Shown here: positions 1-64,000 of the stretch, piece by piece | Numbering within the stretch: the first letter of the stretch is position 1 | How the letters are laid out: each line of letters begins with the position of its first letter | DNA from: Bryum argenteum | Lineage: Eukaryota; Streptophyta; Bryopsida; Bryales; Bryaceae | NCBI GenBank assembly: GCA_037043015.1 | Contig: CM073321.1 | Span: 31,970,101-32,034,100 of the forward strand | Direction of reading: 5' to 3' | DNA: 64,000 bases | Made by a program: the position numbers and the translations under genes | The notes under the pieces: model-generated | What the model saw: only the letters and a program-made list of their open reading frames with translations | Database searches by the model: none | What the model was told of the DNA's origin: nothing

Positions 1-854
1 CAAAGTTAATACCAATAATTTTTCATGCAACCCACAAACATGCAAGGATGATCACTTTCTTCATCGTGCTGAAGAAGTTTGGGTGGCATTGTTTGGAACT
101 CGTCCCAAGAGCAAGGGTTATTTTTCCTATACGCTTTTGAGCATGGTGTATGTTGAGCTGATATTGAAGCGCAAGGTGAACTGGAGCACATTTACGGCGA
201 GTAGTGCATTTCCTCTTGGAATCGGGAGAAATCAGAAGGATATCCCAGATATGTTTGATCCAGAATCAAACTCTACAAAGGCCTTATTGCAGCACTTGAG
301 GAGGAAAACTCATGAGACGCAATGCGCCAAAGGGATGCGTTAGAAGACTTAGAAGATAATGACAACTTTGTTCCATCACAGAATGACACTCAGGGGGCTT
401 CATGTAGTCATGTTGTTCCAGAATGTGATGCGGGTGGTATAGAGGATGGTAAAGAGGATGGTGAAAAGGATGGTAATAAAGATAAGGGGAAGACCATTAT
501 CGGGACTTCTGATAGTCTTTTTCTTTCACAAATTGATGCGAGTGGTAAAGAGGATCGTGAAGAAGATAAGGGACAGACCTATATCAGGGGTTTATCTCCT
601 CTTAAAGAGGTTGGTGAAGAGGATGGTAAAGAAGATAAGGGAAAAACCATTATCGAAATAGACGATGATGACGATGATGAAATTCTGAGGAAAATGAAGT
701 TAATAATATCACAAAAAGAGAGAGATGATGCACAGATTGAGCGACAACGAGCATGGGCGATGAAGTTCGCGGCAGTGAAGAAGGAGAGAGATGTTACAGT
801 TGCGAAATTGGAGGAGGAAGAAAAAGCATGCTCAATCAAGTTGGAGGCTACAAG
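1..854 (+). pseudogene. Gene A (RING-H2 cargo gene), outer copy, 5' part cut by hAT insertion
   Basis: This stretch is highly similar to gene A at 22,829-24,431 and begins inside it because the window starts there. It encodes the later part of the shared N-terminal domain (positions 50-290) and then the Asp/Glu/Lys-rich linker with repeated EDGKEDKGKTII-type blocks and a run of Asp codons (430-690), followed by a predicted coiled coil (720-850). About 740 bp present at 23,148-23,885 of the other copy are missing at the junction near 319, which throws the frame. The reading frame ends abruptly at GCTACAAG (847-854), where a hAT terminus begins. The matching 3' part lies inverted at 12,706-12,293 and 5,841-4,780. 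It is non-functional as seen; its promoter and start lie to the left of the window. Confidence 0.85.
847..854. repeat. hAT target-site duplication GCTACAAG, left copy
   Basis: The 8 bp immediately before the CAGGGATGTCA terminus are GCTACAAG, part of the gene A coding sequence. The same 8 bp occur in reverse complement at 12,707-12,714, immediately before another CAGGGATGTCA. Eight-base duplications are the rule for hAT elements. The opposite orientation of the two copies shows a later inversion. Confidence 0.9.
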
Positions 855-975
855 CAGGGATGTCACAGCGTCCGGACGTCCGAACGTCCGGCGGACGTCC
901 GGCAGGGGTCCGGTGGCCGTCCGTGACTTAAAAAATCTGGTCGTTGTACTAAGGGTAGATGACCAACGGGGTGCG
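855..975. repeat. hAT terminus (type a) with subterminal GGACGTCCG repeats
   Basis: The terminus CAGGGATGTCA resembles the Ac-type hAT inverted repeat. Within the next 60 bp the palindromic word GGACGTCCG or its half ACGTCCG occurs four times. The other two termini (12,715-12,792 and 29,240-29,297) have the same words. In Ac/Ds, short subterminal repeats bind the transposase, so these are likely binding sites by analogy. Confidence 0.8.
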
Positions 976-1009
976 TTCATTGGTCAAACCACCCCGTCGA
1001 GCGGTCCCC

Positions 1010-1284
1010 GACCTCTCCGTCGGCCCCACCGACCGGTCGGCTGGCCAGGGCGACCGGCCGTCGGCCGCGGGTGACCGGCCTTGGGTCCGGCCGTCGGCCC
1101 GAGCGACCGGCCGTCGGCCCGGGCGACCGGCCGTCGGCCTCGGCAACCGGCCGTCGGCCACTGCGACCGGCCCTCGCATTCGGCGACTGCCAATGGCCAG
1201 ATGGCCCTTTTGAGCATCCAACGGTTTAGGAGCATTTCAACTTCAAATTGCAACGGTCATATTCGGAGTTGGATGGTATATAAG
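1010..1284 (+). promoter_or_regulatory. GC-rich tandem array and TATA box upstream of hAT transposase
   Basis: A 20-bp unit with the core CGACCGGCCGTCGGCC is repeated about four times at roughly 1,096-1,175, inside a wider GC-rich block (1,010-1,190). A TATATAAG box follows at 1,277-1,284, about 200 bp before the transposase ATG at 1,485. The same layout (CGGCCG-rich array, then a TATA-type box, then a gene start) precedes genes A, B and C of this element. The right-hand transposase copy has lost this block. Confidence 0.7.
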
Positions 1285-1484
1285 AGAAGAGACATTGAGT
1301 CTCATTTCACTTCCGAATTTTGAACACTTTCCAAGAGCTTTGAGCCACATAATTCATTTTATGTGTACATTGCTTGGTAGGTATTGAGTTCGGAAGTGAG
1401 GATTTCCGTAAGGAACTCTTGCCATTTTTTTCCCCATCACGGTTCCACCATTGTTTAAGACTTTGAGGCGTCCTATTTATCAAA

Positions 1485-4386
1485 ATGGGCCCTGCTCCAC
1501 ATGAGCCTTGGTTTAGAGACATCGAGAAGGAAGGCAAAGCGTCTGGGTCCTTCCTACAGTGCTCACTATGTCGTGTAATTGTTTCGAAGAAGAAGAGTCG
1601 GAATTTGAGTCATTATGGGTACGAGAAGATTCCTGGACATAGGGATTCGAGTTCTGCCCTTTGCCCAAAGCTGCCTAGGGAAATTAGGCAGTTATTTTTA
1701 AGATGTGGTGGGGAGTTCCCTCCATATAATGGAGAATTGGAACTATTTCTCGGTGAATGTTCTCTCACTCCATCGACGGTCGTTCCAGGTGCTTCAAAAC
1801 ATGACATTCCAGAAACCCATAGGAGTGACTCTTGTGTAGGGTCCTCGCTAGGCACCCCCATGAATTCAACAAATCTTTTGGTAGGGTCAACCTCTGCTTC
1901 TTCCATGCATATGAGGGGGATAAGGGATACTCGCCCGATGTTTGGATCTATGAAGCAAACAAAGCAATGTTCAATTGAAGCTACTTTTGCAGAAGCGGAT
2001 AGGCGGGAGTTGGATAAACTCTGGGCGAAATTTTTTTACGAAGCAAATATACCATTCTCAGTAGCCCGCAATGATGCGTTCAAAGTCACCGTGATGAAGA
2101 CTCAAGGGATTTCGAAAATCCTATGCTCCACCATCCTACCATGACATTCGGACAAGGTTGTTAGGAGAAGTAAAGACGGAGTTACAAAAGAAACTAGATA
2201 GTAGACTCTCGGAGAGCCTTCGGAAGTTTGGAGGAACTTTGACTATGGATGGATGGCCATCTGTGACTAGTCGCCCTTTGGTGAATGCGATGCTCGTGAC
2301 TCAAGCCGGAGAGCTTTTTCTTGGTCTTTGTGGATACTACGGCATAGAAAAAACAATGTGTACATGTCAACTCTCATGTTGAAGTACATAGAACAAGTTG
2401 GACCGAGAACATTGTTCAAGTATGCACAGACAATGCTTCAGTAATGCTCAATGCCTCAAGAATAGTCCTTGAGAAATATCCGCACATTTTCATGCAAGGG
2501 TGTGCGACACATGCAATGGACTTGTTGTTGGAGGATTGGAGAAAGGCTGGATGGATGGCGAATACTTTGGTCATGGCAAAGAGAATGGTCAATTTTATCA
2601 AGAGGCGACACATGCCCCCTAGTCAGTATTTAAACACGAGGCGAAATTCAGCCTATTGATGCCTGGGAAAACAAGATTTGCTAGTCAATTCATAATGATA
2701 GATCGCTTGTTGGAGGTCAAGGAATCATTGGAGCAAGTTGTTGTCGACCCTATGTTCACAGCCTATGCCTCGAAGAAGACAATATCAGCTAGAGATAGGA
2801 TTATATTCTCCCGTAAGATCAAGAAGGTGGAGTTGAGCGATGAGTTTTGGAAGCAATGCATAAGATTACGGGATATGGTGGCCCCCGTAGTTTATGCATC
2901 GAGAGAATTTGACGGCAAGGCTTCTAGTACAAGCAAGGCTTGGCATATCATGCGAAATCTTGAGAGACATGTCTGTACTTTGCATGCACTACCATTCTAT
3001 TTGGAACCACTTGAGGTGGCCACTGCAAAAGAGGAGTTTTACCATCGGAAACGGCTCATGACAACGGATTTACATGGCGCGGCTGCACTTTTAAATCCTT
3101 ATTTACTACACGACCAAGAGTTAGTTGACGATCCCGATCTTACAATAGCTTGCAAGCGTGTTTTACAAAAATTATGTCCCGCGGAGGATTACGCTGACGT
3201 GGTGAGTGAATTTCTTGCGTTTCGAGTAAGGGGTCCACCATTCCATGACATGCTGGAGCCTAATACTCAAAAACTAGCTCCACATGCATGGTGGGAGTTT
3301 GAAGGTGCTTGTGCTAAGCTCCTCTCTCCAATTGCAAAGCGAATACTAGCACAAACCGTGTCCTCGTCGGCTTGCGAACGCAACTGGAGTAGCTACTCTT
3401 ATGTTCGCGACAAGAAACGGAATCAGTTACTATTGGGGAGAGCTGATGACTTGGTCTACATATATTCCAACTCGAAATTGCTTGCGAATGATAAGTTGAG
3501 TGACGATGGGCGGTGGTATAAAGAGAACTTGGATTTAGAGGAAGACCAAGTACATGAAAACGATGAGGAAGCTGTCGAGGACGAATCAGAGTCTAATGAC
3601 AATCATATTTTTGAATTTGGTGATGAAGACGATGATATGACTTTCTTCCGCGCTTCAAATGATGAAGATGCTCCAAATGTTCAGGATGCTAATGGTGATT
3701 TTATCGCTCATGGTGTTTCGGCGGATGATCTAGAGGATGAGCAGCCATTAGCACGGTTAATGACACAAGGCGGCATGGACAAATCGAATAACATCCTACT
3801 TGTTCTCGCTAGTGGTTTACGGTTGGAAAAGGAGGCAATAGATGTGAAGACCACGGCGTGCAATACTACTGCGAATACTATGAGCTCTGATCCAGTCGCG
3901 GAGAATATCGCATCCGGCAGTAAGGATCAAGTATCTTTACAATGTGCTACTCCCCGCGCTTTATTTCAACCCTCTACTACAAGGGTTACGACAACCTTGG
4001 AGAAATCCTCTAAGGGTTTAGTATCCCTTTCAAGAGCCAAATATGGGAGCATCTCTAGTGACTCTGATGTACCGTTGGGCAGGTATTTAAAGAATGCCAA
4101 TGTTCTTCGTACTGCCACGGGGTTACAGCACATGCTTGGCACTTCCAAGTCGCATAAACGGAAATCTGCAACGGTTCCAATTGTTCCGCCTAAAAAATCG
4201 AAGATCCATGTTAATCTCCCCGAATTTGATACTTGGCATAAGTATGGGAATATACAATGTCTAGAGAATAAACCCAAGATCAAAGAAGAGATTCCAAGCG
4301 ATTATGAATATGATCCTACGGGGTCTAGTGGAGCTGAAGTGAAGGGGGATAGCGATTATGAGCAATCCTCTGGTCCTGATGAGTAG
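1485..4386 (+). pseudogene. hAT transposase, left copy (BED finger, DUF659, hATC dimerisation domain)
   Basis: The ATG at 1,485 opens a reading frame with a BED-like zinc finger (CSLC near 1,560, a His and a Cys near 1,650). A DUF659-type core follows (TMDGW near 2,244; CTDNASVML near 2,425), then a C-terminal hATC dimerisation domain (WWEFEGACAKLLSPIAKRIL at 3,292 on, CERNWSSYSYVRDKKRNQL at 3,376 on). After the hATC comes an unusual tail of about 290 residues, rich in Asp/Glu, with a nuclear-localisation-like KRKS/PPKKSK stretch near 4,160-4,200. Frameshifts near 2,140, 2,340 and 2,630 break the protein, so it is not active as it stands. The part from 2,656 to the stop at 4,386 is open and almost identical to the right-hand copy. 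It converges on a gene A fragment. Confidence 0.9.
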
Positions 4387-4711
4387 TTGAATTTCGCATC
4401 TTTATGTAGTATAGGTTCATAGGACTTATACTTATTATAGAAATTGTAGCTATAGTTTACTGTAGTACTTTATTGTTATACTCCAAATGCATTTGGAGAT
4501 TCTATTGTCTACATGACTACATTGAATGTTTTGAAAAATATTACATATATTTTTACATACTTGTCGTACGATAGTCTTCACTCTCAAGCATAGAGAAGAA
4601 ATGCACATTAAATCAAAAAGATTGCAACCCTTTACTTCAAAAATAAGGCCCCATGGATCAATGGTGGCATTTTCATCATTTTTAAAACAACAGCCATACA
4701 AATTAGAAAAA

Positions 4712-4713
<2 letters not shown>

Positions 4714-4742
<29 letters not shown>
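4714..4742. repeat. (AT)n microsatellite between convergent genes
   Basis: An uninterrupted AT dinucleotide run lies between the 3' ends of the transposase and gene A. The equivalent run in the right-hand copy (25,957-26,010) is longer, so this is a variable-length repeat within the element. Confidence 0.95.
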
Positions 4743-4779
4743 CTTGCAACTTAAGGTCCAACATCCGTTCTAACTTCAA

Positions 4780-5841
4780 ACTGAAGATCCATCCGATTGG
4801 CCAATCTGAGCTACACTACGAGTACGCGGTCTTTGACTTGAACCGCCCTCTTCATACTCTCGATCCACGGCTGCGATTTCGCCTCTCATACCTGCCTGCC
4901 AACTATCCTCCCCATCTTCGCCCTATTGCCTCTTCCGCTTTTTGCTAGGATCCACTTGTTTGTTACGTAAGATTTCCATGGCCTTCTCGATCTTTGCAAC
5001 GACATCGTGTACAACACCTTCGAACTCATCCAATAATAAAAGTTGTGTATCTTTTGGGTTTAAAAGACATTCTCTCCGAACCAAAATAGCGTCATCGATA
5101 CGTACATCAAAATTCTTCACCGCATCCCAACAAGAGACCTCTACATCTTCAAAAGATTTTCCGGTATCGAAGTCCGATACATTGCGGCCTCCTCCAATTT
5201 CGCAAGGACCACAGCTCTTCCAATTGGAGTATGATCGTACTTTTTGTACTCCTCACCAAAGCTGGTTGAATCGGTTATTTCGTGCCACGAACCATCTTCT
5301 CCCTTTTCCACTCTCTTTGGAGAAAAGCAAAAAAAACGGTTGTGTTCGATGCTCCAATGCCCTCCAAAGTAAGGACAAAACAGCTCTCGTTGCTCATCAC
5401 CTTCAATATTCCTCCCCCTTATCTCTATTTTGTAATCCCGTGTCATCCAAAATAACTGTTCATGCTCCCCACCAAATTGAATGGCTAGTTGGTGTTTTGA
5501 TTCGGACGTACTCCAGTTAAGTGCATTTCCCCAATCAGAGTACTTTAGAAATTTCTTTGGGTATTGATCCAGTGGAAGATTCCATCAGTTGAACTCGTGC
5601 CCTGGTGGCATAAGATCTCGTATGCCCATCATCTCGTAGAATCTCGTGCTAAATGGGGAGCGACATACCGGACATACCGTTTTTGTCATGGCATATCGGC
5701 ATATGCAAGTAACATGGAAGTTATGGCCACATTGGCCCAACGTGTATGCGCCCTCTGGACCAAATTATGTAGGCACACCGCACATTTGAATTTAAGTATT
5801 GCGGGAGGAGGGTCGCATGTGCTGATTACAATGCGAGCTGA
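4780..5841 (-). pseudogene. Gene A, outer copy, 3' part (inverted), distal segment
   Basis: On the minus strand this matches the C-terminal half of gene A at 24,850-25,911. It includes the RING-H2 motif (about 5,795-5,670) and the downstream domain with GEDGSWHEITDS and the C-terminal basic stretch PSKKRKRQ (ends near 4,923). A one-base loss near 5,765 relative to the other copy shifts the frame inside the RING region, and a substitution or indel ends the frame after KKRKRQ. The segment from 5,446 to 5,141 is open and lacks the two-base lesion seen at 25,415 in the other copy. The Ty3 element at 5,842-12,292 separates it from its upstream part. Confidence 0.85.
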
Positions 5842-6073
5842 TGTTATGGGCCAAGGCCTCGTTGATAAGCTCGGATGTTCACTCGCTATTAATTTTATAA
5901 ATAGAACTTCGGCAGTAGAGCTAAAGTATAGCCTCGGCAGTAGAGCTAAAGTTTAGCCTCGGCAGTTGAGCCAAGAGATTAGTATATAAAAGACTTATTC
6001 ATTGTAAACCTAAGTCTTGGATCAATATATATCTTTTGCAGTTTTTGCTTGTTTTGACAGCTAGACTCTTACA
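5842..6073 (+). repeat. 5' LTR of Ty3 chromovirus
   Basis: The 232-bp repeat matches 12,059-12,292 with about ten differences and small indels. It contains a short internal repeat (CCTCGGCAGTAGAGCTAAAG, twice to three times) and a TATATAAAAG box near 5,982, a plausible promoter for the element. Confidence 0.93.
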
Positions 6074-6267
6074 TAATCCAAGACTTCTCTTGATTTTCTG
6101 AAGGGCTTCATCCTCCCTTGTTTTTTCAAACGACAAAAGTAGGACATTGATTAGATTGAGGAACTTATCCACCCTCGTGGTAGTGATTGAAGATAGCCAC
6201 AGAACCGGGACGCATTTGAAGGCTTTGCAAAGCCTGAAGAGTTGATTGAGAGGTGTTGCTTTTTGAG

Positions 6268-7410
6268 ATGGAGAACGCCCAGATGATCGATGATGAGATC
6301 TTGCAGCAGCAGCAGCAGGCGCAAGGAGAAATTACGGCGGAAGACTATCAACAGGAGATCGTGAGGTTGCGCACACAACTTCAAGCTTCTCAGCAAGCTG
6401 AGAAGTTGGCTATCGAGCAGTTGGTTGCACAACAGTCGCAGGTGGCTCCAGCGGCTGGACAATTCACGAGTTTAGGAGGTCCGTCTTCATCGCAGATGAT
6501 GCCGCAATCGATGCAGCAACAATATGGAGGAACTGCCGTCGCATTGCATTAAGCGATTGCCGATATTTCAAAGTTTGACGGAGTCGCAAGGGCTACCCGA
6601 TATGGAAGGTCTAAGCGGATAACAAGCTTCAATTGATGGAGTCAGATTTGGTACACCTCAAGATCAAGCCGCATACTTGTTTTCGAGGATGGACGCGAAG
6701 GCGCAGATGATGGTAGTATCTTTTACCAAAATCAACGTGGTTGCAATGCGGCGACTTTTATTCAACATCTTGACAAATTTACATCGACCAATGCAAAGAA
6801 AAGCAAGGCATTGAATCGGCTTCAAGCAATGAAGCAGGGTAGGGAGTCATTCGCAACATTCTTGCCCAAGTTTGAGAAGGAGCTTGGTGAGAGTCAACTT
6901 ACCATGGTTCCGGATATGGTGAAGATAGGATATCTTCGCGGTGCTCTCAACTCGGAGATGCAACGCGATGATTGGACCCGTGACGTACATCGATTATGGT
7001 ATGTTTGTCCAAGCTTTGTTGGCGGTCGCTCTCAACTTGATTGCTTGCAATATCGGAAGGTCGTGCGGCTCGATCGCGATATCAAATCGCGTATGGCCAG
7101 ATGGAGATGAGATGGATTGGATGCCTACAGTCCAAATAAGCAAGCTTCGGAGACGTCTGACTTTGGAGGAACAACAACGGTGTCGCCAAGAGGGACGTTG
7201 TTTTTTATGTTTGAAGCGAGGCCACCGTGCAAATGACTGTTCATCCAAGCAACGTGAAGGCAATGAGAAGAAGAAGAAAGAGAGCGCGGACAAAACTTCG
7301 ATAATGCGCGCAGTGAGAAAGAAGAGCAATGTCAAGATAGAGGAGGTCAAAGAGATGGAGAGTTGTGACTCTGATGTAGAGTCGGAAAACGAGCAGCTTC
7401 CGGCATAAGA
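6268..7410 (+). pseudogene. gag of Ty3 chromovirus (broken)
   Basis: The ATG at 6,268 opens a Gln-rich predicted coiled-coil region (to about 6,470). A capsid-like region follows, with FATFLPKFEKELGESQLTMV near 6,855, and then a CCHC zinc knuckle (CFLCLKRGHRANDC, near 7,205). The frame is broken at about 6,550, between 6,600 and 6,810, and near 6,960, so no complete Gag can be made. The zinc knuckle is typical of Ty3 nucleocapsid and binds genomic RNA. Confidence 0.85.
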
Positions 7411-7514
7411 CTCAGTCGGAGGCGTGGAGGCAGGTTGTCAAAGTTGAAGAATCTAGGAGACAGCTTAGACACGGGTGGTATGTATGTTGATGTTTTAATA
7501 AACTCAATTATATC
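7312..7514. repeat. 203-bp direct duplication, left copy (partner 8,240-8,442)
   Basis: The sequence from 7,312 to 7,514 recurs at 8,240-8,442 at a constant offset of 928 bp with only a few differences. It covers the gag-protease junction of the Ty3 element. The two copies flank a 725-bp block foreign to the element. The right copy leads into the continuing protease frame. Confidence 0.9.
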
Positions 7515-8239
7515 AAGGTCGTGTTCTCTGTACGCGCCGGGCTTCAAGTAGAGGGGCAACTCTAGCGCGTAGAATACAGAGGGTATTGTATCCAACACAC
7601 TCTGAGCATGGCTACTCCTCTTGACAAAGAAGAGGAGGGGGAGCAAGTGCTTCTCTGAAGCTTTTCCCTCTCCTATGCCATTGAAACGCTCGTTGCTGCA
7701 AGGCATGTAGTTGGCTGCCTTGCGAGCGTACTCGTCCTTCAACTTCTTGTCGACGTAAACCACTGCCTGGCAGTGACGGTCGACGTTGGACGTGATGAAC
7801 ATCCAGACCTCGGGATTCTTGATGTGAGGATCGGTTACGGTGTTCGCCCACACATCAAGGAATTCTTGGAAGTATGGACTCTCAGTGTCGTCCATTCTAC
7901 TTCCACTACCAAGGACAGATCGTAAATCAATCAAGCCGATATCACACTTGCTAGATTGGTTTCAGGCGAAGTCCTTGTCCCATATCCCGAATCTTAATTC
8001 GGAAGAGTAAAAGAGCCGCGTGTAAACAATCGGTGCAGGAGGTTCAAACGTCCCTTTGACATCCAGGAACTTCTTGAAGAACTCGGCTGCATATTCCGAA
8101 ATCTCTGCTGTACTCCTATTCTTCGTCTGCTTTTGGCGGTAGAGGGTGAAGAACGAGTCGCCCGGGACCGAGAGAAGCATGGACTTAGTCTGACGAGTCA
8201 GATTGTATTCCACCTGCGAAGAAATACTTCCAGTATATG
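7515..8239 (-). pseudogene. Foreign coding-like fragment captured inside the Ty3 element (minus strand)
   Basis: Between the two 203-bp duplications lies a block whose minus strand is open from 8,213 down to about 7,515, apart from one in-frame stop near 7,963. It encodes roughly 230 residues (for example LDVKGTFEPPAPIVYTRLFY and VTDPHIKNPEVWMFITSNVD). Ty3 elements have nothing like this between gag and protease, and the strand is opposite to the element. The product is not recognised. The simplest reading is a host gene fragment trapped during template switching or break repair; an intron could also explain the stop. Confidence 0.6.
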
Positions 8240-8240
8240 A

Positions 8241-11200
8241 GTGAGAAATAACAGCAATGTCAAGACAGAGGAGGTCAAAGAGATGGAGAGTTGTGACTCT
8301 GATGTAGAGTTGGGAAAACGAGCAGCTTCCGACATAAGACTCAGTCGGAGGCGTGGAGGCAGGTTGTCAAAGTTGAAGAATCTAGGAGACAGCTTAGACA
8401 CGGGTGGTATGTATGTTGATGTTTTAATAAACTCAACTATATCTACTCGTGCTTTGTGTGATTCTGGATGCCAATGCTTTGCAACTGTGTCTGAGCAATT
8501 TGTTCGACGGAGAGGGTTGGATGCGTCATCTATTCAACCTAGATCTTTGGAGCAAGTTACGACAATGAAGAAGCGGCCTATGATTTGCCAAATTGCAAAT
8601 TTTATGGCCGATATTGATGGTATGGAGGAGAAGATTGTTGCCTATGCTATTCCAGGACAGATAGATGATATAATCTTGGGAAAAGGTTGGATGGAGCGAC
8701 ATGATGCAAGTGTTCGACCTGCTAAAGAAGAGGTTTGCATTTGAAAACCTTTCAAGATGATTGTGAAGAATCGATCGATTACGTTGGAGCCAATGCAAGA
8801 GATACGTGCATCAGTGATTCAAACTTTGCAGAGAAGCGGTGAACCAGTAGAGGTTTTTAGTGCCAGCTTGGTTGACATCCAGAGGGCACTACAACAGAAG
8901 GTTTATAGGGACCCGGTACAACATGCTCCTGACTGGCTCATGCCAGTTATTGACGCTTTTAATCGACAAGATGCAAAGTCGTTGCCCCCGCATAGGAAAG
9001 GGGTTGATCACGAGATCAATCTTATTGAAGGAAGACTAATGATGACATCCCCGCCATGCCGCCAGACGATGTCCAAGGATCAATTATTAGTTTTGCGCAA
9101 GACCCTTACGGAGTTGTTGGATAATGGATTTATTCGCGTAAGTAATTCACCTGCAGCAGCTCCGGTCATATTTGTGAAGAAACCTGGCGGAGGATTGCGA
9201 TTTTGTGTTGACTATCGGCGATTGAACGAGATGAGTCGGAAGGACAACTATCCGATTCCGCGCATTGATGAGACGTTAAGATCCATTGCTGCAGCCAAAT
9301 ATATCTCCAAGGTTGATGTAATCTCTGCGTTTCATCGGATACGTGTGAAAGAAGGTGACGAGTGGAAGACGGCGTTCAAAACACGCTTTGGCTTATATGA
9401 GTGGTTGGTCACACCGTTTGGACTGACGGGCGCACCTGCAACTTTTCAGCGATATATCAATTGGATACTTCGCGACGAATTGGATATATGCTGCTCCGCA
9501 TATATTGATGACGTGGTGATCTATAGTGATACTCAAAAAGAACATCGTGATGCGCTTCTCGGATCATCATCCGTAAGCTTGCTAACGCAGGCTTCAACTT
9601 GATTTTGATAAGAGCGAGTTTGAAGCAGGCACTATTAAGTATCTTGGATATTTGGTAAAGACCGGTTGGGGTTTGCAGTGATCCAAAGCAAAACTTGAGG
9701 CAATTCGTCAATGGGAGCCGCCAACAAAAGTGAAAGGAGTTCGTGGATTTTTAGGTTTCTGCAATTATTATCGACAATTCATATATGGATATTCTAACAT
9801 TGCAGAACCTCTTACTCGACTAACGCGAAAAGATCAATCTTTCCATTGGACATCGAAATGTCAACATGCCTTTGATCGATTGAAGGAGGCATTAATTCAT
9901 GCGCCGGTGCTCGTTAAATGGACTCGTGGTTTGGAAACAACCATTGAATGTGATTCCTCCGGTTATCTTTGTTGGTGGCACCTTAATGCAAAAGGTGGAC
10001 GGACTTTGGCATGCGGTTGCTTATTTCTCAAGAAACACAAATCGGTGGAGTCCAATTATCCGATTCATGACAAGGAAATGCTAGCAGTTGTACATTGCAT
10101 CCGCGAGTGGCGTACATTACTCGTTGGCTAACATTTTGAAGTGAGTTCAGATCATCGCAATTTGACTTATTTTCAGAAGAAGCAACATTTGAGCGAGAGG
10201 CAAATGCGTTGGGCCTACGAGTTGAATGATTTTGACTTTGAGATCGTGCACAAGCCTGGCAAGGATCAAGTTCAATCGGATGCACTTTCTCGTCGGGAAA
10301 TGTGATCTTCCCAACACGCATGATGATGATCGAATCATGAATCGATATCATCGCCTTTTGGACGGAGATGATGGCGCTTTGAAGGTTGTCGCTAAATCCG
10401 CATGGATCACGATGGTGATGCGATTCGAGAGAAAGAGGCTCCCCTTTCTGAGTCGATAATGACCCCGCGTCCCATATGTCCATTTATTGACGCAGAGATG
10501 ATTGCATTATGGGATGTTGCCCCGCAAACCGTCATCGTTATTGGAAGATGCGAAAGGCGGTTATGGATGGTGAGCGCCGACTACCTAAAGAATGGGGCTT
10601 ACCTATCACGATTAGTGAGTGTTTTGTAGATTCAGGTCATCGATTTCGTTGGCGTGGACGAATATGGATTCCGCGCACGAACCTCTTCGGACGCGTTTGA
10701 TCCAATCTACTCATGATTCACCACTAGCGGGACATCCAGGTCGTGAGGGTACGCGTGACTTGATTGCACGTGAATATACGTGGCCTGGTTGACACAAGAT
10801 GTTCGGAGATTTGTACGGAACCGCAACGTGTGTGGAAAATCGAAGATTTGGCGGGAGCAGAAGCAAGGTTGCTAAAACCTTTGCCAATTCCGCACGGATT
10901 TGACCGAGCTCTCCATTGATTTTATTACCGGATTGGCACCAAGCGGCGATCGCACAAATATCATGGTTGTGACAGACCGTTTGTCCAAATCTATCATTCT
11001 TTGTGCCTATGAAGACAATTTGTGCACTTGATGTGGCTCACAAACTTTTAGAGCAAGTTTTTCAAAGATCACGGATTGCCCGCAGCAATTGTGTCGGATC
11101 GTGGTAGTCAATTTGTTAGTCCGCTTTGGGCGTATATGCAGATTGATGAAGATTACGCGTCGGTTGTCGGCGACTTTCCATCCGGAGACAGATGGTGCAA

Positions 11201-11340
11201 CAGAGAGGGCGAATCAAGAGCTTGAAACATATCTTCGTATTTTCACGACATTTGAGCAAGAAGATTGGGCTTTTCGATTTGCCGATCGCGATGATGGCGT
11301 TGAATAATCTTGTGTCGCGATCTATAGGTATGTCTGCATT
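8241..11340 (+). pseudogene. pol of Ty3 chromovirus: protease, reverse transcriptase, RNase H, integrase (broken)
   Basis: Protease shows the DSG active site near 8,460 and a LGKGWMERHDA-type end near 8,690. Reverse transcriptase (about 9,100-9,560) has the RFCVDYRRLN and VTPFGLTGAPATFQ blocks and the YIDD catalytic motif at 9,501-9,512. RNase H (about 9,730-10,300) contains FLGFCNYYRQFI, SNYPIHDKEMLAVV and LSRRE. Integrase (about 10,700-11,300) shows the first Asp in ELSIDFITGLAP (near 10,910), the second in VSDRGSQF (near 11,097) and the Glu in GATERANQELE (near 11,205). Stops and frameshifts at about 8,742, 9,600, 9,680, 10,130, 10,300 and through the integrase inactivate it. Confidence 0.9.
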
Positions 11341-11736
11341 TTTATGACTCACGGTTATCATCATTCGGTCATGAATATTACTATACCCGAGGAGGCGGGT
11401 TCTTCGTTGTCACCGGCGGAAAAAGGACGCAAGCTTGTTGAGCATCGGCGTAATTCAAGTGAATCGCAACAACGGCAATGGCCATTGCGCAAGAGACTCA
11501 AGAACGCCGATCAAATACACGACGCGCTCGGTGGCGAGGATTTTCGTCCGGGTGATCGTGTGTGGTTGAAGTTGAAGAACATCAACACGTCCCGCCAAAT
11601 CAAGAAGCTTGATTGGATTGCTCTTCCTTATCGTGTATTGGAGTGCGTAGGTACACATGCGGTTCGTTTGAATACACCGCCGGTATTCATCCTGCTTTTC
11701 ATGTGAGTTTAGTGAAGAAGGCAAAACGAGGATCCG

Positions 11737-12012
11737 TTGCCTTCCCAACTATCTCATGATAATGAGCCCGGTGTTGTTTTGAGCAATCCCGCTTTCGAGG
11801 CATCCACTAGCGAGGACGAGTATGCTGTTGAAAGAGTGTTGCAACATCGACGTCGTGGGCGCGGTTGGCAACTACTTGTAAAGTGTACAGGATGGCCGGA
11901 GCCTACTTGGGAACATGTTTGCCAATTACAAAATGTCATGGCTTTAGACGATTACGAGCGCTTGTTGCGCGCGTCTGGTACTGATATTCCTTGGGCACAT
12001 TCTCTTGTATGA
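11737..12012 (+). pseudogene. Integrase C-terminal chromodomain of Ty3 chromovirus
   Basis: The frame contains EYAVERVLQHRRRGRGWQLL followed by VKCTGWPEPTWEHV, the hallmark chromodomain pattern (E-Y-x-V-E-x-I/V-L, then W, then W-E). Chromodomains on integrase target chromoviruses to particular chromatin. A frame break near 11,700 separates it from the upstream integrase part. Confidence 0.85.
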
Positions 12013-12035
12013 CACTTGTTAATTCATCAGCACAT

Positions 12036-12292
12036 GAGGAGGAGGAGGAGGAGGCATTTGTCATGGGCCAAAGCCTCGTTGATAAGCTCGGATGTTCACT
12101 CGCTATTAATTTTATAAATAGAACTTCGGCAATAGAGCTAAAGTATAGCCTCGGCAGTAGAGCTAAAGTATAGCCTCGGTAGTTGAGCCAAGAGATTAGT
12201 ATATAAGAGACTCTTATTCATTGTAAACCTAAGTCTTGGATCAATATATTTCTTTTGTAGTTTTTGCTTGTTTTGACAGCTAGACTCTTACA
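12036..12292 (+). repeat. Polypurine tract and 3' LTR of Ty3 chromovirus
   Basis: A GAGGAGGAGG-type tract at 12,036-12,054 directly precedes the 3' LTR (12,059-12,292). This is the expected position of the plus-strand primer. The LTR ends CTCTTACA and is followed by the GCTGA target duplication. Confidence 0.88.
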
Positions 12293-12706
12293 GCTGACTC
12301 TTGTAGGTGCGATGAGAATCTACTATACCGCGCCCATCCTTCCTCTATCTCCAAAGTCCAATCAACATCATTGTTTCGCCCCATCTTAGTGTAGTTTGTA
12401 CGCTCCATCATCTCTTCAATATCCCCACAAAAAGTGACCTCTACGAAGTCATATCGTTTTTTCAATATGTTCGTACAGAACTTCTCCAATAAAGCATCTA
12501 CAACTTCACGTGATTCTTTTGATGTAGATGCAATCGATTTCAGATCTTCTTTTGCCCTCGAAACCAAGCTCTTCCTATCTTGAAGTCGATGAACCCATCC
12601 CAACCATGGTGGTATGCGTAGGTGGATTGTTGCCTCTGTAGAATCTACCATTTTGAAGGTTTTCCGTAATGCCTCCAATTCAGCGACTACCTCATCTCTC
12701 TCTTTA
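12293..12706 (-). pseudogene. Gene A, outer copy, 3' part (inverted), proximal segment
   Basis: The minus strand from 12,706 reads the coiled-coil continuation KERDEVVAELEALRKTFK and then PPWLGWVHRLQDRKSLVSRA, equivalent to 24,429-24,850 of the right-hand copy. It is joined to 4,780-5,841 once the Ty3 element is ignored. At the position of the premature stop at 24,626 in the right-hand copy, this copy has a sense codon (ASTSKESREVV), showing that the stop there is a later mutation. Confidence 0.88.
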
Positions 12707-12800
12707 CTTGTAGCCAGGGATGTCAATCCGGACGTCTTTTGGGTTTTTTTGGTCGAACGGATGTCCGTCCGTCCGGACGTCCGTCCAGGGGGTAAATCGG
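12707..12800. repeat. Inverted target duplication CTTGTAGC and hAT terminus (type b)
   Basis: CTTGTAGC (12,707-12,714) is the reverse complement of the duplication at 847-854 and still lies within gene A sequence. At 12,715 the terminus CAGGGATGTCAATCCGGACG begins and runs rightwards, with ACGTCCG-type subterminal words to about 12,792. It shares its first 11 bp with the type a terminus at 855. Confidence 0.88.
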
Positions 12801-12924
12801 AATTACTATGCATGTAGTAAATTTTGTAACCGTCAAATCGTATTGAAAATCGCATCATAGCCGTTCAAATAGTGTTGTGAGTGTAGGTGATAACCGTTGG
12901 ATTCAATCGGGCGGCCCAGGACCG

Positions 12925-13309
12925 TCCGATTGGCCTTGCCGACCGACCGGTCGACGCCGTCGGATCGGTCGCAGCCGACGGATCGGTCGCTTGATCGGAC
13001 ACCGGCCGTCCGAACGGTCGCGGTTTCAGTCGGCCGTCGGATCGGCCCCGGTCGGCGTCGGCCGTCCGATCGGTCGCCGTCGGCGTCGGCCGACCGATCG
13101 GTCGCGGTCTCCGTCGGCCGTCCGATCGGTGGGCCGATCGGTCGGGTCGGCCGCCGGTGATCGGTCGGGTCGGCCGGGCCGATCGGTCGGTCGGCCGCGG
13201 CTGATCGGTCGCGTCGGTCGGCGCCGGCCGTCAGATCAGTCGGGCCGGTCGACCATCGGCCGTCCGATCTAGGTCGCCGGTCGGCCATGCGATCGCGGCC
13301 TATATAAGG
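12925..13309 (+). promoter_or_regulatory. GC-rich array and TATA box upstream of gene C
   Basis: About 350 bp are made of overlapping variants of CGGCCGTCCGATCGGTCG and related words, far more GC-rich than the surroundings. TATATAAGG follows at 13,301-13,309, about 165 bp before the ATG at 13,475. A pyrimidine-rich leader (TCCTCCACTCTCCTCACTTC) lies just downstream of the TATA box. The layout is the same as at the transposase and gene A. Confidence 0.7.
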
Positions 13310-13474
13310 CCGACCGGTCCTCCACTCTCCTCACTTCTTTCCTTCGTTATCAGGGTGCGGAGTAGCTGTAGGTTGGAAATTTTTTTAATTTTCATCCACT
13401 GGCTCCTTATCCTGCAGAGGAAAGAAGTCTTTTCGTTCGTAAGGGGGGAGATTTTGCTTTTTTTTTTCACAAAG

Positions 13475-14965
13475 ATGCCCAAACATAGGGCTGGGGGTAG
13501 TGGGGGGAATCGAGGCCGGAGACCAAGGGTTGTTAGACATTTGGAGAAGTGGGAGTACCCATCCAATAACTGCAAGAACTTTCTTCGAGAGAATGTAATC
13601 GTGCGATTTTATGAGGCTAATACTCTTCCACGTTTGTTTAGCAAATACGTGAGATACAAAGAGGAAGCTGTGGCCAAATTCAAGGACGACATGATGGACC
13701 TCATGATGGAAGCGCGTCAAGATCCGGTGTGGAGAACGGAGACCGATAAGCGTGGTTTTACGGACTGGATGGAGGATAGATTAAATGATGCTCTCTGGAA
13801 TGCTATCGACATATTGAAGAGGTATGAGAGAACCACTCGAGCGGGTGATGAGGAGTTCAGGGATGTGTTATTGAGGGCGGAGGCTTTTCAAGAAGCGATG
13901 AGGCCGTATTCCAATAATAAAAACCGGGTTGGTTCCATAGGATGGTGGCGCACGGAACAAGGAAGGTTAATGGAGCTGGTTCGTACGAATAATTTGGTAG
14001 TAATTCCTATGACGGCCCGTATCATCGAGCTTGAGAAGAGGACTCTAAGGAGAGGATACGGCACAATTTCCAAAGTTCACATAAGAGGGGTTGTGGGTAT
14101 TGAAGAGTTTTGGGAATTTGCTGCAAAGACTCCCATCCATGCTGTGACACGACCAGACTTGGCCAAGGTGGAGCATCAGAATGAGGCGCTTGCTGTGAGG
14201 ATACAACATCCAGGTGTTATTCGTTTTATAGCCATTCATGCAAATAAATTCCAAGGCTATACGTATTGGTGGAATGGCGGCACGATTCGATCGATGTTGG
14301 CCCTTGATGCAAGATATGGAGATGATGTTCATGGAGAGATCGGACTCTCACCTCATTCTGATGATGAGCTTATTCGAGCTTGGCAGTTGGTTCGGTTCCG
14401 CAAAAAACGAACAGAGCTTGCTTGGGCTTTAGTGCATATCATGTGTGAAGTCCACCGGTTGAAATACCTCCACAACGATGTGTCTCCAGACAACATACTT
14501 CTTCACTTCCCTCAAGATGAATCACGGGTGTATATTGGAGTATGTGATTGGAGGCTAACCACGAGCATGGATGATAAAATGAGGTCCTTGTATATGTTCA
14601 GAAAACCCCAAGAGCGCATTGATACTCTACAAGCACGATATTGGGTAGATCCTCGGGTGGCGTACTTGTACAAACGGAGTGATGACATTCACATTATTCC
14701 CCTTCTTGATTGCGCTTCAGAGGAGTTTGCTACGGCACGAATAGCACAACGCATCCTCAAGAAGAGCATGTCGAAGGCCTACGAGAATTGCCAAAGTACA
14801 ACGGGGCCTGACCGGTGGTGCAATCAAGACTTGGCAGATGCTTTTGACCAATACTTGGAGATGGTGGCTGATGCAAAGTATACGTTGACCCACGTTGTCA
14901 ACCGCTTCATGGAATCATTCCATTGGCCGGTGCCGAATGATCATTATCGCACCAAGTATGATTAG
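13475..14965 (+). CDS. Gene C: protein-kinase-like cargo protein of the hAT element
   Basis: This is an intact 496-residue ORF; the ATG at 13,475 is chosen because it opens the conserved basic start MPKHRAGG and lies downstream of the TATA box, while the upstream extension is hydrophobic low-quality sequence. A kinase-like fold is suggested by a Gly-containing loop (RRGYGTISKVHI, near residue 195), an AAKT lysine (near residue 218), an IQHPGVIRFIAI block and a catalytic loop HNDVSPDNILL (near residue 370). CDWRL follows in place of DFG (near residue 392). The catalytic Asp and Asn and the metal-binding Asp are kept, but the loop Lys is Ser and DFG is DWR, so activity is uncertain. It is the only unbroken cargo gene. 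Its 3' end faces gene B. An inactive kinase-like scaffold is the main alternative. Confidence 0.75.
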   Translation: MPKHRAGGSGGNRGRRPRVVRHLEKWEYPSNNCKNFLRENVIVRFYEANTLPRLFSKYVRYKEEAVAKFKDDMMDLMMEARQDPVWRTETDKRGFTDWMEDRLNDALWNAIDILKRYERTTRAGDEEFRDVLLRAEAFQEAMRPYSNNKNRVGSIGWWRTEQGRLMELVRTNNLVVIPMTARIIELEKRTLRRGYGTISKVHIRGVVGIEEFWEFAAKTPIHAVTRPDLAKVEHQNEALAVRIQHPGVIRFIAIHANKFQGYTYWWNGGTIRSMLALDARYGDDVHGEIGLSPHSDDELIRAWQLVRFRKKRTELAWALVHIMCEVHRLKYLHNDVSPDNILLHFPQDESRVYIGVCDWRLTTSMDDKMRSLYMFRKPQERIDTLQARYWVDPRVAYLYKRSDDIHIIPLLDCASEEFATARIAQRILKKSMSKAYENCQSTTGPDRWCNQDLADAFDQYLEMVADAKYTLTHVVNRFMESFHWPVPNDHYRTKYD

Positions 14966-15680
14966 CAAATTAGTTATGCGCATTTCTTTTAGTTCTTGCG
15001 GCTTTATTAGATTTTTAGATTCTTCATTGAAGTTCGATGTAGATGTAGGCAAATTTTTGTAGTAAAATGTATTACATGCCTTCTATATGTATCGGCTTCA
15101 AGTACATTCTTGTTTATATATACCTTGCAATCGATTCTAATGAATGACTTCTTCTCCATTGTTTGTTATTTTATTTTATTACTTCTTACCTTCAATAGAA
15201 ATATCTCCAAATCTTCATGAACAATATTTGAGAATGTATAATGAATTGTGGAACTTCTTCATTACATCAACCTTGCGTAGTTGCGATATTAATGGTTTGT
15301 CCGAAGTCACCAAGCATAATATGACTTTTCTTACATATGCTTTTTTTTTTTGAATGAATTGATGAACATATTATATGTTAGGTGAGAGTGTGAGATCATG
15401 AAAAAGGCTTAAAGCCAAACAAAGAAATTATTACCACCAAGTGAACTTATAGTATAAAATACAAAGACATCGCCATAAAATCCTTGAAATAACAAATTAC
15501 ATAGTATATTAATATACAACGATATAGTCCGATATTGGATAATCCATTCATAAACAAAATATGGATTTCTGTATCCTCAAAATTGGCCCCTAGCAAGGCG
15601 ATAATGGTGTAGACATTATCCGTTGCCAAAAACTCCATAACCTTCACTACAATGACACTATGTATGATGATTTGTCATTC
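14966..15680. other. AT-rich spacer between convergent genes C and B
   Basis: About 700 bp of AT-rich sequence holding the 3' untranslated regions of gene C (plus) and gene B (minus). Short ORFs here show no recognisable protein. Several AATAAA-like words occur, but no terminator can be assigned. Confidence 0.6.
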
Positions 15681-16895
15681 TTAATCCGATTCTTCATCAT
15701 CGTGTTTACGACTTGGCGGCAGTGTGTAAGAAGGTGGTCCTCGAGAAGATTCTCCAAACAAGTACGTTTGCCTAAAGTTTCTTTCGGCTTCAAGCTGTTC
15801 AATGTATTCCTGCTGACTTAGAAGTGTGGCTTGTTGTAGATCTTGTTGGTACCTCGCCTCTTCGTCATCCGGAGATAGATAAGGTGCTGAAGGCAGGTTG
15901 TTACTTCCGTATGCATTCTGACCATATCCATAATTTGTGTAGCCAACAATGTCTGATCTTCTATCATATTGACCTCCATACTCGTATGTTTCCTTTGGGT
16001 GTGATGGCCTACGGTACTCGGGACTTCCGAATGTTGTACCGTATTGGTTCCCACGATTGTATGGGTTTATAGGATGAGTTGGGCTTGAGTTGCATTGAGC
16101 ATTGGATCCGCTACCCTGCTCACCTCCTAAACCATGTGTACCTCCTGTATACATTGGAGATGGGTAGTTCGAACTAGATCCACCTCTACCGTACTCACGT
16201 TCGGCTCCGTACGTGTTTTGCTGATGAGGTGGCATATAACTCACCGGAGTACTGAATTGTTGGTTTCCATGGTAATACCCCTCACTTCCTGTGCCAAAGG
16301 ATACTGGTGCTTGACGATCGTCATGGTTTGAGTCTTCTTTGAGTGCCCCCATATGCCCTTGGAGTTCCATGTTGTTGAAGTTGGGCATCCATATCACCAA
16401 CGTTCAATACGTAGTATAACAATCGCTTGGTCCCATCCAATTTGTGGGAATGAATCGGTTGCTGCGATCCAATAAATGCACGTTCAAACCTATCACAGTG
16501 GTCCAGTCAATGTCCTTGTGCAGGACTATTTCAGCCCACACCATGGCCATGGTAGAATACAACATCAATTCTGGCCTTGTGTTCTTGATTCCAACTGCAA
16601 TTGTGACTTCGTGATATCTGTGCGCAAAATGGTCGCTCTTGCAACTCTTCACTGGGCCTTCACGACGAGGACCATATTTCTCTGCTTCGTGCCGCGTCCA
16701 TAACTTCATGATGTGGTACATCTTCACGTACTTCTTGCACATGGTGCAATTCCAAATGTCCGCCCTCTCCTCTCGCCAACCCGGCTCTGCAAGACAGTTT
16801 GGGTCACTCCATGCTTCCCAATCCATTTTTGGAGGGTCGCCCTTTGGTCGTGGAGACTTGGCCTCGCCCCTCGAACGTGAAAACTTCGGCGCCAT
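15681..16895 (-). pseudogene. Gene B: shared N-terminal domain plus Tyr/Gly/Gln/Asn-rich tail, one in-frame stop
   Basis: From the ATG at 16,895 the minus strand is open to a single TGA at 16,406-16,404 and then continues in the same frame to 15,681, about 400 codons in all. The first part carries WNCTMCKKYVKMYHIMKLW, SCKSDHFAHRYHEV and LYSTMAMVWAEIVLHKDIDW. These align with gene A (TCKKYVKMYHIGKLWSR, TCKDDHFLHRAEEV, YTLLSMVYAELILKRKVNW). The CxxC and the C-x3-H-x2-H pattern suggest zinc binding, by inspection only. After the stop comes a low-complexity region rich in Tyr, Gly, Asn, Gln, Ser and Pro, resembling prion-like disordered tails, ending in an acidic stretch. The TGA could be a recent mutation or be read through. 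Function unknown. Confidence 0.7.
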
Positions 16896-17033
16896 TCCCA
16901 GCAGCGACAAGTATGCACAGTGTGGGCGTGGGTGACCCACGCGGACTCTGAGTAACGCAGTCGATGCAGCTTTAAAAAAAGCCGCAACGCACAGCTCGTT
17001 CACCAGAGTGAGGGACAATGAGCCCCTCCCCTC

Positions 17034-17310
17034 CTATTTATGCCGACCGGGATCGGACGCCATTGGCCAGCTGGCATTGGCCGTCTGATCCCGGCCGGCA
17101 GCCGTCAAATCGGCAAGCCGGCGGCCGGCGACCGGCCGGTACGACCGATCGGGGTCGCACGACCGATCGGTCGATCGGGGCCGTCCGATGGCGCGGCCGA
17201 TAGGTCGATCGGGGCCGCCGATCCCGGCCGACCGGCGACCGGGCCGGAGACCGACGACCGGGCCGGACACCGACGACCGGGCCGGAGACCGACCCCGTCC
17301 CCCAGGCAAC
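17034..17310 (-). promoter_or_regulatory. GC-rich array and TATA-like box upstream of gene B
   Basis: On the minus strand a CATAAATAGG box (17,034-17,042) lies about 140 bp before the gene B ATG. It is preceded by about 260 bp of CGGCCG/GATCGG-rich sequence. The array also sits directly upstream of the rightward segment at 17,311 on, so it could act in both directions. Confidence 0.6.
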
Positions 17311-20045
17311 CGGTCGGTCGCTCCTTCCGCGTCTCCCCTTCCCCCTCCTCCTCTTGCCTCACCCCAAAACTCCCCGTTAGCACAACTTCGAACACTTCCT
17401 CGCCTTGCATACCTGCATTTTCAAAAGTTCTATATTTAGCCTCTTTGGTCCACGTGGCGTCTAAATAAGGACAGGGAATGTTCTGACAAGGGAATGTTGG
17501 GAATGTCTTTTCGTCATAAACGGGAATGTTTTATGACAAAGATACTATCGGCTTTAAATAAACCTATAATAAGGGACTCTTTGCAAGAGGAGGGAAGGCC
17601 AACAAATCTCCAAGCCAATTCACGCACTTTTTGAGTTATGTTGCCCAATTAGCTTTAATTGAACAATACATTTAACAACCAATTTAGTGGGGCCAATTTT
17701 CCGAGTCGTGAAGTCCTTTGGAGTTGAAGCCCATGTCTAGAAGGAGAGCCAAGGCCATGGGGCCAATTCTTATTATTAACTAGAGTCCATGTTTTTTTTT
17801 TGTACACATTTATTTTTTATATTTTATTTTTTGGAATTATTCTTCCCTAACACCTTAACAACCATGGCCACCATTTCGTCTTTTATCGTCACGGCCAAAA
17901 AATGTTTCATATTCAATTTCAAATGTAATGATCTCGCATCTAGTGATGATCCAACGGTTGAAGATTTCACACTACTACATATGGTAGTTTACTCAAGATC
18001 CTATGGTTGAAATTATAAAGTATATCCAAAAATATTGGACATAGCCCCTTTGTAGTAAAACCACCTATTCTCGTACACTTAAGGAAAATTGAGGGAATCT
18101 ATATACTTGGTGTGAGAAAGGAGTGGGTTACTATTTTTCACGGATAGGAAATAGAAAAAGACAAGCTAACCCTATTTATGTGCTTTTTTAAAGCACACAC
18201 ATAAAGAAATACAAATTTTATAAGGAGAAGCCTAAAGGCGGGCACCCTAAATATGTACGCATAATGTAAATGCAAGGGAGGTGAGATCTTTATAAAGTCA
18301 AGAATCTTTGCCTCGCGCCTTTAGGTGGTTTCATCATAGTTCATAGTGGTGAGTGCTAGTATTGCAAGCTCCGTCCCCCCGATTCACATTCATTTCTTCT
18401 ATCTCCCAACTTTTGTCAAAATTTATCCATTCTCACTAGGAGATTTTGCCATGTCTTGGCCCCCATTCATGACTTGCCCCGTCTTCGCGTACTACCCGAG
18501 GTGGCCCTAAATCCCCTCTGATTACATTCCATAAATTTTACCTAGTCCTTGGTGAGAGTATATTGATGTCTCACATTGGAGAGATCCAAGTATATATGAA
18601 ATGTAGGTGATCATGTGTGAGCATTTACTTTTTATAACTTTGGTCTTACTGAGTTTGTCAATATTTAGACTTTCTATTTGGGCCTTAACATTTCCACATT
18701 GTATGGTCTATATTAATTGATGGGTATTTGGAAATTACTCCGTCGTTGTGTATTCTAATTAGTAATACTTATTATAAAATATATGGTGCATAAACAATTA
18801 ATTCTATTATTCGCTATTTTTTGTTTGACAACCTTCAACTAACCTAGGGGAATATATATAATCTAGTACATATGATTAATTGTAGCATTATTCTTATTGT
18901 ATGGATTTGAATAGTTACTTATTTCCCTCTTACAAAGGTAATTGAAATAAGTTTTCATTGTTACTATTTTTGCAATCATAAAATAAGAGAAATAAATAGG
19001 GAGACAAATAAATTTTAAAAAATATCCCACCCTATAAGTGTTTAACATATGGCAATAATGGCATCAACTTCTAAATTTTTAAGCATATTTGATATTGTAC
19101 AAGTATAGTACATTAGTACTAGGATTAGATGTTATATCAAATTGATTATTCGTATACTATGATTGATTGATTTAGGAATAGAATATTTTGAAGAGCCATC
19201 ACTTCTTCATTTACTGTATGTAATGGATACATTCTCTTGAGGATAAACTTTAAGTTCTTGGTTAAAGATGTATGAATTACTATGTAGGCCTCTAGGGTAT
19301 AGGGTTTAGGGTATAGGGTTTAGGGTTTAGGGTTTCTGGTCTTGAGGATTTGGGGTGGATTTCATTTTAATCCTAGTTTTTGTGTTGCGAAGCTTTGCAA
19401 ACACAATTGTGTGTGGATGTAAAATAATGGATTACTGTATGTATGGTGTAGTTCTCAATTATATTTTACATGGATACAAGTTGCACTTCTCTACATCGCA
19501 TAGTTAATGTGTGCAAAATAATATATTTTGTATTTATCATTTTTGATTGAAGATGTTATTGACATGGAATAAATCACACATTTATTGCAAAGAATATATA
19601 GGTACAATATTAAACATCAACATACGAATTATAATTCCAAAGTCTTCAATCTCATAGGCTATTTTAAACCAATATTGGAATAGAGTTACTATTGTAGGTC
19701 ATGTGGCTCAGAGTTTAATTCATAGAGCCTCATAGATCATAACGTATGAGTACTGAAGTAGTGTTTGTACGAAACATCTTTGAATTCGTGAAGATCTATA
19801 CTTTTATGGAGTTCACTCGAAATGGTTATGAACTTAAAATTTAAAGTTCAAATGTATCCGTGAAAAAAGAATACTTAGCATTTCAGAAATCAACATAGGA
19901 TTCCCTTTTCATTGTGTAGTAATTACTGAAAATCGAGTAACAGAAATCTTTGAGAAATAAAAAAAGGATCCTATGCAATTTTATCTTATTTTGGTTATAT
20001 ATTTAAGGAAAAGAATTTTAAAAAAAAATAAAATAAAAAAATAAA
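17311..20045. repeat. Non-coding repeat unit I of the hAT element (diverged partner 20,236-22,060)
   Basis: No protein-coding gene is recognised. The unit begins next to a GC-rich array with a pyrimidine-rich block (TCCCCTTCCCCCTCCTCC) and matches unit II in collinear blocks: 17,311-17,790 with 20,215-20,740, and 19,680-19,990 with 21,310-21,930 (ending GGATCCTATGC). The block 17,850-18,060 matches the mobile insert at 21,532-21,791. The two units look like an old tandem duplication of array plus downstream sequence. An untranslated RNA gene cannot be excluded. Confidence 0.7.
19291..19335 (+). repeat. Interstitial telomere-type TTTAGGG repeat
   Basis: A short run of TTTAGGG and TATAGGG units (about six in total) matches the plant telomere repeat. 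It lies inside non-coding unit I and is too short to be a telomere. Such tracts often mark repair sites. Confidence 0.85.
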
Positions 20046-21527
20046 AATAAAAACTATACTGCGGCCCCCATTTCGGTTGGCCGCCATCGGGCGGGCGTGC
20101 GACCGGCCCGGCGTCCGGCGACCGGCGATCGTCCCGGCGTCCGGCGACCGGCCCGGCGACCGGCCCGGCGACCGCCGACCGGCCTGGGGATTGACCACGT
20201 CCCCCGGACGACCGGTCGGTCGCTCCTTCCGCGTCCCCCCTTCCCCCTCCTCCTTTTGCCTCTCCCCAAACTCCCCGTTTGCACAACTTCGATCACTTCC
20301 TCGCCTTGCATACCTGCATTTTCAAAAGTACTATATTTAGTCTTTATGATCCACGTGGCGTCTAAATATGGACACGGAATTTTCTGACAAGAGAATGTCG
20401 GGAATATCTCTTTGTCCCACGCGAGAATGTTTTATAACAAAGATACTCTTGGCTTTAAATATATCCATAGTAATGGACTTTCTTCAAGGGGAGTTAAGGC
20501 GAGCAAATCTCCACGCCAATACTCACTTTTTGAGTTGTTGTGCCCAATTGGCTCGAATCGAAGTAAACATTTAACAATCAATATAGTGTGGTCAATTTTC
20601 TCATTTGTGAAGGCATTGAGAGTTCATGCCCTTGTTTATAAGGAAAGCAAAGGCAATGGGGCCAATTCTTATTATAAGTTAAAGACCATGCTTTTGATTG
20701 TACACCTTAATTTATTTTGTTAAAATATTCCTTCTTAACCCCTAAAGATCCATGGACACCAAAGTGGAGGTTTCCTATTTCGGGCAGCTTAGATGAAGAG
20801 GTCAAAAGTAATAATTTTTTATTAAATTTTTTCTAGGTGGTCCTTACACCGCAAAGTGCATGTGGTAAAATTTGCATATCCAAATTCCAAATTTACAACC
20901 TACATCTAGAATATTGAGGTTTGAAGTCCATTAAGGGCAGTTAAATTTAGTCTTTGTTTGAAATTCTTTTTTGGAAATATGTTCATGAACAATTTACTAC
21001 TTCAGTTCCAAAGTGACCCAAGTCAAAATGTTTGTCTATTTCACAAGGGTACCGTTGAGAGATTACAAAAATAATCTTCACAATTTCTAGTAATTTCCGA
21101 TATAAGTCATATAACTCTTTCTTCGATTGATTGTTTTGAAAATATAAAATTTTAAATAGGCATCTCTTCTTCATTTAGGGTATCAAGTGGATAAAATCAC
21201 TCGTGGATAGGATTTGTGGTTTATGGTTTAGGATATATGAATAACTCTTTAGGATGAGTTCCAAAATAAGTGTCCTACATTAAGATTAGGATACTCCAAT
21301 TGACATTCTCAACCATGCAATATTGGAATAGAGTTACTGTTGTAGGTCATGTGGTTAAAAGTTTGATTCATGAAGCCAATGGTCAATTAAATTACAAAAG
21401 GAAAATAGAGACGAAAGATATTGATTCGAAACCAAATGAATGCCTTATGTTTGAAACATCTATGAATTTGTGAAGATTTACACTTTAAAGAGTCCACTCA
21501 AAATGATTATGAACTTAAAATTTAGAG

Positions 21528-21795
21528 TTAACCCCTAAACGACCACGGCCACCGATTCGGCGTTTACAGTGAAGGAAAAAATAATTTACAGTCAACTTCA
21601 AACGTTATGATCTCACATCTAGTGACGATCCAACGGTTAAAAATATTCACAGTACAACCAATGGTAGTCTACTTCAAGATCCTACGGTTGAAATTATCAA
21701 TAATTTCCAAAAATATTGGACGTACCCCCATTAGTACATAGTGGTCTGTGTTGGGATTTCAAGCTCCCGAAACATTGTGGATTTTTAGGGGTTAA
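21528..21795. mobile_element. 260-bp MITE-like insert flanked by TTAA
   Basis: The insert 21,532-21,791 begins CCCCTAAA and ends TTTAGGGG, a perfect 8-bp inverted repeat, and is flanked on both sides by TTAA. Unit I, which lacks it, reads straight through (TTTAAAGTTCAAATGTATCC near 19,840). TTAA targets and CCC-starting ends are features of piggyBac-type elements, so a non-autonomous piggyBac-like MITE is the best fit. A diverged relative lies at about 17,855-18,060. Confidence 0.65.
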
Positions 21796-21944
21796 GATGT
21801 ATCCGTGAGAAATAATATATTGCATTTCAGAAATCAACATAGGATTCCTTTTTTCAAAGGTGTGTAATAATCACCGAGAATCAAATAACAAAAAACTTTG
21901 CGAAATAAAAAAGGATCCTATGCTATGTAAGATCTCTCGAATTT

Positions 21945-21947
<3 letters not shown>

Positions 21948-22022
<75 letters not shown>
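21948..22022. repeat. (AT)n microsatellite, about 75 bp
   Basis: A pure AT run lies between non-coding unit II and the gene A promoter array. It is the longest simple repeat of the window. Confidence 0.97.
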
Positions 22023-22027
<5 letters not shown>

Positions 22028-22069
22028 TATTATTTTTATTTAAAAAAATTGAAAAAAATTGAAAAAAAA

Positions 22070-22333
22070 ACCGCGGCCGCCCATCGGTCGGGTTACGCGT
22101 TGGTCGACCGGCATCGGTCGGTCGGCATCGAGCGGCCACAATCGGCCGCCACATCGGTCGGCAGCGACCGGCCGGCCCGAACGACCGGCCACGATCGGCC
22201 GGCCCCGATCGGTCGACCGGATCGACCGGCCACGATCTGTCGGCCGGACCGGCCGGCCAGCATCGGTCGCGGTTGGCCGAGCGACCGGTCCGTGCGGCCG
22301 GTCCCTAGGGTTGGGAAGGAGGGGGGATAAAAG
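22070..22333 (+). promoter_or_regulatory. GC-rich array and TATA-like box upstream of gene A
   Basis: About 240 bp of CGGCCGGC/GATCGGTCGACC-type repeats end near 22,310. They are followed by GGATAAAAGGG (TATA-like, 22,327-22,333) and a pyrimidine-rich leader. The gene A ATG is at 22,528. The layout matches the other three gene starts of the element. Confidence 0.68.
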
Positions 22334-22527
22334 GGCTTTGGGGCCTCATTTCCCCTCACTTCTCCTTGTACTCATCCATCTCAACTGAGCTGCAACCGTA
22401 AGCATTAGCTTCTCGTGTGCTGCATTTGTGGTGGCGGGGGGAAGTCAGCGTGATACTTGCGGCTGCTGCATCGAATTTTTGCATACTTGGGATATCTTCG
22501 GGGTATTTCAAATACTCCCTACTCTTC

Positions 22528-25500
22528 ATGGCGACGGATATTGATAACACGAACATGGAAGCTGATTCTGAACAGACCTTGAGGTCACCTGCGACAGAAA
22601 ACACAAACGCAGGATTGGTGGGGACTGAGTTGGTTTTACAGGAGACACCGTCAAAGAGAGTGAAACCAAAAGGAGCGAGACATGAGTTGCACTACGACAT
22701 CTTGGATAATGAGGCCATCAAAGCTGAGATCGGTTGGGCCAATGAAACGGAGGAATATTGGAGAATGGCAACGTGCAAGAAATATGTGAAGATGTATCAC
22801 ATTGGGAAACTTTGGTCTCGAGAATGTCACAAAGTTAATACCAATAATTTTACTTGCAACCCTCAAACATGCAAGGATGATCACTTTCTTCATCGTGCTG
22901 AAGAAGTGTGGGTGGCATGGTTTGGAACTCGTCCCAAGAGCAAGGGTTATTTTTCCTATACGCTCTTGAGCATGGTGTATGCTGAGCTCATATTGAAGCG
23001 CAAGGTGAACTGGAGCACATTCACGGCGAGTAGTGCATATCCTCTTCGAATCGAGAGAAATCAAAAGGATATCTCTGATAGGTTTGATCCAGAATCAAAC
23101 TCTACAAAGGCCATATTGCAGTACTTGAGGAGGAAAACTCATGAGACGGCGGAGAAGGAATCTCCTCCAACAACCACGACACATGAGGAGGATGGAAGGA
23201 ATATGGTTCCTACGGATGCCCCAATCGTAGAACCAACTATAACTGATAGGCTCGAAGGTGCAAACGTAGTTGAAGAACCTCGTGTAACCCCGGTACCAAC
23301 ATCAGAGGAGGCAGGGCCAAGTGTAACCCCGGTACCAACATCAGAGGAGGTAGGGCCAAGTGAACCACGAGAAACCAGATCACCTACAGATGCCGTAGAT
23401 GTCATTCATACGGAAAGTAGTATGGTGGAAAATTTCGTGGACTATCTGCATACGGTACCGAGCAATAAGAGATTGGTGGAGTGGTTGAAAACCGCAGAAA
23501 TGATGGCTGATTGGTGCAATAAGGTAGATAAAGACGAAGGTTTGCCAGGGGAGGTTAGGCATAAAGCCTCAGGCGGTTCAATAGTTGCTGTAGGCGTCGA
23601 CTTCAAAGAGGTGTCAGAAAGACTTGCTACTATATCTCCTAGTTTAGTATCAATGAGTCACGCTTTGGCAACGATGTTGCCTGACATTATACAAGCTGCG
23701 GTGAATTATGAGGCAATCATAGATCGATTCCACCCTCTACTGAATGAGCGAGCGAAGAATGAGCTAATCATTGAGAAATTGCAGACAACACCAAATTACG
23801 CAACGTCTCCTTGACGAGTTTTACAAGGAATTGCGGTTGTTTGGCCAAGGTCCTGCTAGCGAGTATGTGGCAAAGTACGAAGAAGCAATGCGCCAAAGGC
23901 AGGCGGTAGAAGACTTAGAAGATAACCGATATAAGTATTTCAACTTATTTCCACCACAGGATGACACTAAGGGGGCTTCATGTAGTTATGTTGTTCCAGA
24001 ATGTGATGCGGGTGGTAAAGACGATGGTAAAGAGGATGGTGAAAAGGATGGTAATAAAGATAAGGGGAAGACCATTATCGGGACTTCTGATAGTCTTTTT
24101 CTTTCACAAATTGATGGGGGTGGTAAAGAGGATGGTGAAGAAGAGAAGAGAAAGACGTATATCAGGGATTTATCTCCTCTCAAAGAGGTTGGTGAAGAGG
24201 ATGGTAAAGAAGATAAGGGAAAAACCATTATCAAAATAGACGATGATGACGATGATGAACTTCCGGAGGAATTGAAGTTAAGATCACAAAAGGAGGTAGA
24301 TGATGGACAGATTGAGCGACAACGAGCATGGGCGATGAAGTTCGCGGCAGTGAAGAAGGAGAGAGATGTTACAGTTGCGAAATTGGAGGAGGAAGCAAAA
24401 GCATGCTCAATGAAGTTGGAGGCTACAAGTAAAGAGAGAGATGAGGCAGTCGCTGAATTGGAGGCATTACGGACAACCTTCAAAACGGTAGATTCTACAG
24501 AGGCAGCAATCCACCTTCACCTACGCATACTACCATGGTTGGGATGGGTTCATCGACTTCAAGATAAGAGGAGCTTGGTTTCGAGAGCAAAAGAAGATCT
24601 GAAATCGATTGCATCTACACCAAAGTAATCACGTGAAGTTGTAGATGCTTCATTGGAGAAGTTCGTTACGAACAGATCAAAAAAACGATATGACCCCATA
24701 GAGGTCACTTTTTGGGGGGAAATTGAAGAGATGATGGAGCGTACAAACTACTCTAAGATGGGACGAAACAATGATGTTGATTGGACTTTGGAGATAGAGG
24801 AAGGATGGGCGCCGTATAGTAGATTCTCATCGCACCTCCAAGAGTCAGCTCGCATAGTAATCAACACATGCGACCCTCCTCCCGCAATACTTAAAGACAA
24901 ATGTGCGGTGTGCCTACATAATTTTGGTCCGGAGGGCGCATACACGTTAGGCCAATGTGGCCATAACTTTCATGTTACTTGCATATGCCGATATGCGATG
25001 ACAAAATCGGTATGTCCAGTATGTCGCTCCCCATTTAGCACGAGATTCTACGAGATGATGGGCATTCGAGATCTTATGCCACCAGAGCACGAGTTCAACC
25101 GATGGAATCTTCCATTGGATCAATACCCAAAGAAATTTCTAAACTACTCTGATTGGGGAAATGCTCTTACCTGGAGTACATCCGAATCAAAACACCAAAT
25201 AGCCATTCAATTTGGTGGGGATCATGATCAGTTATTTTGGATGACACGAGATTACGAAATAGAGATCAGGGCGAGGAATATTGAAGGTGATGAGCAACGA
25301 GAGTTGTTTTGTCGTAATTTCGGAGGGCATTGGAGCGTCGAACACAACCGTTTCTTTCGATTTCTTCCAAAGAAAGTGGAAAAGGGAGAAGATGGTTCGT
25401 GGCACGAAATAACCGATTCATAGGCTTTGGTGAGGAGTACAAGAAGTACGATCATACTCCAATTGGAAGAGCTCTGGTACTCGCGAAATTAGGGGAGGCC

Positions 25501-25911
25501 TTAATATACCGGATTTCGATACCGGAAAATTCTTTTGAAGATGTGGAGGTCTCTTATTGGGATGCGGTGAAGAAGTTTGATACGCGTATCGATGACGCCA
25601 TTACATTTTGGAGAGAATGTCTTTTAAACCCAAAAGACACACAACTTCTATTATTGGATGAGTTTGAAGGTGTTGTACAGGATGTCATTGCAAAGATCGA
25701 GAAGGCCATGGAAATCTTACATAACAAACAAGTGGATCCGAGCAAAAAGCGGAAGAGGCAATCGGGCGACGATGGGGAGGATAGTTGGCAGGCAGGTATG
25801 AGAGGCGAAATCGCGGTGGATCGAGAGTATGAGGAGGGCGGTCGAATTGCCCGTCCAAGTCAAAGACCGCGTACTCGCAGTAGCTCAGTTGGCCAATCGG
25901 ATGGATCTTGA
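22528..25911 (+). pseudogene. Gene A: RING-H2 cargo protein of the hAT element (three lesions)
   Basis: From the ATG at 22,528 the product would have about 1,125 residues. Domains in order: a shared N-terminal domain (22,700-23,120; TCKKYVKMYHIGKLWSR, TCKDDHFLHRAEEV); a Pro/Thr/Glu-rich linker with a repeated VTPVPTSEE block; a helical region; an acidic stretch with EDGKEDKGKTII repeats and Asp runs; a coiled coil (24,290-24,480); a RING-H2 finger at 24,902-25,024; a conserved C-terminal domain; and a basic end (KKRKRQ). In the RING finger the spacing is C-x2-C-x14-C-x-H-x2-H-x2-C-x10-C-x2-C, as in E3 ubiquitin ligases. Lesions are a frameshift near 23,800, GAA to TAA at 24,626, and a two-base loss near 25,415. 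The inverted copy lacks the last two, so the ancestor was open there. Confidence 0.85.
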
Positions 25912-25953
25912 TTTGAAGTTAGAACGGATGTTGGACCTTAAGTTGCAAGTATA

Positions 25954-25956
<3 letters not shown>

Positions 25957-26010
<54 letters not shown>
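25957..26010. repeat. (AT)n microsatellite between gene A and transposase
   Basis: It is the counterpart of 4,714-4,742 in the inverted arm, at the same place between the two convergent 3' ends but about twice as long. Confidence 0.95.
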
Positions 26011-26012
<2 letters not shown>

Positions 26013-26338
26013 TTTTTTTTAGATTGTATGGTTGTTGTTTTAAAAAAGATGAAAATGCCACCATTGATCCATGGGGCCTTATTTTTGAAATAAAGGGTTA
26101 CAATCTTTTTGATTTAATGTGCATTTCTTTTGCATGCTTGAGAGTGAAGACTATCGTACGACAAGTATGTAAAAATATATGTAATATTTTTCAAAACATT
26201 CAATGTAGTCATGTAGACAATAGAATCTCCAAATGCATTTGGAGTATAACAATAAAGTACTACAGTAAACTATAACTACAATTTCTATAATAAGTATAAG
26301 TCCTATAAACCTATACTACATAAAGATGCGAAAATCAA

Positions 26339-29111
26339 CTACTCATCAGGACCAGAGGATTGCTCATAATCGCTATCTCCCTTCACTTCAGCTCCACTAG
26401 ATCCCGTAGGATCATATTTATAATCGCTTGGAACCTCCTCTTTGATCTTGGGTTTATTCTCTGGACATTGTATATTCCCATACTTATGCCAAGTATCAAA
26501 TTCGGGGAGATTAACAGGGATCTTCGATTTTTTAGGCGGAACAATTGGAACCGTTGCAGATTTCCGTTTATGCGACTTGGAAGTGCCAAGCATGTGCTGT
26601 AACCCCGTGGCAGTACGAAGAACATTGGCATTCTTTAAATACCTGCCCAACGGTACATCAGAGTCACTAGAGATGCTCCCATATTTGGCTCTTGAAAGGG
26701 ATACTAAACCCTTAGAGGATTTCTCCAAGGTTGTCGTAACCCTTGTAGTAGAGGGTTGAAATAAAGCGCGGGGAGTAGCACATTGTAAAGATACTTGATC
26801 CTTACTGCCGGATGCGATATTCTCCGCGACTGGATCAGAGCTCATAGTATTCGCAGTAGTATTGCACGCCGTGGTCTTCACATCTATTGCCTCCTTTTCC
26901 AACCGTAAACCACTAGCGAGAACAAGTAGGATGTTATTCGATTTGTCCATGCCGCCTTGTGTCATTAACCGTGCTAATGGCTGCTCATCCTCTAGATCAT
27001 CCGCCGAAACACCATGAGCGATAAAATCACCATTAGCATCCTGAACATTTGGAGCATCTTCATCATTTGAAGCGCGGAAGAAAGTCATATCATCGTCTTC
27101 ATCACCAAATTCAAAAATATGATTGTCATTAGACTCTGATTCGTCCTCGACAGCTTCCTCATCGTTTTCATGTACTTGGTCTTCCTCTAAATCCAAGTTC
27201 TCTTTATACCACCGCCCATCGTCACTCAACTTATCATTCGCAAGCAATTTCGAGTTGGAATATATGTAGACCAAGTCATCAGCTCTCCCCAATAGTAACT
27301 GATTCCGTTTCTTGTCGCGAACATAAGAGTAGCTACTCCAGTTGCGTTCGCAAGCCGACGAGGACACGGTTTGTGCTAGTATTCGCTTTGCAATTGGAGA
27401 GAGGAGCTTAGCACAAGCACCTTCAAACTCCCACCATGCATGTGGAGCTAGTTTTTGAGTATTAGGCTCCAGCATGTCATGGAATGGTGGACCCCTTACT
27501 CAAAACAAGAAATTCACTCACCACGTCGGCGTAATCCTCCGCGGGACATAATTTTTGTAAAACACGCTTGCAAGCTATTGTAAGATCGGGATCGTCAACT
27601 AACTCTTGGTCGTGTAGTAAATAAGGATTTAAAAGTGCAGCCGCGCCATGTAAATCCGTTGTCATGAGCCGTTTCCGATGGTAAAACTCCTCTTTTGCAG
27701 TGGCCACCTCAAGTGGTTCCAAATAGAATGGTAGTGCATGCAAAGTATGGACATGTCTCTCAAGATTTCGCATGATATGCCAAGCCTTGCTTGTACTAGA
27801 AGCCTTGCCGTCAAATTCTCTCGATGCATAAACTACGGGGGCCACCATATCCCGTAATCTTATGCATTGCTTCCAAAACTCATCGCTCAACTCCACCTTC
27901 TTGATCTTACGGGAGAATATAATCCTATCTCTAGCTGATATTGTCTTCTTCGAGGCATAGGCTGTGAACATAGGGTCGACAACAACTTGCTCCAATGATT
28001 CCTTGACCTCCAACAAGCGATCTATCATTATGAATTGACTAGCAAATCTTGTTTTCCCAGGCATCAATAGGCTGAATTTCGCCTCGTGTTTACGAAATAC
28101 AGCTAGGGGCATGTGTCGCCTCTTGATAAAATTGACCATTCTCTTTGCCATGACCAAAGTATTCGCCATCCATCCAGCCTTTCTCCAATCCTCCAACAAC
28201 AAGTCCATTGCATGTGTCGCACACCCTTGCATGAAAATGTGCGGATATTTCTCAAGGACTATTCTTGAGGCATTGAGCATTACAGAAGCATTGTCTGTGC
28301 ATACTTGAACAATGTTCTCTGGTCCAACTTGTTCTATGTACTTCAACATGAGAGTTGACATGTACACCGCTGTTTTTTCTATGCCAGTAGTATCCACAGC
28401 ACCAAGAAAAAGCTCTCCAGCTTGAGTCACGAGCATCGCATTCAACAAAGGGCGACTAGTCATAGATGACCAACCATCCATAGTCAAAGTTCCTCCAAAC
28501 TTCCGAAGGCTCTCCGAGAGTCTACTATCTAGTTTCTTTTGTAACTCCGTCTTTACTTCTCTTAACAACCTTGTCCAAATGTCATGGTAAGATAGTGGAG
28601 CATAGGATTTTTCAAAATCCAGCAGTTTTCATTACAGCAGATTTGAACGCATCATTCCGGGCTACAGAAAACGGTAAATTTGCTTTGTAGAAATTTTTGC
28701 CCAAAGTATATCTAACTCCCGCCTATCCGCTTCTGCAAAAGTAGCTCCAATTGAAGATTGTTTGGTTTGCTTCATAGATCCAAACAACGGGTGAGTATCC
28801 TTAATTCCCCTCATAAGCATGGAAGAAGCAGAGGTTGACCCAACCAAAAGATTTGCTGAATTCATGGGGTGCCTAGCGAGGACCCTACACAAGAGTCACT
28901 CCTAGGGGTTTCTAGAATGTCATGTTTTGAGGCACCGGGAACGTCCGTGGATGGAGTGAGAGAACATTCACCAAGAAATCCGTCCAATTCTCTGTTATAT
29001 GGAGGGAACCCCCCGCCACATCTTAAAAACTACTGCCTAATTTCCCTAGGCAGCTTTGAGCAAAGGGTAGAACTCGAATCCCTATGTCCAGGAATCTTCT
29101 CGTACCCATAA
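26339..29111 (-). pseudogene. hAT transposase, right copy, lacking promoter and start codon
   Basis: The minus strand matches the left transposase: the end of the BED region (about 29,110-29,040), a DUF659 core (28,568-27,477, with TMDGWSS and CTDNASVML), hATC (about 27,460-27,270) and the acidic tail to the stop at 26,339. The region from 28,568 to 27,477 is open here but broken in the left copy. This copy has its own frameshifts near 28,620-28,670 and near 27,500. About 500 bp covering the GC-rich array, TATA box, ATG and first zinc ligands are missing at about 29,150-29,165. Only a few residues differ between the two copies in the last 570 codons. Confidence 0.9.
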
Positions 29112-29165
29112 TGACTCAGATTCCGACTCTTCTTCTTAGAAACTATTACATGAGCGAGCTGGAGG

Positions 29166-29305
29166 ACCGGTCAACGGGGTGGTTCGACCAATGAACGCAT
29201 CCTGTTGTTCAATTACCCTTAGTAAAAGGATCAAAACCTCTAAGTCACGGACGGTCGCCGGACCCGTGCCGGACGTCCGGACGCTGAGACATCCGTGTGC
29301 ACACT
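29166..29305. repeat. Right hAT terminus (type a) and predicted outer target duplication
   Basis: The reverse complement reads CACGGATGTCTCAGCGTCC, then ACGTCCGG and GGTCCGG words and the CCGTCCGTGACTT block also seen at 917-929. The terminus differs from the 855 terminus at two positions. The following bases TGCACACT (29,298-29,305) should be the target duplication of the outer copy, whose other end is predicted left of this window. Confidence 0.75.
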
Positions 29306-31077
29306 AGCATCTAATCATTCAGATGAGCAAAGGCAAGCAAGGCACAACCATTCCAATCCAAGGCAAACATCAAAAAGAAGAGCATGCAACACAGTTTACA
29401 TCTTCACAACCAATTTTTGGGCAAAGAGTTTGCCATTTTTTAGGATAAAGTTCACAATTTCTAGCGTGTTTAACTCACACAACCTACTTACACAAAACTG
29501 CGAATCAATTGAACAAAAAGGAAGAAAGAGAGAGCTCTCTCTTTATTATCACCCTGTCCACCCTCCGTAATATCACGGGAGAGGACAAAGCTTCCGTTGC
29601 TGCTGCGGCTGATGGCTCCGACTCTCCTTCGGCAAAGTCTGTCTGATTGTTCTCGCCGATACCTCCTTCGATCATTTAAACACCGGTGTCGGTCTTTGTC
29701 GTCCCTCGCTCATGTGGCGTTGCTGCCGGCTGTCGGAGACGGGACAGCTCCGATGCTGCGCCGCTCCTCCTTATCGTGGTTGCGGCTGATCTTCGCGCTG
29801 ATCCTCGCTCGTCTGGCGTTGCTACCGGCTGTCAGAGATGACTCAGCTCCGGTGCGGCGCCGCTCCTCCTTGTCGTTGCTGCGGCTGATCTTTGCGGTGA
29901 TCCTCGCTCCTCCGGCGTTGCTGCCGGCTGTCGGTGCTCCTCGTGGCTGCCGCTGCAGGCCGGACCGACGTTGATCGCCGTTTTTGCAGCCTTCCCGGCG
30001 TTGCTGATGTTCGTGTGGCGGATCGGCTTCCGCTTCTGGTCGCCGGCGCTCTACCTCCAAGCTTCCGTCCTGCTCCGATGTCGACGCTGGCCGCAACTCC
30101 CCGGCGTTACCTCCGCCGGTGTTGCCAGCTCGTCAGTATGATCCGGCCGAGATCCGTCGCTCCTGATCCGGCTGAGATCCGCCGCTCCTGTTGTGCCGTG
30201 TCGGCGCCGTTCTAATGCCCAGCCGATCCGCTAGCTCTCTCAGCGAAGATCCGTTGCCAGTCCGATCAGCCCTTCTCCGTCTGCGACGACCCTCCGGCCT
30301 TCAAGTTGCCTCTTAGCCTTCGCACATGGCAGGGGGCTGGCGCCGGCGGCAGCGCCTGGCAGCCTATTCTGAGCCAGGTGCCGACCGGCCAGCCAAGCTC
30401 CGCCCCTGGCCGCCGCGAGGCGCGGGCAGCCAGCAGGGCTAACCCGCCTCGCCTTTTTTAAAATTTTCATTTAAAAAAAAATAAAATTAATTAAACGGGA
30501 CACTTTTGTTTTTTGTTTGTGGGTAGGGCAGGTGCTGCAGCGTTTGGGCAGGGTGCCGCAGAGACCAGGCGCAGACGGGCGCTGGCTGGACGCTGGCTGG
30601 CGCAAGGTTTTCCCGAAGCCTGCGGTGAGCCTCCACCGTCGGCGTTTCGGGCGTCAGCGTCGGCTCAACGCCTCATGTGCGAAGGCCTTCTGATCGCCTT
30701 CGCTCGCTCCTGGTATCCTCCTAGGTTCGGTGCTGATTCTGTCAGGGAAGCGCTCGGCCCGGCACTGTCACGATTCTCCACCAAAAACACACACACACAC
30801 AACCCCTACAGTCGCACGTACAATCCCACCAAAAAGTACACTCCTTCCTCTCACACACAACCCCAAAAAACTAGAAACCTAACTTATACTCTCTCTCCCT
30901 AGTTGGAGCCTTGGATGGCGTAGAGCTTCATCCATTCCAAACGGATGAAACTTTGTTCATCCGGCAATTCATCCGCAGAGTTTTACTAATTCCCTAGATT
31001 ATTAAATAGGAGGATTCTTAAGCAATTATGAATAATGATAAAGCCATAAAACATAACCAAAAACATGCCATGAAACT
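29306..31077. other. GC-rich non-coding stretch with a 99-bp tandem repeat
   Basis: No gene is recognised. Between 29,706 and about 29,940 a 99-bp unit (33 codons, so both strands keep open frames) is repeated 2.4 times at 29,706, 29,805 and 29,904. GC-rich sequence continues to about 30,460, followed by an A/T-rich bridge (30,455-30,500) and a second GC-rich part (30,520-30,760) with GGCTGGCGC-type words. A short (CA)n lies near 30,787. The open frames here look like a by-product of the GC content and the 3n repeat length. Confidence 0.6.
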
Positions 31078-32640
31078 TTGACGCAATTTAATATTACTAA
31101 TTTAAAATACGCTAAACAAATGCCGGGTCATTTAGGCAAGACCATTCCAATTATAGTAGATTTTCCGGAAATCGGAAGAATTAGCCTAAATGTCCCATTT
31201 AGGAAATTTGAACATGAAAATATTAGACTACCGCTTATAAATTGTATTTCGTACAAGCGTGAACCGTTTCGGCGGTTCACCCTTGCGGAATTTATCCATT
31301 ACAAATGGTTGCAAGCGTCCGGCAACAAGGGTGGGGACTTGTATGTTGCAGCTGTTGAAGATTATGTTCGTGCTTTCCTCCAAGTTGTGGGTTACCACGA
31401 CTTCAGCGGAGGTGGCAAGGGTGTTAGTGGACCAACATCCGAAGAACTATTACTTCGTGTTGCCTATAAAGCTCAACGAACCGGCGATCCATCAGGCCTC
31501 ACAAAGGCAGTTTCTGACTATCCAAAAGCTGTAAAGATTTGTACCCGCGACGCCCACCTTGAGGGGGCCGAGGTGTTCGGATCCAAGAAACAAAAGTCTG
31601 ATGTTCTAATTGGAGCTGATGATGAAACGCACAAATCCGACACCGTGAGCTACTCACGTTCTCGAATTGAGAGAAGGGTTACCCGAGCCTGTGCTGAAAA
31701 TCTGAGTACTATCCATGAAGAGGATGAAGTTGAGGAGCCACCAAAATTACCATCCACTTTTGCTGGACCTAGTATTGAACGTGTGACCGCTGTTCAGGAG
31801 ACTAAAGTAGACGAGAGGCTGTGGCACATTGCCCGTTTGAGGGAAAATTCTGCCAAAGCTTGTTGGGGTATCATGCGATCAGTAAAAATAGATGTGACTC
31901 ACAAATCATTCAGAAGGGGAAGGCGCCGCAGTTCCAACTTACACCGGAGTATGGCAACGCCCTCAAGAGGAACCAAGAAAAACTGATCAGTTCTTTTTTT
32001 GTGCGGATGATATTGACAGCTGTGTGAAGGGTCATCGTCGCAAGTGGATTGAGCCATTCTCTCTAAGCCAGGAAAGACCCCCTATTCTTTCAATATGGGT
32101 TGTTAAGATAGGAACTAACCTTACACGTGGTGAAATGGAGGCGCTAGAGAATGCGGGCTTTTGACTACCACAAAAAGAACAGCTTCCTATAAACCGCACA
32201 TTCAATAATGTTGCCCCACCAAGAGACTTGTCGCATATTCAGTCCCGGAGAAGCCGGACGTGTTCCCTAGGTCAAGAAGATGGAAGAACATGAAACGCAT
32301 TCCAGCTATGACTTCAAAGCACATGAAGAATACTGAGTCTGCCACCTCAACGCAGGCCAAAATTCTCAAGGTGACCATGATCCCGCAGCCTGGTTTTGGA
32401 TGTATCGTAGACTTGGAGTCGGATTCGGATGCACTTTATAGACTTTCAATCAGTAAATTCCCAGATTGCTCCTGCCCAACGTTCAAGAAAACAATTTCTG
32501 CATTAGGACGGAGGAATCCATATTGACCGTGCAAGCACCTATACTTCATCACGGTATTGGTTTGCAAATTTGATCCGGATGTTGACATCTTCATCCACGC
32601 GGCCACTTTTAGTTTCAACGAGGTAAAGTAGATTCTGGAG
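31078..32640 (+). pseudogene. Decayed gene with C-terminal SWIM-type zinc finger
   Basis: An open frame of about 300 codons (31,078-31,986) encodes an unrecognised protein (for example PFRRFTLAEFIHYKWLQASG and KGGDLYVAAVEDYVRAFLQV) with a charged region after it. A frame change near 31,985 leads to DDIDSCVKGHRRKWIEPFSL and PPILSIWVVKIGTNLTRGEM, then several stops. Near 32,455-32,550 the sequence reads FPDCSCPTFKK, then, after a stop, PCKHLYFI: the CxC...CxH pattern of a SWIM zinc finger, found in MULE-type transposases and some plant regulators. No MULE transposase core is visible, so a cellular gene is equally possible. The start at 31,078 is only the first open codon. Confidence 0.55.
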
Positions 32641-33330
32641 GGAGGAATCCTAGACCATGCTACACCCTAAATTGCCTTTAATGTCCTCATCTATATACGC
32701 TATATGTTAGTCCTATGATTGGATGCTCCACACCGAATGTGATATTTTTTCATAACTTACTAAAATAATTATACCAGTACCTACATGTACAACAAACATG
32801 GCCAATTTGTCTAACTTAGAAACCTCTTGACAGTTACAAATTGTAAATTACTGTCAAGTTTTGTAGCTCAAGTCCGACCAGATTCAGGGAATTTAAGCCT
32901 TATTTCCACGGGTTTGGGTCACAAAATCCACGGTAATAAGTCTAGTATATTTGAATATTCATGAGAATATTTGGGAATTATTCCCTAGTAAAAAATATTA
33001 TACTATTTTTAGAAACATTTTTACTAAAAATACAAAGTCAGCTCTAAAAATTCAGAAATCTTACCGCTCACCGCTCACCGCTCAACGTTCACACGGTAGC
33101 AACGTCCACTCTGTCCTTACTTGTTGGTGGTGCTCATTTTCTTGCCAGGATTGAGTTTGAAGTTTAGAATCTTTAATTTGGGGCTTTGTATTTATGTTGT
33201 TCGAATTTGTATTTCACCGAATTGGCAATCAATTCTCGCGTGTTGGATTTGCTTGGATTTCAAATTTGTTTGGTAGAAAATAATTGTGACATTAAGAACT
33301 GCTTTTTTGTGCTTTGATTGTGTTTTGCTC
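32641..33330. promoter_or_regulatory. Non-coding stretch with CCACGG/GGTAATA module and GCTCACC repeats upstream of D1
   Basis: No gene recognised. The part 32,900-33,095 holds TTCCACGG, CCACGGTAATAAG, a TAAAAATA stretch and a triplicated CCGCTCACCGCTCAACG block (33,062-33,092). The same order of words occurs in the LTRs at 37,734-37,900 and at 61,070-61,212. It precedes the start of pseudogene D1 and may be its old promoter. Confidence 0.45.
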
Positions 33331-36300
33331 GATCTGCTTCCTTCTTGCGTAGGCGCAATAACCTTGAACTCGGCACGTCCCAATTCCGCTTATCTTATGA
33401 TTTGTCCTCGCGCTGTCCGATTGACTCCTACAAGTCATCGTTGACCGCAATGGATCAACAACCATCTTCGTTGATTTGGAAGACGATATTTCGTCGGATG
33501 CTCCTTCCACCGATCAGCATGCTTCTGAGACGAATTAGCCAGGCGAGGACGATGGGACTCCAAGAGAAGCCACGGAAGAAGCAGCTGAGTCGAGCAATAA
33601 ATGCCCCGCCAACCAACCTAGAGGGGTTGAACTTGGAGTCGTTCACATGCCTCCTCACTTGAAGGATAAAGACCCCATGTGGAGTGCAAACGAGATGAGG
33701 TTGTTGTAGAAGAGTGACTACAACAACGTCATCGCCGAACTTCGCACAAAACCTATAAGCAAGTCTCGTTTCAAGATTCTACTTTGTTGACTCAAGACCT
33801 ACCCAAAGGTGCGCCTCATTGTCGATTCCGACGTCGAGATGTTGGCAAACGAGTTCATCAAAGGGTATCGTGATGGAGACAGAGTAATGTACGTTTCTCC
33901 ATTCAACGTTGATAGCAAGGACTTTATGGTGAGAGAACACAACGCCATTTGGTGGAACCCACTATGAAAGGCGGCTAATGATGTATTCGAAGAGTAGTTG
34001 TTAACCGATCCTGATCTCCATCAGTTTCGGAACAAATACTTCTATGTGTACAAAGGCAATCACCACATGATTGTTTGGATGGGCTACATCGAGAAGTACC
34101 ATTCCAAGAACTCTGACTGGTACATTTTTGTTGACTGCATTATGCTTGACGCTCGTGGACATTGCACGAAGCCTCCTAAATGCCATGAACGACGTCAATT
34201 TGTAAGTGTAGTTGTCAATTCGTACAATGGTTTTAATCTCATTTTATTCAAGGAATTTTTTTTATAATTGTTTCATTTTACACAGGTCCACGGAACACGA
34301 TCATGTCATAGACAGTACAATTGCTAAGTTGTAGAGGATGCGAACCTTTGGTCAGTTCAAACTTCTTGATTTCAAAGGTCTCATTAGCAAAGAGGACTAT
34401 GATATTTGCATTGCATGGAAACCCAAACACCAAATTGGTATCCATTCACCATTGACGTCTTCGTGAAATTCCTTCATGCGGTATGTAACTCCAACGTTCA
34501 ATTCAATTATCAGTTGCATATTATGCGTTTCATAAATATTTTTTTAACATGTTAATTATCATTGCAGAGATAATGCGCTGCTGCCGCGGACGCTGCTTGC
34601 TCGATATATTACCAGACCGTGCCTGAGAATGAGGGAACTGGCTATGGAGTCTGGAGTGCGATGGACAAGGCAATCACAAAGACTGCCAAGTTTAGGCAAG
34701 CCCAAAGGTTTGACAAGATGCTTGGAATCACCAATCCAGCAAATGGCTTGATTTGGGAGCAAGAGGTACGTTTTTCTATATACAATTTGAAATTCTCTAG
34801 TCTATTATCAATTCTTCTCTTTTAACATTATCATTTATTTTTTATGCAGCTCAACAGACATTATTCGACATTCAAAGGCAAAGATCTAGATTTCACTACT
34901 GAGCGACTATATAAACTTTGTAGCACCAAGGTCTCCAGTCATTTTAAAGGTCTTTGGCTGCAATTGTGGAACGACACGGACAAGGAACATGCGGCGTATG
35001 GAAGTCCACTCAAGCGTCCAATGAAGGACGATTTACTCGTTGCTTGGCTGCCTAGGGCGTCCCTTTAGGCTCAGGTATAAGAATTTCTGAACTATTGTAT
35101 CATTATTAAATCTTTATTGTTATTGTATTCGTCACTTCCATTGACATCCGTTTCTTCATAATGTTTTGCAGATGTCAACATTTCTTTCGGAGTACCTGGA
35201 GATGTATGTTGCAAAACATAACATCAACATTCAGTGGAGCGACCATGTTTTCAAGCCTGCGGAATATGTCAAAAAATGGCGATCGATACTTTGGAAGAAG
35301 GCTTTCAATTCTTATCTCCCAAAAGATGCAAGCCCAAGGTTCCAAAAAGGCTCAGAGATTGCAAAGTTTGAGGGTGGGAAGATTGCGGGCCGCTTGTTTT
35401 ACAGGTTCGTACGATTTGACATAATATTTGGTTTTATTTTGTTTGTGTATAGGTCACCATAACGAAATCATTATGTCTATATGCAGGTACATGAAGCTCA
35501 AGCTTGTTGCCAAAGGCGCACTCTCGGCCTCACACATTCCGAATCATGTCGAGTTGAAACCTGATGAGAAGAAGCCGCCTACTCGTACTCCTATCGCAAA
35601 ACTCTGGACCGATGACCAAAGCAAACGATTTAGCCCGGAGGTTTTGCCCACAGGTGGTTGGTTCCTCGACTGCTGACCGAACTACGTTCCAGTGAAGGAG
35701 AAAGACCTCTTACCTCTCTCAGACCCATCACTTGCACGCGTAGCTCCTATGGAGATTGACAATGACGAGGAGGACGAGTCCGCATTTGAGCCTGAAGCTG
35801 CTCCAAAGCCAAAGTCAAAGAGGAAGGCCTGTGGTTGCGGCAACACCGTTGCGGCATCTCCACCTCCAATGTCTCCACCCATTTCATCACCACCTCCGGT
35901 AGGTGTAGTTGCAAATGTTCGACGCGCCGAGCGTGCTCCCTTGGCTTTGACTCAAGCCTCGCACCCTGCAGTTTCGATTCCCCCGTTTCCGCGTCGTTCG
36001 AACATGGATATCGACTCCCGCCATTCTCCCAATCCTTCTCTCTCAGTCACACACTACAGCCGGGATATCCCGAAAGGTTTAGTTGGGGCTTGTCTTCGTC
36101 GTTTGAGTTGACATTACCTATGTTTCTTGAGCACGGCAACTTCCCTGGGTTGCTAAGTAAATCCCACAAGCAGAAGTTCATGGAACCGCAACTCCTCGGG
36201 GTTGTAGACCACATTAGCAAGGTAATATTATGCAAACTTAAATGTTTTATTTATTCGATTTTATTAACTCACGCGCAATTTTGGAAATTGATTTGTTGAA

Positions 36301-37324
36301 TTTATTTTTTCCTTTCAGATTGGAGTGAGGCGTACTTACTCTTGTGAGAAGATGAGAATGAAGCCTAAGCATCCCGGCATAGATCTTTTGATTGCCGACG
36401 TCCCGGACAACTTAGTTGTCACAATTATCTCTCCCAAGCTTGTTCCATTGTGGAACAAGCGAGAGACAGAGTACTTTGACCACCTCTTTGCTTTTACTGA
36501 TTGTCATTTTACAGATGATGCACTTCTTCTAGTCTTCTTTTCTAAAGACCAGGAGTTTGAAAAAAAACTTGCAAGTAGAAGTAAGATCTATGGTTTCACC
36601 CTTGTTCGCGTTTGGTGGGCATAAATCCTATTCAAATGGCTTCTTCCATGTTGACCGTCAAAGAGGTACTCTCGTTCATTGATTTCTTTGAGTTTTTGGC
36701 TTTAACGAAGGAATTCATACTAAATTTCTGTTTGAACGTGTTTTACAGACATGTAGCTTCTACATCAAGGTTTACGCCCGGAAGGGGTCCAATTTCCGCA
36801 CTTGTCGTTTGCAGTTTTTGGAGCTCGACATTCTTCCTGAAGCACACGATGAATTGAAATATTTTACGACACCAAATACGCAACTTATGCGGCCTAGCAG
36901 GCTTCCTTGATGTGGCTTCCTTGAAGGACCCCTCTTTAATTTAGTGTTTCGTCGAGTGTATATCAGACGAGCGTGATATCATTTGCGATTGGAGCAAAAG
37001 TACAGGTTCTCTAATTCTACCGTTCGTCGATCTATATTGGTTATAAAACAAATCTTTGCTAATTTTTGTATGCCAAACTGCAGGTGCTGCTATCATTGCA
37101 TGCCAACGCTCGAATCGACATCTCATTGCGTTGGACCCGGACGAAGAAATCTTCGAGGCAATTTTGAAGCCTTACTCCAAAGCGGTATCGGAACCAGAGG
37201 AGCGTGAGGATTCTACTACTGACTCTAATTCGGAAGAAGATGCGGCGCCAACAAAGAAGAAGTCTCAACGCATATACTACGGTTTGCCTCAAAACAGCGT
37301 TTCATTATCCCTTGAATCCGTCGT
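33330..37324 (+). pseudogene. D1: intron-containing gene with DNA amino-methyltransferase-like C-terminus (broken)
   Basis: Exons are traced by alignment with D2. An acidic N-terminus comes first, then blocks with VVHMPPHLKDKDPMWSANEM (33,640), GYRDGDRVMYVSPF (33,868), FRNKYFYVYKGNHHMIVWM (34,027) and FTIDVFVKFLHA (34,445). Later exons start at 34,568, 34,850, 35,171, 35,487, 36,320, 36,752 and 37,084, with GT/AG borders. The last three suggest a beta-class methyltransferase order: motif IV-like DLLIADVPDNL (36,382), a strand block DDALLLVFFSKD, GF...WW..INP, and then a motif I-like GDIICDWSKST (36,970) spliced to GAAIIACQRSNRHLIALD (37,084). At least eight stops and a frameshift at about 36,615 make it dead. 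The 37,325 LTR truncates it. Confidence 0.65.
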
Positions 37325-38870
37325 TGACCAATCCGGGGACAGATTGCACTCTCAAAAGGGAGGCAACATGTTACCGAAGCCAACGTTGCCAACAGGGGAG
37401 TCGCGATCAAGGCGGGAGGATAGGGCCACCGAACGGCAATGTCTTTCCGTCCATCTTATACGACGGCACAAGAAGACAACTTTGAATCATAATTGATTTA
37501 TATAAATTTGGTAACTTAAATAATTGTAGCGAGACAACTCTAATTAAATGATGACTTCAGCCCTAATTACACCCTAAATATCAAGACAAAAAAAACTTTA
37601 TTAATTTGATAAAAGTGAAGTTAACTTAAATCTTAATAAATCCTCATTATTTAAATCATCCGTTCGATTAAATGATGACGTCATTTAATTTCACATATAA
37701 TGTAAAATAAATTATTCGCCAAAGTGGGAGCTTATTCCACGGAAATGGGGTATTTTTCTGGCTAAAAATAAACATCTTTGGACCAAAATCAGTGGTAATA
37801 GGATCCTTATGTTCCTAAAAAAATTTGAAAAGCGAGCAGAGAAATTCACAAAAAAGGACCAAAAAGTACGCTCACCGCCCTACGCTTTACGCTTATGCTG
37901 TAACTTTCCCGATTTCCAACCCAATGTTTCGGGATGCACACCTCAAGCATCCCATAGTGCCCAAGGTGCAAGAGTGAGGCCCCATTTCCAAGTCTCACTC
38001 TTGGAGCCCCCATGGCTGTCCTTGGCACCATGTGCAAGTGAAGAGGGAGACTACTCCTCTTTGTTACCGAAGCCAACGTTGCCAACAGGGGAGTCGCGAT
38101 CAAGGCGGGAGGATAGGGCCACCAAACGGCAAAATTGGACTTGGACGACATCGGGCTACTTAAGAGTGTAGTTGCAGCAGAGTAGACACTGGTTTTTCTT
38201 GACATGCATTGATAGAGAGGATTAGGAGCAAACTGTTTGTACTCATTTTCCATTATCAATACAAGGCCATGGCCAGTCTTCTCTCTACATCTGAGTCCCT
38301 GCTATCTACCTAACCTGCACAATCCTAACTTGTTATGATTCTACGATTGCCTGGCCATTACTTCCTGCTGTTTCCTTCGCCCTTCCTCGTGGGCTGTGGC
38401 GCGCTGCTGGGGAAGCGCCCTTCCTTCTCAACGCTGCCTAAGTGCCACACAACGCAAGACATCGCTGGCACCAAGGCTCTCCTTCTTCTCTCTCTTTCCT
38501 CTCCCCTTTTCTCCTTCGGTTTTCTTCCTCTTCTTGAGATATCTGTAACTCCCTCGCTGGCCAAGACTAGCATAAGTCTCTTGCACCAACGCCGGTCTTT
38601 GGCGCCAACGTTGACAACGAGGATACTGAACTCCAAGCCACCAAAGGCCCACGGAAGCCAACGCTGAGTTACCTTCAAACTCACCGGTAGTCAACAGGAC
38701 CTCCCACGGGGTCTTGGCCGGTTCAGTCCAGACTTCGAAGTGTTCTTTGACGCTGACAGGTCTTCCCTTCCCTCCTCCACTCCACCAAAGACTCTACGTT
38801 GCCTTAAAAATACCACGGTGGTCGACTTAGGTAGTCTCACAAACGCACTTCCATACACGCCCGGCTAACA
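37325..38870 (+). repeat. 5' LTR with an internal 68-bp direct repeat
   Basis: A 68-bp unit starting TTACCGAAGCCAACGTTGCC occurs twice in the LTR, at 37,371 and 38,064. It recurs at the same places in the 3' LTR. A TGACGTCA palindrome lies at 37,676-37,683, and a CCACGG...GGTAATAGG module with GCTCACCGCC follows at 37,734-37,900. A CTACTTAAGAG box near 38,155 may be the promoter. Confidence 0.9.
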
Positions 38871-38940
38871 TTTTGGCGACCATGCTGGGGATGGAGTGCT
38901 GAGATACTCAGAAGTCGAGTAGAAGCCCTATGCGAACAAA

Positions 38941-41300
38941 ATGCCGACACGGCAGCAGAAAGACAAAGAACCAGAAGCAGTTTCACCTACTGACGACCCT
39001 GATGCCACCAGGGAATTCTTACAATGGATGAAGCAACAAATGACTGATCTTGTTGCCAAAAATGACGCCACCAATGCCAAGTTGGAAATACTTAGCCACC
39101 AATACCAGCATTTGCAAGGGACGGCCACATCCGCTACTACACCCAGTCCAGGGATCGCAGCAATGCCTTCGTCGTCAACATCGGTGCCTCCTGCAAACCC
39201 AACGGTGGCTACATCGATGGATGCAGGAGAAAGAGATAGGCTCATTAAGCTACCCAAAATACCCTACCCGGTGTTTGACGACAATGCTGACCCTGATTGG
39301 CATATCCGGCGTTTTAAGGTTATTGCCAGAACTAATGGCGTCTCTACCATTGCTGACTTACAAAATATCTTTGGTACTACGTTGCAAGGGAACCATATCA
39401 ACTGGTATATCGACTTCGAAGCCGAACATGCCAACCCCACCTGGGAAGATATGGAAAGAAGTTTCTTGGAGAAATTTCGCAAACTTAAGACGTCCTCTGA
39501 AATTCTCCGCGCTTTGGGAAATATTACTCAAGAAAAGGGAGAAACTGTGGACACCTTCTACGATCGATTCAAACAGTTGGCTGATAAGCTGAACCAAAGG
39601 CCAACAGATGACTACTTATGCGAGTGGTTCAAAAAGGGGCCGTTGCCATGGATCCAGCAAGGTATTGTCATCAGAGGGGTAAAAACCCTACCCGATATCA
39701 TAACAGCCGCCAATGACATCAGTAGAGAGCTTGGGCTGCTTAACAAAACCCAAGCTCTCCTGTTGCCTTTACCGAGTCAAGGACAGCGGAACGATGCCCG
39801 CATAACGTTGACACTGTGCACGACATGCGGAAAGGCTTACAATAGACGATGTTGGTTTGCTTCAGGCAACAACCGCAGCGAAGACACCAGACGACATCGA
39901 CCCACCACTGCAGCAATGTACACTGAGGAAGTCCATGTCGACGCGTTCCAACCAGGCAGAAGTGATGGTTGTTGGGAATGTGGATCCCTACATCATCGAC
40001 GAGGTCAATGCCCTGTTCTAAAGCAGCGTTGGTCCCAAAGCCGCCCCATGACAGAAACAAACCCCAATACTACGACGCCATTGGACAACCATGGACCCAC
40101 CCCGAACCGAGGAGGGGGGGTAACGTTGACAGAGGTTCATGGAATCGAGACTAACATCTCTACTATTTCTACCGCCGCCGTCAACACGAGGTCTAAAGCC
40201 GCCACATCGGAACACGTGGTAGAACATCGTAAACCATTTCCAAAACAACACTGGGAGCGTCTACACAACATTCGACAGCAAATTCAACAAGACTTGGAGT
40301 CGCCATCAGGAGCCAATTTACAGCAAGTACTGGACAATACAACTGTAAGTATCACACTAACTAGTTTGTTAAAAATTAGTCCCGAATTACAGAAATACTT
40401 GCAACAGACAGCATTACCCAACGCATCGACAGCACTGGTGACTGTAGACAACAATGCTACCACTATTGATCCTGACGCTGCAGTAATACATTTACGGTTA
40501 GGCACACACAAGCTGTCTAACGTTTTAGTAGATGGAGGCTCCGGTGTCAACGTTATGAGTGAAGGTCTGTGTCGGCAGCTTGGATTGCCATCACCAAAAA
40601 TGGCTCAGTTCATACTAAGGATGGCCAACGATGCCCCTGTCACACCCTTAGGAATTCTAGCCACTGTAGCCATTACTACGCATGGCATATCAACACCAGC
40701 AACCTTCGTCGTCATTGACATGCCAGATACTACCAATTTCCCTATCATACTTGGTAGACCATGGTTACTTGATATGAATGCCGTGCATGATTGGGCCCGG
40801 AATCGAATTAGATTACACCACCATGGCAGAACAATCGTCATTCCCGTGGACAAATGTGTTACCAAGGCTAAAGTTGACCAAATCCGCAATCAAGCAGGCA
40901 CCGATTGGATCAGAGGGCTAAGCCCAGAACAGGAAGCTTTAGTCTTCCATGCTGACCCCTCGTTGATCCCAGTTGCCGAAATTCATTTGGCCAGCATTGT
41001 ACCGCAGGAAGAAGCATTAGATATACCCTCGCGTTTTACTGAGGAATTTAAAGAAGATATCACGGTAAATGCTACCCCAGCAACAAAAGCACTTGAGGAC
41101 CAAGTTGTCACGGGATGGACTAACGGTGCCAAGGAGAAAATTGAATTAGTCAACCTGGGCAGCAAAGAAGAACCCAAGTATGTGAAAATTAACGCCGACG
41201 CTCCGGATGTCATCAAGCAGGCCACCGTTGCACTATTCAAGGAGTTTCGAGACATATTCGCATGGACACATGAGGAATTTCAAGGGCATACCGCGCAACA
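38941..41300 (+). pseudogene. gag and protease of the 11.2-kb Ty3-type element
   Basis: The ATG at 38,941 follows the primer site by about 50 bp. The frame is open to 41,421, but true homology is lost at a frameshift near 41,290. Gag shows a capsid-type region (WHIRRFKVIARTNG, TVDTFYDRFKQLADKL, about 39,300-39,600) and one CCHC knuckle (CWECGSLHHRRGQC, near 39,975). Protease has the active-site block VLVDGGSGVNVMSEGL at 40,525 on; DGGS in place of D(S/T)G(A/S) is common in plant Ty3 elements. The gag-protease part seems open; the loss is at its junction with reverse transcriptase. Confidence 0.88.
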
Positions 41301-44246
41301 TAGCCGAGCACACCATCGACTTGAAGCCCAATGCACAAACAATACAACAACGAAGGTACTGTATGAATCCGAACTACGCTGCCAAAGTAAAAACAGAACT
41401 AGAGAAACTGCTCAGTGCTAAGTTTATATCACCAGTCGATGCTGCCCCTTGGTTGTCTCCCATGGTCATCATACCAAAGAAAAACGGTGCCCTGCGGATC
41501 TGTGACGACTTTCAAAAATTAAACGCAGCCACTAGAAAAGATCAATATCCGTTGCCTCATATGGAAGAAATCATCGACGAAGTTGCCGGGCATGAAATGT
41601 ACTCCTTCCTGGATTGCTTTTCCGGGTACTACCAAGTTGCCATGGCGGAACATGACAAAAATAAAACGGCTTTTTCCACGGAATGGGGGCCATATCAATT
41701 TGAAAGGATGCCATTTGGAGCCAAGAATGCACCAATGACATTTGAGAGAGTCATGGAATTAATTTTTCGACCGTACTTAAAAAGGTATTTTTCGCATTTA
41801 CCTGGATGATGGGACGGTGTACGGGCGGATGAAAGATCACGTTGACCAATTACGACAGATATTCTAAGCTTGTCGACAGAACGGGGTAAGTCTCAATGCC
41901 GACAAGTGTATGTTCCTATTCTTTGCAGGAGTCATCTTGGGATATATAGTGTGTAAATATGGCAAACTTCCAGATCCGGCTAAAATCCAGGACATCATGG
42001 ACATGACACCTCCCACTGATCAAAAAGGCGTCCAAAGACTGTTGGGATTGTCACAATTCAACCGAATGTATATCGAGAAACTTGCTCACATTACGACTCC
42101 GATTACCAAGCTGAACCATGTTGGCTACACCTACCCACGTGACTGGACGCCAGAAGCCCAAGCTGCCTTAGAGAAAATTAAACAAGCCTGTTCAAGGGCA
42201 CCTATACTGTTGGCACCGGATTGGACGAAACAATTCCATGTTCACACCGATGCCTCTCAGATCGCCGTGGGGGTCATGTAAACTCAAAATGTGGATGGCA
42301 AACATGATCAACCCGTAGCCTACGCAAGCATATTACTCAACCAGACAGAGAGAAATTATTCCACTACGGAACGAGAAGCACTCGCCATGATATACGCCGT
42401 GAAGAAGTTTAGACATTACCTACTTGGTAACAAATTTAGGTTCATGGTAGATCATCATAGTCTGTCTTATCTAGTGAATCAGCCATTGATCACGGGGAGA
42501 GTAGCGCGATGGATCATGATTCTCATGGAGTATGATTTTGAGGTAGTCTACATCCCAGGCAAAAGGCACATTATAGCAGATTACTTATCAAGAGACACCA
42601 ACACAACTGAAGAAGGCATTGATGGTTCATTCAATGAACCATACATACAGACGGCTTCGATACAGGCAACGGAGTCAACGAAGCCTACACAACCAGCACC
42701 GATGCAGCCAGCGGAGACAACGGAAGCCGCTGATTGGAGACAACACATTATAAACTATCTGGTCCACGGCACGCTACCCGCTGACACAACAGGAACGCAA
42801 AAAATCAATTTTGTGCGCACTATGTCGCCATACACAGTCGTCCAAGGCCAACTGTACTGAAAAGGGCTGGACTACGAGGTACGTTTGTGTGTACCAACTC
42901 ATCAGCAACAAACTATCATTTCTCACCTACACGATGGGCCAGCAGGGGGACATCAAGGACCAGAAACAACCATTAAGAAGATATTGGCAGCAAAATACTG
43001 GTGGCCAACGTTGCACAAAGACACCTTTGCCTACGTTAAGAACTGTCATGCCTGTCAGACGGCAGCCACTAATTTTCAATACCAGGGAAAGGTGCCTTTG
43101 AAGCCTATACCACCACTGGGACCATTCCAGAGATGGGGACTAGACTTCGTTGGCCCCATTCGCCCGGTGACTAAGCAAGGGTACAAGTACATACTCGTTG
43201 CCACGGACTACACAACAAAATGGGTGGAAGCAAAACCATTGCGAAACAACACTGCCATGGTGACCGCAACATTTATCTATGATAATATTATTACACTATT
43301 TGGGTGCCCTCTAGAAATCGTCTCTGATCAAGGGACGCATTTTGTCAACGCCGTTATCGAGGAATTAATGGAGAAGCATCTCATCAAGCAAAGAACGAGC
43401 ACAGTGTATTACCCCCAGGGGAACGGCCAGGCAGAATCCACGAACAAAACAATTATTAACATGTTGCGCAAATTTACTCAAGCCAACTTTGGAGACTGGG
43501 ATGATTGCTTACCTGCAGCGCTATGGGCGTACCGTGTCGCCACCAAGTCGGCTACTCAGGCAAGTCCCTTTGAGCTAGTCTATAGCACGCAGCCCTTGTT
43601 GCCAACAGAATACCTGGTGCCAACCTTCAAATCACTCCACCCAAAAGACATTGCACCACATCGTGTGTTGGCAGCCCGGATGGGGGATCTGCACAAGTTA
43701 GAAGAACTCCGAAATGATGCCTACGAAAACATTTTACACAAACACGTGCTCAGCGCTAAATATTTTCAGGGTTCACAGCCCCATCGCGTCTTTCACAAAG
43801 GCGACCAAGTTCTCTGGTGTCCCCGAGATCCAAAGTTGCGCAAATCAAAGTTCGAATCAGTATGGCACAGGCCATACCGCGTGCAGTTTGTATTACCAAA
43901 CAACACGGTGTTGCTCGTCAACGAAGACAACTATGATGCAGCCAAACTTAAACATTACCACAGTCAGAACAACCAGACAAAACCGGCACTGAGTCTGGGA
44001 CAATTGCATGATAATTTAGTCAACGAAGCTCACCAGTTGGCAACAGAGGATACACAATTACAAAAGCCGACCACAGACAAGGGCACAAGTGACTCAGGCA
44101 CCGAAGGACAACGCAGGGACACAGAAGGACAAAACAGGAAGCCGACTGAAGGCAAAGAAGAAGGGGGAGATGCACCCATGGTGGCCTACATTAACCACAT
44201 CCATGTTACCCATGATGCCCCATGTGATAATGGGTACCGCCATTAA
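41300..44246 (+). pseudogene. Reverse transcriptase, RNase H and integrase of the 11.2-kb element (broken)
   Basis: Reverse transcriptase runs from about 41,330 (FISPVDAAPWLSPMVIIPKK, RMPFGAKNAPMTFERVMELI). One extra base near 41,790 puts the YLDD catalytic motif (about 41,796) out of frame, and a TAA follows at about 41,866. RNase H (41,960-42,600) keeps HVHTDASQIAVG, followed by a TAA at 42,279, then NYSTTEREALAMIYAVKKF and DYLSRD. A TGA near 42,858 precedes integrase, which is open to 44,246. Integrase shows the HHCC finger ([16 protein letters not shown]), the catalytic Asp residues in WGLDFVGPI and VSDQGTHF, and Glu in GQAESTNKT. The C-terminus has the usual [12 protein letters not shown] block. 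Confidence 0.9.
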
Positions 44247-44746
44247 AGCCAACATGGATGCCCAAAGGATAGGACCATCATAACAAACCATGATGCCTCC
44301 ATTGATGCCCCCATGATTGACAACCGGCCGCCAACAGTAGTAGGCATTCAAAGGCCTATTCAAGCCGCCAACACCACTCCCACACAATCATTCCCATCGG
44401 GCACTTCTCAGCTGCCAACAACAGCCATCATTTCGGGCACCAGAAGCTACTTAAGGGGAGGCACTGGCAGTCAGTGCCTCACTTTTTGCACAAGGCCAAC
44501 TTTTACTCACCCTCGTTGCTCTCGGCTTTCACCTTCTCTCTCAGACGGCTCCCACACTCAGTCGACATTGCTTCTCCTTAGACAGCTTCTCACCTTTACA
44601 CCGTTGACACTCCGGAGCCCTCTGCCTCCATTTCTCTCTCAATCCGCCTCCATAGCCGGTCAGCATTGTTTTTTCTCCTCCTCCTTAGACGGCTTTTTTC
44701 CCTCGCACAGTTGCCATTCCGGAGTCCTCGCCCCTGTGCAGTGACA

Positions 44747-46944
44747 ATGGCACAGCGCCGACCGCCACTGTTGCCTCCGTTTCATGTTCCAAAAAAACTA
44801 ACAGATTGGATTTCGCGCATCGACAACGTATGGGCGGCAGAGACAGGCATTAACCGCTACCGCGATGATATCCACCAGTGGAACCTGGACATTGGACGTT
44901 GCAGACAGTTCATTGACAGCATGGGGAAGCACACGCACTCAAATGCGTTTCCCACAGGCACCGTGGACGGCATAGAAGTGCAGTTCTCACCATACTACTT
45001 GTTTCAACAGTATGGGTGGGATGGAACAGGGCTTACTTGGTGGACGGAAGACTGTGGATATGCTAAACCCGACTTGCAGGCGAGGTTCCCAAATGTGCAC
45101 TTCGATCCAGACAAGGGATACGATGTGCGGCAGGTCGGTGCCAAACTCCCAGAGCCGTGGTATGTTAGGCTCCGCGGAATCCTGAGTCAAGTATTTTTCA
45201 GACTCAACTGTAACATGGTGTCAGCGCAGACATTGGAGCTCCTGTCACTAACCGAGGCCGGCGCAAAAATCAATTGGGGAATGCTGGCGGACCAGAACTT
45301 GTGCCTCGAGCTAAAGAATTATCAGAAGAGGCAAGGCTACGTTAGCCCCATCGGCCCCTTCTTGTCGGCTTTCATTCTGCGCACAGTGGCCTATCACAGG
45401 GAGTATCACACACTGCGCCAGTGATGACTTTTGCTGACATCCAGCGAAATGCGCCCGTACCACCACCAGTGGTTGTTCCGAAAACTGCGGTGGTAATGTC
45501 CAACAAGCGCCCTCGAATTCAGTTTGAGACACAGGCACCGGGAGAAGCTACCCAAATGTCACCAAGGGAGCAGATCCAAGCCCACGCCGATGCCCTAAAC
45601 CTGTGTGTACAAGCACTACTCATACAGTACGACGTTGCCGAAGCAGACAAAGGCGCCTTAGACACCCGTGTCCGGGAGTTGGAAGTAGACAACCCTCGAA
45701 AGTTGCGAGCTGCCAACGCCGAGATACGTAAAAGGGACGACAAGCTGTCCCAACTCTAGCGCGATCTGCAACAGGCCACCAAAGACCGACATATCTCAGC
45801 CAACAGGGTGAGTAGCTTGGAACGAGATCTCAATACCGCTAACAATCGGATTCACACGATTGAGCAGGAGCAAGACCACGCCCACGAACATGTGAAGGCA
45901 TTGGAGGCCGATCAAGCCGCTCTAAAAGGGCAATACCAGTTTCTTTGTGAGACACACCAACGGTGCCAACAAGGTGCCCCCGCAGATGTTATGCAGCAGA
46001 GAGAGCTGTAGAATAACATAGAGAATTTTGAGGCCAACAAGAGGCTGTGGATCAACAATGTAGCCAATGCCATTGCGTCCAACATGTTTGACACAATGTG
46101 CAAATACCCCGCTAGCCAACAGTTGCCGGAGGATTTCGTCACGTTGTGTGTCGACCAGGTATTACGAGACTTGGGACTTGACGAACCGGATTATGACGGG
46201 TCCTACGACAACACCATCAGCCTCGAAGTTGGCGACACAGCCACCAATGGCGACCTAATGGAGGAAGTGAGCAAGACCCCAACCGTTGCTCAAGACACAG
46301 AGGCACCCGTGGCTGAGGACCAAGCCGCCCCGATCGACACCACTGTACATGAAGACAGATTTCAGGTGGTGCCGGTGGACCAACAGGCGGAGCAGGTGCA
46401 CATACCTGATCACTTCACTGATGCCGATGAAACACCGTTGCCATCCCCAAGACAACCGGCCACTGACGACAGCACGCCTAACCAACCTCCTTCACCGAAA
46501 CCCACGGCGCCAAGCCCCAAACAATCGGTACACATGACACCTAAGCCATTTGCAGAACATAGGAAACATCTGATTGGATTATCACACGATGCCGTGTGGG
46601 GTGTCACCACAAGAGACACCAGTGAAGACGAGGAGGAGATCACTGACGCGAAAGAAGAAGTCTGCAAATACTTCATCGAAAACCCAGATTTAGCTCGTCA
46701 GTTCTCCAACCCTGAAGCCAACGATGTCAACTGCCCAGGGTGCAATAAAATGTTAAGCAAAACTGTACACGACATTTACAGTCATGCCATTTTCGTGCGG
46801 GACAAGAATTTGCTGCACAGGGGCATAGCCGCAGCCATCAAAGACATCTATGGCGGGCAAGTGCCTCCACGACGAGGACATCAGGTACCCCGCGAGGTTA
46901 CTCGACCTAACCGTCGACCAGCCGAACGAACGTCTCGTCGTTGA
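44747..46944 (+). pseudogene. Third ORF of the 11.2-kb element: unknown domain, coiled coil, acidic tail (broken)
   Basis: The ATG at 44,747 starts a 225-codon frame of unknown fold (KKLTDWISRIDNVWAAETGI, PYYLFQQYGWDGTGLTWW). After a frame change near 45,420 the reading continues through a Glu/Arg/Asp-rich coiled coil (45,570-45,980), interrupted by TAG codons at 45,757 and 46,009. It then enters a Pro/Thr/Asp-rich region and a C-terminal block with CPGC and a His near 46,730-46,775 (possible zinc finger), ending at the 3' LTR. Extra ORFs between integrase and LTR are known from Tat/Athila lineages, some called env-like. No signal peptide or membrane segment is convincing here, so an envelope role is not supported. 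Confidence 0.6.
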
Positions 46945-48486
46945 CCAATCCGGGGACAGATTGCACTCTCAAAAGGGAGGCAACATGTTACCGAAGCCAA
47001 CGTTGCCAACAGGGGAGTCGCGATCAAGGCGGGAGGATAGGGCCACCGAACGGCAATGTCTTTCCGTCCATCTTATACGACGGCACAAGAAGACAACTTT
47101 GAATCATAATTGATTTATATAAATTTGGTAACTTAAATAATTGTAGCGAGACAACTCTAATTAAATGATGACTTCAGCCCTAATTACACCCTAAATATCA
47201 AGACAAAAAAAACTTTATTAATTTGATAAAAGTGAAGTTAACTTAAATCTTAATAAATCCTCATTATTTAAATCATCCGTTCGATTAAATGATGACGTCA
47301 GCCCCAATTTCACATATAATGTAAAATAAATTATTCGCCAGTGGGAGCTTATTCCACGGAAATGGGGTATTTTTCTGGCTAAAAATAAACATCTTTGGAC
47401 CAAAATCAGTGGTAATAGGATCCTTATGTTCCTAAAAAAATTTGAAAAGCGAGCAGAGAAATTCACAAAAAAGGACCAAAAAGTACGCTCACCGCCCTAC
47501 GCTTTACGCTTATGCTGTAACTTTCCCGATTTCCAACCCAATGTTTCGGGATGCACACCTCAAGCATCCCATAGTGCCCAAGGTGCAAGAGTGAGGCCCC
47601 ATTTCCAAGTCTCACTCTTGGAGCCCCCATGGCTGTCCTTGGCACCATGTGCAAGTGAAGAGGGAGACTACTCCTCTTTGTTACCGAAGCCAACGTTGCC
47701 AACAGGGGAGTCGCGATCAAGGCGGGAGGATAGGGCCACCAAACGGCAGCAGGGACTTCGGACGACATCGGCTACTTAAGAGTGTAGTTGCATCAGAGTA
47801 GACACTGGTTTTTCTTGACATGCATTGATAGAGAGGATTAGGAGCAAACTGTTTGTACTCATTTTCCATTATCAATACAAGGCCATGGCCAGTCTTCTCT
47901 CTACATCTGAGTCCCTGCTATCTACCTAACCTGCACAATCCTAACTTGTTATGATTCTACGATTGCCTGGCCATTACTTCCTGCTGTTTCCTTCGCCCTT
48001 CCTCGTGGGCTGTGGCGCGCTGTTGGGGAAGCGCCCTTCCTTCTCAACGCTGCCTAAGTGCCACACAACGCAAGACATCGCTGGCACCAAGGCTCTCCTT
48101 CTTCTCTCTCTTTCCTCTCCCCTTTTCTCCTTCGGTTTTCTTCCTCTTCTTGAGATATCTGTAACTCCCTCGCTGGCCAAGACTAGCATAAGTCTCTTGC
48201 ACCAACGCCGGTCTTTGGCGCCAACGTTGACAACGAGGATACTGAACTCCAAGCCACCAAAGGCCCACGGAAGCCAACGCTGAGTTACCTTCAAACTCAC
48301 CGGTAGTCAACAGGACCTCCCACGGGGTCTTGGCCGGTTCAGTCCAGACTTCGAAGTGTTCTTTGACGCTGACAGGTCTTCCCTTCCCTCCTCCACTCCA
48401 CCAAAGACTCTACGTTGCCTTAAAAATACCACGGTGGTCGACTTAGGTAGTCTCACAAACGCACTTCCATACACGCCCGGCTAACA
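46942..48486 (+). repeat. 3' LTR of the 11.2-kb element
   Basis: It is nearly identical to 37,325-38,870. The visible differences are a few substitutions and short indels near 37,683/47,301, 37,720/47,339, 38,133/47,750 and 38,406/48,022. TGACGTCA is at 47,293-47,300. No clear polypurine tract precedes it; both LTRs are instead preceded by CGTCGT. Confidence 0.9.
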
Positions 48487-49560
48487 CTCTTCATAGTAAT
48501 CTTCGGAGTCTTCGGTAGGCCCCCCCCTCGCTTGTGTTGAACGGCCTTCCATGACATTCTTTTTTTTGGGAGACCTCCCGTTTTTGCCCTAGTCACAAAA
48601 ATGGACGGTAACTTCTCCTCGATCTAGCTCCTCGCACAAGTACCTAAATGAGACGTGCAAGCCCATTTTCAACATCTACTCTTTGCGTAGATATTGATCA
48701 ATTATCTACTTGCCTCAATCAAAGCTTTTTCAAGGGAGATATTTCCCTCCGACCATTTGGTGATTAGAGAGGCAACATTTTTTGAGTCTAGAAGTATTGA
48801 CCACTTTAAGGATCCATATTTTTTAGACCCTTTCTTTGCTCATCATGAGCCATAGCATTCTAAAAAGTCCTTTTTATTAGCTTTCCAACAATATGCAACA
48901 TGTCGTCTTCCATGAAAGTCAACACATTGAGTCTCGAGACGCAACACTTTCAAGTCCCTAAGTGTTCCAGAACGCGCTCCAACTTTGGAAAGTTATATCT
49001 CATGACCTACAACTCCAAATTGGGCGTTCTTTGGATCCTTGGGTGCATGCTGAAACTTGACTTCCAAGCATGTACGACACTATACGAAGTTTATCCCGAG
49101 CACGACGCCATTGCGTGCTGTTTGTTCGCGACTTTCCTTGGTGACTTCACCTTGTCTCTTGCCAAGCCCGGGACGTCACTCCTGGAGCCCTCTCGGCTCA
49201 CCATGGTATTCGGACATCCTGTTGAAAGGGATGTGACAGTCTTTAGCCCTAGTCGCCACTTTTCACTCCACATGCCGTGCTCTTGCGCATTGTCGGGTGT
49301 CAACTAAAAGTTGCCACCTACTTGCCTGACTGCTCAGGAAATGTCGACTTCACTATTTTTGATGTTATGCGCCAAACATCACATCTTACCCGCATTTCTG
49401 GAGATCAATATTTTTTTGTGAATTATGTTTGCAACTGTAAATGTAATTAGTGCCTACCCATAGGCAAAGCAATATAGTTGCCTAGGTAAAGGTTCTTTAT
49501 ATAGTTGTATATAGTTATCTAATTAGTTAGCACAAATGTAATGATGAGTACAGTTGCGGA
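48487..49560. other. Non-coding stretch right of the LTR element
   Basis: No gene recognised. One frame is open from 48,900 to 49,307 without similarity I can name. The sequence does not continue pseudogene D1, which lies on the other side of the retrotransposon, so one flank was rearranged or deleted after insertion. Confidence 0.5.
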
Positions 49561-51165
49561 TCGTAAAAGAGTACTTCACCCACGACGCAACAAGAAAGAA
49601 AAGAAGCAAAAGAAGAATCACCTTATTCTACAAGATGCCACTCAACACGCATTTCCTGGGTGGGAGACCAAGGAGAGTGTGTGAAATTAGAAGACAGTCA
49701 AGAATTACATTGTGTGGTGCCACATTGGCAAGTTGTTTTGACACTATCGACATGAGACGCACATCAAACTAAATACTGCAAATTCGCACTAATGCAAGCA
49801 TGACAAATTTGTACAACAATGTATTGAAGTGAGGAGGTTCTTTTATAAAGACAAGAATGTCACGAAGAACAAGGTTTTGTTAAATATTGCTCAAATGGTG
49901 TATGTGGAGGTAATATTGGAGAAAGTGGTGGATTGGAGCTCATTGAAAAAAAACGCTGCAAATCTTCCATCTACGAAGCAAGATTCTAAGAGCACCATTG
50001 TCTGAAAATCCACGAGAAGGTCTTTTACCGCCAAAGAATTGAAAAGATGGAGATGCAGATGAAGTGTATGCTTGGAAAAATCCAGATTCTCATGAAGAAG
50101 AGGATGAAGAGCGAGAGCATCGTACACCTCTTTTAGAAGGTTCCATTGGTGATCTAGTACACTTTCTTTTGGTTGAAACAAGCGTTTGAGATTGGGAGGT
50201 GAATGAAGTAAGTGTAAAGAACGTCAAAGACCCACGAATTAAAGAAGAAGCCGATCTCAATGAACACATGGAGGGTAAAGGAATGCTTGGTGCACAAGGT
50301 TTGGGTCCCCTTGGAGTTATATTTGGACTTGGTATGAGCACCCCTCCTCAAACAAATGTTAGCGTAGAGGAGGGGACACAAGAATATCCAATAGAAACGA
50401 TTGAAGGGACCGAAAGACGAGGGAATGAAGAAGTGCAATACGAGAACAAAGTTCAATTAGTCATCGACGATAACCTCATGGAGGAAGCTAGAGATATCTA
50501 CAACAAGGAGATGAAGAAGGCTTGGGAGGAATTAGATGACTTGTTTGATGCCTTGGCATTGAAAGAAAGAAAGTGTGTTGAACTCGACCGTGAGATACAC
50601 AAAGTCAGTGATGCGAAGCTTAAGAGTAGAGATGCTAGGATAATTGTCTTTCCAGTTCTCGATGCCGAGGATCAAGTTGATTACTATTCCAAACTCATGG
50701 AGCAGGCAAAAAATTATGAAGAAGTGAGAAGAAAATATATGGAGGTTGTCGAATAGTTTCTGGTCAATGATTGAGGTCGCAAGGTAAAGATTATGGTTGC
50801 AGGAGCCAATGACGAAGGTCAAAGTAAAGAGAAGCTAAGGGGATTCTTTAGGGCATGCGATGTCCTGGGCACTAAGATCAAAAATGTATAATTGGCTAGT
50901 AGTCAAGCATTTGAAAGATTGAGGAAGGAGGAGGAAAAGTTAGTATTCAATCCACTTGATCGCATTGAAATTGCAAAAGAGGGTCAAAGTTTCCAAGGCA
51001 ATGAAACAATTGAGGAGTTGGTGAAAACGCTACTTGTGTGCGCAGAGGAAGAGAGGTTGATGAAGGCATGCATCGAAGCTCTATGCATTACAAATAGGAC
51101 AAACAAGAAATTAAGTTATTCGAGTTACATATCAATATGGTGGAATTTACTTGCAAGTATTTAGA
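49560..51165 (+). pseudogene. Decayed relative of gene A (shared N-terminal domain and helical region)
   Basis: Around 49,870-49,990 the plus strand, read across one frame, gives NIAQMVYVEVILEKVVDW followed by SSLKKNAANLPSTKQDSKST. These align with LLSMVYAELILKRKVNW, STFTASSAYP... and ESNSTKA of gene A. Downstream, 50,199-50,756 is open and encodes an acidic, helix-rich segment (EEARDIYNKEMKKAWEELDD, DQVDYYSKLMEQAKNYEEVR), as does 50,892-51,164. No RING finger is seen. It is far more diverged than the copies at 1-855 and 22.5 kb, so it represents an older member of the family or a cellular relative. Non-functional as seen. Confidence 0.55.
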
Positions 51166-51860
51166 GCCAATACAAATGTGGACAAATACGCAAAACATCT
51201 ATGTGTCATGATTCACTCGAATCCTACATCAATTCAAGTACAAACATAATACGATATTGGAAAAAGAGTGGGAACCAAATATTATTGTTGGGTATATGTA
51301 ATAGTGACATCATATATATCAATACTATTAATATTAGTAGAAATGGACAACTTTCTACTCAAAAATCATGAAGCAGTGTTGTTGTTTTGCTTTAAAAAGC
51401 ATTTATAAATTACATTGGTGCTCGGTTTGTACCAATATATAACTATTTGACTGTTTTGGATTCAACAATAATGTCGAACGCCTACACACGCGGTGGCCCA
51501 GGACAACCGTCGATTGGCTGGGGCGCGGTGGCCTAGGGCGACCGCCGGCCGCTTGAGCGCGGTTGCCCAAGGCGACCGTCGATTGCCTAGTGTAACCAAT
51601 ATTTTTTTTCACGTCAAAATTGAACCTTTGCAACGTATGAAAAAAACTTTTATCTCAATGTCAAAAATCTAAAACTCTCATCGTGTTTCTACTATGTCAA
51701 AATCTAAAACTCTCATCGCAATTTGTAGTATGGTCAACATTCTTGTTGAATTGGACGTCAGATGCAAATGTCGAATACAAACAATTCTAACAGGGTGTTA
51801 CATAAGACAACCTTGATTGGGATGCTCAGATCTTTGCTGCCATACACAATCCAAATAGCA
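51166..51860. repeat. Spacer with a degenerate GC-rich repeat
   Basis: Within AT-rich sequence, 51,480-51,600 holds three degenerate copies of a roughly 35-bp GC-rich unit (GCGCGGTGGCC...GGCGACCG). It is reminiscent of the CGGCCG arrays of the hAT element, though not closely similar. No gene recognised. Confidence 0.5.
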
Positions 51861-53023
51861 TTCCGATTGGCTTGTGCACTATCCACCATGAAGCCTTAAA
51901 AGTGAGGATTGGGAATCCCGTTTCTGGCCATTACATGATTCTGATTGTTCCAGAAAAGGATTTGTGCTTCTCAATCCTTGAATTGAAAATCACAACATGC
52001 GATGGTCATGACGAGCTTGTATTTCAAATCAGAAACATGGCAAGCCATTGTAATCCACTTCACAATGTGTTTGACATAGTCAAATATGATCCATGTGTCC
52101 TCAAGTTTGCCACCACGTCGCATTTTGCAGACAAGGTCCACCCCACTACTTGGTCCGACCTCGGACATTTTGAAATGAACAGTTTGTCTCCGTTATCGCC
52201 TTCGCCAAGGAACATGTTGCGGTGCATGTACTCCCAATTGGTAAGGCTTCTAAGCTTTGTGATAGTGTCCATGATACCAAACTTATATAGAGATATCAAA
52301 ACAAAGTGACACGGTTCTTTAAGGTGGGGGAATTGAGCTCTTTATAGCTGTCCAATACGGGCTCCAACTCTTGTAGCTTGAGAAGCTTAGGTTGTTCATC
52401 CTCATTGCGAAGAAGGTAGTTGCCAAGCAGCTCTTTGCTAGTCTCAAGAACAATCTTGGAGCACGTTGCTTGTGGTCTACATTGGACTTGCTCTTGAATA
52501 CGTTGGTTTATGGTAAACTTCACCTCCCATCATCTGATGAATACTTTTGTTTATAGAAAACTAAGTTTCTCTCATTATCTGATGACTCCGACAAATCTAT
52601 AATGTGGCATATACATAGCTCTATGTTGACACGAACTACAGGTTGCGTGGTCATGTTACAAGTTGAAGACTCACGTGGATTCAATTGAATTGTAGATGCT
52701 TTCATGACTGACGTAGTGGTACCATAGAGATTATGCTTTCCAGGAAGGCGATGATACACCTCACCGCCATCCTCGTCACTGAAAGCATTGACAACTATAG
52801 AGTGTTGGAGCTCATTAGTGATAGAATCAAGGACATTGCGCTTGAGCCCCGACGGAGATGTTTCATAGCCAAATCGAATAGATAAGCGATCAGGGGGAAT
52901 ACGTAGAAGACCATTACTATCTGGACATGGAAGGAGGGGCAATTCTAGCCCGGCAACACGAATTTCAATCATCTTTGTAGTGGACGCTGCTTCGTTAGAC
53001 TCAGCCATTGACTCAAGAGGCAA
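51860..53023 (-). pseudogene. Unidentified minus-strand gene remnant
   Basis: From an ATG at 53,023 (or MAES at 53,005) the minus strand encodes 167 codons (RVAGLELPLLPCPDSNGLLR, SIVVNAFSDEDGGEVYHRLP). Then, after frame changes near 52,525 and 52,300, come further coding-like blocks (SKELLGNYLLRNEDEQPKLL; GIMDTITKLRSLTNWEYMHR; DQVVGWTLSAKCDVVANLRT) to about 51,970. Protein-like sequence over 1 kb in one direction argues for a real, decayed gene. I do not recognise the family. Introns could account for some frame changes. Confidence 0.45.
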
Positions 53024-53149
53024 AAGTTGACAGTTAGAGAGAGGGGCAAGAAGAGAGAGGATGTAGTTTCATAGGGTTGAAGAGTTAGTAATATAATATG
53101 ACCTTTGCGATCATGCATACCAACTATTGCACAACGAATTGCATGTGAA

Positions 53150-53830
53150 GGAAGTAGGACATATTCAATATTGATTACAAATTGATTTCCAATTTGGAGT
53201 TGGACCGATTGTAGTGTTAACTTCTAAAAGAAAAGTCTAGCAGTGACCTCCAGGCGACCATGTCTAAAATCTACAAGCAAAGTTTTTTCAGATAGACTGA
53301 CTCAATTGGGATCGAACTCTTTTTTAAGCGTAAAGTATAGGTGAATTATTCAAAATGAATGAAATAGTCGTATATAAACCAAACACGGAAGCAAATAGAT
53401 GATGGTTTGTAAAGGTGACAACAACTCTCTTTGTCAGATTAGTTCCATGTATGTAATGGCGTTTAGTTAATAGATTTGCCGACATATATTAGCCAAATTT
53501 TATAATCCTATCATCAATTCAGCTAATATATATCCGCTAATCTATCAACTGAACGCCATTTCATATATAGAACTAACCTGGCAAAGACAGTTGCTGTAAC
53601 TTATCCAAACCATCATCGATCTACTTCTCCATTTGCTATGTATCTGACCATTGCTTGCAGTTTGAATAATTCACTTATATACTTAAAACTACACTCGGTT
53701 CAACTCCAAATTAGAGATTCAAATTACGCAACAACATGTTATTCTGCAGAAAATGTGTACTTATTTTCTGACAAAAACGCGGTTAACAATATCCTTGTAA
53801 CGACAATCGATTGTAAGAGTGAAAGAAAAT
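53150..53830. repeat. Long imperfect inverted repeat (palindrome with 28-bp loop)
   Basis: The arms meet around 53,494-53,521. The inner 65 bp of the left arm (53,430-53,493, with TTAGTTCCATGTATGTAATG) pair with 53,522-53,593 with only scattered mismatches. Weaker pairing continues outwards (GATGATGGTTTG, GTGAATTATTCAAA, CAATTTGGAGTTG) for at least 200 bp on each side. Transcribed, it would fold into a long hairpin. It may be a foldback element or a hairpin small-RNA locus. Confidence 0.8.
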
Positions 53831-53834
53831 AAGA

Positions 53835-54420
53835 TTGGAGCTTTACTTATTTGCAAATATTTTGTGCAAGCACAACTGTAGTGAAATGCAAATGCCAAGA
53901 AACTTAGAGGTTGAAGACAGAAGGTGTAGAGAGAAAAGACAAAAGAAGAAGGTTGCTTGTGGCCATTTATATTTCTCAAACATGAAGTCTAGTTCACACC
54001 AGATCACAAATCGTGTGCAGAGTAGAACACGCATGTATCTAGGAGAAACTGTGAGGTCTTTGTATTCCATATTGGAGTCTGCTTCTGAGGTTGAGTCTTC
54101 GAGAGTTATTGCGCCTCACACAAATATGACAAAACCCCTTGACCATCAATATCACATTAAAGAGGTATAAGGGTACGTCTTTTTTGTTGCTACATTTATT
54201 TTGCAATTTCATGCTAAAGTGTTTGAAAATCAGGTTGACCACAAAATGTACAGTGAAGATAGTCATGAACATGACCAGAATAATCACGTGAAGGGTAACT
54301 TACATTAAGAGTATCCCAATGTAGAAGAACCCAAAGAAGAAGTAAGCGAGTCTGATGAAGATGAAGATCAAGTTGATAAGTTTTCCTTCATTAATTTTGG
54401 TAACCTAAGCTCGATCATAA
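53835..54420 (+). other. Coding-like stretch of unknown nature
   Basis: An open frame (53,835-54,170) and a possible exon after an AG near 54,232 (QVDHKMYSEDSHEHDQNNHV and an acidic EEPKEEVSESDEDEDQVDKF) suggest an acidic protein. It may be an upstream exon of D2, cut off by the copia remnant, but no similarity proves this. Confidence 0.3.
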
Positions 54421-54423
54421 TTG

Positions 54424-55650
54424 TTACGAGATAGGAGCATGAGCAAAAGTGAACAAGAATAAAGGGGGAGCGAGCTTCGTGAGAAGCCAGATTTATAAGA
54501 GAGAGAGGGCAAGGTACAAGCCATATTGGCAGGCAGCACCATATCTGCTATTATGGTCTGTAGCCGCCATAATCCTCGGAGGGTCTGCTGCCAGCTGTCT
54601 TTTAACACCCCTCCTCGGGGGTGTCATCGTCGTCAAAAACTCCAGTGGAGAAAAGAGTGATGACGCCCTCGGAGCTTACAGTTCGGGTAAGCTACACATG
54701 CCTGCCAGTTGTATGAGCTTGCGATGTTGCGAAGTAGGAAGTGCCGTTGTGAGGAGATCCGCAATGTCCTCCACTGAGGCAAATTTTTGTATTTCGATCG
54801 GGCCTGTGCTTGTAAGTTCCTAGGTGTAGCCAAACAGCTGCGAGCTGATATGCTTAACCCTGTTGAACTTGATGAATCCGAACGAGATTTGTTCGATGCA
54901 GGCGGAGTTGTCCTCGAAAATGAGCGCGGGTTTTGTGGCGGTGGGAAGGCCGGTCATGTCACCTATTGCAGATTGCATGGTCCGCAACCACACAGACTCC
55001 CTTGCTGCCTCATGGAACGCGAGTAGTTTGGCATGATTCGTTGCTGTAGCGGTTGTTGTTTGCTTGGACGATTGCCACGAGATCGGGGCTCCGTTTTTCA
55101 GAAAAATCCATCTGGTTTGGGACTTACCGGAAGTAGGATCGGTCTTGTAACCAGCATCGGCGTAGCCAATGATCTCGCTGTGGCCCGGCTTAAAGTGAAG
55201 GCCGAGGTCCTCGGTGCCACATAGGTACCGCATCAGATGTTTGATACATTGCTAGTGGCGTGTTTTGTGGTGACGCAAGGCAAGGCTAGATGGTTTGAAA
55301 AACCGTGAGCCAAGAGGTATGTTTTGAGATGGTGATACCATGTTCTTCCTGCCTGCTTAAGGCCATAAAGGGCTTTGCGTATGCGAAGCCCGGAAAATTT
55401 CCACCTAATGGTGGAGGGGATGGAGGTAGAAATTCGGAAGGTGGCTTAATGTACAACTGAGTGTCTAAATTCCCGTATAAGTATGTCGTGACTACATCCA
55501 TGAGCCAGGTTTCTAGCGTATGTTGAGTTGCTAAGCTAAGCAAATAGCGGAATGATGTGCTATCCATCACGGGAGAGTATGTTTGTTCAAAATCTATATC
55601 GGGTTTCTGAGCATATCCCTGGGCTACAAGTCGAATTTTATAGCGAAGGA
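54424..55650 (-). mobile_element. Ty1/copia retrotransposon remnant (3' end)
   Basis: On the minus strand 55,650-55,290 reads YKIRLVAQGYAQKPDIDFEQ, TYSPVMDSTSF and MDVVTTYLYGNLDTQLYIKP, the start of copia reverse transcriptase. 55,233-54,680 reads MRYLCGTEDLGLHF, YADAGYKTDPTSGKSQ, SWQSSKQ and ADLLTTALPTSQHRKLI, the copia RNase H end. The middle of reverse transcriptase, with the catalytic YVDD, is deleted. A purine stretch (GAGGAGGGG) precedes a TGTTAAAAGACAG sequence near 54,607 that is likely the start of the 3' LTR, running to about 54,424. The 5' part of the element is absent. Confidence 0.85.
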
Positions 55651-55654
55651 TTTT

Positions 55655-58600
55655 TCAAATCAAAGCACCTACTTGCCAGACGGGCGTCTACGGAAGTCTG
55701 GAGGTGTGATGATCATTTTGTGGCATGGCAAATACGTCGTTCCTGTTCAGCTGGACTTGCTTTTTTTTGGAGAGATTTGCACCTTCCTGCCAGATTCGCT
55801 TTCTCGGATACTAGAAATTTGAGTTGGCTCATGATGTGTAAATGCATGTGATTTTCTTCTTGAAACAAAGGTTGTTTTTTAAAGTTGTAATATGTTTGTT
55901 AAGTTAATTGGCGTTGTATAGTATGTGATAATTTGTGTGCTGGTGGTTTTGACTTGTATTGTAGGATCCGTTTAAGCAAAATGGAGTTGTTCATGAAGAG
56001 GAATCTGATGCTGACAGCGACTTGTCCGCTATGAGAGATCATGTCATGGCTGTAGTAGAGTCTCGTCGTTTAGTAATAGCATTGTCCTCGGTTCCGGAAA
56101 CTCCGTCTCCTGCTTCACCTGTCCATCACACTTCACGTGATGACGTTGATCGAGCTGCTCGTGCAATTTATATGGGAAAATATAATGATGAAGCAAAAGC
56201 TTGACGAATCAAAGCAAAGGCGTTCGCTAGAATTTTACCACAACGTTTTCCACGACTTGCCGCAAAGTTGCAATCTCCTTAGTTGTATCCTCCAATTATA
56301 TGATATGTTTATCATATACTTGATTATATAAAGGTTTTGTAGTACTTTTTGTATCTCATTGTTCTTTTTATACCTTCTTATTCTTTTTGTAGTGTGTTGT
56401 ATATGGTGTCTGGATTGCCAGATGAACACAGCTCAAGTCCATATCGTTCAAGATGAGGAAGCTACACCACCTCCGCTTAATTCTCCAGCAACTCGATCTT
56501 TAGATGAAGATGAACTCTTACATGATAGTGCCAGAAGTGCTGAAGACATGGGCAACGGAGTTCCGGAAGAGAGTCCATTGGAAGCTGACCGTCAACCTCA
56601 ACCCATGCAAGATCATGATGGAGACAACTCTCATTCTAAAGATGAAGACACTCCTTTGCCTGAGAGTGTCAACGTTGGTATCGTCCACATGCCAACTCAT
56701 CTTCAGAACAAAGAACCGGATTGGAGTGCAAACGAGATGAGAATGATCCGCAAAAGCGATCATCAACAGGTTCCGGTACAAACCTGTCAAAAAGTCTCGG
56801 ATGCTTATTCGATTGTGTCGTCTTGTTTGTTACCCTAAGGTTCAACCTATCTCCGAGCAAGATGTCCGAAAATTGAAGAATGATTTTAACAAAGGCTATT
56901 GTGAGGGCGATAGGGTAATGTACGTTTCCTCCTTCGATAGGAAAGGGAGAGAAAAAATAGTGGATGCCGAAGATGTTGTGTGGACGAATTCTCTCTAGAA
57001 ATCTGCTAATGAAGAGTTTGAGAAGACGCTGCAGTCTGATCCGGATCTTCAACACCTCAGTGACAAGTACTTCTACGTGTACGAAGGTAACCATCGTGTA
57101 ACGGCGTGGATGCAACATATTGAGAGGTACCATAAGATGGAACCTTTGTGGTACATCTCCGTGGACTGTATTGTACTTGATGCTCGAGGAGAGAGCAACC
57201 TTCTATGAACAACATAAATTGGTGATTACTTGTCATATTTTTCTGAAACAATTTGTTTGTATTCTATATAACTTCAATGTATCTCATGTTTGATCCCGCT
57301 CTGCACGTCTACTGAACATGACCATATTGAAGACGGTTTGTGTGGAAAAATGCAGCGCATGAAGAAGTTCAAAAAACTGAAACTTGAGGATTCCAAGGAT
57401 CTGATATCTTCGGAGGATTACAGAATATGCAAGAACCCCGAGGCAAAAAAGGAAACTTGGTATCCTGTAACAATTGACATCTTCGTAAAATTCTTATATG
57501 CAGTAAGATGGATTTTATGTGCTTCACTGCGATTTTTGTATTTGGTTCTTCGCATTTTCTAACTCCTTTTTATATTTTGTACAGAGGAGATTAGCAAAGG
57601 CACCGGATGACGCTGAAACGACTTACTACGCTATTGTCCCAAAGGATAAACAAACAGGACCCTGCGTATAGAGTGCCATGGATAACGCAATCAAAGCAGA
57701 AATCAAGTCCATTCGTCGTAAAAATTTTGACAAAATGGTTGCTGTCGACAATAACAAACTTGGGAAAGTATTTCCAAAAGAGGTATACATTTCACACTTT
57801 TGAGTTTCAATATGAGCCTACTTGTCATTTAGTTCTATAATTCAAATGGATATCGTCAATGTGTTTCATGTGCAGATATACTCTCACTATAGCCAAAACC
57901 ACAAACCGGATATGACCATCGATTGCTCACACATGGTAGCCACTACCAATGTTCATCCCAATTTCAAAGGGAAGTGGATGCAATGGTGGAACGCAATAAA
58001 CGAAGTTCGTCGATCTATCCACTTTTCAGAAGAGCGTCCAGTGAAAGATAAAACTTTGGTGGCATTTTTGCATCGCGCATCTCTGTGGGCACAAGTAACT
58101 TGCAGTTTATTCAAATGTTCATAATCTTATTATGGTCACAGTAGTTTAAATGTCTAACAGATGCTCTTCTTTTTCAGCTGGAACAATCCCTTGCAAGCGA
58201 ATTGCAAAAACTTGTTGATGATGGCAATCTCAACATTGAGTGGTCTAGTGTTGTTCTTAAGCCATCCGCGTATGTCGAGAAGTGGAGGTTGCTCTTATGG
58301 GAGAAGGCTTTCGGCAACTACCTCTCTCCTAATGTAAGCTCAAGGTTCATCAAGAGCTCTGCTATTGAAAAGATTAGTGGTGGCAAAGCTATCGTTAAAA
58401 GACTGATATTCTGGTATGCATTTAATTTACTAATCACTTGAATCAACACTTGTATGAATTATTACTTTAAGTGATCTTATTATGTTCGCTTGAGTGTAGG
58501 TACTTGAAACAGGAGTTGGTTGCCAAGGGAGCATTGGCTTCTTGATCCATTCCAGTAGAGTTCGAAGATCTTACCGTCACAAACGATCCCAATAGCATTT

Positions 58601-60250
58601 TCTCAGACGCCCGGCAGAGGCGGTTTAGTACCTCACAGCTGTTGACCGGTGGTTGGTTCCTTGAGTGCCACGAAAACTATGTGCATAAGGAGCAGAAGCA
58701 TCTTCTCCAAAACGTCGGTACAAGCGGTGGCGACACCGGATCGATGGCTATAGTCAACGATGACGACGACGGAGATTTCTTGATTTTGCTTGGCGCACGT
58801 GCCCCACTCTCTTCACCTCGTTCAGAAGCTGCACAGCCCAAACCTCGGGCCAACAAAAAGCGACGCAACGCTGTTCCGAAGCCTGTAGTAGATCTTGAAA
58901 TAGAATCCGAAGAAATTGCTCTCCTCGCACAAGACATTGTACGTCCTGAAGATGCTGATCTGACTCAAACTTCAGATGGACCGGCAAAAAATGCAATTCG
59001 TTGCAATGCAAGATCGACTCAACTTTCTACAGGTGGACTTACGAATGCTCGGTACCCTCCTCAATCATTCACCGTTGACCACAACTCCCTGCAATCCCCA
59101 CGTCCCCTCAGCCAGCCAATATTTGCCAAACGCCTTCTTCCGGAACCCAAACACATTAATAGCAGCTTTTCGTCAAAAATATCAGTCACTTCGTACTCTC
59201 GATTCTGAGTCGCATACATATAGTTTGCGTGTTGATCGAGACTGGTGGGGATATAATCCCCTCTCTATAGCCTCTACCGTACCGCACCCAAAAGAGGTAC
59301 ATGGCACTTTGTAGTTTCCAAATTTACAATTCATGATTACTGCCTTCCATGCTTGTATGTTAATATATCTATACTTATGTTTTGCAGACTCTCTGCTTTA
59401 ATACCAAAGTTTATGTTCGTAAAGAGTTTCTTTTGAAGTTCCAAACTCGGCAAGTGGCACACGCATACGCGGGTGTGGCAATCATACCTGATGAGGAAGA
59501 CCACCTCTGGAACTTTGCAGACAAAGAGACATTGCGTTATCGTCCGAACGGTACGCCATGGCGGGGCTCATGAGAGAAAGACCTTTCCTCCTTTCAATGT
59601 TTCGTGGATTGTCTCACGGACGATGGAGGTATCGTCTTCAACGAGAGCGCAAGTACATGTAATGTATTCGTAACGGCTATTTAAGAATTTGTTTATATAC
59701 TTAGTTTTTCTAACGTGGGCTTCTGAATTTTTAGGTGCATCTGTAATTGCTTGCGCGCGCTCAAACCGAACTCTAATCGCTACAGAACCTAACGAAGAAA
59801 TCTTTGATGGTGTGCTAGCGATTTACAAGAATGGTCCTCCCGATGATGAAAAAAGAGGAGAATCTGCCCCTCCCGCAGATTATGACTCTGACGAACCGGT
59901 CGTGAAGAAGCCACGAAAGTTCATTGGTACGTAGTAATCTCGTCTATTTCTCTTTTTCAATTTTGGATTCTACTCTTCCAAATCGGTAGTGATGACTTTT
60001 CTTGTACTTTTAGGATCGCAGGTCTAAAAGGGCAATTGACTCGCAACGCTCATTTCTACAAGAGCCCTCCATCAACATTCACCCTACCTTCTTATGCCGA
60101 GCGTCTTGCACAAGAGTTTGTTCGAGCTCCATCTCCCATTCTGTCTGACAGTACACGTCCACGTTTCAGCAATAGTGTACTCAGGTTTAAAGACTTTGAG
60201 GCTGATGAGTGTGACGTGCACTTTAATGGTACTACACCATCAGCGTAGTA
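55655..60250 (+). pseudogene. D2: diverged paralogue of D1 with the same intron positions (broken)
   Basis: A first block (YLPDGRLRKSGGVMIILWHG at 55,672) and an acidic exon after an AG at 55,963 precede regions aligned with D1: VNVGIVHMPTHLQNKEPDWS (56,668), GYCEGDRVMYVSSFD (56,899), LSDKYFYVYEGNHRVTAWM (57,057) and VTIDIFVKFLYA (57,468). Introns start with GT after VKFLYA, FPKE, SLWAQ and LIFW, exactly as after VKFLHA, WEQE, SL*AQ and LFYR in D1. The C-terminal part keeps WWGYNPLSIAST, TKVYVRKE, DDGGIVFNESAST and, across an intron, GASVIACARSNRTLIATE. The motif IV exon of D1 is missing. Stops at about 56,996, 57,669, 58,543 and 59,571 inactivate it. Confidence 0.65.
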
Positions 60251-61260
60251 TGTGATTTGTTTTCTGATAGGTACTGAACATGGTAGCGCCATACATTTGT
60301 GGTTTACCATGATCAATTACTTATATACTACCTATATGTGTTTTCAATATTTACGATTTTACGTAAATATTATCGTTTATACACTAATTGCTTCAAGTAT
60401 TACTCTAAGTATGTCATTTCTATGTAATCGAAGCCATGCTTGCCTCTAATGGTGACGTCAGCCCTAATTTTGATGTAACTCCTTCAACTCCAATTTCAAT
60501 GCATCGGTGTATCTAAATGTTTAAGTTTTAAACTCAATGCAAACTAAAAGTTTCAGAAGGTTTTTATATTTTCCATTGGAGTGATTGAATCTTGCCAATG
60601 TTGGTAGGGGCTCTAATCCAGTATTTGTATAGCTCAGGATAGCTGCTTTAAGATGCAGTGCAACGCTCAAACGAGGCCGAGGAGAATCGAACTCGAACCA
60701 CTACAATGCCACGTGAATGTCTTTTTGTACACCTTACAAGGAGAACGGAAAGACGACTTGTAATTATAAATTTCAGATGATATAAACCGAAGCATTTACA
60801 TATAATTCTGACAAGTGTAGTAGGAAATGGATGACGTCAACCCTAATTACTCTCCAAATTCTAAAATCTGTAAAATAAACTTATTGATGCCCTAAAGGGC
60901 CATCCCAAATTTTGGTTCGGATTTTGTATATGATTTGAATTGTATTGGTTACACATGATGATGCTAGCCCTAATTTAATTAAATTTTATTTAAACTTGCA
61001 AATGTGGATTATTAATGAGATATTGTATGACCTCAATACCATGGAATGAAATGGATAAAAGACCTATATCCACGGTTTTTGGTACTTTTATGCCTAAAAA
61101 TAACCATTTCAAAATTTCAGAACCACCTATTCCATGGTAATAGGGCCATTAACTTTTAAATTTTTTTTTCTTACCGCTCAAACTTACTGCTCATCGCTCA
61201 ACGCTCACACCAGTGGTTTTCTCCTCTTCTTGTTTGTATCTTGATTTATCTTGTTTATCT
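60251..61260. promoter_or_regulatory. Non-coding region related to the LTR regulatory module
   Basis: No gene recognised. TGACGTCA occurs at 60,453-60,460 and 60,832-60,839, the first followed by GCCCTAATT and the second by ACCCTAATT. A third GATGATGCTAGCCCTAATTT lies at 60,957. ATCCACGG, CCTAAAAATAACCATTT, CCATGGTAATAGGGCC and a GCTCATCGCTCAACGCTCAC block follow at 61,070-61,212. The same words in the same order occur in the LTRs of the 37-48 kb element, so this may be a very old solo LTR or a shared promoter. Confidence 0.5.
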
Positions 61261-63400
61261 ACCTTCTCTTATTTGTAATGCTTAGTTGATACGAGAAGGA
61301 AGGCCGTGAGCCTCTTTCTCTCTAATATTAATCTCTCCTTCTATAGTAGTAGTGATTGCTTTGAATGTGTGGTGTGTTCTCTTATATCTCTCAGTTTTTT
61401 CCCCATCTGTCCTTTGGTTTTTATCCAAACTTATTGAGATATGCTACAATAGTAGATCTTTTTAGTAGCTCCCTATTGGTTTATGGCTTGTCCAATTTGA
61501 CTTGTACAGAGAGAGAAATGCCTCCCAAATTTAGCGGTGTTCAAGAAGTTTTCTATTGGCGGCCAAGAAAAAGGGCCCGAGTCTTCTACCAATCAGTCCT
61601 AGAGTTCTGACCCTATGTATGTAAGATTTTGATTGAATGCACAACAAAGTTAGCTTTCGAAAAAGCTAAGGCAAGCCCCGATCCGAGCTGAAATGTAAAG
61701 ATGAGAGTTAGCCTCACATTTTCAAATGACTCAATCGAGGCAAGGCATGGTAGTTAGAGTTTGCGGATGTAGATGGAAGTATATGGGTTTGCCAATTACC
61801 CCCATGGTTACTATTCAACCCCGAGAAATACGAATTTGAGGTAAAAGTTTGTCAAGCACTCGAGTGCAAAATATTGCTAACCTAACATCAAGCATTCAAG
61901 GGTTTAACACTTAGAATTGTCCCAATCACCATACAAGGGAGAAGAGATTGGATAATTTTTCACTCTAAACCTCTCTAAAAACAAATAGATCAAACCACTA
62001 TAGCACCTTTTCAAGGAATCTAAGGGTGACTCAAACTCACTGACACCTTATGCTCCATCTCCATTGAAGCTACTATAACCTCTATGACTTAAATCCAATT
62101 GCAATGCATTAAGACATTTCCAACTTTAATTAGCGTTTTCTAGGTAGGATCGAGCAGCGCTACCGCGCCTTACCTAAAATTTTAGAAATTCTAGCTCTAA
62201 AACAACCTACATCACCTTGGCCGATGACTTTGGAGTAGGGCTTCCGCGCTTTACTATCACACGATCCAACTCTTAAGCCAATCAACCACTACAGCGATCT
62301 AATTATCTTTCATTCAAATCACATACATCACAGCCATTCACACCACATGCATTACAACCATTTACACCACATGTAGTATGAATTTTAAATTAAACTTCTC
62401 TTGTATTTCAAAATACTAAATCCTAGCAACTAATGGCCGATGTAATAGGAAATCAATAGAATAAAAGAGCCTCTCCCTCCAATGTCCTCCTTGCAAACCT
62501 AGGGTTTGCTCCAAGGCGGTGAAGCCACCTAGGGAGAGCACCAATTTCTCCCTTGTCGTTGCTCCTTTGACAACAAGCCTAGGCTTGTTGAAAAGTCAGC
62601 TTTACAACGCTCCTCCAAAGTGTTCTCCCAAATTTGTCATTGATTGCCCACAATCGTCCTCCAAAGTCACCCTTCTTTCATTCTTTGGTAGAGGCTCTAC
62701 CATGCCTCTCCCCTTCTCCTCCTACACGCTACACCTTACTCTCTTTTCTCTTCTTCGTACAAAAATCACACACAACACACACTCACATTACTCATCAATC
62801 CGTCCTCAACTCTAACCAATCTTAATCCGAATCCATGCGGCAGGGCTTATTCCTCTAAGCGGGACTAGCCTAGACAAAAAGGGCCTCAAGGATGTTAGGG
62901 GATCCAAACTTACAAACTCAAAAGCCACACTAGAGTACTAAGGCGCAATTCAATAATTAAGCAAATAATATAATGCACCAAAATCTCAACATAATGAGGA
63001 TGGCACTAAGGAAAATTACTACAATAGGACAAAACAAGGCAAAGCCGAGAAGCTTAAACAATTTCTTGATTAAGATTATCAACTTAGCAAATAACGATGG
63101 GCTTAGCTAATTTGTCCGCGATATGGGAGTATCAAACTCTGTTTTCCTGCACTTAAGTAGCTTGGTTTCGGATGATTAAAGGCTTATACATCGGCATATC
63201 GTGGAAATGACATGATAAAGATGAAGCAGCTAGAAGTCTACCTATCCAAGTAGATTCTTAAGTGTAGAGGATAGAGTAATTTTAGAGAATTTTTAAAATG
63301 TTTTTTAAATCACTTCTAGATAGGAAATAGAGACAGGATCCAGTAAGGCATGATTTAGCCCAGTCGACTTGGAATTGGAAATGACTGTGGCCGGCAATGA
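61261..63400. other. Stretch without a recognised gene
   Basis: A short frame starting MPPKFSGVQEVFYW (61,530-61,610) follows the TGACGTCA module and could be the first exon of a lost gene. The rest up to 63,400 consists of AT-rich sequence with scattered stops on both strands and short Pro/Ser-type frames that look like noise. Confidence 0.4.
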
Positions 63401-63990
63401 TCGTTCCGGATACAGTCTACTCCAGATACAGTATGTTCCAGATACGGTCTCTCCGGGGTACAGACGCGCCTAGGTACAAGTCGGATCGGGTGGGGCTTGG
63501 GTGGCGGCGCCGCCGGACCCCGATCTAACACGTGCGTCATCATGGCACGCTGCCAAATGATGGTTCGTACTGTCTTCCTCCTTTTTCACCCCCGGAAGCG
63601 GAGGAGGTCACACCGCCCACTTAAACCTCTACCAATAGGATGACAACTTGGAGCACGCCGATGCAAGGATCGTCCTCCAGGAGTCTGGCGTTGCCATTAG
63701 CGGAGGAGAATTCCCTGCCAGTGATGTCCACCTCTCATATTCTTATCAAGTTGGACACCACTCCGGAGGGTACCCTCTGCTCCCTCTTATTCCAGTACAG
63801 GGTAGTAATAGTAAGACGGCAGAGACTCTCACTTTGTTCCAGAAGACGCGAGCACGCTCCCGCGCACTCGACTTTAAAGGAGCACCTAATTCTCTCCAAC
63901 ATAAGAGTCTTGCCAGAGTTGACCTGCACCATCTAAGGGAGTAGGTAGCTGGACAGGCCCCTTGAAAGGCCAGCCATGCCACGATAGAAT
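63401..63990. repeat. Short degenerate tandem repeat and unrecognised end of window
   Basis: A 17-19-bp unit (TTCCGGATACAGTCTACTCC and variants) is repeated about four times at 63,406-63,471. Beyond it, 63,640-63,944 is open in two overlapping plus frames; neither is recognised and at least one must be chance. Confidence 0.5.
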
Positions 63991-64000
63991 TCCCTCAACC

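What the first reader, a model, noticed from the sequence alone, without database searches (positions are those of the whole stretch)
12715..29297. A 16.6-kb hAT transposon with three cargo genes in two convergent pairs
Ends with CAGGGATGTCA-type termini enclose a hAT transposase, a RING-H2 protein, a kinase-like protein and a Tyr/Gly-rich protein. Typical hAT elements carry one transposase gene in 3-6 kb. The cargo is not a random host insertion: the partial copy at 1-12,714 shares the transposase and gene A in the same arrangement, so cargo and transposase have moved together. A RING ligase plus a kinase-like protein could act on the transposase or on host silencing; this is inference.
Basis: partly seen in the sequence, partly recalled or inferred. 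Interest (0 to 1): 0.92.

Follow-up and report, generated by a model that had tools for sequence, protein, structure and literature searches.

The report
Four-gene hAT transposon in moss
A 17-kilobase jumping gene, apparently of mosses, carries not only the enzyme that moves it but also a protein kinase, a ubiquitin-ligase-like protein and a related third protein that travel with it, which suggests a mobile element with its own regulatory kit.

Summary
The finding is real. Window 12715-29297 is one copy of a hAT transposon of about 17 kb with four genes in two convergent pairs: protein kinase, Tyr/Gly-rich protein, RING-H2 protein, hAT transposase. The eight similar-sized intervals fetched from the same genome, plus this copy, carry all four genes (9 of 9). 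Four of the eight have perfect 8-bp target duplications, and empty paralogous sites confirm boundaries of three copies. Genome-wide the genes are linked far above shifted controls. No short transposase-only version was seen: in 21 of 48 transposase loci with a perfect left end nearby, the span is at least 11.4 kb. A divergent family in this genome keeps kinase, RING protein and transposase at roughly 25-42% identity. Correction: the 'partial copy' at 1-12714 is not in the same arrangement; its right part is inverted, with the 8-bp signature of reversed-ends transposition. New here: a divergent cassette inside the RING protein, a domain shared by two accessory proteins, and GACCG repeats near gene starts. 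What the accessory proteins do is inferred. None of the nine copies has all four frames open.

The parts
12715..29297 (+). hAT element 2, whole (family A copy)
   Evidence: ends; 8 full-length relatives in the genome
12715..12725 (+). left terminal inverted repeat CAGGGATGTCA
   Evidence: the extended 30-mer has 80 genome sites against 0 in the control
29287..29297 (-). right terminal inverted repeat, degenerate (2 mismatches)
12865..13330 (.). GACCG/CGGTC repeat cluster and TATA box (13301) before ORF1
13475..14965 (+). ORF1, protein kinase (496 codons from the ATG; stop-to-stop frame 13205-14965)
   Evidence: kinase fold; catalytic residues; start codon read by eye
15681..17033 (-). ORF2, KLWP domain plus Tyr/Gly-rich tail; one in-frame stop (16404-16406) in this copy
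17034..22300 (.). central noncoding region with internal duplications and GACCG clusters at about 17.1, 20.1 and 22.1 kb
22402..25911 (+). ORF3, KLWP domain, divergent cassette, coiled coil, RING-H2; frame-broken in this copy
23340..23850 (+). divergent cassette of ORF3 (codons about 311-480; type I here); window coordinates approximate
24896..25027 (+). RING-H2 finger
   Evidence: Pfam zf-RING_2 E 9.6e-10
26339..29150 (-). ORF4, hAT transposase (DUF659, Dimer_Tnp_hAT); frame-broken in this copy; 5' limit approximate
24422..24429 (.). GCTACAAG, the 8-bp target sequence as it stands in intact ORF3
1..854 (+). element 1: part corresponding to 22830-24429 with gaps, uninverted, continuing left of the window
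855..12714 (-). element 1: right part (29297 back to 24422), inverted
847..854 (+). GCTACAAG at the first junction
12707..12714 (-). GCTACAAG (inverted) at the second junction
5842..12291 (+). LTR retrotransposon inserted in element 1 (not part of the hAT)
   Evidence: LTR repeats; RT and RNase H

Best explanation
This is a hAT transposon lineage of about 17 kb in what is probably a moss genome. The transposase and three accessory genes (protein kinase, KLWP-domain Tyr/Gly-rich protein, KLWP-domain RING-H2 protein) form one long-inherited unit that has moved together between CAGGGATGTCA ends and makes 8-bp target duplications. That much is shown by sequence. Inferred: the transposase or a KLWP protein binds GACCG-type repeats that lie near the ends and near gene starts, so that mobility and accessory expression are controlled together; the RING protein, with a divergent recognition cassette, marks a host silencing or regulatory factor (or the transposase) for ubiquitination, with the kinase as a switch. 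I give the unit itself about 0.95 and the anti-silencing or regulatory role about 0.35; the figure below is for the whole statement read with those marks.
For: Nine of nine full-size copies carry all four genes. Exact 8-bp duplications in 4 of 8, and empty paralogous sites for three copies. Linkage against shifted controls: kinase-ORF2 43 of 85 against a mean of 0.25; transposase with kinase or ORF2 37 of 48 against 1.2; transposase-ORF3 18 of 48 against 0.04. Mean dN/dS of ORF1, ORF2, ORF4 and the ORF3 C-half is 0.37-0.51 against 0.63-0.92 in noncoding frames. A second family has the same kinds of genes at roughly 25-42% identity. RING and transposase relatives share exact contig length and source in three metagenome cases. 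Invariant kinase and RING residues. GACCG clusters.
Against: No function was tested and no expression data seen. None of the nine full copies has all four frames open, so present autonomy is not shown. Mean dN/dS of the ORF3 N-half is 0.89, within the control range. Eleven of 48 transposase loci had no listed kinase or ORF2 partner; lists are truncated, and one of the eleven (4.67 Mb) has both. One kinase locus (1.13 Mb) stands alone in 18 kb. Two of seven longer end pairs lack a duplication. Linkage in other organisms rests on equal contig lengths only.
Confidence: 0.8

Rival explanations
1. Transposition cofactors: kinase, RING and KLWP proteins are parts or regulators of the transposition machinery (end binding, transposase turnover, target choice), not agents against the host.
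For: Co-conservation with the transposase. GACCG repeats near the ends of the full elements and of the three short noncoding relatives.
Against: The divergent cassette in the RING protein is more like a recognition surface under pressure from a partner; hAT elements move with one transposase protein (recalled).
Confidence: 0.35
2. Pack-TYPE capture: an ordinary hAT element recently picked up host gene pieces that are passengers.
For: Plant hAT elements are known to capture gene fragments (passages of PMC8903248).
Against: The genes are full length and lie in 9 of 9 copies together with the transposase. They recur in a second family at roughly 25-42% identity and as full-length relatives in other sources. 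dN/dS is below the controls for most parts. Pack-TYPE elements are non-autonomous by definition.
Confidence: 0.03
3. For window 1-12714: nested insertion of element 2 into element 1 followed by an unrelated inversion, rather than reversed-ends transposition.
For: Element 2 does begin at a break in element 1's ORF3.
Against: Both junctions lie at exact ends of two different elements, and the 8-bp target stands at both in opposite orientation, as described for inversions made by maize Ac (passages of PMC8225341).
Confidence: 0.07

Closest known systems
Maize Ac and typical plant hAT elements (size and gene number recalled; 11-bp ends from the abstract of PMC3260210 in the listing)
   Same: Short terminal inverted repeats, 8-bp duplications, hAT transposase; rearrangement by reversed ends
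   Different: Ac has one gene in 4.6 kb; here four genes in about 17 kb
hAT7 elements with a TET/JBP dioxygenase in rust fungi (abstract and passages of PMC12730594)
   Same: A hAT element with an accessory gene thought to act on silencing
   Different: 7-bp duplications, fungal, and the accessory gene is a dioxygenase; no kinase, RING or KLWP protein
IS3EU elements of fungi with an alpha-kinase and TET/JBP gene (passages of PMC12730594)
   Same: A DNA transposon carrying a kinase in opposite orientation to the transposase
   Different: Another transposon superfamily and another kinase class
Plant VANDAL (MuDR-type) elements with an anti-silencing protein (one sentence in PMC12730594; otherwise recalled)
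   Same: Autonomous-type plant transposons with an accessory regulator
   Different: Another superfamily; the protein is not a RING or kinase protein (recalled)
Pack-hAT elements (abstract and passages of PMC8903248)
   Same: hAT ends enclosing gene sequence in plants
   Different: Non-autonomous with captured fragments; here the transposase and full-length genes are present
ToxhAT/ToxTA of wheat pathogens (abstract and passages of PMC12506042)
   Same: 14-kb DNA transposon with cargo, once called a hAT
   Different: Its authors now place it near Tc1/mariner on a TA duplication and call it non-autonomous

Membership tests
hAT superfamily | 8-bp target site duplication | tested here: met
   exact in 4 of 8 same-sized copies, in 1 of 1 further 16-kb copy and 3 of 7 longer pairs; not present at the window copy itself
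hAT superfamily | short terminal inverted repeats | tested here: met
   CAGGGATGTCA at both ends of the eight fetched copies; these were chosen by that motif. Right end of the window copy degenerate
hAT superfamily | transposase with hAT dimerisation domain | tested here: met
   PF05699 E 2.2e-11, PF04937 E 4e-32
hAT superfamily | active DNA cleavage by the transposase | not testable with these tools
   empty sites show past movement only
Pack-TYPE hAT | lacks a transposase, carries captured gene fragments | tested here: not met
   transposase at 940-951 of 951 residues in 9 of 9 copies
Protein kinase (ORF1) | kinase fold and catalytic residues | tested here: met
   Foldseek probability 1.00; Lys, Asp, Asn, Asp invariant in 14 sequences. 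The Pfam score is below the curated cut-off
Protein kinase (ORF1) | phosphotransfer activity | not testable with these tools
   HND and DWG replace HRD and DFG in most relatives
RING-H2 E3 ligase (ORF3) | eight zinc ligands in C3H2C3 order | tested here: met
   all eight invariant in 13 relatives
RING-H2 E3 ligase (ORF3) | ubiquitin ligase activity | not testable with these tools
   none
Anti-silencing transposon proteins (VANC-like) | loss of silencing at the element when expressed | not testable with these tools
   resemblance in role only, inferred
Reversed-ends transposition product (window 1-12714) | inversion with a transposon end at each breakpoint and the 8-bp target at both | tested here: met
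   description in passages of PMC8225341

The most novel reading that the evidence does not exclude
A plant DNA transposon lineage carries its own ubiquitin-and-kinase signalling kit with a swappable recognition cassette. The RING protein targets changing host silencing factors at element promoters marked by GACCG repeats, in an arms race, and this let a 17-kb element spread, above all on one large, possibly sex-linked, chromosome.
Probability: 0.28. Interest if true: 0.92.

Novelty: new variant of a known kind. Interest (0 to 1): 0.78.

Why it matters
Plant hAT elements are usually thought of as one-gene elements of a few kilobases (recalled). A multigene hAT unit whose kinase, RING protein and KLWP-domain proteins persisted through deep divergence, with a divergent cassette inside the RING protein, gives a concrete system for asking how large DNA transposons keep and use accessory genes, and whether they manipulate host ubiquitin or silencing pathways. 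The window also holds a natural footprint of reversed-ends transposition, a process described for maize Ac/Ds in the passages I saw.

Tried and rejected
Pfam on stop-to-stop frames of the window copy missed the kinase; an open copy gave weak kinase matches below the curated cut-off, and the predicted fold settled it.

Scans of viral contigs (kinase and RING profiles) and of bacterial/archaeal genome contigs (kinase profile), hoping for misbinned plant contigs, confirmed no relative.

The AlphaFold model of a RING relative had mean pLDDT 41 and was not used. A search for a decayed KLWP gene in 17.0-22.3 kb gave only chance-level matches.

Five-taxon trees of transposase and RING region gave the same topology, but with bootstrap 65 and 38 (transposase) and 90 and 66 (RING), so I do not rest on them.

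Considered and rejected: recent host-gene capture; transposase-only short elements. The three 3-5 kb relatives examined have exact duplications but no match to the four genes.

No paper on a hAT element with kinase plus RING cargo was seen in my ten paper searches, limited to the held open-access library. What I saw of papers: PMC12730594 abstract and passages; PMC8225341 passages; PMC8903248 and PMC12506042 start of abstract and passages; PMC3260210 start of abstract; other papers only as listings.

Not done: identification of the host species. That it is a moss is inferred from the kinase search, where the only plant named among the 47 hits is Ceratodon purpureus (two hits; one other named organism, a 'Bacilli bacterium' metagenome bin, may be contamination).
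Full report
OBSERVATION. The window lies at C1:31970101-32034100 of a 258.8-Mb, 25-contig genome. The exact 11-mer CAGGGATGTCA begins at 12715, and the mirrored end is at 29297, degenerate by two bases. Within the window the 11-mer is not significant, but the genome has 616 exact sites against 102 for the reversed pattern. Part of that excess is another repeat (GGCATGGCAGGGATGTCATCATTA...). The 30-base left end is clean: 80 sites against 0.

RECURRENCE. From the 100 places listed (the first 22 Mb of C1 only) I took plus/minus end pairs by eye. Eight pairs are 16.8-18.7 kb apart, and all eight intervals are relatives of window 12715-29297; long matching segments are 87-96% identical. Their 8-bp flanks match exactly in four (GACACCAC, ATCAATAG, GTGATTAC, TGTGTCGC), with one mismatch in two, two in one and three in one. 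All nine full-size copies, window included, contain all four genes: 477-508 of 508 residues of ORF1, 315-430 of 430 of ORF2, 1116-1140 of 1140 of ORF3, 940-951 of 951 of ORF4. None of the nine has all four frames open. A further pair at 4.95 Mb (16.0 kb) has an exact duplication and shortened remains of all four genes. Seven longer pairs (23-40 kb) were first checked at their ends: three exact duplications, two with one mismatch, two without; of these seven only the one at 2.77 Mb was read inside.

EMPTY SITES. For two copies that landed in repeats, 40 of 40 scored genome matches (of 195 and 315 candidates) to the joined flanks run across the junction. For one copy with nearly unique flanks, one paralogous place runs across it at 82%, another covers only bases 4-104, and the other two matches are the copy's own flanks.

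LINKAGE GENOME-WIDE. These searches score only the best candidates, so numbers are lower bounds. Kinase: 92 matches, 85 loci after merging; ORF2: 102 and 98; transposase: 55 and 48; ORF3: 59 and 48. 43 of 85 kinases have ORF2 convergent within 5 kb, most often about 723 bp away; 200 shifted controls average 0.25, maximum 2. 37 of 48 transposases have a listed kinase or ORF2 on the correct side within 30 kb (24 kinase, 27 ORF2, 14 both); control mean 1.2, maximum 5. 18 of 48 have ORF3 convergent within 3 kb; control mean 0.04, maximum 2. Eleven transposases had no listed kinase or ORF2 partner; one of them (4.67 Mb) demonstrably has both, and one other has a listed ORF3 partner. In 21 of 48 loci a perfect left end lies on the correct side within 60 kb: 3 at 11.4-13.4 kb, 14 at 15.9-18.0 kb, 4 at 22.5-30.3 kb, none shorter; two of the 21 point to the same left end, so one of those (29.5 kb) is probably not its own. 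The refuting case of transposase-only elements was therefore not found among those measurable. Against the reading: one kinase locus (1.13 Mb) stands without the other genes in 18 kb, and element 1 has lost ORF2.

GENES. ORF1 is a protein kinase. Sequence matches are weak (Pfam Pkinase 20.8 bits, below its cut-off of 31.7; PDB E 2e-4), but a relative's predicted fold (pLDDT 85) matches kinases with Foldseek probability 1.00. The catalytic Lys, Asp, Asn and Asp are invariant in 14 sequences, with HND for HRD and DWG for DFG in most. ORF3 has a RING-H2 with all eight zinc ligands invariant in 13 relatives. ORF2 and ORF3 share an N-terminal domain (CKKYVKMYHI.KLWPR; I call it KLWP; four examples aligned). 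At E up to 1, Pfam gave for one ORF2 copy only DUF2961 (E 0.012) and zf-C3HC (E 0.2, overlapping this domain), for a second copy nothing, and for the ORF3 copies nothing in this domain. ORF4 has DUF659 and the hAT dimerisation domain. Genome-wide, each of the four genes has some copies without internal stops over the matched stretch.

SELECTION. Mean dN/dS over 36 pairs of nine copies, codons with gaps or stops dropped: ORF1 0.47, ORF2 0.51, ORF3 C-half 0.48, ORF4 0.37, ORF3 N-half 0.89; noncoding control frames 0.63-0.92. Pairs are not independent, so this is a comparison, not a test. Within ORF3, codons about 301-480 are several-fold more divergent than most of the gene at both site classes, with a ratio of 0.85-1.26. 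In codons 311-480 the copies fall into two types of four, 69-76% identical between types and 87-97% within; E4.67 is 76-81% to all others. The same copies are 91-98% identical in codons 1-300, 87-98% in 481-700 and 92-99% in 701-1140. This looks like an old, exchanged cassette; positive selection is not proven.

SHARED MOTIF. GACCG-containing 7-mers (CGACCGG, CCGACCG and complements) cluster near the left end before ORF1, at about 17.1 kb before ORF2, at 20.1 kb, at 22.1 kb before ORF3, and in most other copies near the right end before ORF4. In the window copy 41 of 46 occurrences fall in five 250-bp bins; window 31-64 kb has 2. The three short noncoding relatives have 26-41 each, mainly near their ends. 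Family B has 28 in 33 kb, and its GC-rich stretches hold related words (GGCGACCG), some of them inside its LTR insert. No shuffle control was made for this motif. Binding by the transposase or a KLWP protein is inference.

SECOND FAMILY. The element at C1:2771040-2804110 has the end CAGGGATGTCAAAATGG, flanks GTGCACAG/GTGCACAA, and a retrotransposon with 99.4% identical LTRs in its transposase gene. It encodes a kinase (31-42% to ORF1; 83-85% to P0047), a RING protein (25-28% to five queries over the RING region), a transposase (35-39% to ORF4), and KLWP-like regions at four places (24-39%), one of them in front of the RING region. Kinase lies near the left and transposase near the right end as in family A, but orientations differ. 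The kinds of genes have therefore stayed together through deep divergence.

OTHER ORGANISMS. Kinase relatives (47) include two annotated in Ceratodon purpureus: M758_3G001500 (56%) and KC19_VG055000 (43%; tag suggests the V chromosome; 126 member sequences). RING relatives: 13; transposase relatives: 37. RING and transposase relatives share exact contig length and source in three cases (8444, 7321, 17649 bp), and kinase and transposase in one (27639 bp); I could not fetch those contigs. That the host is a moss follows from this and is inferred.

REARRANGEMENT. Window 1-854 corresponds to element positions up to 24429; 855-12714 corresponds to 29297 back to 24422. Both junctions are exact ends, and the 8-bp GCTACAAG is at 847-854 and, inverted, at 12707-12714; the undisturbed target is at 24422-24429 of element 2. 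This is the product expected if the right end of element 1 and the left end of element 2 jumped together into element 1's own ORF3, as described for maize Ac (passages of PMC8225341). It also explains why element 2 lacks matching flanks. Element 1 continues left of the window without ORF2 and without a detectable left end.

MECHANISM. Shown: a four-gene unit that has transposed as one (exact duplications, empty sites), with conserved accessory proteins. Inferred: GACCG repeats give common control; RING and kinase proteins act on a host repressor or on the transposase. I favour a regulatory or anti-silencing role (0.35), with transposition cofactors about as likely (0.35).

NOVELTY. hAT elements with a TET/JBP gene are known in rust fungi (hAT7), and Pack-TYPE hATs in plants. 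A four-gene plant hAT with kinase, RING and KLWP proteins was not seen in my ten paper searches. I rate it a new variant of a known kind.

Noticed in passing
window 847-12725: Inverted element part with the 8-bp target at both junctions in opposite orientation: footprint of reversed-ends transposition between two neighbouring elements.
   Followed up: yes
genome contig C1 (44.1 of 258.8 Mb, 17%): Best-scoring copies pile up on C1: 59 of 85 kinase, 77 of 98 ORF2, 36 of 48 transposase, 28 of 48 ORF3 loci, but only 26 of 80 perfect left ends (lists truncated). A Ceratodon relative carries a V-chromosome tag. C1 may be a sex chromosome or heterochromatin-rich; not tested.
   Followed up: partly
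ORF3 codons about 311-480 in nine copies: Two types of cassette, 69-76% identical, between flanks that are mostly 90-98% identical.
   Followed up: partly
L025, L026, L027: Noncoding relatives of 3-5 kb with CAATATGG-type left ends, exact 8-bp duplications and GACCG repeats near the ends: non-autonomous elements, probably moved by a related transposase.
   Followed up: partly
window 38923-44246: Ty3-type LTR retrotransposon genes (gag, RNase H, integrase) right of the element.
   Followed up: no
L007, L047, L048: CAGGGATGTCATCATTA... belongs to an unrelated repeat and inflates counts of the 11-mer.
   Followed up: no
protein P0019: A kinase relative is filed under a 'Bacilli bacterium' metagenome bin; probably plant contamination of the bin.
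   Followed up: no
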